64,000 bases of DNA from Chloroflexota bacterium (GTDB lineage Bacteria > Chloroflexota > Anaerolineae > Anaerolineales > Anaerolineaceae): assembly GCA_016887485.1 (NCBI GenBank), contig CP069394.1, positions 1,488,001 through 1,552,000 on the forward strand, written 5' to 3'. The notes beneath the pieces are model-generated. The model ran no database searches, was not told where the DNA came from, and was given only the letters and a program-made list of their open reading frames with translations. Shown here in pieces: positions 1-64,000 of this stretch. A program made the position numbers and the translations under genes. Position 1 is the first letter of the stretch; each line of letters starts with the position of its first letter.

Positions 1-280
1 TGATCCTTATTCATAGTGCTGCGGATGAGTTAATCATACCCGCGTTCGATAGTTTATCTGTTTAAAGGGATCGCCTGGCATGGGGGGGACATGCCAGGCA
101 ATCTTCAGGGAGGAAACCACCTTTTCCATCCAACAGTTGTTAGCACAGACTGCAGATTTCGGGGTGGCAGACACACCAAATACCAATAAAGTTTTGTGTC
201 TATGATTATTTATACTAAATGTGTGGCGTTAATACATTAAAATAAGATTAGAGTATACCAATTAGACCTAATTAGTAATA
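1..280. other. Gene-free left edge with one hairpin
   Basis: No convincing coding region is seen here. Positions 73-99 form a perfect inverted repeat with 10-base arms (GCCTGGCATG and CATGCCAGGC) around a G-rich loop. The arm is not followed by a T tract on either strand, so it is a poor intrinsic terminator. It could be the 3' end of a transcript that begins outside the window. The rest, especially 180-280, is AT-rich without a recognisable signal. Confidence 0.4.
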
Positions 281-769
281 TTAATGACCTTTGTCAACAG
301 GTGGATGCCCCCTGCGAAACACCGCTTCCCATTCCGTCAGTTCATCGTCGCTTAATAACCGATTCCGTGGGTCAATGGATGGCGTTTCTTCCATAATCGC
401 CTGTAGCTCACGGGAGAATTCATCGGAGGTAACCAGCCCGGCGTGCACCCCGCGGACGGCCGCTTGGACCTGACGATCGGAGCTGACCACCTTGACGTTG
501 CGCGCCCGTTTACCCAGCGCTTTCAGGCGGGCCATGATCGCCTCATCCGCCGTGATCCCCTCGCGGACGAAGAAAGCACTCACCTGCCCAAAGCCCCGCT
601 TGCCCGCCCTCCCGACAGGCGCGCGGTCAAAATAGACCTCCACCGTGTTTCTGCGCTTGCGGCAATAAGTCTGAAGCAGCGGGATCAGCTGGTTCTCATC
701 ATCTAAGTCCGCGAGGCTCATCCCAGGGATCTTCGGGATCAGATTGTGACCATCAATCAATATCAGCAT
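281..769 (-). CDS. YacP-like NYN domain ribonuclease
   Basis: A 162-residue protein that looks like a complete NYN/PIN-fold nuclease of the YacP type. The first strand carries LIDGHN (Asp6), and further acidic residues expected in the metal site are Asp48 (YFDRA), Asp75 (TADEAI) and Asp98 (SSDRQV). Bacillus YacP (Rae1) cleaves mRNA on the ribosome, but that role is known only for that homologue and here is inference. The gene stands alone on the minus strand, divergent from the zinc-ribbon operon. No strong ribosome binding site precedes the ATG at 769, so the start is the longest reasonable one. The C-terminal 35 residues are charged and probably lie outside the domain. Confidence 0.75.
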   Translation of the reverse strand: MLILIDGHNLIPKIPGMSLADLDDENQLIPLLQTYCRKRRNTVEVYFDRAPVGRAGKRGFGQVSAFFVREGITADEAIMARLKALGKRARNVKVVSSDRQVQAAVRGVHAGLVTSDEFSRELQAIMEETPSIDPRNRLLSDDELTEWEAVFRRGHPPVDKGH

Positions 770-923
770 GGGCTTATTCTATCCCATCCGCCGCTTTTTC
801 TCAAAACCATAGAAAATCTGACTTCTCCAGCGGTATTTAATCTTATAATGGAACAAGAGCATTTTCATGCCCTGGCTCTTATGAAACCAAAGCACGTCAA
901 ATAAAACCAATGGAGTCAACACT

Positions 924-2228
924 ATGTCTGATGCAAACCTCAAAACAAAATGGAGCGCGCCTGAACAATATCACCAGGTGGAATCCGCCGTTTCGGGCGT
1001 GGAGGTCTTCGCACCCATCCCCAAAACCGTCAAATCGGACGGCCCTAAAAAGTATTCCTGCCCCAACTGCGGTGCGAACACAGCCTATGATGTTACCGCT
1101 GGCGGTGTAGCTTGTGAATTCTGCGGTTATGTCGCCCCGGTGCACGCCATCCATGTTGGGCGGACGGCGGAAGAATACGAATTCAAACTGGACACCATCT
1201 CCCAATCCGAACGCGGCTGGGGAGAGAAGCGCCAGATCCTGCACTGCGACTCCTGTGGTGCCGAACTCTCAATTCCCTTTGGCGCGCTGACCAGCACCTG
1301 TCCCTATTGCGCGTCCAATCACGTCAATGTGACCACCAGCCTGAATGAAGAGCTGCGGCCTCGTTTCCTGATCCCTTTCACGATCGACGCTGCCCGTTCC
1401 AAACTATTAGTCGTCGACTGGCTGGGCAAGGGCTGGTATCACCCGGACGACCTGGCAGCGACCACCGTCGTCGGAAGGCTGACGGGCATCTACCTCCCCT
1501 TCTGGACCTTTGATACCGAGGTGGATGCAAAGTGGCGGGCAGAGGTGGGTTATGAACACACCGTGCGTCATTACAACGCCTCCCAGAAACGCTGGGAGAC
1601 GCGTACCCAGATCGTCTGGCGCTGGCAAAACGGTGATGTGCATCTATCAATTGATGATTATCTGGTCACTGGATCCTCGCCGAAACGGCTCAGCCTGCGC
1701 ATTTTGAAAGATATTTCTAATTTCAATATGAGCGGCCTTGAAACCTATGAACCGGATTACCTGGCGGGCTGGCAGGCGCAGGTCTATGAGACAACCCTGA
1801 CCGAAGCCTGGAAAGTGGGCAAGAACAGCATTCGTGAGAAAGCCAAAAAAGCCTGCTATCAGGACATCCCCACCTCACATGTCCGCAATTTCAGCATGAG
1901 CGCCGATTTCAGGGATGAATCCTGGCGGTATGTGCTGCTGCCGGTTTATGTGGCGGCCTATCGCTCCAATGAGAACACCTATCAGGTGATGGTCAACGGA
2001 CAGACCGGTGTAGTCGGCGGGCAAAAACCCGTCGCCTGGTGGAAGATCTGGCTGGCGATTGGCGCTATGCTGGCACCGGGCGTCTTGCTGGGCTTGATCG
2101 GATTACCTTTGATGCTCCTGGGTGGTGCAGGCGTGATCCTCCTGGCAATAGGCTTCATCCTGTTTGTGCTGGGCGGCATCTTCAGTTTCCTGCTCTATCG
2201 GAAAGCCCAGCAATCGGAGGCAAAATGA
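924..2228 (+). CDS. Double zinc-ribbon membrane protein (paralogue 1)
   Basis: A 434-residue protein with two N-terminal treble-clef or zinc-ribbon pairs: Cys46/Cys49 with Cys64/Cys67, and Cys108/Cys111 with Cys126/Cys129. The first resembles the ribbon seen in TFIIB-like and DUF-type bacterial proteins. A middle region of about 230 residues is rich in Trp and Tyr (PFWTFDTEVDAKW). The C-terminal 55 residues form two hydrophobic helices followed by a charged tail, so the protein should be anchored with the ribbons in the cytoplasm. It overlaps the next gene by an ATGA, which signals translational coupling. The neighbour is a paralogue that shares the Trp-rich middle. The function is unknown. 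Confidence 0.7.
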   Translation: MSDANLKTKWSAPEQYHQVESAVSGVEVFAPIPKTVKSDGPKKYSCPNCGANTAYDVTAGGVACEFCGYVAPVHAIHVGRTAEEYEFKLDTISQSERGWGEKRQILHCDSCGAELSIPFGALTSTCPYCASNHVNVTTSLNEELRPRFLIPFTIDAARSKLLVVDWLGKGWYHPDDLAATTVVGRLTGIYLPFWTFDTEVDAKWRAEVGYEHTVRHYNASQKRWETRTQIVWRWQNGDVHLSIDDYLVTGSSPKRLSLRILKDISNFNMSGLETYEPDYLAGWQAQVYETTLTEAWKVGKNSIREKAKKACYQDIPTSHVRNFSMSADFRDESWRYVLLPVYVAAYRSNENTYQVMVNGQTGVVGGQKPVAWWKIWLAIGAMLAPGVLLGLIGLPLMLLGGAGVILLAIGFILFVLGGIFSFLLYRKAQQSEAK

Positions 2229-3340
2229 CACCCATCGACGCCACCCCCATCTTTGACGTAAATCAGTCCCTCTGGACGGAGAACCATCAGGCTGCGGGCT
2301 GTCTGCAGTGTGGACGGGTCTATATCGTCCAATCCGATCAACTCGGTCAACTCTGCCCCCTCTGCCGCAAAGGCACACTCGAACCGCAACCCGTGCGGAT
2401 GCGTGCTGCTGAGCCGGAGCAGATCCTGCCCTTCAGGATCAACCAGGCCAATCTGTCCTCGATCTACGCCAATGCCGTCAGCCGGGTCTGGATCAAACCT
2501 GAGGACCTTACGGCGGAATCACTGCTCAGGAACACCCGCCCTGTCTTTTGGCCGCTCTGGCTGGTCGATAGCGACGTTCAGGGCCACTGGCAGATGGAAG
2601 CCGGGTTCGATTACCAGGTGGAAAGCGCCAAGGAATATTACAACGGCGGGCGGTGGCAATCCAGCAAGCAAATTGAAGGCCGGGTCCGCTGGGAGCCAAG
2701 GCTGGGCAGGATTAATACCCATGTTGATAACATCGCCGCTCAGGCACTGGAAGAATATCAGAACCGGCTGCAAATGACTGGCAAATACCCTCTGGAACAA
2801 TCCAGGCCCTATTCACCCGGCATGGAAAGCCAGGCCCTATTGGAAGTGCCGGATTTCCCACCGGAAGATGCCTGGCCCCTGGCCCGACCCGCGGTGGAAA
2901 AAGCGGCGGGTGACGTCTGCCTGAAGGCGGCCGGTGCGCAGCACTTCCGCAATTTCTCGATCAAGGCGGAATACACCAACCTGAATTGGACCCAATTCCT
3001 GCTGCCGCTTTTTGCCACCCATTACACTGATGACGAGGGTGAGAAACAAATCCTGATCGTCAACGGTGTCACCGGAGCGATTCAAGGGCCTCTGCTGGCT
3101 TCACCGAAGCGCGGCGGCAAGATCGCCGGGATCATCGCCGCAGTAGCCGGAGGATTGATCCTGTTGGCCCTGCTGGGTTTTCTGCTAACTCTCGTCCTGC
3201 CGGCTGCCAGCATCATTGCCGGCATTCTGGGCGTTCTCGGCGTGCTGACCGGGATCGGCGCGATCTTCCCTCTCGTACAGCCCCGCCAGTGGAACGCTAA
3301 CCAAACCGGCCCGCGCATCGCCAAAGGACCTAGGTTCTAA
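2225..3340 (+). CDS. Zinc-ribbon membrane protein (paralogue 2)
   Basis: A 371-residue protein whose start is set by the ATGA overlap with the upstream gene. An upstream in-frame extension would lie wholly inside that gene and is rejected. It has one zinc ribbon (Cys26, Cys29, Cys44, Cys47). Its Trp-rich middle (FWPLWLVDSDVQGHW) aligns with that of the preceding gene, and two transmembrane helices follow near residues 285-345. It has lost the second ribbon pair of its partner. Adjacency, overlap and shared architecture suggest the two form a hetero-complex at the membrane, which is inference. No enzymatic motif is visible. Confidence 0.7.
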   Translation: MTPIDATPIFDVNQSLWTENHQAAGCLQCGRVYIVQSDQLGQLCPLCRKGTLEPQPVRMRAAEPEQILPFRINQANLSSIYANAVSRVWIKPEDLTAESLLRNTRPVFWPLWLVDSDVQGHWQMEAGFDYQVESAKEYYNGGRWQSSKQIEGRVRWEPRLGRINTHVDNIAAQALEEYQNRLQMTGKYPLEQSRPYSPGMESQALLEVPDFPPEDAWPLARPAVEKAAGDVCLKAAGAQHFRNFSIKAEYTNLNWTQFLLPLFATHYTDDEGEKQILIVNGVTGAIQGPLLASPKRGGKIAGIIAAVAGGLILLALLGFLLTLVLPAASIIAGILGVLGVLTGIGAIFPLVQPRQWNANQTGPRIAKGPRF

Positions 3341-3341
3341 G

Positions 3342-4112
3342 ATGGAAATGGTTCACCCTGAACAGTTCGACCGGCTGGTCGCTGACGCCCTGGAAGCCCA
3401 TTTCGAGGGTTGGGATTTCTGCTGGCTGGAAGGTCGACTGGTTCAGGAAGATACCCCTTGGGACTATCCTGAAATCGTCCGCTCCCATTTTGTCTCAACC
3501 CAATCCCTGTTGGATCTGGGGACAGGCGGGGGTGAGCTGCTTGCCGACCTAGGCCCCCTGCCAAGTAACACCCACGCCACCGAGGCCTACCCTCCCAACC
3601 AAATCATCGCCCGGCAGCGGCTGGAACCCATGGGCGTCACCGTCCACGCTATCGATGACAAGCCCAACCTGCCTTTCAGCAACGGGCAATTCGATTTGGT
3701 CATCAACCGACACGAGTCTTACGCCCCGGAAGAGATTCACCGCATCCTCAAGCCTGGCGGGCTCTTCATCACCCAACAGGTGGGCGGTCTGGACAATCTT
3801 GAACTGAATCAGACTCTGGAGGACCAACTTTCTTTCCCCTTTCTACATTGGGGACTGGCTGAAGCACTCACAGGGCTATACGAAGCAGGTTTCCAGGTCT
3901 CACGGGCGGAAAAAGCCGCCCTCCGCTCCTCTTTCCGGGATATCGGCGCTGTGGTTTATTACCTCAAGGCAATCCCCTGGCAAATTGAGGGGTTTGACCC
4001 CCAGACCAGCCATGATAAACTGGTCAGGCTGCATAACATCATCGAGCGGCAGGGCGAGTTCGTCGCAACCGCCCACCGCTTCCTGATCATGGCTCAAAAA
4101 GAAGGTGACTGA
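3342..4112 (+). CDS. SAM-dependent class I methyltransferase
   Basis: A 256-residue protein with the Rossmann-type motif I LLDLGTGGGE near residue 60, an acidic residue closing the second strand (TEAYP), a motif near FDLVINRH, and the post-motif LKPGGLFITQQ. This is the layout of class I methyltransferases of the Methyltransf_11/25 type. The substrate cannot be told from sequence. The N-terminal 50 residues (EGWDFCWLEGR) are typical of small-molecule or uncharacterised members. It starts one base after the stop of the zinc-ribbon gene and its own stop overlaps the next start (TGATG), so it is part of the same operon. Confidence 0.8.
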   Translation: MEMVHPEQFDRLVADALEAHFEGWDFCWLEGRLVQEDTPWDYPEIVRSHFVSTQSLLDLGTGGGELLADLGPLPSNTHATEAYPPNQIIARQRLEPMGVTVHAIDDKPNLPFSNGQFDLVINRHESYAPEEIHRILKPGGLFITQQVGGLDNLELNQTLEDQLSFPFLHWGLAEALTGLYEAGFQVSRAEKAALRSSFRDIGAVVYYLKAIPWQIEGFDPQTSHDKLVRLHNIIERQGEFVATAHRFLIMAQKEGD

Positions 4113-4552
4113 TGAAAAGAATGGATTTTTCACTCTCTGAATTTTTCCAAACATTTTCTTTCCTGCTGTTTTTGGCGGGCAGCGTTGTGGCGTTGATCTT
4201 CAACGGCATCGAGCTATCACTATGGCTGATGGCCTTCGCCATGACAGCCTCCCTGCTGACCACAGTCCTGCCCCCGCTGGGCTTCAATTGGCTGAAGCTT
4301 GAAAAGAAAGGTTGCCGAGGCGGCCGGTGGGTAGCATTCGTCCTGCAGGTGATCTCCTGGGGGGCCTATGCCGCTGCCATGTTTTACCGTGTGATGCGGG
4401 ACCCTCTGCACTTCAAATATCTGATCGGCTCTACCCTGTTCCTGTGGGCGCTTTGGCTGCTGATCTTCATTTACAGCCGTCATGCTTGCCAGCCCAAGAC
4501 AGCCGGTGATACACTTAGTGACGATACTGTTCAGATAAAGATTGACAAGTAA
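4112..4552 (+). CDS. Small four-helix membrane protein
   Basis: A 146-residue protein that is mostly hydrophobic, with about four predicted transmembrane helices (near residues 8-28, 32-55, 74-94 and 105-125) and a short polar C-terminus. No family is recognised. Its ATG overlaps the stop codon of the methyltransferase, so it is likely made by coupled translation as the last gene of the 924-4552 operon. The short gap of 24 bases to upp means upp could be co-transcribed. Confidence 0.6.
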   Translation: MKRMDFSLSEFFQTFSFLLFLAGSVVALIFNGIELSLWLMAFAMTASLLTTVLPPLGFNWLKLEKKGCRGGRWVAFVLQVISWGAYAAAMFYRVMRDPLHFKYLIGSTLFLWALWLLIFIYSRHACQPKTAGDTLSDDTVQIKIDK

Positions 4553-4576
4553 GATTTAGGTTTAAACCGAGGCATT

Positions 4577-5200
4577 ATGGAAAATGTATTTGAATCGCAA
4601 CACCCATTAGTGAAACATAAACTGACCCTGCTGCGGTCGGTAACCACCGAACCCAAGAAATTCCGCGAACTGGTGCGGGAGCTGGGCGCATTATTGACAT
4701 ACGAGGCCACCGCCGACCTTGCAACCAGCAAAGTGGACGTGACCACCCCGATGGTCCAGGCCCAGGGTGACCACCTGAAAGAGCAGATTGGCCTGGTGCC
4801 GATCCTGCGGGCCGGGCTGGGCATGGTGGAAGGCGTCTGGGAATTGATGCCCTCCGCTGAGGTCTGGCATATTGGCCTGTACCGTGATGAGCGCACCCTG
4901 AAACCCGTGGCGTATTACAACAAACTACCCGTGGCCCCCACCGTGGCAGTCTGCCTGATCCTTGACCCGATGCTGGCCACCGGCGGCTCCGCTGTAGCCA
5001 CAGTAGATATCCTCAAAAACTGGGGCGTAAACAAGATCAAGTTTGTGGGGCTGATCGGTGCCCCGGAAGGCATCCAGCGCCTGCACGAAGCTCATCCTGA
5101 CGTGCCGATTCACCTGGCGGCGATTGATGACCACCTGAACGAGAATGGTTACATTGTCCCCGGCCTGGGCGATGCCGGGGACCGCCAGTTTGGCACCTAA
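4577..5200 (+). CDS. upp: Uracil phosphoribosyltransferase
   Basis: A 207-residue enzyme that converts uracil and PRPP to UMP in pyrimidine salvage, in the cytoplasm. The family motifs are clear: the N-terminal hood ([12 protein letters not shown]), the ILRAGLGMV segment, the PRPP-binding loop [11 protein letters not shown], and the C-terminal uracil-binding stretch [13 protein letters not shown]. Its length matches the usual 207-210 residues. A GAGG element lies just before the ATG. It follows the membrane protein gene by 24 bases and is followed by repeats with no clear terminator. Confidence 0.96.
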
Positions 5201-5446
5201 GAGAATTGTCACGCTGAAAGCGTGAACTACAATTTGGGAAATGTAGGTCATGTTTGGTGAGATCAATGATCGAACCTGCATGACTAGAGGGTAGGAAAGC
5301 GTCACGCTGAAAGCGTGACCTATAAGATAATTAGCCTTCCCCTCAAGGAGCTCTGCGACGCAGTCCCTTTGGGAGAGGGGAAGGTGGCACGCAGTGCCGG
5401 ATGAGGTGAGAGATAGCGAAATGCCACATCATCACCCAACCAATGA
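5201..5446. repeat. Intergenic repeats downstream of upp
   Basis: This gene-free stretch holds two kinds of repeat. Copies at 5208-5225 and 5301-5318 share GTCACGCTGAAAGCGTGA; the second copy is a perfect small inverted repeat with 8-base arms around GAA. Then 5334-5406 is a palindromic element, rich in CTTCCCC and GGGGAAGG. Its last 27 bases (5380-5406) match 25 of 27 bases at 31039-31065. Both look like dispersed non-coding repeats of the MITE or BIME type. Short open frames inside them are not credible genes. Confidence 0.7.
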
Positions 5447-5486
5447 CAAAAAAATAGACGCCTTACGGCGTCTATTTTATTTTTTA
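5447..5486. terminator. Bidirectional terminator after tpiA
   Basis: The stem GACGCC-TTAC-GGCGTC is flanked by A tracts on the left and T tracts on the right, with extended A-T pairing. On the minus strand it follows the tpiA stop by a few tens of bases and is followed by a T run. It can also end transcripts arriving from upp. Confidence 0.8.
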
Positions 5487-5498
5487 AGGTTATTGATT

Positions 5499-6260
5499 TT
5501 AGACTTCGGAAGCAGCCTTGACGATCGCCCAGAAGGAAGCAGCCTTGAGCGCAGCGCCACCGATCAAACCGCCATCAATATCGGACATCGAGAAGAGTTC
5601 CTTCGCGTTTCCGGGTTTGATGGAGCCGCCATATTGGATCCGCATGGATTCGGCGCGAGCCTCACCAAACAGTTCCTTGAGCAACGGACGAATAACGTCT
5701 TTATGCACGTTGTTGGCATCTTCAGGGGTTGCTGAACGGCCGGTGCCGATTGCCCAAACGGGTTCATAGGCAATCGTAATGCTTTCAGCCTGTTCCGCGG
5801 TAATGTCAGCCAGACCGCCCTTGAGCTGGCGGGAAACGACTGACTGGGTCTGACCTGATTCATTTTCCTCAAGAGTCTCACCCACGCAGACGATCACCTT
5901 CAAACCAACAGCCAGTGCAGCTTTGAGCCGTTTATTCACGGTTTCATCCGTCTCACCAAAGTACTGGCGGCGTTCTGAGTGGCCGACGATCACATAGTCA
6001 CAAATTTCCGCCACCATGCCGGGAGCCACCTCACCGGTGTAAGCCCCTTTTTCTTCCCAATAGACATTCTGTGCGCCAACCTTCACCTTGCTGCCCTTGC
6101 AGAGTTCTGCAACAGCGGGGACGGCCAGGTAGGACGGGCAAACAGCCATATCCACATTAGGAATCTGTTCCAATTCAGGCAGCATTTCGGTCACCAAGGC
6201 TTTGGCGTCCGCAATGGTCATATTCATTTTCCAGTTTCCAGCAACAAACATTTTACGCAT
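5499..6260 (-). CDS. tpiA: Triosephosphate isomerase
   Basis: A 253-residue TIM-barrel enzyme that interconverts dihydroxyacetone phosphate and glyceraldehyde 3-phosphate. The catalytic residues are all present: Lys in FVAGNWKMN, His in IVGHSERR, the Glu base in AIAYEPVWAIGTG-type context (read here as TIAYEPVWAIGTG), and the phosphate-gripping YGGSIKPGN and GLIGGAAL. An in-frame GTG lies two codons upstream at 6266, but the ATG at 6260 gives the usual N-terminus. It is the last gene of the gap-pgk-tpiA cluster and is followed by a strong terminator. Confidence 0.97.
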   Translation of the reverse strand: MRKMFVAGNWKMNMTIADAKALVTEMLPELEQIPNVDMAVCPSYLAVPAVAELCKGSKVKVGAQNVYWEEKGAYTGEVAPGMVAEICDYVIVGHSERRQYFGETDETVNKRLKAALAVGLKVIVCVGETLEENESGQTQSVVSRQLKGGLADITAEQAESITIAYEPVWAIGTGRSATPEDANNVHKDVIRPLLKELFGEARAESMRIQYGGSIKPGNAKELFSMSDIDGGLIGGAALKAASFWAIVKAASEV

Positions 6261-6371
6261 GTCCACTCACTTTCATTATAAAGATTTTCAATAATGGCCT
6301 AATTTAAACCAGTGTGATTCTACCAGCAAACTTCTCTGGGATGTATAAGATATTACTCAAACAAGTACTTA

Positions 6372-6406
6372 AAAACAGCCCGCAGAATAATACCACGGGC
6401 TGTTAT
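6372..6406 (-). terminator. Hairpin between pgk and tpiA
   Basis: The arms AACAGCCCG (6374-6382) and CGGGCTGTT (6396-6404) form a stem downstream of pgk. On the minus strand the second arm is followed by TTTTAAGT. It is a probable partial terminator or a transcript-processing and stability element inside the glycolytic cluster. Confidence 0.7.
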
Positions 6407-6428
6407 TAGTTCATCAGAGATTGTGTTC

Positions 6429-7604
6429 CTATTTATCGTTCAAGGCTGCCAGGCCAGGGAGAACCTTGCCTTCCAGCATTTCCAGCGAGGCACCGCCACC
6501 CGTGGAGATATGGGTGATCTTGTCGGCCAGGCCGGATTTTTGGATAGCGGAAGCGGAATCGCCGCCACCTACAATGCTGATCGCGTCGCTCTTGGCCAGC
6601 GCATCAGCAACGGCAAAGGTACCCTTGGCAAACTTATCAAACTCAAAGACGCCCATCGGTCCATTCCAGACCACGGTGCCAGCTTTGCTGATAATCTCAT
6701 CGAAAGCGGCAACCGTCTTGGGGCCGATATCAAGGATCCGCCAGCCAGCGGGCACATCGCCAAGGTCCATTGTCTTGGCATTGGCGTCTTCCGCAAAGGC
6801 ATCGGCAATGACCACATCCACCGGCAGCACCAGCTTACCGCCCGCTTTGGCGAGCAGCATCTTGGCTGTTTCAAGGGCATCCTCTTCAACCAGTGAATCG
6901 GCCATGTCAAAGCCCTGTGCCTTGAAGAAGGTGTTGGCCATGCCGCCACCGATCAGGATCTTGTCGGCTTTATCCAGCAGGTTCTCGATCACGCCGATCT
7001 TGTCACTGACCTTGGCGCCGCCCAGGATCGCCACAAAGGGGCGTTTGGGGTCGGCAATCGTATTGCCAAGATATTGGATTTCCTTTTCCAAAAGGAAACC
7101 GGCGGCTGCGGGGAGATATTCCGTCACGCCCACGTTCGAAGCATGCGCCCGGTGGGAAGTACCAAAGGCATCATCCACATAAAGCTCCGCCAAAGAAGCC
7201 AGGGCTTTCGCCATCTCAGGGTCATTCTTCTTCTCACCAGCATGGAAGCGGGTGTTCTCCAAAACGAGAACCTTACCGGCTTTCAATGCAGCGGCAGCTT
7301 CATCAGCCTTGGGGCCGATGCAGTCTTCTGCATATTTGACCGGGGCTGAGATCAGACCACCGAGATATTCCGCAACGGGTTTGAGGCTGAATTCAGGCTT
7401 CGCCTCACCTTTGGGGCGCCCCAAATGCGAACAAAGGACCACGGCCGCGCCATTTTCCACCAGGTAGTTGATGGTGGGCAAAGCGGCTTTGATGCGGGTG
7501 TCATCAGCAACCTGGCCATCTTTCAAAGGGACATTGAAGTCCACGCGCACCAGGACTCTCTTACCCTTCACATCAAAATCAGTAACCATTTTCTTATTGA
7601 ACAT
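6429..7604 (-). CDS. pgk: Phosphoglycerate kinase
   Basis: A 391-residue two-domain kinase that makes ATP from 1,3-bisphosphoglycerate. The N-terminal [11 protein letters not shown] substrate motif, the HLGRPKG segment, the [11 protein letters not shown] motif, and the C-terminal nucleotide loop GGGDSASAI with [11 protein letters not shown] are all intact. The length is normal for a bacterial enzyme. An AAAGGAG element lies 12 bases before the ATG at 7604. It sits between gap and tpiA on the same strand, in pathway order. Confidence 0.97.
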
Positions 7605-7621
7605 ATGCTTTCAGTGCTCCT

Positions 7622-7667
7622 TTAAAAAATGCGTAATGTGACTTTGTCGGTACACATTACGCATTAA
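7622..7667 (-). terminator. Hairpin between gap and pgk
   Basis: A perfect 13-base stem, AATGCGTAATGTG at 7628-7640 with its complement at 7653-7665, lies in the short gap between gap and pgk. On the minus strand the stem is followed by TTTTTT and then by the pgk ribosome binding site. It looks like an intrinsic terminator or a processing site that lowers pgk and tpiA output relative to gap. Confidence 0.7.
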
Positions 7668-7690
7668 TGGTTTGGCTAAAAAATTAAGGA

Positions 7691-8722
7691 CTAGAGATAC
7701 TTCGCCATCAATGCTGCGAGGTCGGAAGTCCGGCAGGAGTAACCCCATTCATTGTCGTACCAGGTCACGACTTTGACGAAGTTGCCATCCATAACGGTGG
7801 TCAAGTCAGCATCGATGATGGAGGAATGGGAATCGCCCTTGAGGTCCATGGAAACCAAAGCTTCGGTGGAATAACCCAAAATGCCGTTCATGGCGCCTTC
7901 AGAAGCAGCCTTGAAGAGAGAATTCAGTTCTTCAGCGGTGGTGGGTTTTTCAGTTTCAGCAACGAAGTCCACAATGGAAACGGTGGGGGTGGGAACGCGC
8001 AGCGCATAACCATCGAATTTGCCCTTGAGGTCAGGGATCACCAGGGCAACAGCCTTGGCAGCGCCGGTGGTGGTGGGGATAATGTTCAGGGCAGCAGCGC
8101 GGGAGCGGCGTTTGTCTTTATGAGCCAGGTCCAGGATCTTCTGATCATTGGTGTAGGAGTGGATCGTGGTCATCAAACCGCGTTTGATGGTGAAGTTGTC
8201 ATGCACAATCTTGGCTGCGGGGGCCAAACAGTTGGTTGTACAAGAGGCATTGGAAACGATGTTGTGCTTCTCGGGGTCATAGAGTTCGTCATTGACGCCC
8301 AACACGACCGTGAAATCTTCATTCTTCGCTGGAGCAGAGATGATGACCTTCTTGGCGCCGCCGCCAACGATGTGTGCATCAGCGCCGGGTTTGGCATCGG
8401 TGCTCTTACCATCGCGGAATACACCGGTGGATTCGATGACGATATCCACACCCAGCTGCTTCCAGGGTAAGTTATTAGGGTTGCGTTCGGAAAGGACTTT
8501 GATTTCCTTGCCATCCACAACGATGTTGCCCTCTTTGACTTCCACGGTGCCATTATAAATGCCATAGTTGGAGTCATGTTTGAATAAATACGCATTAATG
8601 TCTGCGTCAAATAAGTCATTGACTGCCACAACTTCCAGCGCGTCGGGATGTCGTTCCTTAATCGCTTTCAAGACCTGACGGCCAATGCGGCCGAAACCAT
8701 TAATACCAACTCTAATTGCCAT
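7691..8722 (-). CDS. gap: Type I glyceraldehyde-3-phosphate dehydrogenase
   Basis: A 343-residue phosphorylating, NAD-dependent enzyme that makes 1,3-bisphosphoglycerate. The N-terminus carries the Rossmann signature [12 protein letters not shown]. The active-site Cys is in [12 protein letters not shown], with the partner His in the following helix region, and the S-loop ends in [13 protein letters not shown] consensus AGGAGG lies eight bases before the ATG. It is the first gene of gap-pgk-tpiA and is separated from pgk by a strong hairpin. Confidence 0.97.
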
Positions 8723-8757
8723 TTCTACCTCCTAAATAAATTGTATTACCGAATTAA

Positions 8758-8785
8758 ATTTTACCATTACTTATTCACCTGTCTA
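8758..8785 (-). promoter_or_regulatory. Putative gap promoter
   Basis: On the minus strand TAGACA (8780-8785) and TAAAAT (8758-8763) are separated by 16 bases and lie about 36 bases upstream of the gap start. The fit to a housekeeping sigma promoter is moderate. It would drive the glycolytic cluster. Confidence 0.4.
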
Positions 8786-8814
8786 GATGATATGTTTCCC
8801 GATAATTTCTGTCA

Positions 8815-10143
8815 TTATTCTATCAGCGGGCCGGTGCGTTCATAGAATAAATTCATCACCGTCTTAGCCAACAGAGTGGAATTATGGCGCCAGGGATAGT
8901 CTGGATCGATCAGGTCACCACAATAAACGGCTGTATGCTCAATCAGTTTCTGGTCCATCCTGACCCATTCCACATCATGACCCAGGTGACCCTTGAAGTG
9001 GTTATTGCAAATCACCAGATCAAACATCCCCTCGCCGACATGCTCTTCAACCGTCCTAACATGGTCATAGCAGCTGAATCCATCCGTCTCACCACGTTCA
9101 GTGGCAACGTTGCAGATGAAAAACTTCAAAGCCCGGCTGGCACGGACGGCTTCTGAGAGGTCCCGCACTAAAAGGTTGGGCAGCATACTGGAATAGAGGC
9201 TGCCTGGGCCAATCAGGATTAGGTCAGCGCTGAGAATGGCTGAAATCGCTGGGGGAAAAGCAGGAGTGTTGGCTGGGTCCAGCCAGACTTGCTTCACTTT
9301 GCCTTCCGTCTCACGGATATTAGTCTCACCGGAGACGTGGATGATTTTGCCATTCTTATCTTCCAGGTCGGCCAGCAAACGCACATCGGTCAACGTCGCA
9401 GGTAAAACCTGACCATAGACCGCCAAAACCCGGCCTGATTCCGCCACGGCTTCCTCAAAGCTGCCGGTTACTTCGGTCAGCGCAGTGATGAAGAGGTTGC
9501 CGAGAGAGTGTCCCTCCAACCCCTTCCCCGTCGTAAAGCGGTATTGGAAGACTTGAGATAACAAATCCTCGTTGTTGCTCATCGCAGCCAGACAGTTACG
9601 GATATCACCTGGCGGCAGGATTCCCATATCCCGCCGGATCTCACCAGAAGAGCCACCGTCATCCGCCACAGTCACGATGGCCGTAAGGTTATGGGTATAT
9701 TCCTTGAGCCCGCGCAACAAAGCCGCCAGGCCATGCCCCCCGCCGATCACCACGACCCGGGGGCCGCGATCTCTGCGCCTGTAACTTTCCAGTGCCTCAA
9801 TCAGGGGCTTGCCGGGCGGGACAAAGGGCCGCAGCAAGGAACGGTTGGAACCCCAAACACCAACCATCACCAGAATCACACCAATCCCACCGAAAATGAT
9901 CACCCGGATGGGACGGTCAAGGAAGCGCAGTGATAAAGTTGAGAGAACGGGAAGCCACCAGGTTTCTGGTGCGTTACGATAGATATCCAATAAGAACAAT
10001 GCAAGGCCAACGCTCAAGAGCGTTGTCCCTAAAAAAACGAGGATCAACCAGCGCTTATACCCCAGACCCGGTCGAAACCATTGCAATTCCCGGCGGATAT
10101 TATCCCAAAGCCGGGAGAAAAAGCCCTTATTCGGTTCTTGCAT
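8815..10143 (-). CDS. YvcK/CofD-like protein with membrane anchor
   Basis: A 442-residue protein. Its C-terminal 330 residues are a CofD/YvcK-family domain: VVVIGGGHGLAALLRGL, VTVADDGGSSGEIRRD, LPPGDIRNCL and LIGPGSLYSSM. YvcK proteins bind UDP-sugars and support growth on gluconeogenic carbon and cell-wall synthesis in Bacillus. Unlike that 317-residue cytoplasmic protein, this one has an N-terminal extension with two transmembrane helices (about residues 35-58 and 82-104). An in-frame GTG lies 11 codons upstream, but the ATG at 10143 gives a better N-terminus. It lies upstream of gap, and the glycolytic neighbourhood agrees with a role in central carbon control. Confidence 0.85.
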   Translation of the reverse strand: MQEPNKGFFSRLWDNIRRELQWFRPGLGYKRWLILVFLGTTLLSVGLALFLLDIYRNAPETWWLPVLSTLSLRFLDRPIRVIIFGGIGVILVMVGVWGSNRSLLRPFVPPGKPLIEALESYRRRDRGPRVVVIGGGHGLAALLRGLKEYTHNLTAIVTVADDGGSSGEIRRDMGILPPGDIRNCLAAMSNNEDLLSQVFQYRFTTGKGLEGHSLGNLFITALTEVTGSFEEAVAESGRVLAVYGQVLPATLTDVRLLADLEDKNGKIIHVSGETNIRETEGKVKQVWLDPANTPAFPPAISAILSADLILIGPGSLYSSMLPNLLVRDLSEAVRASRALKFFICNVATERGETDGFSCYDHVRTVEEHVGEGMFDLVICNNHFKGHLGHDVEWVRMDQKLIEHTAVYCGDLIDPDYPWRHNSTLLAKTVMNLFYERTGPLIE

Positions 10144-10180
10144 ATCGTATGAATCATAGCAGGATTCAGGGGTCACGTCA

Positions 10181-10475
10181 ATAAAACCATTTTGAATTTA
10201 AGGGTTCACCGTACCTTTTTCCATACCATTTTTCAACCGATCTGGTGCGCTCAAACATAGAGCTCACCCTACACTTTGCTGAAATATTTTATGACCATTC
10301 GTATGGTGTGCAGCGCCTTTCTGCGCACCTTTGTTTAACCTGCTGGTGCGCTCGCACCCTACACCTTGTGGAATTGATTTATGACCATTCGTAGGGTGTG
10401 CAGTACCTTTCTGCGCACCAATGAAATACTTCACAATTTGGTGCGCTCCATTTTTGAGCGCACCCTACATCCTGG
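10181..10475. repeat. Tandem imperfect repeat of about 90 bases
   Basis: The 458-base gap before the aminotransferase gene is largely repeat. The segment ATGACCATTCGTA, a variable base, then GGTGTGCAG occurs at 10291 and again at 10381, exactly 90 bases apart, each followed by CCTTTCTGCGCACC and, later, GGTGCGCTC and CACCCTACA. A partial third unit lies near 10243-10274. The motifs GGTGCGC and GCGCACC make each unit an inverted repeat. A short open frame on the minus strand here is an artefact of the repeat. Confidence 0.75.
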
Positions 10476-10601
10476 GCCTTTTCCCCATTCACCATAAATG
10501 CCACCAGTGTTATAATCTCCGAACCAAAGCGAGTTCGCCATTCTCTTGAATTCTCACCAGGCGAACAATGCACCCTAACATTGATATGGAGGTATCAACA
10601 T

Positions 10602-11930
10602 ATGAAACCGCTTAAGCTACCGGGGCCAAAAGCGCAAGCGATTATCGAACGCGACCGGCAATTTATTTCACCCTCTTACCCGCGGGGGTATCCCTTTGTG
10701 ATGGATCATGGCGCAGGGACGGAAGTCTGGGATGTTGACGGAAACAGGTTCCTCGACTTCGCAGCAGGAATCGCGGTTGTTGCCACCGGACACAGCCATC
10801 CCCAGGTTGTTCAAGCCATCCAGAAACAAGCGGAAAATTTCATTCATATCTCATCAGATTTCTATCACGAATCCTGGGTGCGTTTGGCGGAAAAGCTGAA
10901 CGAAATCGCGCCCTTTGAAGGTCCTGCCTGTTCCTTCATGACCAATTCAGGCACCGAAAGCGTTGAATCAGCCATCAAACTGGCCCGATATCACACCGGA
11001 CGCTCACAGTTCATCGGCTTTCTCGGTGCTTTTCATGGGCGGACAATGGGAGCCGTTTCGTTTACCGCCAGCAAATCCCATTACAAAGGTGGCTTTTTCC
11101 CCTTGATGAATGGGGTTGTGCATGTGCCTTTCCCCGATCCCTATCGGCCTGTACTCGTGCAGCGCAAAGGCGAAGGTTATGGCGAAGCGGTGGTCCGTTA
11201 TATTGAAGAAGAGATCCTGGCTCGGATCGTGCCGCCAAGAGATATCGCCGGCTTCTTGATCGAACCAATCCAGGGTGAAGGCGGTTACATCGTACCACCC
11301 CCGGATTTCTTCCCCGCGTTGCGAAAACTCTGCGATAAACACGGCATCCTGATGATTGCCGACGAAGTCCAATCCGGTATGGGCCGCACCGGTAAGTGGT
11401 GGGCCATTGAGAATTTCGATGTGGAACCGGATATCATCACCAGCGCCAAAGGGATCGCCTCCGGCGTTCCGTTGGGCGCAATGATCGCCAAGAAAGAGCT
11501 CATGGACTGGCCGAAGGGCTCCCACGGGAACACCTATGGCGGCAACCCATTGTCGTGCGTTGCCTCCCTGGCAACCATTGACCTGATCCAAAAGCAATAT
11601 CTCAAGAACGCTAAGGACATCGGAGACTACGCCCAGGATGTTCTGGCCGAGATTATGGCCCGACATCCCAGCATCGGCATTGTGCGCGGCATCGGGCTGA
11701 TGATCGGGGTGGAATTCGTCCTTGACCATGAAACCAAGGAACCTGCCGTCGCTTTGCGCGATGATGTTGTCGATTTCGCCTTTGAGCGAGGTCTGCTGAC
11801 CCTGGGCTGCGGGCAAAGTGTGATCCGCATTGCGCCACCGCTGTCTGTCACGAAGAGTGAAGTGGATGATGCCATGGCAATCTTTGAAGAAGCGATCACC
11901 CTGGCCGAAAAGAAACACGGCCTGATCTAA
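10602..11930 (+). CDS. Class III PLP-dependent aminotransferase (4-aminobutyrate-type)
   Basis: A 442-residue fold-type I aminotransferase of the GABA/acetylornithine/ornithine subgroup. Visible are the N-terminal DVDGNRFLDFAAGIAV, the cofactor-binding TNSGTESVESAIKLAR, GAFHGRTMG, the PLP-ring Asp in IADEVQSGMGRTG, and the Schiff-base Lys in SAKGIASGVPLGA. The length and the FLIEPIQGEGGY segment fit 4-aminobutyrate or 5-aminovalerate transaminases, but the exact amino donor is not settled. The ATG at 10602 has a TGGAGGT element. A TATAAT at 10511 may be the -10. An intrinsic terminator follows. Confidence 0.88.
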   Translation: MKPLKLPGPKAQAIIERDRQFISPSYPRGYPFVMDHGAGTEVWDVDGNRFLDFAAGIAVVATGHSHPQVVQAIQKQAENFIHISSDFYHESWVRLAEKLNEIAPFEGPACSFMTNSGTESVESAIKLARYHTGRSQFIGFLGAFHGRTMGAVSFTASKSHYKGGFFPLMNGVVHVPFPDPYRPVLVQRKGEGYGEAVVRYIEEEILARIVPPRDIAGFLIEPIQGEGGYIVPPPDFFPALRKLCDKHGILMIADEVQSGMGRTGKWWAIENFDVEPDIITSAKGIASGVPLGAMIAKKELMDWPKGSHGNTYGGNPLSCVASLATIDLIQKQYLKNAKDIGDYAQDVLAEIMARHPSIGIVRGIGLMIGVEFVLDHETKEPAVALRDDVVDFAFERGLLTLGCGQSVIRIAPPLSVTKSEVDDAMAIFEEAITLAEKKHGLI

Positions 11931-11954
11931 CAGAAATTCGAACAGGACTATAAT

Positions 11955-11987
11955 TAACCGGAGGCTGAGATCAGCCTCCGGTTTTGA
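11955..11987 (+). terminator. Intrinsic terminator of the aminotransferase gene
   Basis: Arms AACCGGAGGCTGA and TCAGCCTCCGGTT form a 13-base perfect stem with a two-base centre, followed by TTTGATTG. It lies 25 bases after the stop codon. Confidence 0.85.
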
Positions 11988-12038
11988 TTGCCGCTTCATC
12001 CCCGCTTTTATGATCTGAATAATTCAAGGAGGTGCAGC

Positions 12039-13052
12039 ATGCCAACGCCATTCACCCTTTCCCAAGAAACAATCCATTGGTTAACTGAAGAAAACACACC
12101 CGGCGTCCGCTATCTCGCGCTGCGTGACCTGCTGGAAACGTCCCAACCTGAGTTAGATAAGGCCGCTGAAGCTGCCCATAAGAATGGCCCCATCGCCACC
12201 GTTCTTCACCAAATGGCGCCCGAGGGCTATTGGGTCGAACCGGGGCCGGGGTACCTCCCTAAATACACCAGTACGGTCTGGTCGGTGATCCTGCTGGGCC
12301 AACTTGGCGCCTCCATTCAGGCTCATCCCCGCATCGCCACGGCTTGTGAATATGTCCTGAACAATACCCTTACGGAATACGGCCAATTCTCCGCTTCCGG
12401 TACACCCGGCAGCACGGCGGACTGCATCCAGGGCAACCTCTGCAGCGCGCTGCTTGACCTGGGTGTTCAGGACTCGAGGCTGGACCTGGCCTATGAGTGG
12501 ATGGCCCGCAGCCTGACCGGTGAAGGGGTCGCACCGATGGGGGATAAAAGCTCGCCCCTTCGTTACTATTCCGGTAAATACGGCCCGGATTTCCTCTGCG
12601 GCGCTAACAACAAGCTAGCCTGCGCCTGGGGCGCGGTCAAGGTCATGTTAGCCTTCAGCAAGCTCCCCAAAGTCAAGCGCACCCCGTTGATCCAAAGGGC
12701 CATTGACCGAGGGGTGGATTTCCTTTTCAGCGGCGACCCGAGCGAAGTGCCCTATCCAAACGGGTGGAATGATAAACCCAGCGGCAACTGGTGGAAATTT
12801 GGCTTCCCGATTTTCTATGTCACTGACCTGCTGCAGCTAGCCGAAGCTCTGGTCAACCTTGGCTATGGCAATGACCCCCGAATGGTACCCACATTGGCGC
12901 TGATCGTGGAAAAAGGCGGGGAAGATCAACGTTGGCATATGGAATATGACTACACAGGGAAAACCTGGGTCGGTTTCGGACCGAAGAAAGCGCCTAATAA
13001 ATGGGTCACCTATCGGGCAGCCAGAGTACTGCACAGCCTTTCCCAAAAATAA
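12039..13052 (+). CDS. Alpha/alpha-toroid (prenyltransferase/squalene-cyclase-fold) protein
   Basis: A 337-residue protein with repeated helical segments of about 50 residues. Each contains aromatic and Gly patterns seen in terpenoid-cyclase and prenyltransferase toroids (YTSTVWSVILLGQLG, DCIQGNLCSALLDLG, NWWKFGFPIFYVTDLLQL). No DxDD cyclase motif is seen, so cyclase activity is unlikely. Related proteins are widespread and uncharacterised in Chloroflexota. The ATG at 12039 is chosen because AAGGAGG lies 6 bases upstream. An upstream in-frame start at 11988 overlaps the terminator and is rejected. Confidence 0.65.
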   Translation: MPTPFTLSQETIHWLTEENTPGVRYLALRDLLETSQPELDKAAEAAHKNGPIATVLHQMAPEGYWVEPGPGYLPKYTSTVWSVILLGQLGASIQAHPRIATACEYVLNNTLTEYGQFSASGTPGSTADCIQGNLCSALLDLGVQDSRLDLAYEWMARSLTGEGVAPMGDKSSPLRYYSGKYGPDFLCGANNKLACAWGAVKVMLAFSKLPKVKRTPLIQRAIDRGVDFLFSGDPSEVPYPNGWNDKPSGNWWKFGFPIFYVTDLLQLAEALVNLGYGNDPRMVPTLALIVEKGGEDQRWHMEYDYTGKTWVGFGPKKAPNKWVTYRAARVLHSLSQK

Positions 13053-13164
13053 CAGCAACCCTCCTGCATTACTGTCAACCCTTCCCAGGAAGGGAGACAA
13101 AACAGGTTTATTTTGCGATAATCAATTAATGAAATAATAGTAAAGTTAATCAAAGGAGGCTTGT

Positions 13165-13413
13165 ATGCCAGCCGGAACAATCTTTATGATCATTTCAATT
13201 CTGGCCCTTGTGACGATTGTCGCGTTTGTGTTTCTCATCAAGCGCAGCTCGGAACGTAAGCGGCTCAGCCCTCTAACCGGGGTTGCCTTCGCCTTCATCA
13301 TCGCCGGAATGCTCTTTGAGGACAACCGCTTCATCGGTTATGCCCTGCTGGGCGTGGGTATCATCATCTCCGTCATTGACATCATCATCAAAGCCCAGCA
13401 CAAAGAAGAATAA
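13165..13413 (+). CDS. Small two-helix membrane protein
   Basis: An 82-residue protein with an AAAGGAGG ribosome binding site 6 bases upstream of the ATG. Two or three hydrophobic helices (residues 3-25, 38-52 and 57-74) flank a basic loop RSSERKRL. No family is recognised. It precedes the histidine kinase on the same strand by 77 bases and could be co-transcribed with it. A regulatory link is only a guess. Confidence 0.6.
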   Translation: MPAGTIFMIISILALVTIVAFVFLIKRSSERKRLSPLTGVAFAFIIAGMLFEDNRFIGYALLGVGIIISVIDIIIKAQHKEE

Positions 13414-13490
13414 CCCTTCCCAAACCCTGCCTGCCGGTCAGGATCAACATTTCTTATATTCCTGTAACAAAACTGGGCTAAAATTAGTTC

Positions 13491-15032
13491 ATGTTACCTG
13501 ATATCCGCGTGCGTCAACGGGATTATCTGCTTGAGATCTCCCGTTCGCTGACTGAAGAGCTGGACCTGGACAAACTTTTAGGCCAGATCCTGAAATATGC
13601 GATTGAAATGATGGCTGGCCATGCCGGTTTTATTGCGTTAACCAATGCCAAAGGCCTCTGGTCATTGGCCGTCTCCAATGGGCTGCCTGAACCGATCCAG
13701 CATTTCCTCAATCGCTGGCTGAACAAGATCCCGCCGATGAAGGATTCGGACGAGGTCCTGATCCCGGAGATCAATAACCTGCTCCAGCAGATCAGCATGG
13801 GGAATCACACGGCTGTTGGCCTGCCTCTAATTGCCAATAAGGAAGTCATCGGACTGATCTACATCTTCCGGAACTATCGGGGGATGTTCTCAACCAATGA
13901 CCGCTCCCTGCTTTCCAGCTTCGCCAACCAGGCCGCCATCGCCGTCAGGAATGCGCGACTCTATTCTGAGGTCAGCCGTGAAAAGCAACGCACAGATACC
14001 ATGCTGGATTCCGCCGCTGACGGCATCCTGATCCTAAACCCTAACCATTCCATCGAGCGATCAAATGCCGCTTTTGCCCGAATGTACGGACTATCTCAAG
14101 CGCAGCTTCAGGAAAAGGACCATGGCGAAATCATCCAATGGAAACAGCCCCCTCATGGGATCACCCTGGACAAGGCGGAAGCCGGCGGCTGGCCGCTTTC
14201 ACCCCAGGCCCATCTTTACGTTGAAGGCGATATCGTTCGTCCCAATGGATTGCAACCCCTGCCGGTCGGGATCACCTATGCCCCCCTGCTCTCAATGGAC
14301 GGCACCCTGATCAATATCATCGTCACCGTGCGTGATATCACACGCTTCCGCCAGGCGGATGAACTCAAAAGTGAGTTCATATCCATCGTCAGCCATGAAC
14401 TAAAGACCCCTGTGGCCCTGATCAAAGGTTATGTCAGCACCTTACGCCGCAAAGACGTAGAGTGGGATAGCAAGATCATGGATGACAGCCTTGAGGTGAT
14501 CGAAGAAGAAGCGGACCGCCTGACCGGCCTGATCGAGAACCTGCTGGAAGCCTCCCGCTTGCAAGCAGGCGGAATGCAGCTGCAGAAAACTGATCTCTCG
14601 TTCTACACGATGGCTATCCGGCTGGCCACCCGGTTCCAGACCCAAACGGATAAACATCAGATCATCGTTGATATTCCTGAAAGCTTCCCGGTAGTGATGG
14701 TTGATGAGGTACGGATCGAACAAGTCCTCACGAACCTGCTGTCCAATGCGATTAAATACTCCCCCAATGGCGAGATCCATATAAGCGGCCAAAACCATCC
14801 CGATCAGGTGATCATCTGCGTCTCGGATGAAGGCCCCGGCATCAACCCCGGTGACCTGCCCTATATCTTCGACCGTTTCTATCGTGCCCCCGACACCAGC
14901 CGCAAGACCAAAGGCGCGGGTCTGGGGCTCTACCTGGCCCGGGCGATTATTGAAGCGCACGGCGGCCGCATGTGGGCAGACCCCAAAGCCACAGCCGGCG
15001 CACGGATCTGTTTCTCCCTGCCGAAAGATTAG
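13491..15032 (+). CDS. Sensor histidine kinase (GAF-PAS-HisKA-HATPase)
   Basis: A 513-residue cytoplasmic sensor kinase. Domains in order are GAF (about 15-155), PAS (about 165-285), HisKA with the phospho-acceptor His302 in SHELKTPVALIKG, and an HATPase domain (about 400-513) with N box NLLSNAIKYSP, G1 DEGPGI, and G2 TKGAGLGLYLAR. No transmembrane segment is seen, so it senses an internal signal through GAF or PAS. No response regulator lies beside it. The only one in the window, at 33.0-33.8 kb, lacks the phospho-Asp, so this kinase is an orphan here. The start has only a weak ribosome binding site. Confidence 0.92.
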   Translation: MLPDIRVRQRDYLLEISRSLTEELDLDKLLGQILKYAIEMMAGHAGFIALTNAKGLWSLAVSNGLPEPIQHFLNRWLNKIPPMKDSDEVLIPEINNLLQQISMGNHTAVGLPLIANKEVIGLIYIFRNYRGMFSTNDRSLLSSFANQAAIAVRNARLYSEVSREKQRTDTMLDSAADGILILNPNHSIERSNAAFARMYGLSQAQLQEKDHGEIIQWKQPPHGITLDKAEAGGWPLSPQAHLYVEGDIVRPNGLQPLPVGITYAPLLSMDGTLINIIVTVRDITRFRQADELKSEFISIVSHELKTPVALIKGYVSTLRRKDVEWDSKIMDDSLEVIEEEADRLTGLIENLLEASRLQAGGMQLQKTDLSFYTMAIRLATRFQTQTDKHQIIVDIPESFPVVMVDEVRIEQVLTNLLSNAIKYSPNGEIHISGQNHPDQVIICVSDEGPGINPGDLPYIFDRFYRAPDTSRKTKGAGLGLYLARAIIEAHGGRMWADPKATAGARICFSLPKD

Positions 15033-15069
15033 AATTTCTTTCCCTCTCCCCCATTTTATCAGTAAGTAA

Positions 15070-15435
15070 TTAACACGCCCCGGCTGTGGACTGTAGGGTA
15101 TCTATGAGTATTTTTTCCACCAAAGAAAAATCCATCTGTTCCGGTTTGCGATAACGAATGCAGCCCTTCCCCAAAGAGAGATGACTCAGCTCATCCCGAT
15201 ATTGATCCAGTATTTCATTTTTTAAGATGTAAATTGAGATATAGTTCTTTTGGCTGGCAAAGGCCACTTCAATCTCACCGCCGGGTTTTCGATAGCATGG
15301 CATTCCGTAATCCATAGAGGGCTGATAACCATGTAGAACCTGTCTGCATAGCTGATCCAACTGGGCCAAAACTTCCCGTCGGTCAGATGGGATATCCTGC
15401 AAATAGGCTTCAATTGTCTTGGCTTGGCTGTTCAT
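15070..15435 (-). CDS. DUF1801 (YdhG-like) protein
   Basis: A 121-residue protein of the DUF1801/YdhG fold, seen in the pattern YLQDIPSDRREVLAQL, MDYGMPCYR, VAFASQKNYISIYI and GKGCIRYRKPEQMD. Members bind hydrophobic or metal ligands, and some are linked to iron or stress. The biochemical role is not known. The ATG at 15435 has a GAGGAGG element. An earlier in-frame start at 15462 would overlap the VOC gene and is rejected. It is the last gene of a three-gene minus-strand run (DinB, VOC, DUF1801). Confidence 0.8.
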   Translation of the reverse strand: MNSQAKTIEAYLQDIPSDRREVLAQLDQLCRQVLHGYQPSMDYGMPCYRKPGGEIEVAFASQKNYISIYILKNEILDQYRDELSHLSLGKGCIRYRKPEQMDFSLVEKILIDTLQSTAGAC

Positions 15436-15445
15436 CCTGCCTCCT

Positions 15446-15817
15446 CTACCGATGTTGGTCAATCAAGATCGGGTTGCCATCAGGGTCAAGCAACATGATA
15501 TTCGCCGGGCCTGTTGACTCCGGTTCGACCTCTGTTGCCAAATTCAGTCCAGCGTCTTTAAGCTCCACTTGCAAGTCACGAATATCGGTGAATGTATCAA
15601 GGTCTTTTGCCTGATAATCCCATCCAGGGTTGAAAGTCAGGATATTCTTATCAAACATGCCCTCAAACAAACCAATCGTACACTCCCTATTCCGCAAGAT
15701 CAGCCATTTTTGATCCGGGTCACCGCCAACCACATCAAACCCAAGCTTCTGGTAGAAATTTCGGGATTTTTCAATATCTTGAACAGCTAAACTAACCGAG
15801 AAAACACCTAGCTCCAT
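15446..15817 (-). CDS. VOC (glyoxalase/bleomycin-resistance) family protein
   Basis: A 123-residue protein with the paired beta-alpha-beta-beta-beta modules of the vicinal oxygen chelate fold. The N-terminal module has SVSLAVQDIEKSRNFYQKLGFDV, described here only by its opening residues SVSLAVQDIEKS, and the C-terminal one ends in NIMLLDPDGNPILID. The family covers glyoxalases, dioxygenases and antibiotic-binding proteins, and the substrate is not predictable. It starts 27 bases after the DinB gene and ends 10 bases before the DUF1801 start, so the three form an operon. Confidence 0.82.
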   Translation of the reverse strand: MELGVFSVSLAVQDIEKSRNFYQKLGFDVVGGDPDQKWLILRNRECTIGLFEGMFDKNILTFNPGWDYQAKDLDTFTDIRDLQVELKDAGLNLATEVEPESTGPANIMLLDPDGNPILIDQHR

Positions 15818-15844
15818 AATGCCATCCTTTCGCCTTACTAACCC

Positions 15845-16348
15845 TTAGAAAGGCAGCCCCTTTTCGCCAAAAATGCCTTTCAAAATAGCAATCTCCCCGC
15901 AGTGCAGGAGGGTATGGGCAATCATCAAAACCCAAACATCCGCCTTGGGGTCCTGGTCAGTGAACATCCGAACGGTCTCATCCAGTGAATGCTCATCAAT
16001 CTCTTCAAGCGTCTCCTGCGTAAATTGTTGAACCGCCTCACCATAGGCGGTCAATAAATCAACCGTGAGGGAGGTTTCATAATATGGCGTCCAATCGTCA
16101 CCAATATCGGGTGCCTGCGCAAGGTCAAATTTCTCAGCCCAGCCTCGTTGCCAAAGTGACGTTTTTGGGGAGAGCATCCCGGTGAAATTATCCTGGGAAT
16201 TGATCATGTGCAGCCAGATCACGCCAATTGGCGAAGCGGTCCCAGTTGGCAGCCGCATCAGAATCTCATCTGTCACGCTGCCTACGGCAGATTTTTGGAG
16301 ACTCCACATACTTTCCAACTGCTTCTTCAAATAGCTAATCGAGTCCAT
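15845..16348 (-). CDS. DinB-family four-helix protein
   Basis: A 167-residue all-helical protein of the DinB/YfiT superfamily. It opens with a helix around residues 3-22, then GVIWLHMINSQDNFTG, which carries the first metal-ligand His. Its C-terminal VWVLMIAHTLLHCGEIAILKGI, seen as the His-rich AHTLLHCGE, supplies the others. Such proteins are metal-dependent thiol transferases or of unknown role, and several are damage-inducible. No damage-box is seen upstream here. AAGGAG precedes the ATG. It is the first gene of the DinB-VOC-DUF1801 run. Confidence 0.75.
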   Translation of the reverse strand: MDSISYLKKQLESMWSLQKSAVGSVTDEILMRLPTGTASPIGVIWLHMINSQDNFTGMLSPKTSLWQRGWAEKFDLAQAPDIGDDWTPYYETSLTVDLLTAYGEAVQQFTQETLEEIDEHSLDETVRMFTDQDPKADVWVLMIAHTLLHCGEIAILKGIFGEKGLPF

Positions 16349-16440
16349 ATCATCGTTCTCCTTGGATAAGGATTAGGCCATCCTATCTCTGAGTATAATA
16401 GACAACAGATCACCAAAACAACACCCAAAGAGAGCGCTAC

Positions 16441-18354
16441 ATGATGATGCGACGAAAAAACTGGCGAAGCTATATTAACGCCTCTGAAGAAAAACCCCAG
16501 CTTTCCTGGGCGTTAGTCAAACGAGTGCTAACCTACGCGAAGCCATACCGCTGGTTACTCATCGGCAGCCTGGCAACCATTCTGATCTATACCGGGGTTG
16601 CGCTGCTTTCCCCCCTTATCCTGCGCTATATCATCGACCATGCCATCCCTGAAAAAAATATTCATAACCTGATCCTGGCGGCGTTGGGGCTGTTGATCCT
16701 GCCGATTGTGAGCGGCCTTTTTCAAATCATCACCCGCCGCCTGCTTTCACAAGTCGGCGAAGGCGTGATCTTTGACCTGCGGGTGGGCCTCTATGAACAC
16801 CTGCAGCGGATGTCCCTGCGGTTTTATACCCACACCCACCTCGGTGAACTGATCAGCCGGATGAATAATGATGTGGTCGGCGCACAGGTCGCCCTCAGCC
16901 GCACCCTGGTCACCATGGTGACCAACCTGATTTCTGTTATTGCGACCCTCGTTATGATGTTGACCCTGGAGTGGCACTTAACCCTCCTTGGGATCCTCAT
17001 TCTGCCAATTTTCATCTTCACTGCCCGCAAGATAGGCAAGCTCTTACGGGATATCGCCCGAAAACAGCTTGAAACAATCGCCAGGATGAACGCCACACTC
17101 AATGAAACGCTGAATATCGGCGGCGCTTTACTGGTAAAGCTGTTTGGCCGGCGTGACATTGAAGTGGAACGGTTTGGCCGCCGAGCGAATGAAGTCCGCA
17201 GCCTGGGTGTTCAGCGAGCGACCATTGGTGTGATCTTCATGGTCATCATCAGCCTGCTGACCGCTGTGATCTCCTCACTCGTTTATGGCGTCGGGGGTTA
17301 CCTGGTTATCATCAATGCCTTTACCCTCGGAACGATCATTGCCTTCGGCGATTACCTCTCCCGGCTATTCACCTCCTTCCAGGGCCTGATCAACGCCCCC
17401 GTGGAATTTGCCACCTCAATGGTCAGCTTCGAGCGGGTCTTTGAAGTCCTCGACCTGCCAGTGGATATTCAGGACAAGGAAGATCCCATCGCCCTTAAGG
17501 ATGTTCAAGGTGAAATCCGTTTTGACCATCTATTCTTCAAATATCCGGACAGCGAAACCGGTTTATTACATGATGTGGACCGGCCCTATGCCGTGGAGAA
17601 AGTAGGAGGGATTCTCACAGAAGACACAGAGCAAGGCAAAAGCATTTTGAGCCAGTCCGGGAGCCAGGCAAGAGAGCTGGCCCTGGTTGATATCAACTTC
17701 ACTGCCCTTCCCGGCCAGCTTGTCGCGCTGGTGGGCCCAAGCGGCGCGGGAAAGACCACCCTGACCTATCTGATCCCCCGACTCTATGACCCCACGGATG
17801 GTGCAATTCTATTGGACGGGCATAACTTATGCGACTTGAGATTGGATGACATCGCCAAAGCGATCGGCATGGTCACTCAGGAGACCTATCTCTTCCATGA
17901 CACCATCAAAGCAAACCTGCTCTATGCCAAACCAGATGCCAGCGATGAGGACCTGGTGGCGGCGACCAAAGCAGCCAACATCCACCAATTCATAGCTGAA
18001 CTGCCGGATGGCTATTATACGGTTGTGGGGGAACGGGGTTATCGCCTGAGCGGCGGTGAAAAACAGCGGCTTGCCCTGGCGCGGGTGCTGCTTAAAGATC
18101 CCAGGATTATGATTCTGGATGAAGCGACCAGCAACCTGGATAGCGAATCCGAAGCCCTGATCCAGGAGGCCCTGGGACGGATGTATGCCAACCGCACCAG
18201 TATCGTGATCGCCCACCGGCTGAGTACAATCCTCTCTGCGGATATGATTCTGGTAATGGATAAAGGCCGGATTATCGAGCAAGGCACGCATGAGGAACTA
18301 CTGGGTTTGAACGGTCTCTATGCCCACCTCTATGAAACCCAGTTCAACAAGTGA
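16441..18354 (+). CDS. ABC exporter, fused permease and ATPase, with NBD insert
   Basis: A 637-residue half-transporter with an N-terminal six-helix exporter domain (about 35-330) and a C-terminal ATPase. Walker A is GPSGAGKTT at 432-440. The signature LSGGEKQR, Walker B IMILDEATS and the switch His in IVIAHRLS are intact. About 45 residues (370-413) between FKYP and the strand before Walker A are an insertion (with DRPYAVEKVGG and SQSGSQARELA) that moves the A-loop Tyr368 away. Such enzymes act as homo- or heterodimers exporting lipids, drugs or peptides, and the substrate is unknown. A TATAAT lies at 16394. Divergent from the DinB operon. Confidence 0.9.
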   Translation: MMMRRKNWRSYINASEEKPQLSWALVKRVLTYAKPYRWLLIGSLATILIYTGVALLSPLILRYIIDHAIPEKNIHNLILAALGLLILPIVSGLFQIITRRLLSQVGEGVIFDLRVGLYEHLQRMSLRFYTHTHLGELISRMNNDVVGAQVALSRTLVTMVTNLISVIATLVMMLTLEWHLTLLGILILPIFIFTARKIGKLLRDIARKQLETIARMNATLNETLNIGGALLVKLFGRRDIEVERFGRRANEVRSLGVQRATIGVIFMVIISLLTAVISSLVYGVGGYLVIINAFTLGTIIAFGDYLSRLFTSFQGLINAPVEFATSMVSFERVFEVLDLPVDIQDKEDPIALKDVQGEIRFDHLFFKYPDSETGLLHDVDRPYAVEKVGGILTEDTEQGKSILSQSGSQARELALVDINFTALPGQLVALVGPSGAGKTTLTYLIPRLYDPTDGAILLDGHNLCDLRLDDIAKAIGMVTQETYLFHDTIKANLLYAKPDASDEDLVAATKAANIHQFIAELPDGYYTVVGERGYRLSGGEKQRLALARVLLKDPRIMILDEATSNLDSESEALIQEALGRMYANRTSIVIAHRLSTILSADMILVMDKGRIIEQGTHEELLGLNGLYAHLYETQFNK

Positions 18355-18371
18355 CCTTCGCCTAAATTCAT

Positions 18372-19115
18372 TTATTCTTTTTTGTAATATTCGTAGGGAT
18401 AACACAGCTCAAAACCCAGTTGCCGGTAGAGCGCTCTAGCCGGCTGGTTGCAGCCTTCCACCTGTAAATAACCGAGTTTTGCGCCGCCCTGCAAGCCCCA
18501 ACTCGTCAGGGCGGACATCACCACCCGTGCATAGCCCATCCGGCGCACATCGTGATGGGTATAGATGCTGAAGAAGCCCAGCAAGTCACCTTCGAGAACA
18601 CCCATTCCGCAGGCTACGGGCTGCTCTCCGGCAAACAGCACGATCAGCGTTGTCTGCGGCACAATGCAATGCAGAATTTGTTGTTGCCGCGAAAGAGGCC
18701 CGGGCTGGGTGCCGCATATGCTGCCCTTATAGGGAATCCATTCATCAACCGAGAAAGCTTGAACCCACAAATTCTCTGGCACAGGATCTGTAGCAGCCAG
18801 TTCACAGGTCAGGACATAGGTCTCATCAAAAGAGTGGTATCCTGCCGCCAGCAGAGATTGCTCCAGCTCCGGCGTGCTGAATGGCGTAGGGACCCGGAAA
18901 AGTGGAGGCAGCTCCGCCTGAGCATAAACCGCCTCACAGTATTTGATCTTTTCGGGCAAGGACAGCCTGGAAGGATAAAGGACATTCGCGGAATTGACCC
19001 GTTTGGAAGGGCCACCGGTGAAACGTAATAACCAGCCGTCATACACCATCTGGCGCGGTGAAGGCCAAGCATTCAGGGCAACTTCTTCAATTCGAGAAAT
19101 ATGGTCAATTTTCAT
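18372..19115 (-). CDS. GNAT-family N-acetyltransferase
   Basis: A 247-residue protein whose C-terminal half is a GNAT domain. It has the strand LGFFSIYTHHDVRRMGYA, quoted by its motif A core RRMGYARVV, followed by GYLQVEGCNQPARALY and LGFELCYPYEYYKK. The N-terminal half resembles the non-catalytic GNAT-like domain seen in longer members (WLLRFTGGPSKRVNSANVL). The substrate is unknown. The ATG at 19115 is the start, since an earlier in-frame codon at 19154 lacks a binding site. It is transcribed divergently from the Gfo/Idh/MocA gene. Confidence 0.82.
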   Translation of the reverse strand: MKIDHISRIEEVALNAWPSPRQMVYDGWLLRFTGGPSKRVNSANVLYPSRLSLPEKIKYCEAVYAQAELPPLFRVPTPFSTPELEQSLLAAGYHSFDETYVLTCELAATDPVPENLWVQAFSVDEWIPYKGSICGTQPGPLSRQQQILHCIVPQTTLIVLFAGEQPVACGMGVLEGDLLGFFSIYTHHDVRRMGYARVVMSALTSWGLQGGAKLGYLQVEGCNQPARALYRQLGFELCYPYEYYKKE

Positions 19116-19208
19116 GATGATCCTTTCTGCTCTCCTCCATTTTATCACCGGCAAAAAAACCAGGATGATATAATCAAATCCGAGCAGCTAACAGGCGAGG
19201 AGGTTTCT

Positions 19209-20609
19209 TTGGATCAACCGGTTCGATTATTGCTTTTTGGTGCGGGCAACCGCGGCGCAGATTCCTATGGGCGGTATGCGATAGCCCACCCCGATGAAGT
19301 TAAGTTCATTGCCGTGGCCGAACCCGACCCCATCCGCCGGGAGAAATTCGCCCGCGATCACCAAATCCCCACAGATCTGCAATTCAACACCTGGCAAGAA
19401 GCTCTTGAAGCGAATATTCCTGCAGATGCCGTGCTCGATGCCACCCAGGATGAAATGCATCACGATTCAGCTATTGCCGCCCTGCAAGCCGGGTATGACA
19501 TGCTGCTCGAAAAGCCCATCGCCCCTACCCTGCAAGAAACGCTGGAGATCATCCGCACCGCTGAAAAACTCGGACGCACGCTGGTCATCTGCCATGTGCT
19601 GCGCTTCACGGATTTCTTCACCAAGGTCAATGAGATCATCAAATCCGGCCGGTTGGGCAAGGTAGTCAATATCTCGCACTCCGAAAACGTCTCCTATTAC
19701 CACATGGCCCATAGCTATGTGCGCGGCAACTGGCGGAATACCGAGATCGCCGCACCGATGATCCTGGCTAAGTGCTGCCATGACCTGGACCTGCTCTATT
19801 GGTGGATGGACAGCCACCCGGAGAACCTCAGTTCATCCGGCAATCTGCTCTATTACCGTCCGGAGAATGCCCCAGAGGGTGCCCCGGCTCGCTGCACGGA
19901 CGGCTGTCCGGTAAAAGCCAACTGCCCCTTCTATGCCCCGCGCATCTATCGGGATAACGTCCCGATCAAAATGGCAGTCAGCCGGTCCAAACGGCTTCCA
20001 CTTAAGGTTATAGGCAATCTCTCACTCCACCACCCCGGACTGACCAAAGCGATCGCTGCCGTGGTCCCCGTCGTCAATGCCCTGGTTAATTACCATGATT
20101 GGCCGCGCAACGTGATCACCGATGACCCCGAGAGCAATGCCGCCGTGATGGAGGCGCTGCGCACCGGGCCTTATGGGCGATGTGTGTACCATTGCGATAA
20201 CGATGTCGTGGATCATCAGGTGGTGAATATCACCTTCAAGAACGCCGTCACTGCCACACTCACAATGCACGGTCACTCCGAAGAAGAGGGACGCACCCTG
20301 CGGATTGACGGCTCGCGGGCTACCTTAAAAGGTAAATTCGCCACCAGCGCAGCCTGGCTGGAAGTGCATGAACACGTTTCGGGCGAGGTGGAACGCTACC
20401 AATTTGCCTCCGATGTGGACCAGAGTTCCGGTCACGGCGGCGGGGACGCCGGCCTGATGCATCACTTTGTTCAGGTAATGCGCGGCGAAGTCCAGCCGCT
20501 GACCAGTGCCCGCGATTCGCTTGAAAGCCATTTGATGGCTTTCGCTGCGGAGGAATCCCGACTTGAGAAAATGACCATCAATATGGCCCAATTCGAACAA
20601 AAGCATTAG
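19209..20609 (+). CDS. Gfo/Idh/MocA-family oxidoreductase
   Basis: A 466-residue NAD(P)-dependent sugar or inositol-type dehydrogenase. The N-terminal Rossmann fold carries LLLFGAGNRG, and LEKPIAPTLQ holds the conserved Lys of the EKP motif. The start is taken as the TTG at 19209, because GCGAGGAGG lies just upstream. An in-frame ATG at 19101 overlaps the divergent GNAT gene and is rejected. Near residue 235 is a short cysteine cluster (CTDGCPVKANC, C-x3-C-x5-C) found in a subset of this family. It may bind a metal. It is followed by the racemase gene after 34 bases. Confidence 0.86.
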   Translation: MDQPVRLLLFGAGNRGADSYGRYAIAHPDEVKFIAVAEPDPIRREKFARDHQIPTDLQFNTWQEALEANIPADAVLDATQDEMHHDSAIAALQAGYDMLLEKPIAPTLQETLEIIRTAEKLGRTLVICHVLRFTDFFTKVNEIIKSGRLGKVVNISHSENVSYYHMAHSYVRGNWRNTEIAAPMILAKCCHDLDLLYWWMDSHPENLSSSGNLLYYRPENAPEGAPARCTDGCPVKANCPFYAPRIYRDNVPIKMAVSRSKRLPLKVIGNLSLHHPGLTKAIAAVVPVVNALVNYHDWPRNVITDDPESNAAVMEALRTGPYGRCVYHCDNDVVDHQVVNITFKNAVTATLTMHGHSEEEGRTLRIDGSRATLKGKFATSAAWLEVHEHVSGEVERYQFASDVDQSSGHGGGDAGLMHHFVQVMRGEVQPLTSARDSLESHLMAFAAEESRLEKMTINMAQFEQKH

Positions 20610-20643
20610 ACATCCTGAGACTTTCAGGATTTGAGGAGACACC

Positions 20644-21336
20644 ATGAAAACCATTGGCATGTTGGGCGGGATGAGTTGGGAATCATCGCTGGAGTATTAC
20701 CGGATCGTGAATGAAGCCGTGAAGTCACGGCTGGGCGGGTTTCACTCTGCAGAATGCCTGATGTACTCTGTGGATTTTAATGAAATTGAGGTACTTCAGC
20801 ACCAGGATAAATGGGATAAGTTGACCGAGATGATGATCACCGCCGCCAAACGGATTGAGGCGGGCGGGGCTGAAATGCTGATCATCTGCACCAACACGAT
20901 GCACAAGATGGCCCCTGAGATGCAGGCCGCCATCCAAATCCCCCTGCTCCATATCGCAGATGCTGCCGGTGAAGCCATTCAGGCACAGGGATTGGATACC
21001 GTTGGACTTTTCGGCACAAAATTCACCATGGAAGGCGACTTCTACGGCAAACGCTTGAATGAGCGCTTTGGGTTAAATGTGGTGATCCCGGATGAGGCTG
21101 ATCGGGAGATCGTTCATAAAACGATCTACGGCGAATTAGTCAAAGGGGTGATCAACCCGGAATCACGCCAGGCTTTCCTGACCATCATTGCTAAACTAAG
21201 AGAAAAGGGTGCCCAGGGTGTCGTACTAGGCTGCACAGAGATCCCATTGCTGGTCAAACAAGCGGATGTGGACATCCCTGTGTTTGATACAACCCGAATC
21301 CATGCAGAAGCAGCAGTGAACTGGGCTTTGAGTTAA
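20644..21336 (+). CDS. Aspartate/glutamate racemase family protein
   Basis: A 230-residue two-domain racemase of the YgeA/aspartate-racemase group. The catalytic pair is Cys82 in ICTNTMH and Cys197 in LGCTEIP. The N-terminus IGMLGGMSWESS is typical. It interconverts L- and D-amino acids without a cofactor; aspartate, glutamate or a broader amino acid is possible. GAGGAG precedes the ATG. It follows the oxidoreductase by 34 bases, so the two may be one operon. Confidence 0.9.
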   Translation: MKTIGMLGGMSWESSLEYYRIVNEAVKSRLGGFHSAECLMYSVDFNEIEVLQHQDKWDKLTEMMITAAKRIEAGGAEMLIICTNTMHKMAPEMQAAIQIPLLHIADAAGEAIQAQGLDTVGLFGTKFTMEGDFYGKRLNERFGLNVVIPDEADREIVHKTIYGELVKGVINPESRQAFLTIIAKLREKGAQGVVLGCTEIPLLVKQADVDIPVFDTTRIHAEAAVNWALS

Positions 21337-21355
21337 CCTGACAGGCCGTCAATCG

Positions 21356-21625
21356 CTATCGCGAATACAACACTTCCTTCGCCCTGTCGAAGTCTTTACG
21401 CTTGACATAAACCATATAGATAAAAATCGGTTGAGTGGCACCTTTATACATGGATATATTCCCCCGAGCATAGGCTCGCGCATCCAGTGCGGTACCCACG
21501 GAGCCCCGTGGCCGTCTGGTACGAAATTCATACTTGATCTTATGCTCATCCAGCAAAGCTGTGACCCTTCTGGCTTCTTCACTGGATGTATCTACTAAGA
21601 TTCGCTTCTTGAACCCCACAAACAT
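21356..21625 (-). CDS. Small conserved-type protein, DUF2007-like
   Basis: An 89-residue protein with a short ferredoxin-like alpha-beta pattern (RILVDTSSEEARRVTALL, then IKYEFRTRRPRG and VYVKRKDFDRAKEVLYS). This resembles small signal-transducing DUF2007 proteins, but the match is weak and the function unknown. The gene is on the minus strand at the edge of the AT-rich AbiE region. Confidence 0.5.
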   Translation of the reverse strand: MFVGFKKRILVDTSSEEARRVTALLDEHKIKYEFRTRRPRGSVGTALDARAYARGNISMYKGATQPIFIYMVYVKRKDFDRAKEVLYSR

Positions 21626-21673
21626 TGGTTCTCTCCTCCACGCTCGGATTTATTCTTATTATTATCCAGTATA

Positions 21674-22429
21674 TTAATTTTTCCCGGAATTTGATAATCG
21701 TGATACTTCGCCTTTAAGAAGTGAAAGGGTTTCAGGGATAAGGAGTTTACGGAGACTCTGAAATTTCTGATTTGGCAACAAGGAATTAAGATCCTCATTC
21801 ACCATGCGCTGTGTAATATGCTCCCTGATAAAAACCTGAAGGGAAATAAAATAGTCTTTCGGGCTATAGCCGGTCCGCTCGATAATGACATCCGAATTAT
21901 ACGAATAGCCTTTTATAAAAAAGTGATGGACATCATAAAGGTCGCGCGCGGCAATTGATCCATGTAATTTGAAACGATCGCTTAATGCAACAAGTTTATT
22001 AGCAAACATGGTTTCAATCGTTTGGCAATTCACTAAGCGATCAATTTCAGGGAAGAAATGCACTTTATATTGGTCGGCCCTAACAATTAATGAATTTGCA
22101 AACACTTTGAGCTTGTTCCGCTTGCCTGGTTCATTGGGATACCTCAATTGGAAAATCAAAGCGGTATCGAAGGCTACCAACAATTCAAAACCTAAACGAA
22201 CAAAGATTTCCTCAAAGGCCTGTCTGATTAAGCTGGTATCCGTCCCAGTTAACTGGTCAAAATCCAGATCCACTGAGAACCGATCTAAATAACCCAACAT
22301 CGCAGCGCAAGTTCCACCTTTAAAGGCAAGTGAATTCGCCAGAATTGGCTTATCTACGATTTCGATCAGGAGCCGATTAAGCTGGGATTTGTGGTAAAGA
22401 TCCTCAGGCCTCAGATAGTTTTCAATCAT
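21674..22429 (-). CDS. AbiEii/AbiGii-type nucleotidyltransferase toxin
   Basis: A 251-residue DNA-polymerase-beta-like nucleotidyltransferase of the AbiEii family. Motif I is seen as FKGGTCAAMLG followed by SVDLDF, with the metal-binding Asp pair, and motif IV as ARDLYDVHHF. AbiEii proteins are the toxic arm of type IV-like toxin-antitoxin and phage-exclusion systems. In the Mycobacterium homologue MenT, the toxin adds nucleotides to tRNA. The gene overlaps the antitoxin gene by 8 bases (ATGATTGA). AT-rich composition compared with the neighbours suggests acquisition by transfer. Confidence 0.85.
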   Translation of the reverse strand: MIENYLRPEDLYHKSQLNRLLIEIVDKPILANSLAFKGGTCAAMLGYLDRFSVDLDFDQLTGTDTSLIRQAFEEIFVRLGFELLVAFDTALIFQLRYPNEPGKRNKLKVFANSLIVRADQYKVHFFPEIDRLVNCQTIETMFANKLVALSDRFKLHGSIAARDLYDVHHFFIKGYSYNSDVIIERTGYSPKDYFISLQVFIREHITQRMVNEDLNSLLPNQKFQSLRKLLIPETLSLLKGEVSRLSNSGKN

Positions 22430-22955
22430 ATCCCACCTTTTCTTGAATTTCCTTCATTCTATCCAAATCTAACAACTCTGGTGAATCAAAATGGTAATTT
22501 GGTACATAATAGAGCATATCCGCAGCAGCCCGTTCAAGAGTTGCAAAAAAATGGGTTGATGTTGAATCGATCCCAATCGGATTAAAGAGATAACCTTCCT
22601 TCATTTGGCGGTAATGAAAGGTCCATTGGCCTACGGAAACCCTTTTTGAAATATCAGCGATATATGTAAAATCATATATTGATTGAGAAATGACCCCACC
22701 CTGGGCCAATATGGTTTCAGTTGAAAGGTAAGTAAAACGGTGAATAACCGCCGGACCTAGATCTAATGGATCGAGTTCATTAACCGGAATCGTAGCATAC
22801 AACCCTTTATAGACAGGGAATAATATGCCTTTCTTTAAATAACGGGAGATGGTTTGGTACAAAGTCTGACGATTTTCCATTTCCCAAAGAATAGCAAGAT
22901 CATTCGTATGAAAAATGTGGCGCTTAATTTCGAACAGTTTGTTTATCCTATACAT
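22422..22955 (-). CDS. AbiEi-type antitoxin and autorepressor
   Basis: A 177-residue protein with an N-terminal winged-helix region (residues 18-60, LYQTISRYLKKGILFPVYKG) and a C-terminal AbiEi-like domain (YLSTETILAQGGVI, WTFHYRQ). AbiEi proteins neutralise AbiEii and repress their own operon by binding inverted repeats. The ATG at 22955 lies inside a perfect 26-base palindrome and is not preceded by a ribosome binding site. With the -10 only a few bases upstream, the mRNA is probably leaderless. It is immediately downstream of tRNA-Phe. Confidence 0.82.
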   Translation of the reverse strand: MYRINKLFEIKRHIFHTNDLAILWEMENRQTLYQTISRYLKKGILFPVYKGLYATIPVNELDPLDLGPAVIHRFTYLSTETILAQGGVISQSIYDFTYIADISKRVSVGQWTFHYRQMKEGYLFNPIGIDSTSTHFFATLERAAADMLYYVPNYHFDSPELLDLDRMKEIQEKVGYD

Positions 22956-22992
22956 ATATGTATAGGATATAACAACTAAACTCCTTTGTCAA
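22944..22992 (-). promoter_or_regulatory. AbiE promoter and palindromic operator
   Basis: On the minus strand, TTGACA (22987-22992) and TATCCT (22964-22969) are 17 bases apart. A perfect palindrome with arms TATCCTATACATA and its complement spans 22944-22969, covering the -10 element, the expected transcription start and the start codon. This is the expected place for AbiEi autorepression. Confidence 0.7.
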
Positions 22993-23023
22993 GCAGATTA
23001 CCCACCTCAGCCGCTCTACAATA

Positions 23024-23056
23024 AAAAATCCCATGTTTATGAAAACATGGGACTTA
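23024..23056 (-). terminator. Intrinsic terminator after tRNA-Phe
   Basis: Arms CCCATGTTT and AAACATGGG form a stem around TATG. On the minus strand the stem is followed by ATTTTTTAT, in the right place to end the tRNA transcript. It separates the tRNA from the AbiE promoter. Confidence 0.8.
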
Positions 23057-23065
23057 AATACAAGG

Positions 23066-23138
23066 TGCCGAGTCACAGAATCGAACTGTGGACACCGCGA
23101 TTTTCAGTCGCGTGCTCTACCAACTGAGCTAACTCGGC
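23066..23138 (-). tRNA. tRNA-Phe (anticodon GAA)
   Basis: The minus strand folds into a standard cloverleaf of 73 bases. The acceptor stem starts GCCGAGT and ends ACTCGGC with discriminator A. The D arm has GCTCAGTTGGTAGAGC, the anticodon loop is CTGAAAA with anticodon GAA, and the T arm has GTTCGATTC. The encoded 3' end reads ACC-T, so the CCA tail is not fully encoded and would be added later. The AbiE pair lies just downstream, so the tRNA may mark an insertion site. Confidence 0.95.
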
Positions 23139-23213
23139 TTATGACGCTTCCTTGCGTGAGCGTGAACATGATTTTAACCGTTCAGTCCATCCTTGTCAAG
23201 CAAACCTGGAAAT

Positions 23214-24086
23214 TTAGGGATTAGGAAAAGCAGGCCAGCGTGCATCGGTTGGCAGCGCATACCAATCCACCGGATTGATGTTAAATGTCTCCAAGCCAGG
23301 ATAGACCAACACATCAATCAGGTTGTGATCGGTGCAATCCACCGATAAGCCACAGGTCACAAAATTGGAATAACCGCCGCCCAGATGATTATCACCCTCA
23401 AGCACATATGCCACGACCTGATAGGTCCCGGATGGGATGCTGGTGAGGATAAATTCGGTTTGGTTTAACGCAGTATCGGTATAGAAGAACTCGTCACTAT
23501 TCACATCAAAAGCCACCACCCGCAGCGGCGGGATGGATTCGCTGGGATAGCCCAGGCTGCCAGTGATCGAACCCAAATCGTTATTCATTGGGTCAGAAAG
23601 CCAGCCCTTATCCTGTCCTGCTTCGGCGTACCAATCCGCAGGGTCAATCCCGGCCACCACTTCGCCAGCCTCGACCGAAATAGGTTTCAATCCATGATCG
23701 GTGCAATCTGCAGTCAAGCCGCAAGCCACAGCCTTGGAATAACCGGCCCAAAAACCGGGGGCAGCCCCGGCTGAAATAGGATCAATTGGATAAGCTGAAA
23801 TCACGTACATCCCAGCGGGGACGTCCAGGCTGTAGCTGCCGCCATCCGCAATTTCAACGTAGTAATAAATTGTGGGGTCTGTGATATCAAAAGCGACCAC
23901 ACGCTGAGAAGGCATAGTCTCACCGGGATAGCTCAGTTCACCGGTAATCGTGCCGGCATCCGAGCCTACTTCACTGCCACCGGTAACCTCAGTCGCCGTG
24001 TTTTCGGTGGAACAAGCCGAGAGGGCCATCACCATTATCAACACCATTCCGCTGATCAGGAACAGCCGATTTCGTCGATTCTTCAT
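23214..24086 (-). CDS. Lipoprotein with two tandem beta-sandwich repeats
   Basis: A 290-residue secreted lipoprotein. The signal peptide ends in the lipobox LSACS. Two copies of a repeat of about 110 residues follow. Each begins with TGELSYPGE or TGSLGYPSE, then VVAFD, continues through a G-x-Y-x-V-pattern core (SYSLDVPAGMYVISAY, IPSGTYQVVAY), then CGL(T/S)xDCTDH and ends in a DWYA motif. The repeats resemble carboxypeptidase-regulatory-like folds. It probably sits on the outer face of the cell. The CGL-CTDH cysteines recur and may form disulfides. No partner is visible. Confidence 0.7.
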   Translation of the reverse strand: MKNRRNRLFLISGMVLIMVMALSACSTENTATEVTGGSEVGSDAGTITGELSYPGETMPSQRVVAFDITDPTIYYYVEIADGGSYSLDVPAGMYVISAYPIDPISAGAAPGFWAGYSKAVACGLTADCTDHGLKPISVEAGEVVAGIDPADWYAEAGQDKGWLSDPMNNDLGSITGSLGYPSESIPPLRVVAFDVNSDEFFYTDTALNQTEFILTSIPSGTYQVVAYVLEGDNHLGGGYSNFVTCGLSVDCTDHNLIDVLVYPGLETFNINPVDWYALPTDARWPAFPNP

Positions 24087-24235
24087 TCATCACTCCATTT
24101 CTTCATTGAGCCTGCCGAAGAGATTGTCCGCAGGGTTCATCTTAATTAAATGCAGGAATCCAATTTTACTTCCGATTCGTGAAAAACCAAATCGAAGGTT
24201 TAATTATGCCACCATTGATCTGTTTGATGGAGAGA

Positions 24236-24703
24236 TTATTCGGGATTATCCGTCGGCTTGCGCACCAGGAACATCACCAGCGATTCCAACCAAAGCACCA
24301 CGAGGCCAATATGCATACTCACCAGCGCGGGCATGATGAAACAGTTCTCCCATTCTGCCACATAGACAGGATCATACACATCTATTGACTTATGTCGGAT
24401 CAGCTCAAAAAACGCCGGATAGGTGCGGTAAATCCAGACTGTGACCAGCACAGCCAACAAATTTACTGCGACCAGGCCAATCAGCATGATCGTGACCTGT
24501 TTACGGCTCAACCGGTAAACGAAGATCCCCAGCACGAACAACCCGACCACATAGGTCAGAATCGTGATGAAATGTTCCGCGCGCAGCGGTGAAGGGATGC
24601 CGAGGCTGATCCAGTCCCAATACCAAAGATATGCGGCAACCAGAATCAGCGTTCCGCCTAACAATAAGAAGTGCCATTTACGAAGTTTTTGGATGACAGG
24701 CAT
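24236..24703 (-). CDS. Four-helix membrane protein
   Basis: A 155-residue membrane protein with four predicted helices (about residues 9-28, 36-56, 65-90 and 115-140). The ATG at 24703 has AGAGGA upstream. An earlier in-frame start at 24742 is rejected. No family is recognised. It is a separate gene between the lipoprotein and the isochorismatase gene, all on the minus strand. Confidence 0.55.
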   Translation of the reverse strand: MPVIQKLRKWHFLLLGGTLILVAAYLWYWDWISLGIPSPLRAEHFITILTYVVGLFVLGIFVYRLSRKQVTIMLIGLVAVNLLAVLVTVWIYRTYPAFFELIRHKSIDVYDPVYVAEWENCFIMPALVSMHIGLVVLWLESLVMFLVRKPTDNPE

Positions 24704-24812
24704 ATCTATCCTCTCTAGTCCAGCAGGCTGTTGAAGAGACATGTCTTACTGACTTCATTCTAACACGGCAAAGGATGTTTTGAAAATAGGCAATTCTTAG
24801 AGGTAATTGGGG

Positions 24813-25352
24813 CTATTTAACCAGCTTTGAGATCGTTCGGAAGGCCGGGTTTGTCGAGGTGCGGATCAATTCAAACAGCGCAATTTCCACACTGGAGACC
24901 GTCGCACCGGCATCGTGCATCCGACCCAGGGCCAGATCATGGTTTTCAGCCGTGCGGGAGAACGCTGCATCGCTGAGGATATGGACCTCATAACCCGCAT
25001 CCAGCAGGTCCAACCCGGTCTGCAGCACGCAGACATGTGCCTCAATCCCGCCGAGAATGAACTGCTTGCGGCCGGATTGTTTGAGAGCCAGCATAAACTC
25101 TGGTTCACGCACGGCGCTGAAAGCCGCTTTGGAGATGATCGGCGTATCACCCAGGGATTCGCTCAGCTCTGGCAGGGCTGGCCCCAGCTTATCCGGCACC
25201 TGTACGGTCGCCAGGATCGGCATTTCCAGTGCCTGTGCGCCTTTGACCAGGCGCATCAGATTGGGAACCACCAATTCAGATCGGTCCACAATTTGTGCCA
25301 AACGCCCCTGAAAATCCACCAATACCAACGCCGCATCAACGGGATTTAACAT
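24813..25352 (-). CDS. Isochorismatase-family hydrolase
   Basis: A 179-residue cysteine-hydrolase-fold protein. The catalytic triad is visible as Asp in LVDFQGRLA, Lys in ISKAAFSAV, and Cys in GIEAHVCVLQTGLDL, the cis-peptide region being GGIEAHV. This small form resembles YcaC-like hydrolases with unknown amide or ester substrates. The ATG at 25352 has GGAGG 4 bases away. An earlier in-frame start at 25412 overlaps other sequence and is rejected. Confidence 0.87.
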   Translation of the reverse strand: MLNPVDAALVLVDFQGRLAQIVDRSELVVPNLMRLVKGAQALEMPILATVQVPDKLGPALPELSESLGDTPIISKAAFSAVREPEFMLALKQSGRKQFILGGIEAHVCVLQTGLDLLDAGYEVHILSDAAFSRTAENHDLALGRMHDAGATVSSVEIALFELIRTSTNPAFRTISKLVK

Positions 25353-25413
25353 CTTGCCTCCGATAATTTGATTTTCAGGGATTATACCTTTGAGAAGGGC
25401 ATCTGAAAACAAG

Positions 25414-26385
25414 CTATTCGGTAGCAGGTAAAACTTCCTCTTTAGGATTTTCCATTTTATCCAGTTGCTGATAGGTCAGGCAGTTGACGGCAAAACGAAA
25501 CGACTGAACAATCCCCCAAACATAATATAGGCCAAGAAATAACAAGATAACTCGAACTAAGGCACCGAATCCCTCAGTACCCCCAGCTGATAATGGTGCA
25601 GTACATACCCCGAGTAAGATAATAACGATTACGCCTAGAACAAGACTTACAGCAAAACCCACTAAATATACAAGTAATTGGGTGAAGAACATTTCTTTTA
25701 TATACATACTCACCCAGCCAACCATTTTCTTGTAAGCTGTTCTAAAAGGGATTTCTGAGTGATACATCTCAATCGTGACAAAAAAGGTGATAAGAATAAT
25801 AATAACCGAAAGTAAATCCAATCCAATAATCAGTAAACGATAAAATCGTGTAATTGTGGTTAAATGCCACTGCAGAGCGAGGACTATTCCAGTAATAATT
25901 ATTGAAATCGAGAAAAGTGAAAACCACACCTTTTGAATATTCTTCTTTGTTTGAGGTTTATAAGGCTCATTCTTCTCAGGATCAGATAAAGGAATGTAGT
26001 GAAATTCTTTCTTAAAGACATTGTTCATGACTCTGAAAGCCGACATCAAGGACCTTACACCAATATAAGTAAATAAGGATCTAACACAAAACTTGATCAG
26101 TAATACAACGACAAACGCCCAAAAAGAATTAACTTGCGGATTAATTAATAACCCGCGTTGATCAAATAAATATCGGACCGGTGTGCCCAAATTAGATGCG
26201 ACGGCGCTAAGATATAGAGGATTCCACGCGGGGGTAACGCCACTAATTAGAAATAAGATACCAATGCCATATTTGTGAAATTTTAAATTCTTCCAGGCTT
26301 GTTTCCAGGCCCTTTTGATAATTCTCTTATATGGAAATTTCGCAGGTTGAGTGGATTTGGATTGCAAAGGCACTTCTTGAGACAT
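25414..26385 (-). CDS. Multi-pass membrane protein of unknown function
   Basis: A 323-residue protein with about six hydrophobic helices (around residues 45-60, 85-107, 150-170, 185-210, 235-270 and 285-305). The loops are basic at the N-terminus (RIIKRAWKQAWKNLKFHKY). The layout resembles glycerophosphodiester-type or DUF-type integral membrane families of Chloroflexota, but no motif settles it. GGGAGG precedes the ATG at 26385. Codon use is more AT-rich than the neighbours, which may reflect transfer. A role cannot be named. Confidence 0.55.
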   Translation of the reverse strand: MSQEVPLQSKSTQPAKFPYKRIIKRAWKQAWKNLKFHKYGIGILFLISGVTPAWNPLYLSAVASNLGTPVRYLFDQRGLLINPQVNSFWAFVVVLLIKFCVRSLFTYIGVRSLMSAFRVMNNVFKKEFHYIPLSDPEKNEPYKPQTKKNIQKVWFSLFSISIIITGIVLALQWHLTTITRFYRLLIIGLDLLSVIIILITFFVTIEMYHSEIPFRTAYKKMVGWVSMYIKEMFFTQLLVYLVGFAVSLVLGVIVIILLGVCTAPLSAGGTEGFGALVRVILLFLGLYYVWGIVQSFRFAVNCLTYQQLDKMENPKEEVLPATE

Positions 26386-26491
26386 TTTTATCCTCCCTAT
26401 CGAATTTGATTGGCTAATTATACAGTAATTTTCCCGCCCATTTTCCCGTAGACTCCACAAAGAGACAAATCTCGTCCAGCTTCAGTATATA

Positions 26492-27382
26492 ATGAACCCT
26501 ATGGATGATAAGAAAACCTCCGGCACCGAAACCAGCGCTTTTGGCACCCCCGGCCATGTGAGCCACGATTCTTCCCGCTTCTACCAGAGTCGAATGTATG
26601 CTCAACTGGATCAGGGTAAAAAAGTCCAATACTTCGAGAACCCCATCCCTGAGAATGTGCTCGACCGAATCCACTGCCAATCCAGCGAATCGATGGCGGG
26701 TCTGCCGGATGCCTCCGTGCACTTGATGGTTACCTCCCCTCCGTATAACGCCCAAAAGGATTATGATGAAGACTTGAGCCTGGAAGACTACCTCGACCTG
26801 CTCTTCCGGGTCTGGCAGGAAACCTACCGGGTGCTGGTGCCGGGCGGAAGGGCCTGCATCAATGTGGCCAATCTGGGCCGCAAACCCTATATCCCCCTGC
26901 ACAGTTACATCATTGATCAGATGCTGGAAATTGGTTTCCTGATGCGCGGCGAGGTCATCTGGGACAAAGCCGCCAGCGCCAGCCCTTCCACAGCCTGGGG
27001 ATCCTGGCTATCCGCCAGCAACCCTGTCCTGCGGGATGTGCATGAATATATCCTGGTTTTCTGCAAGGAGAGTTTCAGCCGTCCCAAGGGTGAGCGGGTG
27101 AGCACCATCGAAAAAGAGGACTTCCTGGCCTGGACGAAATCAGTCTGGCAGTTCAAGGCCGTCCAGGCACGGACCATCGGCCACCCGGCCCCCTTCCCGA
27201 TTAAGCTCCCCCACCGGTGCATCCAGCTTTATACATTCAAGGACGATGTTGTTCTGGATCCCTTCGCGGGCAGCGGCACCACCTGTGTGGCCGCCAAACA
27301 GGACGGACGCCACTTCGTCGGTTTTGATCTGGTGCCTGAATACTGTCGCTTAGCGGAAAAACGCCTGGCGGAACTCGCCTGA
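26492..27382 (+). CDS. Orphan beta-class DNA methyltransferase
   Basis: A 296-residue site-specific DNA methyltransferase. The catalytic motif IV is TSPPYN (81-86), and motif I is FAGSGTT (258-264), in the N-to-C order of the beta class. TSPPY favours N4-cytosine methylation over N6-adenine, where DPPY is usual. The AdoMet site ends in FVGFDLVPEYC. The N-terminal 50 residues are Ser/Thr-rich with no motif. No restriction endonuclease or specificity subunit is in the window, so it is a solitary enzyme, likely for epigenetic or protective marking. The recognition sequence is unknown. Confidence 0.88.
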   Translation: MNPMDDKKTSGTETSAFGTPGHVSHDSSRFYQSRMYAQLDQGKKVQYFENPIPENVLDRIHCQSSESMAGLPDASVHLMVTSPPYNAQKDYDEDLSLEDYLDLLFRVWQETYRVLVPGGRACINVANLGRKPYIPLHSYIIDQMLEIGFLMRGEVIWDKAASASPSTAWGSWLSASNPVLRDVHEYILVFCKESFSRPKGERVSTIEKEDFLAWTKSVWQFKAVQARTIGHPAPFPIKLPHRCIQLYTFKDDVVLDPFAGSGTTCVAAKQDGRHFVGFDLVPEYCRLAEKRLAELA

Positions 27383-27415
27383 TCCTTTACCTATTTTCCC
27401 CAAATAAACCATACT

Positions 27416-28270
27416 TTACCGGACATCCACGGCCTGTGAGAGCTTGTCGATGGCCGCTTCAATGTAATCATCCTGCTCAATGTCCAGTCGAATGGCCCCT
27501 GTCGGGCAGACCTCCACACAACGCCCGCAGCCCCGGCATTCCTCCGAGATCACAGCCTTACCATCCACGAGGCTGATCGCGTCAATGAAGCAGATATTAT
27601 CCTGCATACATTTTCCGCAGCCAATGCAGTCCTCCGTTACAGTGACCACCACGCCCGGCATGCGCTCCACCTTATTACTCAATTTTGGTGCGAGGTTGGG
27701 CAGGAACTTGAACAAACAACAGCAGGGGCAACAGTTACAAATCGTCATCAGTCGGGTGGAAGCCTCCACCCCCATCCAGACCGCGTCAATCTTATCCCGG
27801 CCGATCAAATGCACCAACCCAGCTTCCCTGGCCCGTTCGAGGTGGGTCAATGCGGTTTCTTTATCCACGATCCGCCCCAGTTTCGGGTTGATATCCAGCA
27901 CGGCTTCCCCAAGGAAAATGCAGCCAATATCATGGTCATAATCCTGACAGTCCGCAGCTTCGCGGCAGACGCAATGGTTCATTAGGAAGATATGGCTGGC
28001 TTCTTCAATGAAATGCGTAACAACTTCTGAGGGGATGACAACATTCTGCTGGTCTTCAATCTGCTGATTAATCACCACCCGATCCTTAGGCAGGTAGAAA
28101 AGGGTATCGCCGTTCTTATGGCCATTAAACAAGGCGTGCTCCATGACCGGGCCGATCAACGGCCACTTGGTCATCTCTGCAACTGCAAATCGCATTGAGA
28201 AATGTCGTTTTAGAAAATTAATCAACCAAAGCGAGCGACCCATCCAGGCTCCTAAGGGCAATCCCACCAA
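27416..28270 (-). CDS. Cysteine-rich 4Fe-4S protein with dicluster ferredoxin domain
   Basis: A 284-residue protein with three cysteine regions: C100, C102, C108 and C117 near residues 100-117; a cluster CNCCPCCC (178-185, six Cys); and a C-terminal dicluster ferredoxin with CIGCGKC (215-221) plus Cys227 and CRGCGRC (245-251) plus Cys255. The last two bind two 4Fe-4S clusters. The first two could carry another cluster or metal. Similar proteins occur in anaerobes with no assigned role; an electron-transfer or regulatory function is inferred. The N-terminus has a short hydrophobic stretch but no clear signal. Confidence 0.75.
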   Translation of the reverse strand: MVGLPLGAWMGRSLWLINFLKRHFSMRFAVAEMTKWPLIGPVMEHALFNGHKNGDTLFYLPKDRVVINQQIEDQQNVVIPSEVVTHFIEEASHIFLMNHCVCREAADCQDYDHDIGCIFLGEAVLDINPKLGRIVDKETALTHLERAREAGLVHLIGRDKIDAVWMGVEASTRLMTICNCCPCCCLFKFLPNLAPKLSNKVERMPGVVVTVTEDCIGCGKCMQDNICFIDAISLVDGKAVISEECRGCGRCVEVCPTGAIRLDIEQDDYIEAAIDKLSQAVDVR

Positions 28271-28387
28271 TATTGGGGCAGATAATCACCCATTATATTC
28301 CGAATAGTCAACAAAACCGACCACCCGGCGACAATGTCATCACTTTAATTTACGGTGAAGCCCGTGAAAAGTTTCAAAATATAGGGA

Positions 28388-29020
28388 TTATCCTTCGTTC
28401 TGCTTACGATAAACTGCTAACCTATCCCTGACCGCCAAGACTGAAATTAACACCAGCAGTGGGCCTGTACCAACGACCAATGGCAGAACCGTCGCCAGGC
28501 TGAGGATCAGGATCACCAATGAAATCCCGCAGCTCACCGCGCAAAAGCCCGGAGAGGCCAAAAGGGTCAGCAGGCTGTTTCGCCAGGCCAGGCCCAGCTT
28601 TTTGTCCTCCTGAGCGATCAGGTAACCGGGCGTCAACAGCTGGACCTGAGCCCAAAGGATAATTATGATCAATAAAATCACTGCCAGCAGCGGAGACCAG
28701 GGCGTATCCCATTGCACATAGAACCACAGACCAATCCCTGCCAGGGCAAAGGCGAGGATATTGACAAAACCCCATAGCAGCCCAACCCAAAAATACCGCT
28801 TGACTCCCCCCCACCATCCCGCGATACCGGTCCGGTTGCCATCCGCCAAATCTTCGGCAACCACACTCATGCCCAGAATGGCCGGCCCCGCCAGCAGTCC
28901 CGTCAATGAAAGCAATAACGTCGCAATGCTGACCAGAACGCCATTGCTCCAATCATCCCACCAAAGCCGAAATGACTGTCCAAGTGTTTTGAAACCGCTG
29001 CGAATGTCTTCAGATGCCAT
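28388..29020 (-). CDS. DUF624-like (YesL-type) membrane protein
   Basis: A 210-residue membrane protein with about five helices and the opening pattern (GQSFRLWWDDWSNGVLVS, quoted in part) of the DUF624/YesL family, followed by GMSVVAEDLADG and YFWVGLLWGFVN. YesL proteins are small membrane components whose role is not established. The ATG at 29020 is chosen over an in-frame codon 9 residues upstream. It stands alone between the Fe-S protein and the divergent YdcF gene. Confidence 0.6.
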   Translation of the reverse strand: MASEDIRSGFKTLGQSFRLWWDDWSNGVLVSIATLLLSLTGLLAGPAILGMSVVAEDLADGNRTGIAGWWGGVKRYFWVGLLWGFVNILAFALAGIGLWFYVQWDTPWSPLLAVILLIIIILWAQVQLLTPGYLIAQEDKKLGLAWRNSLLTLLASPGFCAVSCGISLVILILSLATVLPLVVGTGPLLVLISVLAVRDRLAVYRKQNEG

Positions 29021-29171
29021 AAAATAGATTATACATTTAAACCCCAAGCCCGACCGTGATACAATGTTGAAAAACTGGTCTGGAGATTACTCTAAACGCA
29101 GCTCCCCAAGACCTAGTGCTACCAGCAGACTTATAACAGCGGTCCGTTAACTATAATTCAAGGATAAATCA

Positions 29172-29966
29172 ATGTTTGTCTACCTCAGCAAGCTTCTACC
29201 ACTCTTCATCTTCCCCCTCGGGTTAGTTACGCTGCTTTTGATCCTGGGATTGGCTTCCAAGCATCGCCAGAAATGGCACAAAGCCTTCCTGATCCTGGCC
29301 CTGGTGGTATTACTTATCAGCAGCAACCGTTGGGTGTCCTATGGCCTGGCCCGTTCACTGGAATGGCAGAACCTGCCCGCAGAGACCACCCCGCAGGCAG
29401 AAGTGATCGTTTTGTTGGGCGGCGGCACGGAGCCAAACGACTATCCCCGGAAAATGACGGAAGTGAACAGCGCAGGAGACCGGGTGCTGTATGCCGCCAA
29501 ACTCTATCATGAAGGTGCTGCGCCAGTGATCCTGGTCAGCGGTGGTAACCTGAGTTTCAGCTCCGCCCGCGGAACGACCCCGGCTGAGGAAATGACGGAA
29601 CTTCTCAACCTGCTGAGCGTACCATCCGAAGCGATCTGGCAGCAGGATCAATCGCAAAATACCTATGAAGATGCTCTCTATTGTGCAGAGCTCCTGCAGG
29701 AAAAAGAAATCACCGAGGTCATCCTTGTGACCTCGGCGATGCATATGCCCAGAGCAAAAGCCCTATTTGAAAATCAGGGTATTGACGTGATCCCCGCCCC
29801 GGCAGATTTCACCGTCACCGAACAAAACTGGCAGAGCGTCTTTCAGCCCAGCCTGGGTGAATTTTCCATCACATTATTACCTAATGCCAGTGCATTGGAT
29901 TTGACCACCACGGTCATCAAAGAGTATATCGGCCTATTGGTTTATCACCTGCGCGGTTGGCTCTAG
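29172..29966 (+). CDS. YdcF/ElyC-family (DUF218) membrane protein
   Basis: A 264-residue protein with two N-terminal transmembrane helices (5-25, 36-52) and a DUF218 domain. The family motifs are EVIVLLGGGT, ILVSGGNL, SQNTYEDALYCAELL, and LVTSAMHMPRA. ElyC and SanA of E. coli act at the envelope in peptidoglycan or undecaprenyl-linked metabolism. Here that is inference. Its stop TAG shares the CTAG with the stop of the convergent DegV gene (29963-29966). Confidence 0.88.
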   Translation: MFVYLSKLLPLFIFPLGLVTLLLILGLASKHRQKWHKAFLILALVVLLISSNRWVSYGLARSLEWQNLPAETTPQAEVIVLLGGGTEPNDYPRKMTEVNSAGDRVLYAAKLYHEGAAPVILVSGGNLSFSSARGTTPAEEMTELLNLLSVPSEAIWQQDQSQNTYEDALYCAELLQEKEITEVILVTSAMHMPRAKALFENQGIDVIPAPADFTVTEQNWQSVFQPSLGEFSITLLPNASALDLTTTVIKEYIGLLVYHLRGWL

Positions 29967-30808
29967 CCAACCATATAGGCCAGGCTGATCGTTCCAGGAC
30001 CGGTGTGTGAACCGATCACCGGGCTGACAAAGGTCAGCACAGTCTCAACCGGGTGGAAGCGCTCAATCGCCATCTCTAGCAAAGTGTTCACATCCTCATC
30101 GGCGGCGGCATGGAACGCGCCGATCCGCACGGGTTCCCGGCCAGCGACATCCGCTTCTATCAGGTCCAGCATGCGGCTCATAGCCTTCTTGCGTGAGATC
30201 ACCGATTCGACCAATTCAATCTTGCCATCGCGGATTTCCATCAGAGGTTTGACATTCAACACGGAACCTACCAGGCGTTTGGCGGTGTTGATCCGCCCGC
30301 CCTTATGGAGATATTTCAAATTATCCACTGTGAAATAAACGCCGATCCGGGGGTAAACATCCTGCGCCAGGGCCACACATTCTTCCAGACTGGCGCCAGC
30401 TTTGGCTGCCCGTCCCACGGTCATCACCATGAAACCCAGCGCCATGGAGACCAATTTGGTATCCACAACCTCAACTGGCTGTCCTTCAAATTCCTTCTTG
30501 GCCTGGAATGCGGATTCAACGGTGCCGGAGATCCCACTGGAAATCGGCAGTACCAAAACGGCATAGTCCTGATCCAGCAGCGATTGGAAAACCTTGACAA
30601 ACTCACCGACCGTGGTCTGGCTGGTTGTGGGAATGGTTTCGGAATGAGCTAAACGTTCATAAAATTCCTCGGCTCGGATATCGATGCCATCTCGGTAACT
30701 CTCACCATCCCAATGTAAGGTCAATGGGACAATGGTAAGACCGAGTTCGTTAACGATCTCCTGCGGGAGGTATGCTGTACTATCAGTTACTATCACAACT
30801 TTCTTCAT
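29963..30808 (-). CDS. DegV-family fatty-acid-binding protein
   Basis: A 281-residue DegV protein. Typical motifs are VIVTDSTAYLP at the N-terminus, TTSQTTVGEF, PISSGISGTVESAF, and YLHKGGRINTAKR. DegV/FakB proteins bind fatty acids and, in Staphylococcus, present them to FakA kinase for phosphorylation. No FakA (DAK-like) gene is in this window. The ATG at 30808 gives the family N-terminus. An in-frame start 16 codons upstream is rejected. It converges on the YdcF gene with overlapping stops. Confidence 0.93.
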   Translation of the reverse strand: MKKVVIVTDSTAYLPQEIVNELGLTIVPLTLHWDGESYRDGIDIRAEEFYERLAHSETIPTTSQTTVGEFVKVFQSLLDQDYAVLVLPISSGISGTVESAFQAKKEFEGQPVEVVDTKLVSMALGFMVMTVGRAAKAGASLEECVALAQDVYPRIGVYFTVDNLKYLHKGGRINTAKRLVGSVLNVKPLMEIRDGKIELVESVISRKKAMSRMLDLIEADVAGREPVRIGAFHAAADEDVNTLLEMAIERFHPVETVLTFVSPVIGSHTGPGTISLAYMVG

Positions 30809-31375
30809 AATTTCTCCTGGATAACAATAAGAAATTTTGCTGTTATTAGTATACATGAAAGTAATATTAAGAGGATGAATGAAATAAGGGGGTATTTACA
30901 ATTGTATTCTCATCCACGAATCAAACCAAGCCATTACCCATAATATTCTGCATACCAGACCACTGCACGTAAACTAGCAAATCGAGCTGTTATTATACCT
31001 AGCAGGCTATCCTTCTATTTTGCCTTCTCCCGTTGGGGGAAGGTGCCACGAAGTGCCGGATGAGGGCGTTTCATAAATTCCACCTCATCAGCCTGCTGCG
31101 CAGCCAGCTTCCCCTCAAGGGGAAGCCAAAATAAAAGGGTTTTTTCCTGCTTCTACATAGACATTCCTAGTTTCAGGCTTTTTTTGAATGGAGATATAAT
31201 ACTTTTAGGTAACACGGTGGGGAAAAAGCCGATTATCCAAGATTTAAACCCATTATCGGTTTCGATAGTTTTTGACAGTTCCAAACCACTACGCTAGATG
31301 CTTGATGACATGATCCCTACCATCTAACCTTGGATCAGACAATCTGGCCTGACAATCATGGACAAGGAGTAAGTC
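30809..31375. repeat. Gene-free gap with a dispersed repeat
   Basis: About 570 bases with no credible gene. A repeat at 31023-31126 begins CCTTCTCCC and ends CCCCTCAAGGGGAAGCC, giving an imperfect inverted layout, and contains GATGAGG and CCTCATC as internal arms. Its segment 31039-31065 matches 25 of 27 bases at 5380-5406. Upstream of the DUF4173 gene, the last 200 bases are AT-rich and may hold its promoter, but no clear -35/-10 pair stands out. Confidence 0.65.
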
Positions 31376-33025
31376 ATGAAATATAAATATCGAAATCTTT
31401 TTTGGGTGCTGGCCCTGGTGGCGGCATTCAGCTTTGACCAACTGTTCTGGAAACAACCCGGGGGCATCAATTTCTTCATCTTCGTGATCATCACCCTGCT
31501 CTGCGGGTTGATACCCTTTTGGCTGGAGAGAATCTCCATCCCCTGGACGTCTTACATCTTGCTGACGCCAATTTTTTATTTTACGTTGATGCTTGCCTTC
31601 CGTGCTGAACCCTTCACCAACGCAACCAACGGTCTGGTCACCCTGGGTTCCGTGGTCCTGTTCGCCATGACTCTGCGTAAAGGCACCTGGGTAAAGTTCA
31701 ACCTCAAGGACTATCTTGTCAACACTTTCAAATTCAATGTAATGCTATTCGCTGGTTCAATCTTGTTCTTCTCTAAAACCAAACCTGAAAACAACGAATC
31801 GCCAAAAGAAATCTCTGCCGAATCTGGTGAAGAGGCAGAATCCGATAAAAAACTGAAGAAACCCAACAAATACGCGCCTTATATCCGCGGCGTCCTTCTG
31901 GCACTGCCAATCATCATCATATTCACCTGCCTGTTGGCTTCAGCCGACCCGGTTTTCAATTCCCACGTCCAGGCGATCAAGGATCTGTTTAAAATTGAAA
32001 ATCTCGGCGAAACCGTCTTTCGCATGACCTATATCATCGTAATCGCCTATATCATCCTGAGCGCTTTGTATTACAGCCTGGTTGAGAGCGAAAAATTGGA
32101 AGCCAGTCCGGCTGAAAAGCCGATGGAAAAACGATTCCTCGGTATGATCGAATCGGGCATTATCCTTGGAGCCGTCAACCTGCTCTTCCTCAGCTTTGTG
32201 ATCCTTCAATTCACCTATCTCTTTGGTGGCACGGACAATATCAACGTGGAAGGGTTCACCTATTCAGAATATGCTGTGCGCGGCTTCTTTGAATTGGTGG
32301 CGGTGGCTGTTATCAGCCTGGTATTGTTCTACATACTGAGCCAGGAGACAAACCGTGAGGGTAAAACCCAGAAATGGCTTTTCTCCGGGTTAGGATTGTT
32401 GTTGATCGCGCAGGTGGGTGTCATGCTGGTCTCCGCCCACACCCGGCTGTCACTCTATGAAAGTGTCTATAGCTTCACCCGCCTCCGGACCATCACCCAC
32501 CTGTTCATCTTCTGGCTGGGGGTCCTGCTTGTGGTGGCTGCCGTTCTGGAGCTGACCCGCAAGATGTACCGGCTGCCTTTGGCCGTGATCTTGTTCATCT
32601 TTGGTTTTGGTGTCACAGTCAATGTCGTCAATCTGGATCGCTTTATTGTGGAGCAGAATATCAATCAAGCCCTGAACGATGATGGAGAAAGCGACTATAC
32701 TGGGCTGGATGTCGGCTATCTCTATTCCCTCTCTTATGACTCCATTCCACCTTTGGTCGAATTTTACGATCAAGGTAATCTACCAACAGATTTACATGAA
32801 AAAATCGGTGGGATATTGGCTTGCCGGTCCGTCACCGATGAACTTCCACAATCCACTGCCTGGTATGCCTGGCAGGCCTCCCGCGGAACAGCGCTCAACC
32901 TACTGGAATCACATTCAGAAGAATTAGAAACAACTTTCCTGGATTACGATACGCATGGTTGGAACGTGACCGTTAACGGCCAACAGTCTCTGTGTATTTA
33001 CTATGGATATTGGGAAAACGATTAA
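31376..33025 (+). CDS. DUF4173 multi-pass membrane protein
   Basis: A 549-residue protein with about twelve transmembrane helices. The helix-loop pattern with TRLSLYESVYSFTRLR, and then TLL-like runs, agrees with the DUF4173 family of unknown function. A polar, acidic insert of about 30 residues (NESPKEISAESGEEAESDKK, shown in part) lies near residue 150. The C-terminal 110 residues are non-membrane and have a tetratricopeptide-like feel (LDVGYLYSLSYD). AAGGAG precedes the ATG. It is convergent with the response regulator gene at its 3' end. Confidence 0.75.
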   Translation: MKYKYRNLFWVLALVAAFSFDQLFWKQPGGINFFIFVIITLLCGLIPFWLERISIPWTSYILLTPIFYFTLMLAFRAEPFTNATNGLVTLGSVVLFAMTLRKGTWVKFNLKDYLVNTFKFNVMLFAGSILFFSKTKPENNESPKEISAESGEEAESDKKLKKPNKYAPYIRGVLLALPIIIIFTCLLASADPVFNSHVQAIKDLFKIENLGETVFRMTYIIVIAYIILSALYYSLVESEKLEASPAEKPMEKRFLGMIESGIILGAVNLLFLSFVILQFTYLFGGTDNINVEGFTYSEYAVRGFFELVAVAVISLVLFYILSQETNREGKTQKWLFSGLGLLLIAQVGVMLVSAHTRLSLYESVYSFTRLRTITHLFIFWLGVLLVVAAVLELTRKMYRLPLAVILFIFGFGVTVNVVNLDRFIVEQNINQALNDDGESDYTGLDVGYLYSLSYDSIPPLVEFYDQGNLPTDLHEKIGGILACRSVTDELPQSTAWYAWQASRGTALNLLESHSEELETTFLDYDTHGWNVTVNGQQSLCIYYGYWEND

Positions 33026-33038
33026 TGGTTTCTGTGCC

Positions 33039-33821
33039 TCAGGCAGCAAAACGATAACCGCGCGAGCGCACAGTCAGGATGTGTCGCGGGTTAGCAGTAT
33101 CTTCCTCAATCTTCTGCCGTAGACGACGGACGTTCACCCGGACAATTGGGCGGGCGTCCATCTCGTCCATCTCATAACCCTGCACAGCTCGGATCAACTC
33201 CGAAGCGCTGACCACCCGGTCACCGTTGGAGACGAGATAATCCAGCATGTCAAATTCTGTAGGACTCAGCGAGATCGGCTCACCATTCTGCACCACCATC
33301 CGCTTGCGCCGATCCACGATGATATTGGGGGTCTCTATGATCTGGTCATGCCCCATTCGATCTTCGGCTTCGGGTTCCAATGCCGCACGCAGCTGATTGA
33401 GCATCATTTCAATCTGGTTGATCACCTGCAGCCGCTCCGAAGCTTCCTTACGTTCTTTCATGCAGCGGTTAACGCGAGTCACCACTTCGGTGATATTGAC
33501 AGGTTTTACCAAATAATCATAAGCGCCCATTTTCAGCGCGTTAATTGAAGCTTCAAGATGAGCGTAGGACGTCACAAGGATCACGTCGGTTGATGGTGAA
33601 TTTTCCTTGATCCATTCCAACATGTCCAGCCCCCGAACATGTCCATTGGATTTCAGGTTCACCAGAGCGAGGCCAATTTCCTGCTCCGAAAGTAGTTTTT
33701 CTGCCTCATCCGCGGATATCGCCTGAGCAATCGGATAGCCCTGTTTCTCCAGCGCGTCCGTCCAGGCACTCTGAAAAGCGTTTTCATCATCAACGATCAT
33801 TACCGATTCAACGTACTCCAT
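33039..33821 (-). CDS. Atypical response regulator, phospho-Asp replaced by Asn
   Basis: A 260-residue protein with an N-terminal receiver and a C-terminal OmpR-type winged helix (SLSPTEFDMLDYLVSNGD, then RVNVRRLRQKIEED and LTVRSRGYRFAA). The acidic pocket (Asp11, Asp12), the Ser/Thr in VTSY and the Lys in VKPV are present, but the phospho-acceptor position is Asn55 (ALVNLKS). A standard phospho-switch is thus unlikely. A linker of about 35 residues near 125-160 is predicted to be helical and may form a dimer. No kinase is adjacent. It may act constitutively or by another signal. Confidence 0.88.
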   Translation of the reverse strand: MEYVESVMIVDDENAFQSAWTDALEKQGYPIAQAISADEAEKLLSEQEIGLALVNLKSNGHVRGLDMLEWIKENSPSTDVILVTSYAHLEASINALKMGAYDYLVKPVNITEVVTRVNRCMKERKEASERLQVINQIEMMLNQLRAALEPEAEDRMGHDQIIETPNIIVDRRKRMVVQNGEPISLSPTEFDMLDYLVSNGDRVVSASELIRAVQGYEMDEMDARPIVRVNVRRLRQKIEEDTANPRHILTVRSRGYRFAA

Positions 33822-34179
33822 AAGTTCCTCCCAGTAAGATTGTCAATAAACCTTACTTATTTCTTTTCTTCGCAATCAGCTAATTTTTTCTCCAGTAAAG
33901 GCTGACCGCTTGTGGAACTGTAACCGCAACCATACGTACAAGCCCAAAAATTAATATGGAATGTTCACGTTTCCGTTATCTTCGTTATTTCATAACAACA
34001 ATATGCAATCCATATCAATTACATTATTATTCTAATGAGTTTAAAAACGGACTACCTTAATCTGAGATTACAAACGGCTTAGAGAGCACTAAATGTTTGA
34101 GTTTCTGAAAATTAAGCCACGATGAATCTGTTTCAGTGATTTTGTTTTCGAGTAACAAAAAAACCGGAAAAATTAAGAA
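33822..34179. other. Gene-free AT-rich gap
   Basis: No gene, RNA or repeat is recognised between the response regulator and the terminator of the GH1 gene. The region is AT-rich with runs such as ATTACATTATTATTC. It may hold the response regulator's promoter, which would point leftward, but no clean pair is seen. Confidence 0.5.
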
Positions 34180-34210
34180 AAAGACCATCCCCAGGAGGAT
34201 GGTCCACTTC
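34180..34210 (-). terminator. Intrinsic terminator of the GH1 gene
   Basis: Arms GACCATCC (34183-34190) and GGATGGTC (34197-34204) make a stem. On the minus strand it is followed by TTTTTCTTAATTTTT. It lies about 30 bases after the GH1 stop codon. Confidence 0.85.
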
Positions 34211-34233
34211 ACTTTATTTTCGGTCTGCTAAGT

Positions 34234-35562
34234 TCAGGCAGGTGGAAAGACCTGCGGCATGGCATCCGGGGCATATTTCTCCACAATCTCAGATGAAATC
34301 CCGTTCAGCCGGCAAATTTCCGCAAAAAGGTCCACACTGGGACGGCGAATCCGCTTTTGAGTTGCTTCATCCAGCCCCCAAAGACCAAAATGTTGGGTCC
34401 AGCCGCGCTCCCACTCAAAGTTATCCACCAGTGTCCAATGGAAATAACCCCGAACCGGCGCGTTATCATTGATGACCCGCCAGAGCGAGTGTAAATGTTC
34501 GACAAGGTAACGTGGACGTAGTTCATCGGCGGAATCATCCACCCCATTTTCAGTAATGTAGATTGGCTTGCCAAACTGCATCCCCCACCGGACACAAGCC
34601 TCCATGCCCTCCGGCTGGTGAGCGATGAAACCGGTCTCGCTCAACAAGGCGTCTTTCGGAAAACTGCGTTCAACAAACATCTGATCCTTTGCTTTCAGGC
34701 TTAACCGGACCAGGTCATTGGCGTAGTAATTCAATCCGATAAAATCCTGGGTGCCAACGGCCTCTGGGATGCTTTCCTTCTTGATCACCGCGTTGAAGTT
34801 GCCATCCACCAGTGTTTGCGGGAAGAGATTATTAAAGAACTGGTTGAATAGTTTTGCCAGCCAGCGATCGGCGGGGAACCAGGTCGCCGGTTTGAATTGG
34901 CGGTAATGATAGGATGAGCCAACCTGTGCATCCGGTTGGATCTCGTGGATCACGCGGTAGGCGCGGGCATGCGCTATGACCATATGCTTCAGCACCTGAT
35001 AAGCCGCTTTGATATCCTTCTTGCCTGGTGGGAACAAACCCACAAGATAGGCGCTAAGGGCAAACACTTCGGGCTCGTTAATCGTCACCCAGAGGTTGCA
35101 ATAGGGCGAAAGGGCTTCCACTGCCTTTTCCGTGAATTTAATAAAGTGGTCGATGATGTCAGGATTCTCCCAACCCCCCATTTCGGCCACCCAGAGCGGC
35201 TCGCTGAAGTGGTGCAGGGTGACCATCGGAACCATCCCCCGGTTTTTCAGCCCAGTCAGCATCTCCCGGTAATAATCCAGAGCCGTCTCATCCCAGCGAT
35301 CTGGTGCGGGTTGAATGCGGCTCCAGGCAATGGATAGGCGATGAGCATTCTGAAAAGTGGTTTGCGCCCGGTCAAAATCCTCCCGCCAGCGGCCTCCCCA
35401 CCAGTCACATTCCAGGCCGGACCGCTGACCTTCCATAATTCGACCTTCTTCCTGCTCCCAGGCCGACCAGGTGTTATTGGGATTGCGGCCCTCCACCTGC
35501 GCAGCAGCGGTTGCTGCTCCCCAGAGGAAACCTTCTGGAAAATAATAAGTGCCTTCAGGCAT
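34234..35562 (-). CDS. Glycoside hydrolase family 1 (beta-glucosidase-type)
   Basis: A 442-residue retaining beta-glycosidase, (beta/alpha)8 fold. The acid/base is Glu163 in TINEPE and the nucleophile is Glu338 in YITENG. GFLWGAATAAAQVEG at the N-terminus and the C-terminal FEWERGWTQHFGL are typical of GH1. It probably cleaves beta-glucosides or related sugars, in the cytoplasm since no signal is seen. The ATG at 35562 is preferred to an in-frame GTG four codons upstream. It stands next to, but is not part of, the phage-derived island that begins at 35.7 kb. Confidence 0.94.
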   Translation of the reverse strand: MPEGTYYFPEGFLWGAATAAAQVEGRNPNNTWSAWEQEEGRIMEGQRSGLECDWWGGRWREDFDRAQTTFQNAHRLSIAWSRIQPAPDRWDETALDYYREMLTGLKNRGMVPMVTLHHFSEPLWVAEMGGWENPDIIDHFIKFTEKAVEALSPYCNLWVTINEPEVFALSAYLVGLFPPGKKDIKAAYQVLKHMVIAHARAYRVIHEIQPDAQVGSSYHYRQFKPATWFPADRWLAKLFNQFFNNLFPQTLVDGNFNAVIKKESIPEAVGTQDFIGLNYYANDLVRLSLKAKDQMFVERSFPKDALLSETGFIAHQPEGMEACVRWGMQFGKPIYITENGVDDSADELRPRYLVEHLHSLWRVINDNAPVRGYFHWTLVDNFEWERGWTQHFGLWGLDEATQKRIRRPSVDLFAEICRLNGISSEIVEKYAPDAMPQVFPPA

Positions 35563-35664
35563 AATGAACTTCACTCCTGATCACATTCATTAACTGTGTT
35601 TGAACGCTATAAATCATAACGTATTTTAGGAAGGCGGGAAAGGTAAAAAAGTATGCGGAACCAA

Positions 35665-35686
35665 AAGCGCTCCCTAAGGAGCGCCT
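35665..35686 (-). terminator. Terminator at the end of the packaging island
   Basis: The stem GCGCTCC-CTAA-GGAGCGC lies 28 bases after the last gene of the island. On the minus strand it is followed by TTTTGG, a short T run. It marks the likely 3' end of the island transcript. Confidence 0.65.
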
Positions 35687-35711
35687 GTATGTCCCAGCTA
35701 TCGTCATTTGA

Positions 35712-37268
35712 TTAACCAAACCCACCCTCTCCATCCAATGTACGGATTTCAAGATTGCCGGTTTGGGGCCAATATTCTGCCCCTGCAATGAAACAAGCCG
35801 GCAGCCGTTTTTTATCCCAGGGCAGATTGATCCGGCTTGCACCGGAGAAACGAGCAAACCGCCCCACCGGCGGCCGCCAGCGAGTCAATGGCACGCCTTC
35901 CCGGGTATAGAACTGGCTGAACTGATCCATATACACGTCCACTTCATCAGGATCAGGTTGTTCATAAAAGCGCAGATGCCGGTTAGACGTGACCTGCGCC
36001 AAAACCAACCGTTGATTTGCCGTCCCCAGAACCATCAACTTCCTGATCTCCTCCAGACAGGTCAGCCCATCCTTACGATATGGAGAAGCACCAACGCCGG
36101 TCAGCGCCGCTGTGATCTTTGGGAAGAACTGCCCGCCGGAACCGGCTATCGCCAATAACTGCTCCGATGTGTCCGTAACGCACACCAGTCGGAAGTAGAC
36201 ATCCGGGCGATCAGTTGGTGGGAAGAGTTCCCAGCTATTAGTGGATTGATTGTAATAACGTCCCACACCACCTTTAAAATTCATACTCTCATCTATCCGG
36301 AGGATGAAATATTCTGAGCTGTTCACCCCATCCGGATCCAGAGAAATCCAATAACGTTCCCCAGCTATGAGGGGATAGGGTGTTGAAAACACGAAATTTG
36401 CCCAGGTATACCCATTCTCCACCAGGTCCACCGGGTTGAAAGGCTCACTGGTTGCCAGTACAGCCCCGGGATACCAGTCATTGTTCGCATGCAAGCGTGC
36501 CGTCAGCGTGCGGGTTGCACCCCCAACATTCCGCACCAAAAAACTTGCCATTTTTAAAGCACAATTTATTTCGGGTGTGAAAGATTGACCAACGTATTTC
36601 GCGCTCGTGTAACGGCCAAAGGTAAATGACCCCGGACCAGGACCATAATTCGCATAAAACCCTTCCAACTGGGTATAGGGCTGCCATCCCAAGGTTTTGA
36701 ACCACCCCGCACAGATCAGCCTGCCCTGCACTGGGCCGTTATCCTTTCGCTGGGTCAAGCGAGAGACTGGCCTGGCATGCTGCTCGAGCCAGGTGTCCCG
36801 TAAGGCCTCAGCGTGAGGAGAATCAATGTTGGTCTTTCGCAGCAATTTCGTCTTGATCCCATAATCCACCTGTGAGCGCAGGTCTTCAGCCACATCCGTC
36901 AGGTTGCGATCCCCGGGTAACGTAGCCGGGGATGTGTAATCATATTGAACACTGACCTGATTAGCGAGGTCTTCCAGAGATACTCTAACCTCCACTTCTT
37001 CAAGCTCCACCTGCACTTCCTCAATATACCCCCACCAGACCGGTTCTCCCTGTCCGTCACGAACGGTGACACCACAGCGCAGCAGGTTCACCAAATCCAG
37101 CAACTCATCTTTTGGCCCATCAACCAGCAATTCCGCCTTTTCCGGCCCGCCAAATGCAGACCAGGTCAGGTGAATCGGTCTGACCGGCAGCCTGAGGTGT
37201 ATCGGCTGGGTAAAATCCCGTTGAAGGATTTCGGTCGTAAAAACGTCTGAATCATTCATGTTTGTCAT
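35712..37268 (-). CDS. Phage-type tail-associated structural protein with jelly-roll domain
   Basis: A 518-residue protein, last gene of the island. The N-terminal 130 residues, with short strands and IHLTWSAFGG and WWGYIEEVQVEL, are like tail baseplate or hub proteins. The middle (about 235-380) has FGRYTSAKYVGQSFTPE, VENGYTWANFVF, AGERYWISLDPDG, with the pattern of the choice-of-anchor R or a carbohydrate-binding jelly roll. The C-terminus has more tail-like strands. A role in adsorption or tail-tip formation is inferred from position. The ATG at 37268 has AAGGAGG. An in-frame start 31 codons upstream overlaps the previous gene. Confidence 0.55.
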   Translation of the reverse strand: MTNMNDSDVFTTEILQRDFTQPIHLRLPVRPIHLTWSAFGGPEKAELLVDGPKDELLDLVNLLRCGVTVRDGQGEPVWWGYIEEVQVELEEVEVRVSLEDLANQVSVQYDYTSPATLPGDRNLTDVAEDLRSQVDYGIKTKLLRKTNIDSPHAEALRDTWLEQHARPVSRLTQRKDNGPVQGRLICAGWFKTLGWQPYTQLEGFYANYGPGPGSFTFGRYTSAKYVGQSFTPEINCALKMASFLVRNVGGATRTLTARLHANNDWYPGAVLATSEPFNPVDLVENGYTWANFVFSTPYPLIAGERYWISLDPDGVNSSEYFILRIDESMNFKGGVGRYYNQSTNSWELFPPTDRPDVYFRLVCVTDTSEQLLAIAGSGGQFFPKITAALTGVGASPYRKDGLTCLEEIRKLMVLGTANQRLVLAQVTSNRHLRFYEQPDPDEVDVYMDQFSQFYTREGVPLTRWRPPVGRFARFSGASRINLPWDKKRLPACFIAGAEYWPQTGNLEIRTLDGEGGFG

Positions 37269-37281
37269 CCTGCCTCCTTCA

Positions 37282-38628
37282 CTAAAGAATCCGTTTTCGG
37301 GGCCGGTAATACAACCGTAGATTGAACGTCCGGAAGATGTCCATCTCATTATTCTCATCAACCACCATCACAAACAGCCGATGGTAATGACCAGGAAAAA
37401 GAGTCAAAGGCGCACCCTGCCGGATATGCGCCACAATCTCTTCATCATTGGAAGAAAAATTAGCGGTATGCCGGTTGAGGAAATTTTCATCAAGCAATCT
37501 TCCATCTTCATAGATCTCATAGAAAGCCAGAAAATTCGCGCCGGGTTCCAGGGGCAAAAAGGTCAGGCAGTCAAAGTCAATCGTGTAGGCGGCGTCTGTT
37601 TCATGTAAGCCATACAGGAACAGATCCAGCGGATGAGGTTGGGTTTCATTCAACAGCTTATTGGGTGGGATCTGTATCGGTGGAAATAACACATATCCAT
37701 AATCAGGATCCACATAGACACTCTCACCTTCCCAGAGCATTTTCAACCCGGATTGAATATTAAGCCGTAGATAAAGATCCTCATTTGCCGGCATGTTGTA
37801 AAAACGCAGCACCGGACGGAAGGATAAGCCTGCCATTTTCTTAACCCTGTCACTATCGAAATACCAGCCACCCAGGGGTTTCCATTCCGTCTCAGACCAG
37901 GTGACTCGAAGATACCGTTCATTGACGCCATCCGGTACGCTCAACGCCGTGCCCCCGGAGAAATCCCCCGCATAACAAAACAGCTTTCTCTCCGCCAGGG
38001 CCTCCGGATGATGGTAAATCCCCACAAAGGCATCGTGCAGGACACCAGCCTCGTTGGTGTTGATCAATTCCAAACGCAGTGGGGCGGGCAGATCCGTGTT
38101 GAAGTCGCCAGGCTTGATCAGAACGCTATTAACGTGACCGCTGTGGGCATCGGTATGGTTGATCAGATCCGCCCCGCCCAGGACATCCTCAACACTGCCC
38201 ACGGTTAACGGCAGCTCCACAGGATCAGCGTCGTAATGGTTCGCCCGAGTGAAGTGCAATGTCAGCAGCAATGACCCCGTGAGACGGGTTTGGGGGCTGT
38301 CGGGGTTCGCCTGGATCTCAAGAGTGTTCAGCAGGCAGTAATAATAGCCATCGCCTGCCGTCATCTGGAACCTGAGACACTGCGGCGCCGGGTAGCCGGT
38401 CTGGTGATAGAGCAGATTACGCTGCCGGATCGTCTCCAATGCCGCCACACCTTCGGCTAGTTCATTCGGCGTCCCTTCCAGGCTCAACTGGATCGTCTCA
38501 GCCACCTCCTCCCCCGTCCCAAACACAGGCTGATAATCCGCCTGTTTAAACGGGGCGATGATTCCCTCGCCATGAAGCACCAGCCATTCCCCAATGGGAT
38601 CGTAACTGCCAATCGCAATCTGGTTCAT
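37282..38628 (-). CDS. Phage tail-like structural protein
   Basis: A 448-residue protein rich in beta strands, with an N-terminal segment (IGSYDPIGEWLVLHGEGIIAP, cited in part) and LRFQMTAGDGYYYCLL that resemble distal-tail or tail-tube-related folds. No catalytic motif is present. The assignment rests mainly on being between the head-tail genes and the tail-tip-like gene. Its ATG at 38628 overlaps the stop of the upstream gene (ATGA), and GGAGGAG precedes it. Confidence 0.5.
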   Translation of the reverse strand: MNQIAIGSYDPIGEWLVLHGEGIIAPFKQADYQPVFGTGEEVAETIQLSLEGTPNELAEGVAALETIRQRNLLYHQTGYPAPQCLRFQMTAGDGYYYCLLNTLEIQANPDSPQTRLTGSLLLTLHFTRANHYDADPVELPLTVGSVEDVLGGADLINHTDAHSGHVNSVLIKPGDFNTDLPAPLRLELINTNEAGVLHDAFVGIYHHPEALAERKLFCYAGDFSGGTALSVPDGVNERYLRVTWSETEWKPLGGWYFDSDRVKKMAGLSFRPVLRFYNMPANEDLYLRLNIQSGLKMLWEGESVYVDPDYGYVLFPPIQIPPNKLLNETQPHPLDLFLYGLHETDAAYTIDFDCLTFLPLEPGANFLAFYEIYEDGRLLDENFLNRHTANFSSNDEEIVAHIRQGAPLTLFPGHYHRLFVMVVDENNEMDIFRTFNLRLYYRPRKRIL

Positions 38629-39044
38629 TCGTTCTCCTCCCACTCCCAGTTATCATATGGAACCGTTGCCGCCTTCTGATGGGTGGCGGCTTTGACCTCC
38701 CCCAGCATCACCTGAAAGCGAGCCATATGGGCCGAGGCCCAGGATGCCATGGCGTCCGGCAGGTCTTCCCGAGCGCGGGCATCATCAAACCGCCCAGTAG
38801 CGCGCAGGGTAAGCCCATAGGCCACCGCCCCCACCACCAGCACATGCTGATGATCGTCATCTAAATTGGTGACGGCCGCGCCGTCCAGCCCTTCCAAAGT
38901 CAGGGATTCATCCAACACCCGCCCAATTGCCAGCAGGGCCGATCGGATGGCCGATTCCAACAAAGCATCGCTCCAGATCAACTTGCCGGTGTCGTTCAGG
39001 TGGGCGCTCACCTTTGTTTTGATATCCGAAAGGGTCAGGCTCAT
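38625..39044 (-). CDS. Phage head-tail connector-like protein
   Basis: A 139-residue protein, mostly helical, with ALLESAIRSALLAIGRVL, VGAVAYGLTLRATGRFDDA and WASAHMARFQVMLGE. The length and helical layout match gp6-like head-tail connector proteins, and it sits where connectors do, after the capsid gene in transcription order. The match is weak. It overlaps the preceding gene by 4 bases and the next by 4 bases, so it is tightly coupled. Confidence 0.5.
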   Translation of the reverse strand: MSLTLSDIKTKVSAHLNDTGKLIWSDALLESAIRSALLAIGRVLDESLTLEGLDGAAVTNLDDDHQHVLVVGAVAYGLTLRATGRFDDARAREDLPDAMASWASAHMARFQVMLGEVKAATHQKAATVPYDNWEWEENE

Positions 39045-39232
39045 TTGATCCCCTCCACTTTCTGCTTCTCAACAGCCTTGCGCACTTCCGCCGCCGTGAA
39101 AACAACCTTGCGCCCCTCCGGGCCGATCACCACCAGGGTGCCATCTACGCGCTGAAGATAATCCAGGGGGGTGCCGCCCACCAAGGCAGCGGCTACTTTC
39201 TCAATCGGGTTCGTTTTCCTGCGTGCCATCAT
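39041..39232 (-). CDS. Small hypothetical island protein
   Basis: A 63-residue basic protein (RRKTNPIEKVAAALVGG, VFTAAEVRKAVEKQKVEG) with an AAGGAGG element before tandem ATG codons. It overlaps the next gene by 4 bases. It is short and has no recognised family, but the coupling and position support it as a real island gene. Confidence 0.5.
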   Translation of the reverse strand: MMARRKTNPIEKVAAALVGGTPLDYLQRVDGTLVVIGPEGRKVVFTAAEVRKAVEKQKVEGIK

Positions 39233-39290
39233 GCCTCCTTTTCATCAACCGGCTCCCCTGTGAACGGAGAGCCGGTTCCATTTATTTCTT

Positions 39291-39482
39291 CTAGGCAGCC
39301 CTACTCAGGCCGTCTTCAATCCCCGTGCCAAGGATATAAGCCACCAGCACATAGATCACAGCGGTGAGTTGTTCCTCAGCCAGCGGGAAATCCGGCTGCC
39401 AGGCCTTAACAATCACCAGAGCCAGGCCAATCAATGCCGCCCAGAACTTGCGGCTGCCAAGTAGTTGTTTGAATTTTTCCAT
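39291..39482 (-). CDS. Holin-like small membrane protein
   Basis: A 63-residue protein with two hydrophobic helices (about 10-28 and 38-58) and a short charged C-terminus. This is the size and layout of a class II holin, and a GH25 endolysin lies in the same island. Holins open the membrane so the endolysin can reach the wall. The function is inferred from size, topology and context. Confidence 0.6.
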   Translation of the reverse strand: MEKFKQLLGSRKFWAALIGLALVIVKAWQPDFPLAEEQLTAVIYVLVAYILGTGIEDGLSRAA

Positions 39483-39583
39483 CAGACCCTCCCAGGTTGA
39501 TTTTCTTTATTGCGGACCTGCCCCACCCGATGGCAAAGCAGGTCCCATCGAAGGAGAAAAATATGAAGCTAATCCAGCTATGA

Positions 39584-41521
39584 TCAGGCCGGCACGTTAT
39601 TCTTGTGCAGCGGGCGGAAATCGTTCACCCAAACAGCCAAATAGTGCCGGACTTTCAAGCGGTGTTCATCGTTCATGAAGACCGCCGGGCTGAGTTCATC
39701 GCCTGCCACATAGATCTCAGGCAAGATCCCGAACCGCTCACCGACATAAACTGCCGGAGCAATCACCGGGTCACAAACAGCGGCCCAGTCATCGGCATCC
39801 GTCCATTCCGGAACCAACACCGGCACTGCAGTACCCTTGAGGATGTTGTCATAGACATAATCCTGCTCCCGCACAAATTCACCTTGCAGGATCTGGAAAG
39901 CCGTCTTTTGCAAACTGCGGGACACCAGCAAATACTTGGGATTGACGGCCATCTTTGGGCCGGTGCCATAATAGGTGGCGGCATTCTTGATCAGCATCGG
40001 CTGGTTATAAACCGCGCCACATACGGCATCCCATTCATCCGCAGTGAGCGCTCCGGTGCGCAGGTTGGCATGCCCGCCCGCGGTTGTGACCGCAGTGGCG
40101 TTGAACAAGGCGCTGGTATCGGCCATGGTGGGGCCAACGCCAGCATTGGCTGTGAAGATCTGGCTGACCAGCTTGGAGATTTTGCGTAAACCAGCCGAAG
40201 CCAGCTCACGGGCATAGGCCTTCAGCTTGCGGGTCTCATCCCGATCGATCAGTTCCAGCGTGAGGGGAATATAGCCGCCATATTTGACGAAGCTGGCCGT
40301 CTCAGGTGAATCACCCACCACCAATTCAGTATAGGTTCCGCCCTCAGCCACAGTCGGCAGGTCACCCACCGTCCCAACCAGGGTACCGGTGATGTCATTG
40401 AGTGTGTTGAAGTGTTCGGTGACGGCGATCTGCTGCCACCAGTTGTAGCCTGCCCGTCCCAGGGCATCCCAGGTATTCACCACCAGCTTATTCAACGCAT
40501 TCTTCACCAAACCCGTGAAGTCCGCGGTGGTCGCCAACTGCGCCCGGTTAGGATGGTAACCGCCGTGCAGGTCTGTGTCACCGGTCAGCGTCAGATAGAG
40601 CTCACGGATGCCCGAAAGGCGTGCCACCGAAAGGTTTTGCTGGCTAGCATCCCGGGGGACGCCAAAGAGGTCATCCACAGCCGTCTGCAGCCGCTCTTCC
40701 GAGGTCACCATGCCAGTGATTCGGCCGGGTCCGGCCACTGCAGCAGGCCCGGTCAGCTCCGTGACCATTTGCCGGGCGTCCTCAATCGCCTGCTTGAGCT
40801 GCTCTCCCTCAAAAACCTGCCCATCAAACTGCTTGCGTACCCGATCCGAGACGGGTTTGGGCAGTCTGGCCGCGGCCAAAGCCGAATCCAGCAAATAACC
40901 GCACATCTGCGCCCGCACATCCTGCGTGGTCCCTGTTCCTGTCGTCCCATTTACCCCTGTCGGCATGCCGGCGGTGGGGTCTTTCACTTGCTCATTCATT
41001 TGATATCCTCCATTTTGTTCCTGTTTGTTAAGTTGATTCAATTGACGTAAAAAAGCGCCGCCCCTTGCCGGGTCATAGACCAAATCCACCGAGAAAACCT
41101 TGATGATCTTCTCCACCCGGCGATTCCTGCCCGCAAAGAGCACATCAGCCGAAAAACCGATTTTGTTCACGGCAGTCTCACCCCCCGCAAGCAGTTCCTC
41201 ACCCAGCGCGGTCAGTACCGGACCGCCGGGGCCAAATGCCATCAGAATGGCGCTGATTCCCTGCTGGGCTTCATTCCAGACCGCTTCCCGCAGCACCCCG
41301 CCGATATCCCGCACGGAACGCACGGTTCGGTCATGGTCAATAAAACAGGTCGCCCCTTCCCAAAGTGCCAGGCTAGCCTGTAAAACTTCCGGCGGGAAGA
41401 ACCAACCATTGCCCTCCCCGGCCGTGATCGCCAGCACTTCAAACTTGCCGGGTGAGACTGGTTTAGCGCTGGCTTCCAAAGTCAGGCGGATTTCCTCCTT
41501 TCCCTTCATCCGTTCACTCAT
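39584..41521 (-). CDS. Prohead protease-major capsid fusion
   Basis: A 645-residue protein combining two functions. Residues about 1-165 look like a prohead protease of the S78/U35 type, with His63 in FIDHDRTVRSVRDIGG and Ser124 in NKIGFSADV. Residues about 260-645 look like an HK97-fold major capsid protein (LVGTVGDLPTVAEGGTYTEL, LTLELIDRDETRKL). Between them is a Gly/Thr-rich and helical segment that may act as a scaffold. Codon 175 (ATG at 40999) has GGAGG 8 bases upstream, so a 471-residue capsid-only form is likely. The start at 41521 overlaps the portal gene by 8 bases. Confidence 0.75.
   Translation of the reverse strand: MSERMKGKEEIRLTLEASAKPVSPGKFEVLAITAGEGNGWFFPPEVLQASLALWEGATCFIDHDRTVRSVRDIGGVLREAVWNEAQQGISAILMAFGPGGPVLTALGEELLAGGETAVNKIGFSADVLFAGRNRRVEKIIKVFSVDLVYDPARGGAFLRQLNQLNKQEQNGGYQMNEQVKDPTAGMPTGVNGTTGTGTTQDVRAQMCGYLLDSALAAARLPKPVSDRVRKQFDGQVFEGEQLKQAIEDARQMVTELTGPAAVAGPGRITGMVTSEERLQTAVDDLFGVPRDASQQNLSVARLSGIRELYLTLTGDTDLHGGYHPNRAQLATTADFTGLVKNALNKLVVNTWDALGRAGYNWWQQIAVTEHFNTLNDITGTLVGTVGDLPTVAEGGTYTELVVGDSPETASFVKYGGYIPLTLELIDRDETRKLKAYARELASAGLRKISKLVSQIFTANAGVGPTMADTSALFNATAVTTAGGHANLRTGALTADEWDAVCGAVYNQPMLIKNAATYYGTGPKMAVNPKYLLVSRSLQKTAFQILQGEFVREQDYVYDNILKGTAVPVLVPEWTDADDWAAVCDPVIAPAVYVGERFGILPEIYVAGDELSPAVFMNDEHRLKVRHYLAVWVNDFRPLHKNNVPA
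40999..41011 (-). promoter_or_regulatory. Internal ribosome binding site in the protease-capsid gene
   Basis: On the minus strand, TGGAGGATATCAAATG lies in frame inside the gene. It has near-ideal spacing for re-initiation at ATG 40999 and would make the scaffold-capsid part alone. This is seen in the sequence; the use of the site is inference. Confidence 0.6.
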
Positions 41522-42842
41522 CTTCACGCTCCTTTCCGGGGGCCTCAGGTGTCCCTGCCCGTTCCAACAGGGCATCCAGGTCCACCTCTTCCCCCACAAA
41601 TCGATAGACCACCCGCAGATACTCCCGGGCATCTATCAAACCGGCCTGATAAAGCCCCTCAAACAGCGGTCCGATCTTGCCCCCCGATTCAGCCAGATCC
41701 ACATTATCCCGAGCGGTAATATCCGCACCATGCACGGTGATGACTGCACCTGCATCCACCTGTCCATCCACCAGTGACCGCCGCTGCAGAACGACACCCA
41801 GCAGGTCTTTCAACATCCAGAGGAAAAATCGCTGGCGCTGTTCAAACTTGCGGTGGGTCGGTGAACCGGCAGCCTCCGCTGTGGTCCGGGTGGCGCTTTC
41901 GGGCTCCGCCAAAAAGTGCATCGGTACGCCCGCCCCCGCCGCGATCATCTTCTTGAGCGCCAGGCCATCGGTCTGGGCGTCCAGCGCTTCCAGCTTGGGT
42001 GAGATCACCGACCAATCCTCGCTCTCATCGGTCACCAGGATTGACCCCGGTGAAGGTGGATTGGCGGCCAGTTCCAGTTGGCGGGTGCGGCGGGCGGTCT
42101 CTGAGGTGAAGGCTGCTTTAACCCGGTAGATAAAGGCGTTGCGGAAGTGATTCAGCCGCATCCGATCCTCCAGCCAGGCTGCATACCGCCGCAGCCAGAT
42201 CAACAGCGGCGCCAAATCCGATTCCCCCCACTGCGCCCCGGCAGGTCGGTTAACGGCATAATGCAGCATCACCGCCGGGAAGGTACCTCCCTCGCCCAAG
42301 CCGTCCCCAGCAGCGTCATAAGCCGGGTAGACCTGTCCATCCTTATCTGCAAAGGCCAGTGATTGTTCAATATCATTCTCAGCCGAATCGATCCGGTCAA
42401 TATCCGCTGCTGGCACCACCCGCAGGTAGGACATCCCCACCCGGTCGGTGGAGATCAACAGGAAAAGGTTCCCCGAGCGGGTCAGCTCATCACAGAGCTC
42501 CACCATCCTTATCGCCATCCGGTTGAGCGGGTGCGACCAGAAGGCCCGCAGGAACTCCTGTGAAGGGGTATGGCCGCACTCAATATCCACCCCGCCACCA
42601 ACCACATATTCGCTGGTCAACTCCACTAACCGCCGGGCCAGAGGATCACTCCGCCAGGCATCCAAACAAGCTTCCAACACGGTCTCGCGGTCCGGGTTCA
42701 ACCGGTCACGGGGGGAATCATCCAGCCGGCGCACCCCCACTAAAAAAGTATTGTCATCCTCGATCACAGCTAGCCTTTCCCGCACAGTCCGGTCCACCAG
42801 GGGCTGGAACCAGCGGCTAAACAATCGTTCTGCCAGTGACAT
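41514..42842 (-). CDS. Phage portal protein
   Basis: A 442-residue protein of HK97/lambda portal type. It has the N-terminal SLAERLFSRWFQPLVDR, the middle ELCDELTRSGNLFLLIS, a clip region near DIDRIDS, and the helical wing-stem pattern LRLNHFRNAFIYRVKA with AGVPMHFLAEPESATRTTAEAAG. The portal forms a dodecamer at one vertex and lets DNA in. AAGGAGG precedes the ATG at 42842. It lies between the endolysin and protease-capsid genes, and its end overlaps the latter by 8 bases. Confidence 0.8.
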   Translation of the reverse strand: MSLAERLFSRWFQPLVDRTVRERLAVIEDDNTFLVGVRRLDDSPRDRLNPDRETVLEACLDAWRSDPLARRLVELTSEYVVGGGVDIECGHTPSQEFLRAFWSHPLNRMAIRMVELCDELTRSGNLFLLISTDRVGMSYLRVVPAADIDRIDSAENDIEQSLAFADKDGQVYPAYDAAGDGLGEGGTFPAVMLHYAVNRPAGAQWGESDLAPLLIWLRRYAAWLEDRMRLNHFRNAFIYRVKAAFTSETARRTRQLELAANPPSPGSILVTDESEDWSVISPKLEALDAQTDGLALKKMIAAGAGVPMHFLAEPESATRTTAEAAGSPTHRKFEQRQRFFLWMLKDLLGVVLQRRSLVDGQVDAGAVITVHGADITARDNVDLAESGGKIGPLFEGLYQAGLIDAREYLRVVYRFVGEEVDLDALLERAGTPEAPGKEREDE

Positions 42843-42843
42843 T

Positions 42844-43620
42844 TCATAACCTCCTTTCTTCGTTCTCTCGTAAGTCAATTGAATGAACCGGGCAGACCTG
42901 CTGATCCAACGGGCAGATCACCGTCTGAGGTGCTTCGTCCCCGATAAAAGCCGCCAGGTCCGCCTCGGTCCCGTTCCAGCGGTTATAGTCCATGTAATGC
43001 GCGGCTTCCGCCCCAATCGAAGCCCCGCGGGCTGCCGTCTGGTGGATCAGCCAATCCGCAACCCCCTGCGGCAGAGCCGGTGGGCAGGGATGCTCCGGTG
43101 TATAGAGCGGATAGGGCCAGGGCCAGCGATACTGCGCCAGCCACCAGTGCACCTCCGGCAGGTCGGCCACCCGCAGGTATTGATCCACCCATCCCGCCCG
43201 TGAATAGAGCACAGGGGTGCGCCCGCTGCGTTTCTGCATGATCCGGCAGGCTTCGGCAGTGGTGGCTGTGATCCTGGCAGGCGAAAAGCCGTGATCCAGC
43301 TCCAAATCCAGCACCAGAGGGATCCGGTTTAGATTGGCGTCCCCCAGAATGCGGAAGAAATTATCCATCTGCGCCTCCGCCGATTCGCCTGGGTAAAGCA
43401 CATGGTAGGCCAGGCGTGCCCTGCCAATCCGTCCTGCTTCGGTAAAGTAAGTGCTGAACCAGGGGTCCTGATAACCCCAGGAAATCCCCGCCCGCATGGC
43501 AATGAAGGCCACCCGGGGTTCATGGACCGCGATCCGGTCAAAATCGACCTGAATCTTGCCGTCCGGGGATGTGTTGTAACGGGATAAGTCAATCCCAAAT
43601 GCGAATATCTCATTTGCCAT
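42844..43620 (-). CDS. GH25 lysozyme-type endolysin
   Basis: A 258-residue muramidase of glycoside hydrolase family 25. The active-site Asp is in FGIDLSRYN and the acid-base region in LDLELDHG. WLAQYRWPWPYPLY and WLIHQTAARG complete the fold. It cleaves the N-acetylmuramic acid-N-acetylglucosamine bond in peptidoglycan. There is no signal peptide, so export needs the holin-like protein. A short Cys-containing tail follows the catalytic domain. Its place between terminase and portal is unusual, as lysis genes usually lie after the tail genes. Confidence 0.86.
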   Translation of the reverse strand: MANEIFAFGIDLSRYNTSPDGKIQVDFDRIAVHEPRVAFIAMRAGISWGYQDPWFSTYFTEAGRIGRARLAYHVLYPGESAEAQMDNFFRILGDANLNRIPLVLDLELDHGFSPARITATTAEACRIMQKRSGRTPVLYSRAGWVDQYLRVADLPEVHWWLAQYRWPWPYPLYTPEHPCPPALPQGVADWLIHQTAARGASIGAEAAHYMDYNRWNGTEADLAAFIGDEAPQTVICPLDQQVCPVHSIDLRENEERRL

Positions 43621-43713
43621 CAATAAATCTCCTAATCAAACAACCCATATCAACCCCACTCCGCTTACGCTTCAGGGGTTCCGCTTCGCTCCACCCCAAA
43701 TGCCATTTCATCA

Positions 43714-45246
43714 TTAACCACGGTCAATCTCCTTGAGTGGGTCCTGTCCGGGGATCATCAACCCAGGCAGGTGGATCTGCCAGTTTTCTTCATCCAGCAC
43801 CGCACAAAGGCTGGCGCTGATCAACAAATCGTCGTGCACCAATTCACCGTCCCCAGGGTCCCGAGTGCCATCCGGCACGCCCCATTTCAGGTGCTTATCC
43901 GGCCCCGGCTGAACGGTGTATTGGCAAAAAGAGGCTTCCCGGTAAAACTTGCGGGCCAAACGAGCTTGTTCACCCAGGTCCTCATCCGGGCAGGCATAAT
44001 CCCGGAAGCGGCCTGAATCAACCACTGCCAGAAATCCCCAGCCCAGTTGCGACTTGGTCTTGGCGGAAAAGATAAAGGGGTTCACCTTGCCCGGCAGCGC
44101 CTTATCGAGAAAAGCCGTCAACCCCGCGCCCACCCCGGTGGCATCCACCACCAGGCGGGATATCCGCCAGGTCTCCGCCAGCGCCCGAATTTGACTGAAC
44201 AGGGCAGTGTGCGACAACCCCACCCACAGCCTCCTGTGAACCACCCGGTAGGTCGGCAGGTTTTGGTTGATCCCATCCGGGCTGCCCGGCTGAACCGCCA
44301 CAATCGTGAGCGCCGTTGCATCCCGGCCCGGGTTAGAAAGCCCACTGCCTATCAAATCCTGCGCAGCTTCATCCGCCCCGGCCACATCCAGCAGCATGAC
44401 ATAAGTTTCTCCTGGCTGGGGCAAGGCCTCAGGCGGGTGAACGCCCTGCATCAAGGCCTGGCGTTCCGGGGTAAAAAGTCCTCCCTCGGCGTCGATCTCT
44501 TCGCAGTAATACTGAGTGCGCACCATTGGATGATTCCGGCCCAGACGCTCAAGCACCTGCTGCAGGTGCTTCCCATAAGCCGGCACCTCAGTGATCACCT
44601 GATCCGCCGAGAGGTGAAACACCCGCCGGATGCCATCCCGCGCCTCGGCAGACATCGCTGTGCGTAATTCTCTCGCCAGCAATGTCCGGCTGGTCCAGGC
44701 CGTGCCCCAAAAGACCGTTGTGGCATTGGTGCTGGCAACCATCGGCGAAATCTCTTTGTCAAACTTCTCAATTTGGATATCCTGCGCCTCATCCACCGAG
44801 AGCAGTGCCGAAGCCGTCGCCCCAACGATATTGGTGGTCGGCGAACCGGAGAGGAAAACCACCCGCGCCCGCCCCACCTGGTAAATATGTCCAAAGTGCT
44901 TCTGCCAGCGGTCCCGCACGATCAGGTTATTGCTCAACACCTCTTCCAGCCGCCGCATGGCATTTTCAGTTTGCGGCTTCCAGGTTGGTGAGATCTGCAC
45001 GATCTCATTGCGCTCGCCGGAAAGCAAGGTCAGCAAATAGGCCTGGACCTGCGCCTGGAGCTCATTCTTCCCCGATTGTCGGGGAAAGATCACCACAAAA
45101 TTCAACCCCTTGTGATGCACCACCGAATTGACAATCGCTCGGGCTGCCTCTTCCTGGTAATGGCGCAGCTTCAGGCCGCTGGCATAGCGCACGAAGAGCA
45201 CAATATCCCGCAGCAATTTTTTGAGTAACTCCACCAATGTGGTCAT
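43714..45246 (-). CDS. Terminase large subunit
   Basis: A 510-residue packaging motor. Walker A is PRQSGK (55-60). Walker B is LLSVDE (Asp152, Glu153). The C-terminal nuclease domain has Asp287 in MLLDVAG, Asp368 in LVVDATG and a late Asp in VHDDLLIS. This matches RNase-H-like terminase nucleases. It drives DNA into proheads with the portal. No frameshift or missing catalytic residue is seen, so it appears functional. It follows the coiled-coil gene by one base. Confidence 0.9.
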   Translation of the reverse strand: MTTLVELLKKLLRDIVLFVRYASGLKLRHYQEEAARAIVNSVVHHKGLNFVVIFPRQSGKNELQAQVQAYLLTLLSGERNEIVQISPTWKPQTENAMRRLEEVLSNNLIVRDRWQKHFGHIYQVGRARVVFLSGSPTTNIVGATASALLSVDEAQDIQIEKFDKEISPMVASTNATTVFWGTAWTSRTLLARELRTAMSAEARDGIRRVFHLSADQVITEVPAYGKHLQQVLERLGRNHPMVRTQYYCEEIDAEGGLFTPERQALMQGVHPPEALPQPGETYVMLLDVAGADEAAQDLIGSGLSNPGRDATALTIVAVQPGSPDGINQNLPTYRVVHRRLWVGLSHTALFSQIRALAETWRISRLVVDATGVGAGLTAFLDKALPGKVNPFIFSAKTKSQLGWGFLAVVDSGRFRDYACPDEDLGEQARLARKFYREASFCQYTVQPGPDKHLKWGVPDGTRDPGDGELVHDDLLISASLCAVLDEENWQIHLPGLMIPGQDPLKEIDRG

Positions 45247-45247
45247 C

Positions 45248-45526
45248 CTAACCCCCCAGAAATGCCCGCAGGATTGCTACCAGCGACATCAACCCAGACC
45301 CGCCACTGGAAAGCGCAGAGACCAGCTTGAATTGGGTCACGCCCTCGGTAGCTGCTCGGATGCGGGTTTCGTGGTCGCGGATTTCTTCCTCCAGTGCAGC
45401 CAGCCGCTGGTTGTTCAGCGCCTGTTGGTGGGCCAGCCGGGCCTCCAGGGCGTTCACCCGGGCCTGAATGAGGGCATTTGCATGCCGCAATTGTTCAGTC
45501 AACAAGGCAACGTCCTTCTCATCCAT
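45248..45526 (-). CDS. Coiled-coil protein with hydrophobic C-terminus
   Basis: A 92-residue protein with a long heptad-repeat coiled coil (residues 5-60, LEARLAHQQALNNQRLAALEE, shown in part) and a hydrophobic C-terminal tail (LVSALSSGGSGLMSLVAILRAFL). This is like phage XhlA-type membrane-associated lysis accessory proteins, but it sits beside the terminase. It overlaps the previous gene by 8 bases. The role is inferred. Confidence 0.55.
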   Translation of the reverse strand: MDEKDVALLTEQLRHANALIQARVNALEARLAHQQALNNQRLAALEEEIRDHETRIRAATEGVTQFKLVSALSSGGSGLMSLVAILRAFLGG

Positions 45527-45893
45527 TCTGCTCCCCCTCTCCAGGCCCGGTCAGTCCAGCGCTGCCCATCTCTTCCAGCACAGCCGTCATCGCCCGGGTC
45601 AACGAATCCCCCAGTCCATCCGCTTTCTTATCCTGCAGGCCGTGTTCCGTCTGGATCACTTTCGCCAGCCGAGTCACACTCATGCCCAGCACCCGGAGCA
45701 CATCCGTCATCCTGTCCAGGTCATCGGCTTCATTCGCTGCCCTCTCAAAGAAGCGCCGCATGACCACTCGCAGCATGCCGATCTCCCCCAACAGCGATTC
45801 TCCGAGGGCGCGGTCCAGATCTGCCAATTCGGCCTTGGTGAAATGTTCAACATAGAAACCCGCTTCGTTGCCGGCCTGATTTTTGGCCATCAT
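45519..45893 (-). CDS. First gene of the packaging island
   Basis: A 124-residue protein, mostly helical (FTKAELADLDRALGESL, GEIGMLRVVMRRFFERA, DLDRMTDVLRVLGMSVTRLA). Its place just upstream of the large terminase suggests a small terminase subunit or regulator, but no DNA-binding motif is certain. The start is set at 45893, where GGGAGGTGG precedes tandem ATG codons. An in-frame ATG at 46013 lies within the operator palindrome and has no binding site, so it is rejected. The promoter and operator lie 110-165 bases upstream. Confidence 0.55.
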   Translation of the reverse strand: MMAKNQAGNEAGFYVEHFTKAELADLDRALGESLLGEIGMLRVVMRRFFERAANEADDLDRMTDVLRVLGMSVTRLAKVIQTEHGLQDKKADGLGDSLTRAMTAVLEEMGSAGLTGPGEGEQNG

Positions 45894-46002
45894 CAGAATG
45901 CCACCTCCCAAATCTTTGATGAAGAGATCGGGCTGCCGGGTGAACGCAAAGCGCAGCAAAGGAATATTTGGGTCAAGACTTTCGTTACCCGGCCAACCCT
46001 GT

Positions 46003-46058
46003 TTAGAACACATGTTCTAAGTTGTTCTAACTTTATCATTCGAATTGGGACTTTTCAA
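46003..46058 (-). promoter_or_regulatory. Island promoter with GAAC-N4-GTTC operator
   Basis: On the minus strand TTGAAA (46053-46058) and TAAAGT (46030-46035) are 17 bases apart. Directly downstream is the palindrome TTAGAACACATGTTCTAA (46003-46020, plus-strand sense), which has GAAC-ACAT-GTTC at its core, and a further half-site GTTCTAA (46024-46030). The core fits the GAAC-N4-GTTC form of LexA boxes in Bacillus and related bacteria. It matches the operator at 56.53 kb in sequence and in position. Confidence 0.65.
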
Positions 46059-46239
46059 TCCGGCAAAAGCGGCAGGTTCTCCCCCAATCCCTGCCGAAAG
46101 CGGCAAAAAGGTAGAAATCTCACTCATTGTCATTAATTCAAACTAAGAGTATTCTTCCAGAAGTGCGTTTGGAACCTAAATTGCAACACCCATCCAGTAA
46201 AATGGAAATAATTAACCGTTAAAACATTGGTGAACCCTT

Positions 46240-48441
46240 ATGAAAAAAAACCTTCTACTCCTCACTGGGATACTGATTGGCATGATCCTCCTGCTGCCAT
46301 CACCGCTTGTCACAGCCCAATCCACGCCACCGACTGAAGCCGATATTGCCGACTTCCTGAATGCGCTGCCCCAGATTGCCGAGTCCGGCGGTCAGGTGCT
46401 GTCCGTCACCTATGTCGGCGAGGTGCTGGTCATTGACCTCAGCCAGGAAGTCCTCCCCAATGGCGAGTACGATGACGCTCTATTCGCTGAACTGCAATCC
46501 GGACTGAACACGGCCTTCCAGGTCAACCAATTCTTTATGGTCACCTTCAAAGTTGAAGGCCTGCCATTGGAAGATTGGGGGATGCCGCTGCCGGATTTCA
46601 GCGAGACGGCGGAATGGCCTCTGGATCGGGAACTGCCAGGTGATGGCCCCTTGGCAGGTTACAAGATCGCTCTCAGCGCCGGTCACGGCCTCTATTTCAA
46701 TGAGTATTACGGTGAATGGATGTACCAGCGTGGTGAGTTCTGGGGAATTCGGGAAGACACTGTCAACTCGGAAATCATGCAATATCTCAAAGCCGAACTG
46801 GAAAACCAGGGCGCTACTGTGATCGACACCCGCGAGATGGATCAGAACGCCCGGACCGGGATAACAGGTTATCCCGCCTGGCATGAGGATGCCCGCCAAC
46901 ACGGAATCTATCTGGGCCTGCCAAAATGGGTCTGGGATGGCAGCAACTCCAACTACAACAGCGACATCCGCGCCAGGCCCTATATGGCGAATTATTATGG
47001 CGCCGATCTCCTGATCAGTTTCCACAACAACGGCTGGAATGGTGATTTACGCGGTACCGAGACCTATTGGGACTACAACAACAATCCCGGCTCCCACGAC
47101 TTGGCGATTGCCGTGCATAACCAAATCATCTATAACATGACGAATGCCTATGGCTCCTGGACAAACCGGGGTATCAAGACCTCCTACGATGATTATGGTG
47201 AGATCAACTATGCTCACATGCCCGCCATCCTGGTGGAACTGGCATTTATGGATAATTACCAGGACAACCTGCTTCTCCATCAGGAATCGTTCAAGCTTTT
47301 GGCCGCCAACAGCATGGCGGAAGGGATTTGCACTTACCTGCAGGTGAATTGTGACAGCACCCCCACCCAAATGCCTATCACGTTGGAAACGCCCAGCCTG
47401 ACCCCCGCTTATGGCAGCGGGATTTGTGATTCCGGCTGGTATCGTTACACCAACCAGCGCGGGGAATATGCTTACCTGGCGCTGAACGCCGAAGAGGAAG
47501 CGCAAAGCGATAACGTCGCCAGTTGGACGCCTGCCCTCCCCTCTAGCGGTGAATACCGGCTGGAAGTTTTCATCCCGTCCCATAATGCCATCAGCTGGTC
47601 CTGCCCTTCCCAGACGGTGAACTGGGATACTAACTACGCTGCCTACACCATCACCCATGCTAATGGAACCAGCACCGTGCTGGTCAACCAGGCTGGGGTG
47701 AACGACAGTTGGGTTGATTTGGGCATCTTCCATTTCGACGCCGATACCGCCGCTTCGATCACACTCAGCGATGTGACCGGCGAAACCGACTTAACCACAA
47801 CAGTCTCCGCCAGCGCGGCCCGTTTCACCCTCGTAGGGAATACCGGTGAACAATTTCATGACACCAACTTCGTCCCTGCGGACTGGGCTGTGGATGAAAT
47901 CGATGCCACCACGGATGAAATTCGTAACTTCCTGATCTTCAATGGTTCCTGCCTTGCAGAACCCATCCTGGTTTCGGATGATGTTGAAATCGACGTTGCC
48001 AACCTGATCCAGCAAGCCGCAACCACCAATCAGATCAGCCCCAAATTGCTGCTGGCGATCATGGAAGCCGAACAAAACGCCCTCTCCACATGCCCAAACG
48101 ACACCGCCCTGGCAAATCTGATGGGCCTGCCTGCTTCCATCAGTGAAGCTGCGGCCCAATTGGGCGCTGCCCAGGCTGCTCTGAGCGGCACGGGCACAAC
48201 GCCGTATGGCTGGGTGACCGGCAGCGCCAAGATCACCCTTGATGGGGTCACAGTTACCCCTGCCAATGACAGCATCACGCTGCTCTTCGATTACTTCCAG
48301 AATGCCGGCCAGGTTTGGGGCGGCACCACCCCGAATGAGAATGGCGTCCAGGCAGCTTATATCGCCTATCGGGATTTCCATTTAAACCTTCCGTTGCCAA
48401 AAGTGATCGAATATCGCTACACCCCCATCTTCATCCGCTAA
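46240..48441 (+). CDS. N-acetylmuramoyl-L-alanine amidase with accessory domains
   Basis: A 733-residue secreted cell-wall hydrolase. A signal peptide covers residues 1-26. The amidase_3 catalytic domain spans about 140-370, with zinc ligands in SAGHGLY, LISFHNNG and the Glu in LVELAFMDN. It cuts the bond between muramic acid and the stem peptide. Next is a beta-sandwich domain similar to golvesin-like C-terminal domains (GSGICDSGWYRY, LEVFIP). The last 130 residues (SPKLLLAIMEAEQNAL) resemble a lytic-transglycosylase-type fold. It is next to the island but has host-type features and its own strand. Confidence 0.85.
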   Translation: MKKNLLLLTGILIGMILLLPSPLVTAQSTPPTEADIADFLNALPQIAESGGQVLSVTYVGEVLVIDLSQEVLPNGEYDDALFAELQSGLNTAFQVNQFFMVTFKVEGLPLEDWGMPLPDFSETAEWPLDRELPGDGPLAGYKIALSAGHGLYFNEYYGEWMYQRGEFWGIREDTVNSEIMQYLKAELENQGATVIDTREMDQNARTGITGYPAWHEDARQHGIYLGLPKWVWDGSNSNYNSDIRARPYMANYYGADLLISFHNNGWNGDLRGTETYWDYNNNPGSHDLAIAVHNQIIYNMTNAYGSWTNRGIKTSYDDYGEINYAHMPAILVELAFMDNYQDNLLLHQESFKLLAANSMAEGICTYLQVNCDSTPTQMPITLETPSLTPAYGSGICDSGWYRYTNQRGEYAYLALNAEEEAQSDNVASWTPALPSSGEYRLEVFIPSHNAISWSCPSQTVNWDTNYAAYTITHANGTSTVLVNQAGVNDSWVDLGIFHFDADTAASITLSDVTGETDLTTTVSASAARFTLVGNTGEQFHDTNFVPADWAVDEIDATTDEIRNFLIFNGSCLAEPILVSDDVEIDVANLIQQAATTNQISPKLLLAIMEAEQNALSTCPNDTALANLMGLPASISEAAAQLGAAQAALSGTGTTPYGWVTGSAKITLDGVTVTPANDSITLLFDYFQNAGQVWGGTTPNENGVQAAYIAYRDFHLNLPLPKVIEYRYTPIFIR

Positions 48442-48509
48442 ACCGAAAAACCGTCCTCCCGGCGAAAATTATTCTATAATGGGAATAAGCCTTCGACCCG
48501 GGAGGACTT

Positions 48510-49472
48510 ATGATTCCCAAACGTACGATTCAATTTATCCTGATCTTCACCTTGCTGATGCTGGCTGGCTGTGGCCCGGTGGCGTACTCCCCTGAAGATT
48601 ATCCCCAAATCAACCGCGCGGCCATTGTGCCGGTGGATATCGAAAAACGCAGCCCGGCCACAGATAGCACACCGCCCATTCTCCATTCCACAGATTACGC
48701 GGCCCCCATCCCTGTGCCCGGTGGCGTGAACACCAGCGGCGGTGAGGACTCCCCCTTCATCCTGCCGGATGGCGAGACGCTCTACCTCTTCTTCACGCCC
48801 GATGTCCGGATTCCCGCCGAACAGCAGTTTTTGGATGGCGTCACGGGGATTTATGTGGCTCACAAGCAAGGCGAAACCTGGGGTGAGGCGGAGAGAGTCT
48901 GGCTGGAACCGCCCGACATCCTTTCACTGGATGGCGCACCAACCGTGGATGGTGACACCTTATGGTTCGCCACGATCCGGGAAGGCATCGGCAGCCTGCA
49001 GATCTTCACCGCCCATTGGGTGGACGGCCGCTGGCAGGAATGGCAACCGGTCAGTTCCCGCCTGCGGGATGAAATTATGATCGGTGAGTTGGAAATCTAC
49101 GGCGACACGATTTACTTCCACTCTGACAGGCCCGGCGGCAAAGGCGGCCTGGATATCTGGATGACCACCCGAGATGGCGACACCTGGACCGACCCAATCA
49201 ACATTGAGGTGGTGAACACAGAGGGGAATGAAGGCTGGCCGGACATCTCACCGGACGGTTCCGAGCTCTGGTTCACCCGCACCTATAACGGCAGCCCGGC
49301 TATATTCCGCTGCCTGCGTCAGGGTGAGGGCTGGGGCGAACCCGAACTGATCCTCTCCCAGTTTGCCGGGGAATCCTCTGTGGACAGCCAGGGTAATCTC
49401 TACTTCACCCATCACTACTTTGAAAATGGGCAGATGATTGAAGCGGACATTTATGTGGCAAGGCATAAATAG
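48510..49472 (+). CDS. PD40/WD40-like beta-propeller lipoprotein
   Basis: A 320-residue lipoprotein with lipobox LMLAGCG. The rest shows repeated beta-propeller blades of the PD40 type, with the repeated pattern DGxTLYLFF, GDTLWFATI, GDTIYFHSDRPGGKGGLDIW and DGSELWFTRTYNG. Such proteins act as surface scaffolds, often near TolB-like or protease systems. AGGAGG precedes the ATG. It is the gene after the amidase on the same strand, 68 bases apart, so they may work at the same surface. Confidence 0.8.
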   Translation: MIPKRTIQFILIFTLLMLAGCGPVAYSPEDYPQINRAAIVPVDIEKRSPATDSTPPILHSTDYAAPIPVPGGVNTSGGEDSPFILPDGETLYLFFTPDVRIPAEQQFLDGVTGIYVAHKQGETWGEAERVWLEPPDILSLDGAPTVDGDTLWFATIREGIGSLQIFTAHWVDGRWQEWQPVSSRLRDEIMIGELEIYGDTIYFHSDRPGGKGGLDIWMTTRDGDTWTDPINIEVVNTEGNEGWPDISPDGSELWFTRTYNGSPAIFRCLRQGEGWGEPELILSQFAGESSVDSQGNLYFTHHYFENGQMIEADIYVARHK

Positions 49473-49493
49473 TCCCCCATGCTTAACTAAAAA

Positions 49494-49517
49494 AGAGACG
49501 CCCCGCGGGGCGTCTCT
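49494..49517. terminator. Bidirectional terminator
   Basis: A perfect 11-base-arm stem (GAGACGCCCCG and CGGGGCGTCTC) lies between the lipoprotein and the convergent peptidase gene. A tracts precede it and CCATTTACT follows it. It serves the plus-strand lipoprotein and may also end the M20 gene. Confidence 0.8.
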
Positions 49518-49552
49518 CCATTTACTAACTATAGGATATCAGGAATTCGAGA

Positions 49553-51199
49553 TTAATCTTCTTCCTGTTTCTCTTTCAGTGCATCCAGTTCCTCTTTGCC
49601 CAATTCGGCATAAGGCTCTTCCACAGGATTTACTTCGATCAGGTCTTCCTCAACCGTTTCCAATTCCGGCTCTGGTTCAGGTTCGATATCCAGTTCACCG
49701 GATAAATTAGAAAGTTCTTCAATATAGGCAATATAGAACCCCACCATCCGGGAGCACTCGTCAATGGATAATTTCTCATTGACACCATGCACGCTGCCCA
49801 CGTCCTCTTTGGACATCAGAATCGGGGTGAACCGTAAGGCATTACGGGTCAGACGGCCATAATGCCGGGCATCAGTCCCGCCGAGGACCAGATATGGTGT
49901 CACCAGAGCATCCGGGAAAGCTTCCTTGGTCAACCGGGCCAACCGCAGGTAATAGGGTGAGTCCGTATCGGCCACTGGAGAGGGATTCCAGCCAGATTCG
50001 CCTTCCAGCGTTTCGCCCAGATAAGGAGTCACTTTGACTCGTTCGTCATTGATCCGCTCCAGCACCATTTCATATACTGACCGCAGGTCATCTCCAGGCA
50101 GAATGCGGAAATTAACCACAGCCTCAGCCTTGGCAGGCAACACGTTGTCCTTCATGCCGGCATTGAAGATAGTCGGGGCGGTCGTGGTACGAATGGTCGC
50201 ATTGAGCATATTCGCTTTTGCCAGTTCCTTTTTGAGGACGCCGCCAAACAACCAGGTATTGGCAAATAAGAGCCGCTGTTTGAAGGGCAAGGCGGAACCA
50301 AGATAACTCATCAGGAATTCAATTACTTCCAAATGCGGCGGCATTGGGTTAAGTTCCACACTGGCAACAGCGCGTGAGAGAACGCCAATAGCCGTCTCCT
50401 GAGGTGGCATCGACGAATGGCCACCCTCCATCTCCACGCTCAGTTTCAGGCTGATATAGCCCTTCTCGCTGATGCCGATCACACCCACCGGGCGATCCAC
50501 ACCGGGCAGGAAGCCGTCAATCACACTGCCGCCCTCATCCAACAGGCTGCCCAGTTTGACGCCGCGTGAATCCAGCAGCTCAACAATCGCCTGTGCGCCG
50601 TGTTCACCGCCAATTTCCTCATCATGACCAAAACCGATATAGACCGTCCGCTCGGGTTGGAAGCCCTGCTTGAGCAGATATTCCACCGCTTCGAGGATAC
50701 CGATCACGCCGGATTTGATATCCAGGGTACCCCTGCCCCAAACATAGCCATCCACCACCTCACCTGCAAAAGGCGGATGCGTCCAGCCACCCGCTTCGCT
50801 TTCATCAGCGGGAACCACGTCCAGGTGCGACGTGAGCATAATCGGTTTCAGGCTGGGGTCCTTACCTTCCCAGGTATAAAGCAGGCTGTAGTCGTTGACC
50901 AACTCACGGGTCAATTTGGAATGTACCTGGGGATAAAGAGTCTGGAAAAGCCGATGCAGCGCCAGGAAAGCGCTGGTATCCACTTTTTCAGCCTCATGAT
51001 AGGAAACTGTCTTGCATTGCACAGCCAGGCCCAAACGCTCTGCCACATTCTTCCCGTCCACCTTCACAAAATCCACCTTATCCGCTTTCTTCTGCGGGGG
51101 TGAATAGAGCATGGTTTTCAGGGCGATAAAACCGGCCAAAAAGAGTAATAAAACGCCCAGGCCGATACCAATTGACGCTAAAATCGTTCCTAATGTCAT
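49553..51199 (-). CDS. M20-family metallopeptidase with membrane anchor
   Basis: A 548-residue di-zinc peptidase of the M20 family (PM20D1/CPS1-like). Motifs are TSHLDVVP, GRGTLDIKSG, FGHDEEIGGEHGA, and the C-terminal GGTDARHYG. An N-terminal transmembrane helix (8-30) is followed by the catalytic domain, and the C-terminal 50 residues are very acidic (EPEPEPELETVEED). It hydrolyses peptides or N-acyl amino acids. AAGGAG precedes the ATG. The acidic tail is an odd feature with no known role. Confidence 0.9.
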   Translation of the reverse strand: MTLGTILASIGIGLGVLLLFLAGFIALKTMLYSPPQKKADKVDFVKVDGKNVAERLGLAVQCKTVSYHEAEKVDTSAFLALHRLFQTLYPQVHSKLTRELVNDYSLLYTWEGKDPSLKPIMLTSHLDVVPADESEAGGWTHPPFAGEVVDGYVWGRGTLDIKSGVIGILEAVEYLLKQGFQPERTVYIGFGHDEEIGGEHGAQAIVELLDSRGVKLGSLLDEGGSVIDGFLPGVDRPVGVIGISEKGYISLKLSVEMEGGHSSMPPQETAIGVLSRAVASVELNPMPPHLEVIEFLMSYLGSALPFKQRLLFANTWLFGGVLKKELAKANMLNATIRTTTAPTIFNAGMKDNVLPAKAEAVVNFRILPGDDLRSVYEMVLERINDERVKVTPYLGETLEGESGWNPSPVADTDSPYYLRLARLTKEAFPDALVTPYLVLGGTDARHYGRLTRNALRFTPILMSKEDVGSVHGVNEKLSIDECSRMVGFYIAYIEELSNLSGELDIEPEPEPELETVEEDLIEVNPVEEPYAELGKEELDALKEKQEED

Positions 51200-51275
51200 A
51201 TCACGTTCTCCTTAATATCATTGCGATTTTCGATCCATCTTACAACCATCAGATTGATAAACCGTCCAGAGCGGA

Positions 51276-51791
51276 TTATTTCACGGGGATGTTACGTTCC
51301 TCAAGCAGTTGAAGAAATGCCTTCTCAGAACCGGGATCAGTGAATGCTCTTTTCGGCAGGAAGGGGTAAGTTTTCTTATCTTCTTCATAGACCATAATAT
51401 ACATCGTCTTGCCATTAAAGACATGAACAAAATTATCCCAAGGCAGCCGGGAGATGTTTCTCCCAATCATCAAGTCCACTTCCGTCTCACTAAAGGTGAT
51501 CTTGCGTTCCTTCTGCAGAGCTTCATTCTTATTAATCGTCTTGGTCAATTGAGCTGGTGTCACAATGAAATAATAGACGATATAGAAGCCGCCAACCAAC
51601 AATGAGATAAAAGCCACATTATTCCAGGTTGGATCGGGAAACAATTGAAAAACCAATCCGATCAGCGAACCTACAATTATGATGACCGTCACCACAACCA
51701 GCACAATAAAAATAGGCGTCTTTAAAGCCATCAAACGTGAGGCTCGGATATAATCTTTTCGGTTTGGCGTAAATTTGACCTGGAGAGGCAT
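51276..51791 (-). CDS. YcxB-family membrane protein
   Basis: A 171-residue protein with two central transmembrane helices (25-50, 60-82) and a C-terminal cytoplasmic YcxB-like domain (ITFSETEVDLMIGRNISRLPWDNF, shown in part, then FLPKRAF). The family is of unknown function. The ribosome binding site is weak. It is independent of the M20 gene, from which it is separated by 76 bases. Confidence 0.8.
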   Translation of the reverse strand: MPLQVKFTPNRKDYIRASRLMALKTPIFIVLVVVTVIIIVGSLIGLVFQLFPDPTWNNVAFISLLVGGFYIVYYFIVTPAQLTKTINKNEALQKERKITFSETEVDLMIGRNISRLPWDNFVHVFNGKTMYIMVYEEDKKTYPFLPKRAFTDPGSEKAFLQLLEERNIPVK

Positions 51792-51939
51792 ATTGGAGTT
51801 CCAGCCTTTCTGATTAGAAATTTTCCTAATTTTACCACCTGGACTTTATAATATGATAAGCACTCATTTTTATCAGTAAATGTGGCTTTCTGTTGATTTC
51901 TGGCATAATTAGCATAACCTAACGAATAAGGAAACTTGT

Positions 51940-52773
51940 ATGCAGAACAAAACCTCACTCGACCCCTTCACCCCCGCCATCCATCTGATCTATGCCCCGG
52001 CCAGCCTGAGCATCCCCAGCGATGCCGATCTGATCACCAACCTGGTGGTCAGCGGCGGAGTGGAAGATCCTGAGCAAATCGAGCTAAAACGCTCATTCGA
52101 CAGCCCCAATCAGTTGCTGGGTGAAATCAAATTTGGACAGCATATCCTCCATGTTGCGGGGCTATCCACCCCCCTACCACCTGAAGTACTGGACCGGACA
52201 GTGAACGTTTCTCCCTGGCAGCCACAGATCCGGGCGGCGATGCGGCAGCACCGCTCCCACATCAGCCTGGTCTATGCCGGGGATCATCCGGACCCAGTGG
52301 AGAAAATGATCGCGCTCTATCAAACAGCCTTTGCTCTGGAAAATGAAAACTTATTGGGGATTGTCAACGAACAAGCCTGGACGGCGCATCCCCCTGCGGA
52401 TTTCCTCGACCCGGGTCAGATCAGCACCTACCGCTCTGAACTGCCTTTCATCCTCTGGATGGGATATGTCAAGTTCTACCTCGATCCCTCCCAATATTGG
52501 CTGGCAAGCAAAGGTCATCATATCTTCGATGTACCAGACCTGACCAGCCTGGTCACCGACCCAGCCGACGAAGAGGAAACCATCAACCGGCTCATCAATA
52601 TTTTCTACTACCTTTATGAATATGATGTTGAGGTGACCGCTGGCGACACTCTGGAACTTAATGGCTCACCCGAACAACTGCAATTCGCCGAAGTCGAAGA
52701 GGACCTGACCTGGCTAATCGGTCCATCCGGTATGCTGGCAGTTACCCCAGCAGATGATTCGGCCAAAAGCTAA
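51940..52773 (+). CDS. DUF4261-like protein
   Basis: A 277-residue soluble protein with AIHLIYAPASLSIP, LELIKFGQ-like strands, the central LPFILWMGYVKFYLDP, and C-terminal ASKGHHIFDVPDLTSLV. The pattern is like DUF4261 proteins of bacteria, whose role is not known. AAGGAAA precedes the ATG at 51940. No membrane segment is visible. The assignment is moderate, and it has no clear operon partner. Confidence 0.5.
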   Translation: MQNKTSLDPFTPAIHLIYAPASLSIPSDADLITNLVVSGGVEDPEQIELKRSFDSPNQLLGEIKFGQHILHVAGLSTPLPPEVLDRTVNVSPWQPQIRAAMRQHRSHISLVYAGDHPDPVEKMIALYQTAFALENENLLGIVNEQAWTAHPPADFLDPGQISTYRSELPFILWMGYVKFYLDPSQYWLASKGHHIFDVPDLTSLVTDPADEEETINRLINIFYYLYEYDVEVTAGDTLELNGSPEQLQFAEVEEDLTWLIGPSGMLAVTPADDSAKS

Positions 52774-52775
52774 TC

Positions 52776-53270
52776 CTACCCTTCAGAATAACCAAAATTA
52801 TCAATGAATTGAATTTGTTCCTGATTCTCCACCGCGCCTGGGATCGCCTGGCGCACCCAGGCATAGGCCTGAGGACCATCCAGGCCTAAAACCACCTTCG
52901 CCAGACAGGCTGCGAAGATCCCAGTCCGGCCTACGCCGGCATGACAATGGATCGCCACATTCTTCCCCTGATTGGCAGCATCCAGAACCTGCCCCAAGGC
53001 AATCCGGAACAAGTCAGGGTCTGGCGTGTGGAAATCCGGTGTCGGCAGGTAAATCACTTCCATCTCGGACATCGAATAAAGCTTCTTCAAATCCACCCCT
53101 GCCTTTGACCAGACTTCTTCCCAGGAAGTGAGCACCACCACAACATCAATGCCTGCATCAATATATGCGGGCATCACCACCCAATCCGGGTCAAACATTC
53201 TGCTGAAGGGCATTGGGCTTCGATATATTTTGCCTTTAAAACCATAAGGAAGTTCAGTTAGGATTTCCAA
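52776..53270 (-). CDS. Dual-specificity-type protein phosphatase
   Basis: A 164-residue cysteine phosphatase. The signature loop HCHAGVGRTG (HCx5R form) and an upstream Asp-containing loop near TPDFHTPDP are present. It cleaves phospho-Tyr, phospho-Ser/Thr or phosphoinositide substrates, the physiological target being unknown. The start is a TTG at 53270, with AGAGGAAAG about 14 bases upstream, so it could be short by a few residues. It converges on the DUF4261 gene with 2 bases between stops. Confidence 0.85.
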   Translation of the reverse strand: MEILTELPYGFKGKIYRSPMPFSRMFDPDWVVMPAYIDAGIDVVVVLTSWEEVWSKAGVDLKKLYSMSEMEVIYLPTPDFHTPDPDLFRIALGQVLDAANQGKNVAIHCHAGVGRTGIFAACLAKVVLGLDGPQAYAWVRQAIPGAVENQEQIQFIDNFGYSEG

Positions 53271-53403
53271 GATAATATTTCGCTTTCCTCTCTTATAAAA
53301 TAAACCAATTCAATTATACTTAGTGTTAGTTGGTATTTTGTGGTTTCCAAATATCAGAACATGACTCATTTAATAGCCAAGTTTGAATGATTTCGAGGGA
53401 ATA

Positions 53404-54852
53404 ATGAAATTAATTAAACTCAACTGCTCCGCCTGCGGCGCGCCCATCTCCATTCCAGAAGATATTGATCGATTAACCTGTTCAAACTGCGGGACGTTTC
53501 TTGTCCTGGAGCGCGGCGAAGGTTATTACGCGCTCAAGGCTGCGGAACAGATCAGCACTGCCATTCACGAAACCGGGCGTGGCACCCAGGATGCCATCCG
53601 GGAAGGCGCGCAGGAAACCCGCAAGGAACTCCAGCGGATGCAGCTCACCCAGGCTTATAATGCCGCCAACAGCGCCCTGAACGCCACCATGGCGGAGATA
53701 CGCTCCCTCACCCGCGGAGAGATGACCCCCGCCGCACTCCAACAATTGGACGCCTTGACCTTTCAGGAATGGACCCAATGGGAAGATATCCGCCGGGCAC
53801 AAATGCAGTTGGATATGCTGGAATTTGGCCCCATCGAACACAATGACCTGGCGCTCACGAATCAAAAGGATATGATCGATCACTCGATCCTGATCTTGCG
53901 CACCTGTCAGACTTCACCGGAAAACCAGGGGCTGATCAAATCTCTTCAGGAAGAAAAAGCGCTCTATCAGGAATACCACGATGAGCTGCAATCAAAATCG
54001 CAACGTCAGAAGATCGCTTCTTTTGCGATTGAAAAGCCCTTCAGCCAAGACCTCAACCAGCTGAAAGCGCAACTGGTCCAAATTCACACGGACTTACGCC
54101 ATTTAAATCAACAAGCACCATCCCCGGTTCTAAATAAGCTTAAATCGGAGCTTTTCAAACTTCAGATGGACCTCTCTCAGCACTTCCACCGGGAAGTTTA
54201 TCGTCAATGCTGGGGTGATCTGCCCCCTAACAGCGATCCCGGCAAAGATGCCGCTCGGATTGCACGCCACCTGGAATCCACCCAGGCCACCATCCGCTGG
54301 CTCTCACTGGTGCCCGATCCGCCCCGTCCCCTCCAGAAGGAGATCAAATCTCTACGCCGGCAGGAGAGAAAACTGCTAAAGAGTCATGGCGAGGCTCAGG
54401 AAATCAACAGAGTCCAAAACGCAGCCAAAATGCTCACTGCTGGCCTGGCATCACTTACGATTACAGCCCCCTTCAGCCAGAATCTGGATGAGGTCCGAAA
54501 CCAACTTACCACGTATAACCAGGACATCACCCATCTCAACCAGCAGCCGGCCACGCCCGAAGTGCGCCTGGCGCGTCAACAGGTCAGAGAACAATATCAG
54601 GAGTTTTTCAACCACTGGGCATCTCTTGAAAACGTTGAAATCTCACAACAACTGAAATCCAGCCACATCCAGCCCCCCTTCAGCTCGGATCTGGCACAAG
54701 CCATTGCGGATTACGAACTGGTCACCCAGGATGTCGCCCTGCTTAAAGAACGCCAATCCATTCCCGGCGTGCAGGCCATGTTCCAACAAGCCTTGACGAA
54801 ACAGCGCAATCTGTACAATCACCTGCTGAGACTAAAACAACAATCCGGCTGA
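53404..54852 (+). CDS. Zinc-ribbon protein with long helical repeats
   Basis: A 482-residue protein. The N-terminus has a zinc ribbon (CSACG and CSNCG) of the type also in the 924-3340 operon. A long helical region follows, with three units of about 100 residues (recognisable by FSQDLNQLKAQLVQIHTDLRHLNQQ, FSQNLDEVRNQLTTYNQDITHLNQQ and FSSDLAQAIADYELVTQDV, each cited in part). These make coiled-coil repeats. The function is unknown. It may be a scaffold. The ATG at 53404 has a GAGGGA element. It is transcribed alone. Confidence 0.7.
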   Translation: MKLIKLNCSACGAPISIPEDIDRLTCSNCGTFLVLERGEGYYALKAAEQISTAIHETGRGTQDAIREGAQETRKELQRMQLTQAYNAANSALNATMAEIRSLTRGEMTPAALQQLDALTFQEWTQWEDIRRAQMQLDMLEFGPIEHNDLALTNQKDMIDHSILILRTCQTSPENQGLIKSLQEEKALYQEYHDELQSKSQRQKIASFAIEKPFSQDLNQLKAQLVQIHTDLRHLNQQAPSPVLNKLKSELFKLQMDLSQHFHREVYRQCWGDLPPNSDPGKDAARIARHLESTQATIRWLSLVPDPPRPLQKEIKSLRRQERKLLKSHGEAQEINRVQNAAKMLTAGLASLTITAPFSQNLDEVRNQLTTYNQDITHLNQQPATPEVRLARQQVREQYQEFFNHWASLENVEISQQLKSSHIQPPFSSDLAQAIADYELVTQDVALLKERQSIPGVQAMFQQALTKQRNLYNHLLRLKQQSG

Positions 54853-54855
54853 CGG

Positions 54856-55635
54856 TCACGCCTTCTGGGGTAACGCAAATTTTCCCGTGTCATCCAGGCT
54901 AAATTGATCCACCGCCACCACCGCATCCAGATTCAGCGGGCCATAAAGGTGCGGAAAGAACTGCCCCTCCCCCAACAAATCCTCATAACGCACTTCGTCT
55001 TTCAGCTTATCCACGGCAACAGTCAGCAGCAGAAGGTCTTTCATGCCGCTATAGAAATTTTCAGCTACCTGCAAAACCTGTTCCGCACGTGAAAAGTGAA
55101 TAAAACCCTGGCTTTCCAGGCTGGCAGGCCGGTAATCGCCGGTCTTTTTTGCCGTTTTCCAATCCGCACGGGGCAGGATGTGATAAATCAGGTCGCCATA
55201 TCGCAGGGTCTGCAGGGTATGCACCACCATACCAGCCAGGTCCCGCCGAGGCCAAAAATCCGCCTCCCAGGCTTTTCTGAGCCGCTCGTAAGTCTCCCGC
55301 TCAATTTCCACCGGGCACATCGAGAGTTCCACCAGAAATTCTTCATCGCTGTGCAGATATAGTCCCAGGCGAGGGGCAAATTCCTTCTCCAACAGCCTCG
55401 CCAGGACTTCATCCGCCAGTGTATGTACCTTTTCCGGCAGGTCTTTCAGCCAGGGAACGGAATGCGCCAGGGCAGCGTGGCAGGCTTCGTGACAATAGAT
55501 ATGCAGGAGTTCTTCCCGCCCATCGGCGAAATCCTGATCCGCTAATTCGATATCCAGGGTCGTTTCAATCGCTTTGTTGATCGTTGCGAATGCTTCCAAC
55601 AGGGTTACCTGACCCTTATCATTTTTCTTTTTCAT
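54856..55635 (-). CDS. HExxH-containing domain fused to DUF952
   Basis: A 259-residue protein with two parts. The N-terminal 140 residues have the motif CHEACHAALAH, similar to a metal-site HExxH, in an otherwise unknown helical region. The C-terminal half (about 148-255) is a DUF952 domain, seen in LIYHILPRADW, GFIHFSRAEQVLQVAENF and PHLYGPLNLDAVV. DUF952 has an ADP-ribosyltransferase-like fold. The combination in one chain is unusual. The gene sits tail-to-tail with the coiled-coil gene. Confidence 0.65.
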   Translation of the reverse strand: MKKKNDKGQVTLLEAFATINKAIETTLDIELADQDFADGREELLHIYCHEACHAALAHSVPWLKDLPEKVHTLADEVLARLLEKEFAPRLGLYLHSDEEFLVELSMCPVEIERETYERLRKAWEADFWPRRDLAGMVVHTLQTLRYGDLIYHILPRADWKTAKKTGDYRPASLESQGFIHFSRAEQVLQVAENFYSGMKDLLLLTVAVDKLKDEVRYEDLLGEGQFFPHLYGPLNLDAVVAVDQFSLDDTGKFALPQKA

Positions 55636-55805
55636 GGCTCATATTATAACGCTGGTGACCGTTTCTCCACCTCCCCACAAAAATCCATTATGGTATAATT
55701 CCGACGAGAACAACTTGAGAAGTTGACTAATTCAGTGTGGTTATTTCCATCTGGAGTATAATCACTCGTACGACTTAACAAGAAACTATTTTAGGAGGAT
55801 GTCTG

Positions 55806-55997
55806 ATGAAGGTTACTGTTGATCAAGATCTGTGCCTGGGTTGCGGCATTTGCGAAGGTTTGGCCCCTGAGGTTTTCAGCCTGGCCAATGAGCCTTTCGC
55901 TGAAGTTTTAGTCGATCCCGTACCGGCTGAATTTGAAGATGCTGTCCGGCAGGCCGTGGAAGAATGCCCCGAAGAAGCTATCGTCATCGAAGAGTAA
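55806..55997 (+). CDS. 4Fe-4S ferredoxin
   Basis: A 63-residue ferredoxin of the Thermotoga type. Cluster ligands are Cys10, Cys13, Cys16 (CLGCGIC) and the distal Cys54 (EECPEEAI). The extra disulfide cysteines of the Thermotoga protein are absent. It moves single electrons in fermentative or H2-linked metabolism. TTAGGAGG precedes the ATG. A bidirectional terminator follows. It is a single-gene unit. Confidence 0.9.
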   Translation: MKVTVDQDLCLGCGICEGLAPEVFSLANEPFAEVLVDPVPAEFEDAVRQAVEECPEEAIVIEE

Positions 55998-56024
55998 TTA
56001 TTCCCTAGCGGATCAATGAAATCA

Positions 56025-56053
56025 AAGAGGCTCTCCAAAGTGGAGAGCCTCTA
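56025..56053. terminator. Bidirectional terminator of ferredoxin and LuxR genes
   Basis: Arms AGAGGCTCTCCA and TGGAGAGCCTCT form a 12-base stem around AAG. It lies between the ferredoxin stop (28 bases) and the stop of the convergent LuxR-type gene (12 bases), so it can serve both. Confidence 0.85.
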
Positions 56054-56064
56054 TTGATTTAAGC

Positions 56065-56469
56065 TCACACCTCCGGCCGGAAAAGCCCCAGCGCGACCGC
56101 CCGGGCCACCAGCTGCTGGATATTCTGCGCCTCCAGCCGCGCTTTCATATTCGCCACATAACCGCGGATCGTGCGCGGGCTGAGCCCCAACGCGATCGCA
56201 ATCTGTGCGGTTGTCATCCCTTCCCCCAACAGCACCAACACCTGCTGTTCCCGCGGGCTAAGCTTGGGCAGGTCCGCCTTCGGTTCAGCCTCGCTGTGAG
56301 TCACCACCACAATGCTCCCCTGCTGATGGGCAAAAAGCGGCCCATGTTCACCGGGCAGGTATTCTTCCCAGCGTCCCTGATTGACGGCCCGGACGATCCG
56401 CTCAGGTGGCGCATCAACATCCAATACCCTAAATGCGTCCGGTTCATTAAAAACTAATACGCTTGCCAT
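56065..56469 (-). CDS. Small LuxR-type regulator with damage-type operator
   Basis: A 134-residue protein. The C-terminal 65 residues are a LuxR-type helix-turn-helix (LSPREQQVLVLLGEGMTTAQI, then ALGLSPRTIRGYVANMKAR). The N-terminal part (MASVLVFNEPDAFRVL, WEEYLPGEHGPLF) is short, with no receiver domain, so it is not a classical response regulator. It may be a stand-alone transcription factor. GGAGG lies before the ATG at 56469. An in-frame start at 56508 lacks a binding site. Its promoter has a GAAC-N4-GTTC operator like the phage island's. Confidence 0.75.
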   Translation of the reverse strand: MASVLVFNEPDAFRVLDVDAPPERIVRAVNQGRWEEYLPGEHGPLFAHQQGSIVVVTHSEAEPKADLPKLSPREQQVLVLLGEGMTTAQIAIALGLSPRTIRGYVANMKARLEAQNIQQLVARAVALGLFRPEV

Positions 56470-56520
56470 CAATGGCAACCTCCTGAATGCCATTCCCTTT
56501 GCTGCCAATGCAATCTGAAG

Positions 56521-56577
56521 CGTTCTATAGATAGAACGTATGTTCTAATCTTACGTGAAGTATGGGTTCTTTGTCAA
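56521..56577 (-). promoter_or_regulatory. LuxR-gene promoter with paired operators
   Basis: On the minus strand TTGACA (56572-56577) and TAAGAT (56548-56553) are 18 bases apart. Directly downstream is TAGAACGTATGTTCTA (56532-56547), with GAAC-GTAT-GTTC in the core. A second inverted repeat CGTTCTATAGATAGAACG (56521-56538) overlaps it. The first box has the same form and position as the one in front of the phage-derived island. Confidence 0.7.
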
Positions 56578-56588
56578 GGTCGGGAGCG

Positions 56589-57800
56589 TTAAAGAATTTC
56601 GCCAGTTTTTCGGCCAGAACGAACCTGCAGAAACCAGAACGCCAGCACTGCCAGAACGCCCATGACCGCCCCGCCGAACCAGGGCGCCTGCGGTCCCAGG
56701 GTGTCACTGAGCAAGCCGCCCATCACCGGGCTGATGCCGGAGGCAAGGTTCCAGGTCAGGCCATAAAGGCTCATATAGCGGCCCCGCATCTCCACCGGTG
56801 CCAAATTTGCCGCCCGGGCGCTGGCCGTTGGTACGACGATCAATTCCCCCAAGGTCATCACCACCATCGCCAGCCAGAAGCCCCAATAGCCCGTAGAAAA
56901 AGCGATCAGCAGCGGTGCAACGATATAAAACATCGCCCCCCAGCGCATCACCTTCAGCGCGGGATGGCGTTGGGTTTGGCGGGTGATCAGCACCTGCAGG
57001 AAGACCACCATCAGTGCATTGGTGGTTGCCAACCAGCCATAGCGCTGCTCGCTGATCCCGAAACCGGTTTTGACGTAGACCGAAAGCAGCACCCAGATTA
57101 GCGACGTGGTCATCTGTACCAGCGTGAACGCGCCGACCAAGCCGATGAAGGGCTTATCACGCAGCGCCTGCCAATAACCCTTCAACTGATCCCGCAGTGA
57201 GCTGGCCGCAGCCGTGACCTCCGCCGGGATGGTCTCACGGGCAAAGACCAGCAGCATCACGCCATAAATCGCCAGCCCAGCCGCCGCGCCATACAACCCG
57301 ATCGTATAAGACTGTGCCAGCACGAACCCGCCGATGGCCGGGCCGGTCGCCACGCCGATATTGCGTGCCATCCGCAACAGGGCAAAGGCGTCCGCCCGCT
57401 TCTCCACCGGAAAGAGGTCCGCCATCATCGCATCAGTCCCCACCCGGTAGAGTGGGGAGAAGAGCCCGCTGGCCCCCAGGATCAGGGCGAAGGCACTATA
57501 ACTGTGAGCTTTACTGAGCATGAAATAACAGAGGCCGTTACCGATCAACCCCACCACCATCACGCCCTTGCGCCCCAGCCGGTCAATGATCGGTCCGGCA
57601 ACAATGGATGAGAGCAGCCCCGCCGTAGCGTTGACCGTCATCAAACTGGCCACCGCAGCCAGTGGCAGGGCCAGTGTCTCGCTGGCATAGATCATCAGAA
57701 ACGGCCAGATCATGGTCGTCCCCAGGGTGGAGAGGATCAGCCCGGCGAACATCAACCAGAACTGACGGGGATAATGAGGTGGAAGGACTTTGTCTTTCAT
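56589..57800 (-). CDS. Major facilitator superfamily transporter
   Basis: A 403-residue membrane protein with twelve predicted helices. The loop 2-3 motif is seen as AGPIIDRLGRKGVMVVGLI, cited by DRLGRKG, and a related one is in the second half. It resembles multidrug and sugar-efflux MFS (YdeE/DHA1-like) transporters. The substrate is unknown. A TATAAT lies only 9 bases before the ATG at 57800, so the mRNA may be leaderless. It starts 19 bases before the operator-containing promoter of the LuxR-type gene at its 3' end. Confidence 0.87.
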   Translation of the reverse strand: MKDKVLPPHYPRQFWLMFAGLILSTLGTTMIWPFLMIYASETLALPLAAVASLMTVNATAGLLSSIVAGPIIDRLGRKGVMVVGLIGNGLCYFMLSKAHSYSAFALILGASGLFSPLYRVGTDAMMADLFPVEKRADAFALLRMARNIGVATGPAIGGFVLAQSYTIGLYGAAAGLAIYGVMLLVFARETIPAEVTAAASSLRDQLKGYWQALRDKPFIGLVGAFTLVQMTTSLIWVLLSVYVKTGFGISEQRYGWLATTNALMVVFLQVLITRQTQRHPALKVMRWGAMFYIVAPLLIAFSTGYWGFWLAMVVMTLGELIVVPTASARAANLAPVEMRGRYMSLYGLTWNLASGISPVMGGLLSDTLGPQAPWFGGAVMGVLAVLAFWFLQVRSGRKTGEIL

Positions 57801-57828
57801 ATGTGGAAATTATATCAAGCAATAAAAA

Positions 57829-57849
57829 ACCTCCCAAAATCGGGAGGCA
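57829..57849 (-). terminator. Terminator of the 115-residue gene
   Basis: The stem CCTCCC-AAAAT-CGGGAGG, with a minus-strand T run (TTTTTTATT), follows the stop at 57857. It separates the hypothetical gene from the MFS gene's promoter. Confidence 0.8.
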
Positions 57850-57856
57850 AAAGGTT

Positions 57857-58204
57857 TCACAAATAAAACAACTGATTCCCCATAAAGATCAGGCGCACCG
57901 GCTGCTTACAGACCGCCACATCGGGCAAAGCGGCCAGCAGGGCGGCCACATAAGGCGCATTGAAGGACGAAAACTCCTCCGCAATCTCCAGCCCGGTCAG
58001 CTCCCGCCGTTCATAAAGCGCACCGAAAGCTTCTTCCAGCGTATCCCGGGCGATGCAGCGCGGCTTGCCGCTGACCACCGGTGAGAGCACCACACCATCC
58101 TCCCCCGGTACGGCCACCTCAAAGGGATGCCCGTAAACCAGGGTGCGCAGTTCCCGCCCATGCAGGCTCCGGATCTCCGGCCAGAGCTGCTCAGAAGTCA
58201 GCAT
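57857..58204 (-). CDS. Hypothetical protein of 115 residues
   Basis: A 115-residue soluble protein (SLHGRELRTLVYGHPFEV, APYVAALLAALPDV, RLIFMGNQLFYL). No family is recognised. No strong ribosome binding site is seen before the ATG at 58204. The following terminator supports it being a transcribed unit. It may be a small regulatory or enzyme-like domain. Confidence 0.45.
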   Translation of the reverse strand: MLTSEQLWPEIRSLHGRELRTLVYGHPFEVAVPGEDGVVLSPVVSGKPRCIARDTLEEAFGALYERRELTGLEIAEEFSSFNAPYVAALLAALPDVAVCKQPVRLIFMGNQLFYL

Positions 58205-58363
58205 GCGGCAGATCTCTTATTCATTTGTTGAGCGGAATCACAAATAAGCGGCTTCAAAGCGACAATAAACTCCTGCGTAGTGTTTCGTCCATCAACCTTG
58301 AAACGATTATACAACACGTTGGAATCAAAATAGAACCGGATTGAGATTACTTTCAGACATCAC

Positions 58364-59365
58364 CTATGGCTCATCCTGCGGGAAGGGCTGCTTACAAATG
58401 AACCCTATCGGTGCGGCAATGGGTGACCAAACACCGGTATTGAGGTAGATGATCACAGGCTCATCCAGGCCCACATAAGTCAATTCATATTCCTCGACCA
58501 GCAAATTTTCCACCATGAACGATCGCAGCCTGGTAGCCATAACTAATTCCTGATTTGGGCCAAGGAGATTATTCAAGTATTCCATCTTGCGGTCAATGGC
58601 TTGAAGGGACCCGCCACCCAGTAGAATGGGATTATTTTCAGAATACCCATAGGTGGGGTCTTCACTGATCTGACATTCGGCGGGTGAAACATAGATCGGA
58701 TCAAAAACCTGGAAATCATTCAAGATCTGATCTCGAATATCTACATAGGCCTCAAAAATATCACTTCTCAAGTTCCTGGCATAAATTTCAATATCAAATG
58801 AGAAAAACCGCCCATTTCCCGCATCCAAGACAAGCCAATCAATCATGCCTTCCGCTGACTCAGACTCATAATAAAAGATAATTTGCATAATCTCATGACC
58901 GTTTACCCACCAGGCTTCATCATTATTAATGACTGTAAGCTCCGGACTAAGACTGCTGATCTGGTCTTCGATACTCTGGATCTGATCGGCCAGGGTGAAA
59001 TCCGCATCGTGTTGAATATCGCTGATCCGAAGCCAGAAATTGCCATATTCGTTCTTGATGGACGTCGCCGAAAAATCAATATCCACGACGAAATCATGCC
59101 ATATATCATTTCCGGTGGGCATCGCAAAACTATACCCGCCTAGCGGCACTTGATAGATACCGGAATCAAAATAACCCTCAGACGGCATATTTATGGGTGT
59201 GGGCATTATGGTTGGTGTGGCCGTGTTGACCACCGTCGCCGTTGGCTGCGGCGTGTTGGTGGCTGTGGGCGTGGCCGTAGGCTGGGCAAGCAGCCCATCA
59301 CACCCTGACAGCACCAAACCGAGTAATGTGACGATAATGATGATTCTCAAGCGATTGGTTTTCAT
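58364..59365 (-). CDS. Lipoprotein of unknown function
   Basis: A 333-residue lipoprotein with signal peptide and lipobox VLSGCDG, followed by a Pro/Thr-rich linker (TATPTATNTPQPTATVV), typical of extracellular lipoproteins with a flexible tether. The rest has beta-rich segments with DIWHDFVVDID and WWVNGHEIMQIIFYY but no known motif. GAGGGAGG precedes the ATG at 59365. It neighbours another lipoprotein on the same strand. Confidence 0.65.
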   Translation of the reverse strand: MKTNRLRIIIIVTLLGLVLSGCDGLLAQPTATPTATNTPQPTATVVNTATPTIMPTPINMPSEGYFDSGIYQVPLGGYSFAMPTGNDIWHDFVVDIDFSATSIKNEYGNFWLRISDIQHDADFTLADQIQSIEDQISSLSPELTVINNDEAWWVNGHEIMQIIFYYESESAEGMIDWLVLDAGNGRFFSFDIEIYARNLRSDIFEAYVDIRDQILNDFQVFDPIYVSPAECQISEDPTYGYSENNPILLGGGSLQAIDRKMEYLNNLLGPNQELVMATRLRSFMVENLLVEEYELTYVGLDEPVIIYLNTGVWSPIAAPIGFICKQPFPQDEP

Positions 59366-59428
59366 AATGACCTCCCTCATCTGGATAGATTTGATAATCG
59401 TCTCGGACCTATTATAACGATTTCCGCT

Positions 59429-60031
59429 TCAATTTTCGGTCAGTGCTTGAACATAAAAGCTCATCCCCTCCACCATCTGCCGGAAAGTGGGCAGGAAGGG
59501 ATCCCAGGCTTCACGCGGCCCAAATCCGGCCAAATAGACCAGATGGCCGGGCAGGTAAATCAATTCCATCCGCCCCACATGGTAACTATCTCCCAATGGC
59601 CGGGCGATATCCAGGATCATAGCCGGGTTCTTTGCCACCCGCACTTCAGCGCTGTTATAAATTTCATAATCCGTATACGGCAGGAAGCGGGTCAGATAGT
59701 CTTCCAGCAGGAGCTGGGCGGCAGCGTTCATCTCTTCTTCGTTCTCACCGGGCAAGGTCGCAGCGATCATCACAATGGTGACCTCCGGTCCGCCCTCCGG
59801 CGGTGTCAGCCAGACCACATCAGGTGACTCAGCATCCACTTCGGTCTGCCAGCCCTCCGGGATCGGGATGGTAAAGATTCCGCTTGGGTGGGTATAGGTC
59901 TCTGCAGTCAATGGCAGCGCTTCACTTGCTGAAGATTGGCAGGCGGAGAGGATGAACAGGAAAATCAGGCCTATCAAGGCCCATAATTTTTCTCTCCGGT
60001 TTGATTTCGCCTCATCCGATAAGATACTCAT
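59429..60031 (-). CDS. Lipoprotein with PsbP/DUF1795-like beta domain
   Basis: A protein of about 200 residues. The signal peptide and lipobox FILSACQSS come after a short basic N-terminus. The rest (THPSGIFTIPIPEGWQTE, VTIVMIAAT, GRMELIYLPGHLVYLAGFG) resembles a PsbP or DUF1795-like fold. The role is unknown. The start near 60031 is chosen for the signal peptide. Farther upstream in-frame codons overlap the divergent YgjP-type gene. Confidence 0.6.
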   Translation of the reverse strand: MSILSDEAKSNRREKLWALIGLIFLFILSACQSSASEALPLTAETYTHPSGIFTIPIPEGWQTEVDAESPDVVWLTPPEGGPEVTIVMIAATLPGENEEEMNAAAQLLLEDYLTRFLPYTDYEIYNSAEVRVAKNPAMILDIARPLGDSYHVGRMELIYLPGHLVYLAGFGPREAWDPFLPTFRQMVEGMSFYVQALTEN

Positions 60032-60128
60032 GGTTACTTTCTTATCCAATTGACCATTCACTTTTCGCCACTCACCGTTCCACCCAGTATAATTGACCTG
60101 ATTATAACGAGAGGTCCCGCAAACAGCA

Positions 60129-60797
60129 ATGAAAATTGACCAGATCATCCGCAGCAACCGCCGCTCCATCAGCCTGGAAATTCATCCCGACGGCAAACTG
60201 GTGGTGCGCGCCCCGAAAATTGCGACCAACGCCCAGATCCAGGCACTGGTGAACCGCAAAGCAGACTGGATCGCCAAGAACCAGGCTAAAGCCACCAGCC
60301 GTTATGGTGACCTAAAGCCCAAGACCTTCTCCGCCGGTGAAACCTTCTGGTATCTCGGTGAGCAATACCCCCTGCAGTTCACCAACAGGCAAAGACCACC
60401 CCTTGAGCTTGACGGCGCGTTCATGCTCGCCCGCACGGCCCAGGAAAGGGCCAAAGAGGTCTTCATTGCCTGGTATCGGGAAGAAACCCGCCAGATCACA
60501 AGCCACTTCATTGATACCTATTCAAAGCAGTATGGTTTCAAGGTTAAAGGCGTCAGGATCACCAGTGCAAAAACCCGCTGGGGCAGCTGCTCCGCTAACC
60601 ACACCCTGAACTTCACTTACCGGCTCAGCATGGCGCCCATCGAAGTGGTCGAATATGTTGTGGTGCATGAATTAGCCCATCTCAAGGTTCGCAATCACAG
60701 CAAAGATTTCTGGAATCTGGTTGGGCAGCTCAAGCCGGATTACAAAACCAACCGACGTTGGTTGAAAGAAAACGGTGTCCGGCTGACCCTGGAATGA
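60129..60797 (+). CDS. YgjP-like (DUF45, M48-type) metallopeptidase
   Basis: A 222-residue protein of the YgjP/DUF45 family. The zinc motif is VVHELAHLKVRNHS (HExxH plus a downstream His), with KTRWGSCSANHTL before it. The N-terminus IIRSNRRSISLEI is typical. Members are predicted metallopeptidases and often neighbour restriction systems in other genomes; none is seen here. The first 120 bases overlap the region upstream of the divergent lipoprotein gene. No strong ribosome binding site is present. Confidence 0.88.
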   Translation: MKIDQIIRSNRRSISLEIHPDGKLVVRAPKIATNAQIQALVNRKADWIAKNQAKATSRYGDLKPKTFSAGETFWYLGEQYPLQFTNRQRPPLELDGAFMLARTAQERAKEVFIAWYREETRQITSHFIDTYSKQYGFKVKGVRITSAKTRWGSCSANHTLNFTYRLSMAPIEVVEYVVVHELAHLKVRNHSKDFWNLVGQLKPDYKTNRRWLKENGVRLTLE

Positions 60798-60915
60798 CGG
60801 CCAGCGTTAACCCGCTCCTAACCCCCTGAAAACAATCCCGGCCACCATTTTTGTTAAAATGAAAGAGATCAAGCACCTTTGAAAGTCCATTATCGGTAAC
60901 CTCCGGAGGTTTTTT

Positions 60916-61353
60916 ATGACAGCAGACTCCCCCACCAAAGTACTCTTCCTCTGCACCGGCAATTCCTGCCGGAGCCAGATGGCCGAAGCCTGGCTGCGTG
61001 AACTGGGCGGCGACGACTTCACAGTCTACAGCGCTGGTCTGGAACCCCACGGCGTAAACCCCAACACGATCATCGTGATGGAAGAACTGGGGATTGATAT
61101 GAACAGTCACCGCTCCAAACAATTGGATGAATATATCGGTCAGGTGGATTTTGACTATCTGATCACCGTCTGCGGGAATGCAGATGAGCGCTGCCCCTAC
61201 TTCCCCGGCATGGGCATTCGAATGCACTGGCCCTTCCAGGATCCCGCGGTCTTTGAAGGTCCCGAAGATGAGAAACTCGATTTCTTCCGCAAAGTGCGGG
61301 ATCAAATCAAAGGTAAAATCCAGAATTGGCTGGATCAGGAATTTCAGCCGTAG
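60916..61353 (+). CDS. arsC: Arsenate reductase, low-molecular-weight phosphatase type
   Basis: A 145-residue thioredoxin-coupled reductase. The phosphate loop is LCTGNSCRSQMAEAW (CX5R with Cys and Arg), and the redox pair is in VCGNADERCP. The mechanism passes a disulfide through three cysteines. It reduces arsenate to arsenite. No arsenite pump or ArsR lies next to it. CGGAGG is upstream of the ATG. The pattern of the three cysteines fits the pI258 class, but phosphatase activity instead cannot be ruled out. Confidence 0.85.
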   Translation: MTADSPTKVLFLCTGNSCRSQMAEAWLRELGGDDFTVYSAGLEPHGVNPNTIIVMEELGIDMNSHRSKQLDEYIGQVDFDYLITVCGNADERCPYFPGMGIRMHWPFQDPAVFEGPEDEKLDFFRKVRDQIKGKIQNWLDQEFQP

Positions 61354-61383
61354 CCCATTTCCATCTACAAATATTTATTAAGC

Positions 61384-61412
61384 TAAGAGACGCTGCTTGC
61401 AGCGTCTCTTTA
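61384..61412 (+). terminator. Terminator of the arsenate reductase gene
   Basis: Arms AAGAGACGCTG and CAGCGTCTCTT form an 11-base stem with loop CTTG, followed by TATTGTTTG. It lies about 30 bases after the stop codon. Confidence 0.85.
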
Positions 61413-61458
61413 TTGTTTGTTTCCTTTTCACCATCCCCCATTCACCACCCACGGGTTT

Positions 61459-63261
61459 TTACAGCTCGCAATACCGGTCAATCCGCTTGGCGATCACGGC
61501 TAGACTGTCGGCCCAGAACTTCTTGTCGCGAATGTCGATCCCAAATCGGGCAGCCAGTTCCGCAGCCGGTGCTTCACCGGTGCTGGAAAGCAGCTTCTTA
61601 TAATCCGGGACAAAATCAGCCCCGCGTTCCTTATAGATCGCATAAAGGCCGATCCCAAACAGCATCCCAAAAGCATAGGGGAAGTTATAGAAGGACAATC
61701 CCGCTGAATAATAATGCGGTTTCCAGGTCCACATATAGTTGTGGCGGAAGTCCGGGTCCAGTCCTTCACCGTAAGTCGCTTCCTGAGCCTTATCCATAAT
61801 CTCGCAAAGCTCATCTGCGCTCAATTCAGCCTTCTCGCGCCGCTCGAAGACCTCTTTCTCAAACAGGAAACGGGAATAAATATCTACAATCACCTGCGAA
61901 TCGCCGATGAGAGCTGTTTCCAGCAAAGCCAGTTCCTCATCAGGGTCCGTAACGCTTTCCAAAATGGCGTTGAAGACGATCGTCTCGCACATGATCGAAG
62001 CGGTCTCAGCCATGGTCATCGGGGTCTGCTGCTGCAGCATGGTTTTATCCGCCTGGAACATATTGAAGTTGTGATAGCCGTGACCCAGCTCGTGGGCAAT
62101 GGTCATCACCTGATCCAGCGTGCCATCAAAATTGCACAAGACCCGGGACTCTTTCACTGCCGGCACAGGCATACAGAATGCGCCGCCGCGCTTCCCGGAG
62201 CGCTGCTCCGCGTCAATCCAGTTCTTATCAAAGGCGCCTTTGGCGAAATCACGCAGCTCGTCGGAGAAGGTGCCAAAATTCTTGAGGATAAATTCCCGGG
62301 CCTCATCAAAACTGAAGGTCATCTCAGATTTGCCCACCGGGGCAAAAAGGTTCCACCAGGGCAGCGCTTCCTGACCAAAGCGGGCAGCCTTGGCCTTGAA
62401 GTATCGGCGGAAGGTCGGGAAAGACTCTTCCATCGCTTCCATCATCGCTTCCAGGGTTTCCCGGTCAATCCGGGCTTGATCCAAAGGTTCCGCCAGGGCG
62501 TCCACACGGTCACGATGGTCGTTGAGTGTATTCACCCAACCCTTGATCCCATTCATACATGCGGCCAGCGGCTCCTTCAGTTCTTCCCAGGCAGCCATCT
62601 CGGCTTCATACGCCCTGCGGCGCACATTCTCATCCGGGTGCCCATGCAAGTTGATCAATGCAGGCATCGGCAGGGATTGGATCTCGCCATCCAGGTCAAA
62701 ATCCACACTCTTTTGTGAGGTCACAGTCCCTTGCAGCTTTGACCACGCGTTTGCACCAGAAAGGCTCAGTTCTGTGGCAAGGACTTCTTCCTTCTCACTC
62801 ATCAGATACTGGCTTTGTTCAGCAATTTCAGTAACTGGGAAAGTGTGCTCGCCGGCAGAATTGCCCAGGGCAAGTACCTCAGGCAGCTTGTCCTTGAAGG
62901 TGCCCAACCAGGCTTCCAGCCCAACATTGACTTTTTGCAAGCCCACGATCACCTGATCAAACTTGGAATCGATCTGCAAAGCTTCCTTATTATAGGAATC
63001 GGTGGTTAAGAACGATTGAATATAGGCCCCTATGGTGATAGCCTTGAGCAGGATGGCATTCAACTTGTCCACCCCCGTGCTGATCGCCAGGTTGATTTCC
63101 TCATTTGGTGATCCAGGGGTAACTTTTTTCAGTTCTTCATCATAGACACGCTTAAGTTCAGCGCTGGCATCCTTCACCCAGGCAATATCAGCAGCTAATT
63201 CTGCAGAGCCCAGGCTAGTGTACACATTAGAGAGGTCCCAATGGGGAGGGGTTTTTGGCAT
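61459..63261 (-). CDS. M3-family oligoendopeptidase F-like
   Basis: A 600-residue zinc metallopeptidase. The metal site is TIAHELGHGYHNF (HExxH), with the third ligand Glu in AETASIMCETIVF. It belongs to the PepF group, which digests short peptides in the cytoplasm. No signal is present. The ATG at 63261 has AAGGAGA. An earlier in-frame start at 63279 is rejected. It is a single gene, convergent with the arsenate reductase gene. Confidence 0.94.
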   Translation of the reverse strand: MPKTPPHWDLSNVYTSLGSAELAADIAWVKDASAELKRVYDEELKKVTPGSPNEEINLAISTGVDKLNAILLKAITIGAYIQSFLTTDSYNKEALQIDSKFDQVIVGLQKVNVGLEAWLGTFKDKLPEVLALGNSAGEHTFPVTEIAEQSQYLMSEKEEVLATELSLSGANAWSKLQGTVTSQKSVDFDLDGEIQSLPMPALINLHGHPDENVRRRAYEAEMAAWEELKEPLAACMNGIKGWVNTLNDHRDRVDALAEPLDQARIDRETLEAMMEAMEESFPTFRRYFKAKAARFGQEALPWWNLFAPVGKSEMTFSFDEAREFILKNFGTFSDELRDFAKGAFDKNWIDAEQRSGKRGGAFCMPVPAVKESRVLCNFDGTLDQVMTIAHELGHGYHNFNMFQADKTMLQQQTPMTMAETASIMCETIVFNAILESVTDPDEELALLETALIGDSQVIVDIYSRFLFEKEVFERREKAELSADELCEIMDKAQEATYGEGLDPDFRHNYMWTWKPHYYSAGLSFYNFPYAFGMLFGIGLYAIYKERGADFVPDYKKLLSSTGEAPAAELAARFGIDIRDKKFWADSLAVIAKRIDRYCEL

Positions 63262-63435
63262 AAATTTCTCCTTTTCCATTCTTCAAAAAACCAAAGGTTC
63301 AATCGCCTCATTATAAGATAAAATCAGTTCCTACGTCCAGGCTGGCAAGCAAGAACCGCAAAAAGGTATAATAATCCCAAACTAATTACCAACACATTGA
63401 GTCAGCTCCGTGCAGCTGGCATCTGAAAGGATCGT

Positions 63436-63855
63436 ATGGCGTTTCGAATCACCTCTGAATGGCTCATTGACCTTCCCGACGATTTTGAAAAAAGGGTCGA
63501 GGAAGATAAACTGGTCTTTTGGAAAACAGGCATCACTATCATCATTGCGGCCTTCCGCATCTCTGAAGGCACGGATAAACTGGAACTGTTAAACCAGGTT
63601 CAAATTAAGATCCCCGAAAACGCACTGGAGAAACTGGTCTCTACTAAAGGGGAAATCGTCGGTCTGGGCTACACCCAACTTCAAAAGGTCCAGAATGAAA
63701 ATGACCGCCTCTCCCTCATCACCTTCACCGCCAGCGACACCTCCTTCTTACAGGTTGCCTTCTATCTCGACAACCCCAACGACCTGGATTGGGCCAAGAA
63801 AGTCTGGGAGAAGATCATCTTCCTGCCCCAAAACGAGGAAGCTGCCCAGGAATAG
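63436..63855 (+). CDS. Hypothetical protein of 139 residues
   Basis: A 139-residue soluble protein with alternating helices and strands (WLIDLPDDFEKRVEED, WKTGITIIIAAFRIS, DTSFLQVAFYLDNPND). No family is recognised. AAAGGAT precedes the ATG at 63436, and a TATAAT at 63367 may be its -10. It is the last complete gene in the window. Confidence 0.55.
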   Translation: MAFRITSEWLIDLPDDFEKRVEEDKLVFWKTGITIIIAAFRISEGTDKLELLNQVQIKIPENALEKLVSTKGEIVGLGYTQLQKVQNENDRLSLITFTASDTSFLQVAFYLDNPNDLDWAKKVWEKIIFLPQNEEAAQE

Positions 63856-64000
63856 CCTTCTCATGTGTAGGTTTATCAATAAAATAAATACGTAGCTTAA
63901 TTATATCAATAATCTTATTGTTTTTCATTAGTATTATCCAAAATGACTTTAATTTATGCTATAATCCATTTAGGATTATTTAAATCAAGGAATTAAGGTC
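63856..64000. other. Right edge, no feature
   Basis: This AT-rich end holds no complete gene, RNA or clear terminator. The pattern TATAATCC near 63959 might be part of a promoter for a gene that starts outside the window. Confidence 0.4.

Follow-up and report, generated by a model that had tools for sequence, protein, structure and literature searches.

The analyzed window is a stretch of 64,000 nucleotides of a Chloroflexota bacterium (GCA_016887485.1, contig CP069394.1, positions 1,488,001 to 1,552,000), in which 11 open reading frames, all uninterrupted and all on the minus strand, occupy positions 35712-45890. They comprise a TerS-like protein, TerL, a GH25 endolysin, a portal protein, a protease-capsid fusion, a holin, an adaptor-like protein, two tail-position proteins and two small proteins. 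The gene starts were revised from the sequence and from homologues. The composing features, together with a candidate regulator further along the window, are the following:

46030..46058, minus strand: candidate sigma-70-type promoter (TTGAAA, 17 nt, TAAAGT), with only 9 of 12 consensus matches
46004..46019: operator-like perfect palindrome TAGAACATGTGTTCTA, just downstream of the -10 element
45519..45890, minus strand: gene A, small-terminase-like protein (123 aa), start revised
45248..45526, minus strand: gene B (92 aa), coiled-coil-like with a hydrophobic C-terminus, possible holin accessory (XhlA-like, tentative)
43714..45246, minus strand: large terminase TerL (510 aa), ATPase and nuclease residues intact
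42844..43620, minus strand: GH25 muramidase endolysin
41514..42842, minus strand: portal protein
39584..41521, minus strand: fused prohead protease and HK97-type major capsid protein (645 aa)
39291..39482, minus strand: holin (63 aa)
39041..39232, minus strand: gene F, small protein (63 aa)
38625..39044, minus strand: head-tail adaptor-like protein
37282..38628, minus strand: T1, tail-position protein (448 aa), unknown fold
35712..37268, minus strand: T2, tail-position protein (518 aa)
35665..35686, minus strand: terminator hairpin
56532..56547: palindrome of the same kind (TAGAACGTATGTTCTA), 24 bp upstream of the LuxR-type gene
56065..56508, minus strand: small LuxR/GerE-type regulator (147 aa; PF00196, E 2e-15), candidate partner regulator

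Family scans of 10 of the 11 ORFs (all but gene F) gave matches for the portal (phrog_10963, E 3e-33), the capsid (PF25209, E 9e-25), the head-maturation protease-capsid (phrog_133, E 6e-23), GH25 (PF01183, E 4.5e-18), TerL (phrog_5909, E 3e-7) and the holin (phrog_9987, E 3e-6). The adaptor-like protein only gives a weak match to the SU10 adaptor (PF24175, E 0.008), below its cut-off, although its homologue in one of the other loci (L053) matches phrog_399 (structural, E 0.002). Genes A and B and the two tail-position proteins have no solid match. The homologues of gene A start at the same position, and some of them carry a GNxNAxKHGFYS motif that is likely typical of phage small terminases, while for gene B a match to phrog_1193 (hemolysin, E 0.14) is marginal. 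The first gene most likely starts at 45890 and not at 46013; the ATG at 46013 lies inside the palindrome. An internal ATG with a ribosome-site-like stretch is located near 40999 in the protease-capsid gene. No integrase, replication or repressor gene was matched among the 10 ORFs scanned, and no direct repeats flank the island between 33000 and 48500. These results confirm the observation of the earlier note, except for its claim that most genes are coupled by overlaps of 4-8 bases: such overlaps exist at only 4 of 10 junctions (A/B, portal/capsid, F/adaptor and adaptor/T1), whereas the others are gaps of 1-101 bases. The terminator hairpin lies in a 46-nt stretch that folds at -24.1 kcal/mol (z -5.0) and runs into TTTT. 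A generic scan of the region yielded 10 terminator-like sites (shuffles 11.0) and 9 promoter-like sites (shuffles 5.8, sd 2.3) and thus proves little.

Next, we analyzed the distribution of the cluster. TerL is present in 103 of 147 genomes of the host family, Anaerolineaceae (57 of 64 high-quality ones), spanning 29 of 40 sampled genera, and 87 of the 103 give a single match row. As the portal-family profile PF04860 missed the portal of the window, profiles were built from homologues instead. Of 42 family rows (40 loci fetched from the 103 TerL-positive genomes, locus L031 and the window; one genome is included twice), TerL was found in 42, A in 41, portal in 40, capsid in 38 and adaptor in 38. 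Gene F was found by profile in 31 of 62 rows, and an endolysin was not identified in every family locus. The gene order TerS-like, (B), TerL, portal, protease-capsid, holin, F, adaptor and tail pair is conserved, with the endolysin in varying places. Nonetheless, some loci are internally deleted or rearranged: L039 (a portal-T1 fusion, with no capsid found), L044, L047, L049, L334 and L339. Stops, which were surveyed for TerL only, occur in three match rows, in the genomes G126 and G080 and in a weak second match in G013. Seven of the 64 high-quality family genomes lack TerL, and at least 19 genomes of other families of the order, the only ones listed of that order, have none, so that presence elsewhere in the class needs losses or transfers. 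Of 20 class loci outside the family, only 5 have a portal or capsid match.

Within the family, the trees of the packaging genes follow the ribosomal tree. The number of splits shared with the latter is 22 of 33 for the concatenate, 23 of 37 for TerL, 20 of 35 for the portal and 20 of 33 for the capsid, compared to means of 0.23-0.32 after label shuffling (0.29 for the concatenate), with a maximum of 3 in 1000. Mantel correlations range from 0.66 to 0.76 (0.757 for the concatenate), with 0 of 999 permutations as high. Note that the 36 ribosomal-region ORF families behind the host tree were picked by conservation and may include overlapping non-coding frames. The cluster lies in a 2.7-Mb contig, and its flanking host genes are shared between genera, in two groups. 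The sampled genes are under purifying selection (dN/dS 0.02-0.37 where finite, across 7 genome pairs, with many dS values near or above 1). In TerL, Walker A G59 and K60, Walker B E153 and the nuclease residues D287, D368, D472 and D473 are identical in 63 of 63 rows (the window is counted twice and the 20 class loci are included), and D152 is identical in 62 of 63. In 50,697 phage records, the best TerL match is 32.1% and the best portal match 27.7% identical. Three distant phages (Bacillus vB_BboS-125, Microcystis Mae-JY22 and Caudovirus D_HF5_3) show TerL, portal or capsid matches and no T1 or T2 match in the stretches read.

A tail function of T1, T2 and the proteins c11 and c12 rests on position. 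Two different tail modules occur, and in neither version could we recognize a tail-tube or tape-measure gene, which leads us to expect a short tail. Two-sequence AlphaFold models of T1 and T2 were unusable (mean pLDDT 37 and 31, respectively). Profile searches against the PDB gave no hit for T1 and only hits at E 0.02 or worse, to unrelated proteins, for T2, the adaptor and A. PHROG scans gave a single T1 member at E 0.07, whereas for T2, phrog_877 and phrog_5986 were each matched in 4 of 23 members, as was DUF4082.

A feature not noted before is the palindrome, TAGAAC-N4-GTTCTA or close to it, which lies before the cluster in 40 of 42 family loci. A box with at least 10 of 12 matches occurs within 400 bp upstream in 39 of 41 family loci in addition to the window. 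Over all 61 loci, 43 hits are found in 25.8 kb of upstream sequence against 27 in 1.10 Mb elsewhere, and the 2.9-Mb genome contains three exact copies of TAGAACN4GTTCTA. The box resembles the SOS-type boxes in front of lexA (8 of 8 core bases in 23 of 24 parsed loci, out of 30) and recA (at least 7 of 8 in 20 of 23 parsed loci, out of 30) in the family. The recA boxes represent the best match in a 410-base stretch, for which we estimate about 0.15 chance matches of 7 of 8 per promoter. Yet, the box is not identical to the lexA box. The core is shared in the 7 loci of the window's genus, but flanks and one half-site differ in other genera. TA flanks are present in 72 of 78 cluster half-sites (39 of the 40 boxes, as that of L047 was left out), 21 of 40 at recA and 1 of 46 at lexA, and only 12 of 39 cluster boxes keep GAAC in both half-sites.

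One possibility, which concerns regulation only and is compatible with a gene transfer agent (GTA), is that the box belongs to a dedicated LuxR-type regulator rather than to LexA, with the small GerE protein binding TAGAA-N6-TTCTA at its own gene and at the packaging operon. The box is located directly upstream of the LuxR-type gene in eight genomes (G000, G022, G026, G092, G005, G006, G069 and G141), although the upstream sequences could be parsed for only 11 of 30 loci and other spacings were derived from coordinates. In 16 genomes, a LuxR-type match lies about 4.6-16 kb from TerL on the same contig (27 kb in G026). The differing TA flanks also point in this direction. On the contrary, similar boxes precede a DNA polymerase B operon and a radical SAM-HHH gene in the genome of the window (one mismatch each) and a probable ssb-like gene in G141, which is a DNA-damage-like set, and the recA boxes are intermediate, with one TA-flanked half-site. 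We consider it rather unlikely that the box belongs to the LuxR-type regulator instead of LexA, but both regulators stay open. In this regulon search, the reversed-pattern control gave 0-3 matches per strand and genome against 0-8 for the pattern, so targets seen in a single genome are unproven.

The earlier note proposed a domesticated prophage or a GTA-like particle. Domestication is supported by the distribution, the congruence of gene and host trees, the shared chromosomal flanks, purifying selection, the near-invariant TerL catalytic residues and the conserved operator-like box. With reasonable though not full confidence, we interpret the cluster as a domesticated, vertically inherited remnant of a tailed phage that probably still makes DNA-filled particles, i.e., a probably SOS-induced GTA of independent origin in Anaerolineaceae, compact and perhaps short-tailed. 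In the presumed scenario, DNA damage inactivates LexA (or a small LuxR-type partner acts), the operon is switched on, heads assemble and TerL fills them with chromosomal DNA because no phage genome exists, after which holin and endolysin lyse the producer and the particles deliver the DNA to relatives. Packaging and transfer of host DNA are inferred, and no particle, packaged DNA, transcription or transfer was seen. With regard to the definition of GTAs in PMC9662315, the cluster encodes caudoviricete-derived particle proteins, is fully endogenized in the host genome and is mostly vertically inherited, co-diversifying with the host within the family.

A more far-reaching reading is possible but somewhat less likely than not: an ancient GTA lineage, independent of all described ones, may be wired into the SOS regulon of this Chloroflexota family together with a dedicated LuxR-type regulator, a repair polymerase and other genes, forming a DNA-damage-triggered program in which dying cells package and share their chromosomes through a minimal, tube-less particle with swappable tail ends. 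A GTA encoded in a single 10-kb operon behind an SOS-like box would bear on whether GTAs serve DNA repair by exchange and on how little is needed to build a DNA-delivering particle. It would also suggest that fragments of such loci are filed as viruses in public collections.

Other explanations appear less likely. The cluster may encode a domesticated SOS-induced particle that kills or lyses but does not transfer genes, similar to PBSX, so that host DNA is packaged or degraded, producers lyse, and competitors are harmed or public goods are released. The SOS-like box, the retained lysis genes and the two different tail modules, as expected of a changing target range, agree with this unlikely alternative, and PBSX packages host DNA of 13.4 kb (PMC12946183). 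However, no contractile tail genes were recognized in the island, and the almost invariant nuclease and ATPase residues of TerL suggest that packaging itself is selected. It is also improbable that the cluster is part of a complete prophage or of a split GTA with its tail tube and tape measure elsewhere in the genome. GTAs can indeed be split over loci (PMC12946183, PMC9662315), and the genome of the window was not scanned for tail families. Yet, among the genes read behind the shared box in 12 genomes (67 loci, not all listed boxes), no tail genes were recognized, the only phage genes seen being the cluster itself, a TerS-like gene on another contig of G141 and a portal in G036. A decaying prophage or capsid-forming satellite inherited by chance is very unlikely. 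While the internal deletions in some lineages would fit, the presence across the family, co-diversification, purifying selection and the absence of flanking repeats and of a recognized integrase (among the ORFs scanned) disagree with it.

Among known systems, FpGTA of Faecalibacterium is a compact precedent (PMC12946183). It also has an anaerobic host and a compact operon (10.5 kb) with a TerS-like protein, TerL, portal and capsid, is judged podovirus-like, and forms particles of about 40 nm with 8.4-8.9 kb of host DNA. FpGTA has a second 5.5-kb operon for baseplate, fiber and lysis genes, while here lysis and tail-position genes sit in the one operon. In addition, FpGTA particles came from spontaneous late stationary-phase lysis, while here an SOS-type box is predicted. 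The independent origin proposed above does not rest on a sequence comparison with FpGTA or RcGTA. In the literature searched, judged by title and start of abstract, we saw no GTA of Chloroflexi/Chloroflexota. RcGTA and other alphaproteobacterial type I GTAs (Rhodogtaviriformidae) share vertical inheritance congruent with the host, a packaging module without replication or integration, and host regulation, but occur in a different host phylum and involve the GafA activator. VSH-1/BhGTA of Brachyspira is a GTA from outside Proteobacteria as well, and the cluster described here would add to the evidence that GTAs arise repeatedly outside that phylum.

We identified 11 uninterrupted minus-strand ORFs in the packaging cluster, which is located on the main contig of a 2.9-Mb genome. 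Family scans of 10 of them identify TerL, a GH25 endolysin, a portal, a protease-capsid fusion and a holin, and weakly an SU10-type adaptor, while the proteins named A, B, T1 and T2 have no solid match. Overlaps occur at 4 of 10 gene junctions. A strong hairpin closes the operon, a weak promoter match opens it, and no direct repeats flank it. The positions discussed in the following paragraphs are:
34234-35574: GH1 glucosidase gene next to T2
35665-46058, minus strand: packaging cluster of 11 ORFs
40999: ribosome-site-like stretch and ATG inside the protease-capsid ORF
45890, minus strand: most likely start of the first gene
46004-46019: palindrome TAGAACATGTGTTCTA, just after the -10 element
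The first gene most likely begins at 45890 because its homologues start there and the alternative ATG at 46013 lies inside the palindrome. Given the ATG near 40999, the capsid may also be made separately.

TerL is found in 103 of the 147 genomes of the family, in 57 of the 64 high-quality ones and in 29 of 40 genera. The best match per genome is 41-86% identical (own genome aside), and 87 of the 103 genomes give one match row, while several of the rest represent one gene in pieces. In a class-wide sample, TerL occurs in 54 of 396 genomes, 10 of which belong to the family. No genome of another family of the same order is among these 54, and at least 19 such genomes have no match. The genus includes Anaerolineaceae bacterium WOFB10, of which contig WOYY01000048.1 has the length of contig 35 of the family genome G022 and holds the cluster. 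Among 50,697 phage records the best TerL match is 32.1% and the best portal match 27.7% identical. Seven IMG/VR contigs of 4-16 kb (L291-L297) with 42-57% TerL matches show parts of the same A/B/TerL/portal/capsid order, and these are likely host fragments that have been filed as viral, which is an inference. The genomes of genus g9 (G041, G046 and G047) give up to 10 divergent TerL match rows each (best about 41-43% identical, some rows being pieces of one gene). The three stretches that were read here (L335-L337) hold neither the upstream box nor other cluster genes, and possibly represent phages or another element.

To compare the architecture of the cluster, 40 family loci and 20 class loci were fetched in addition to the family locus L031, and profiles were built from the window genes. 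In 42 family rows (including the window and a second copy in genome G146), TerL is found in 42, A in 41, the portal in 40, the capsid in 38 and the adaptor in 38. Two tail modules follow the adaptor: either T1 and T2, each detected in 22 of the 41 fetched family loci and in the window (locus L039 has part of T1 fused to the portal), or the ORF families c12-c11, with c11 in 15 and c12 in 14 loci. Loci L037, L047 and L049 have neither. As we recognized no tube or tape-measure gene in either tail module, a short tail is inferred. What appears from its sequence to be an M23-like peptidase stands in for GH25 in L046, L047, L049 and L062, whereas in some loci, for example L048, L050, L060 and L061, no endolysin was identified. 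Of the 20 class loci, the portal was found in L088, L089 and L090 and the capsid in L083, L084 and L089.

We then analyzed whether the cluster has been inherited together with the host chromosome. Trees of concatenated TerL-portal-capsid share 22 of 33 splits with a tree of 36 ORF families from the ribosomal operon region, compared to 23 of 37 for TerL alone, 20 of 35 for the portal and 20 of 33 for the capsid, while shuffled labels share 0.23-0.32 on average and at most 3. Flanking genes are shared in two groups and not at one site family-wide. The GH1 glucosidase next to T2 in the window is in that place in loci of genera g1 (L034-L036, L039) and g26 (L052, L065, L066, L068), though it was not called in L031. 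Another set of neighbors (ORF families c21, c22 and c27) is shared by loci of g4, g23, g21, g24 and g40, and lies on the other side in L059. In five genera (L042, L043, L045, L051, L059, L069), the cluster sits beside genes that may encode TadE/TadG-like pilus proteins. The dN/dS ratio is 0.02-0.37 wherever it was finite, over seven genome pairs, with many dS values near or above 1. The motor and nuclease residues of TerL are invariant in 63 rows except for one Walker B Asp to Asn.

Nonetheless, the cluster can be lost. Genomes G025 and G028 (98 and 95% complete, same genus) have no TerL match. G025 keeps its box and a LuxR-type match with one stop inside, with no cluster gene in the 20 kb read. 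The best LuxR-type match also has one stop inside in G018 and G062, and as TerL had no match in two of these three genomes (G025, G062), this hints at joint decay. Genome G029 (locus L334 on contig 8) keeps A, B and TerL, followed by a T2 fragment and the downstream neighbors c14-c15-c16, which looks like an internal deletion at the same site. Loci L039 (G023) and L339 (G104) show single ORFs that join portal with T1 and TerL with c11. These observations speak against an essential function.

The palindrome at 46004-46019 conforms to TAGAACN4GTTCTA, which occurs exactly three times in the genome. A box of at least 10 of 12 matches lies within 400 bp upstream of the cluster in 39 of 41 family loci, the exceptions being L051 and L073, and over all 61 loci there are 43 hits in 25.8 kb of upstream sequence against 27 in 1.10 Mb of the rest. 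With a stricter cut (11 of 12, 1.2 kb upstream of TerL), 31 of 41 family and 8 of 20 class loci have it, against 9 hits in 1.05 Mb of background. In the same family, lexA carries GAAC-N4-GTTC with all eight core bases in 23 of 24 parsed promoters, and recA carries at least seven of eight in 20 of 23. The flanks differ, however, with TA in 72 of 78 cluster half-sites, in 21 of 40 at recA and in 1 of 46 at lexA. The cluster box is thus SOS-like, but a second regulator is possible.

A search of 12 genomes for TAGAACN5TTCTA, in which genes within 300 bp of boxes were read in 67 loci, shows recurring families behind the box. Besides the packaging cluster, these comprise small LuxR/GerE regulators; a hydrophobic protein of about 250 aa in eight genomes; a protein of about 190 aa in four, which in the own genome precedes a DNA polymerase B gene; radical SAM-HHH proteins in G000 and G107; a possible P-loop protein in three; and a transglycosylase-like protein in three. 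The own-genome polymerase, radical SAM and P-loop boxes have one mismatch. The polymerase box lies before a small protein followed by the DNA polymerase B gene (positions 1234-4330 of the fetched locus L283), a probable SOS operon. The hydrophobic protein (L134, L245, L249 and others) is uncharacterized and contains an FNFSTTDFALxDLLG-like stretch, and two of its members had no Pfam match. The window's own LuxR-type gene, 10 kb from the cluster, has the box 24 bp upstream.

The most likely working of the cluster starts with DNA damage and loss of repression, followed by head assembly, terminase packaging of chromosomal DNA, lysis and delivery. While the sequence demonstrates an intact and selected packaging operon behind a conserved box, the steps of induction, packaging, lysis and delivery are inferred. 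Three of the six GTA features listed in PMC9662315 are observed here, namely phage-derived proteins, endogenization and vertical co-diversification. As the other three require experiments, we do not consider the cluster a proven GTA; it looks and most likely works like one. No GTA of this kind in Chloroflexota was found in the literature searched, and the closest described case that we found is FpGTA of Faecalibacterium (PMC12946183).
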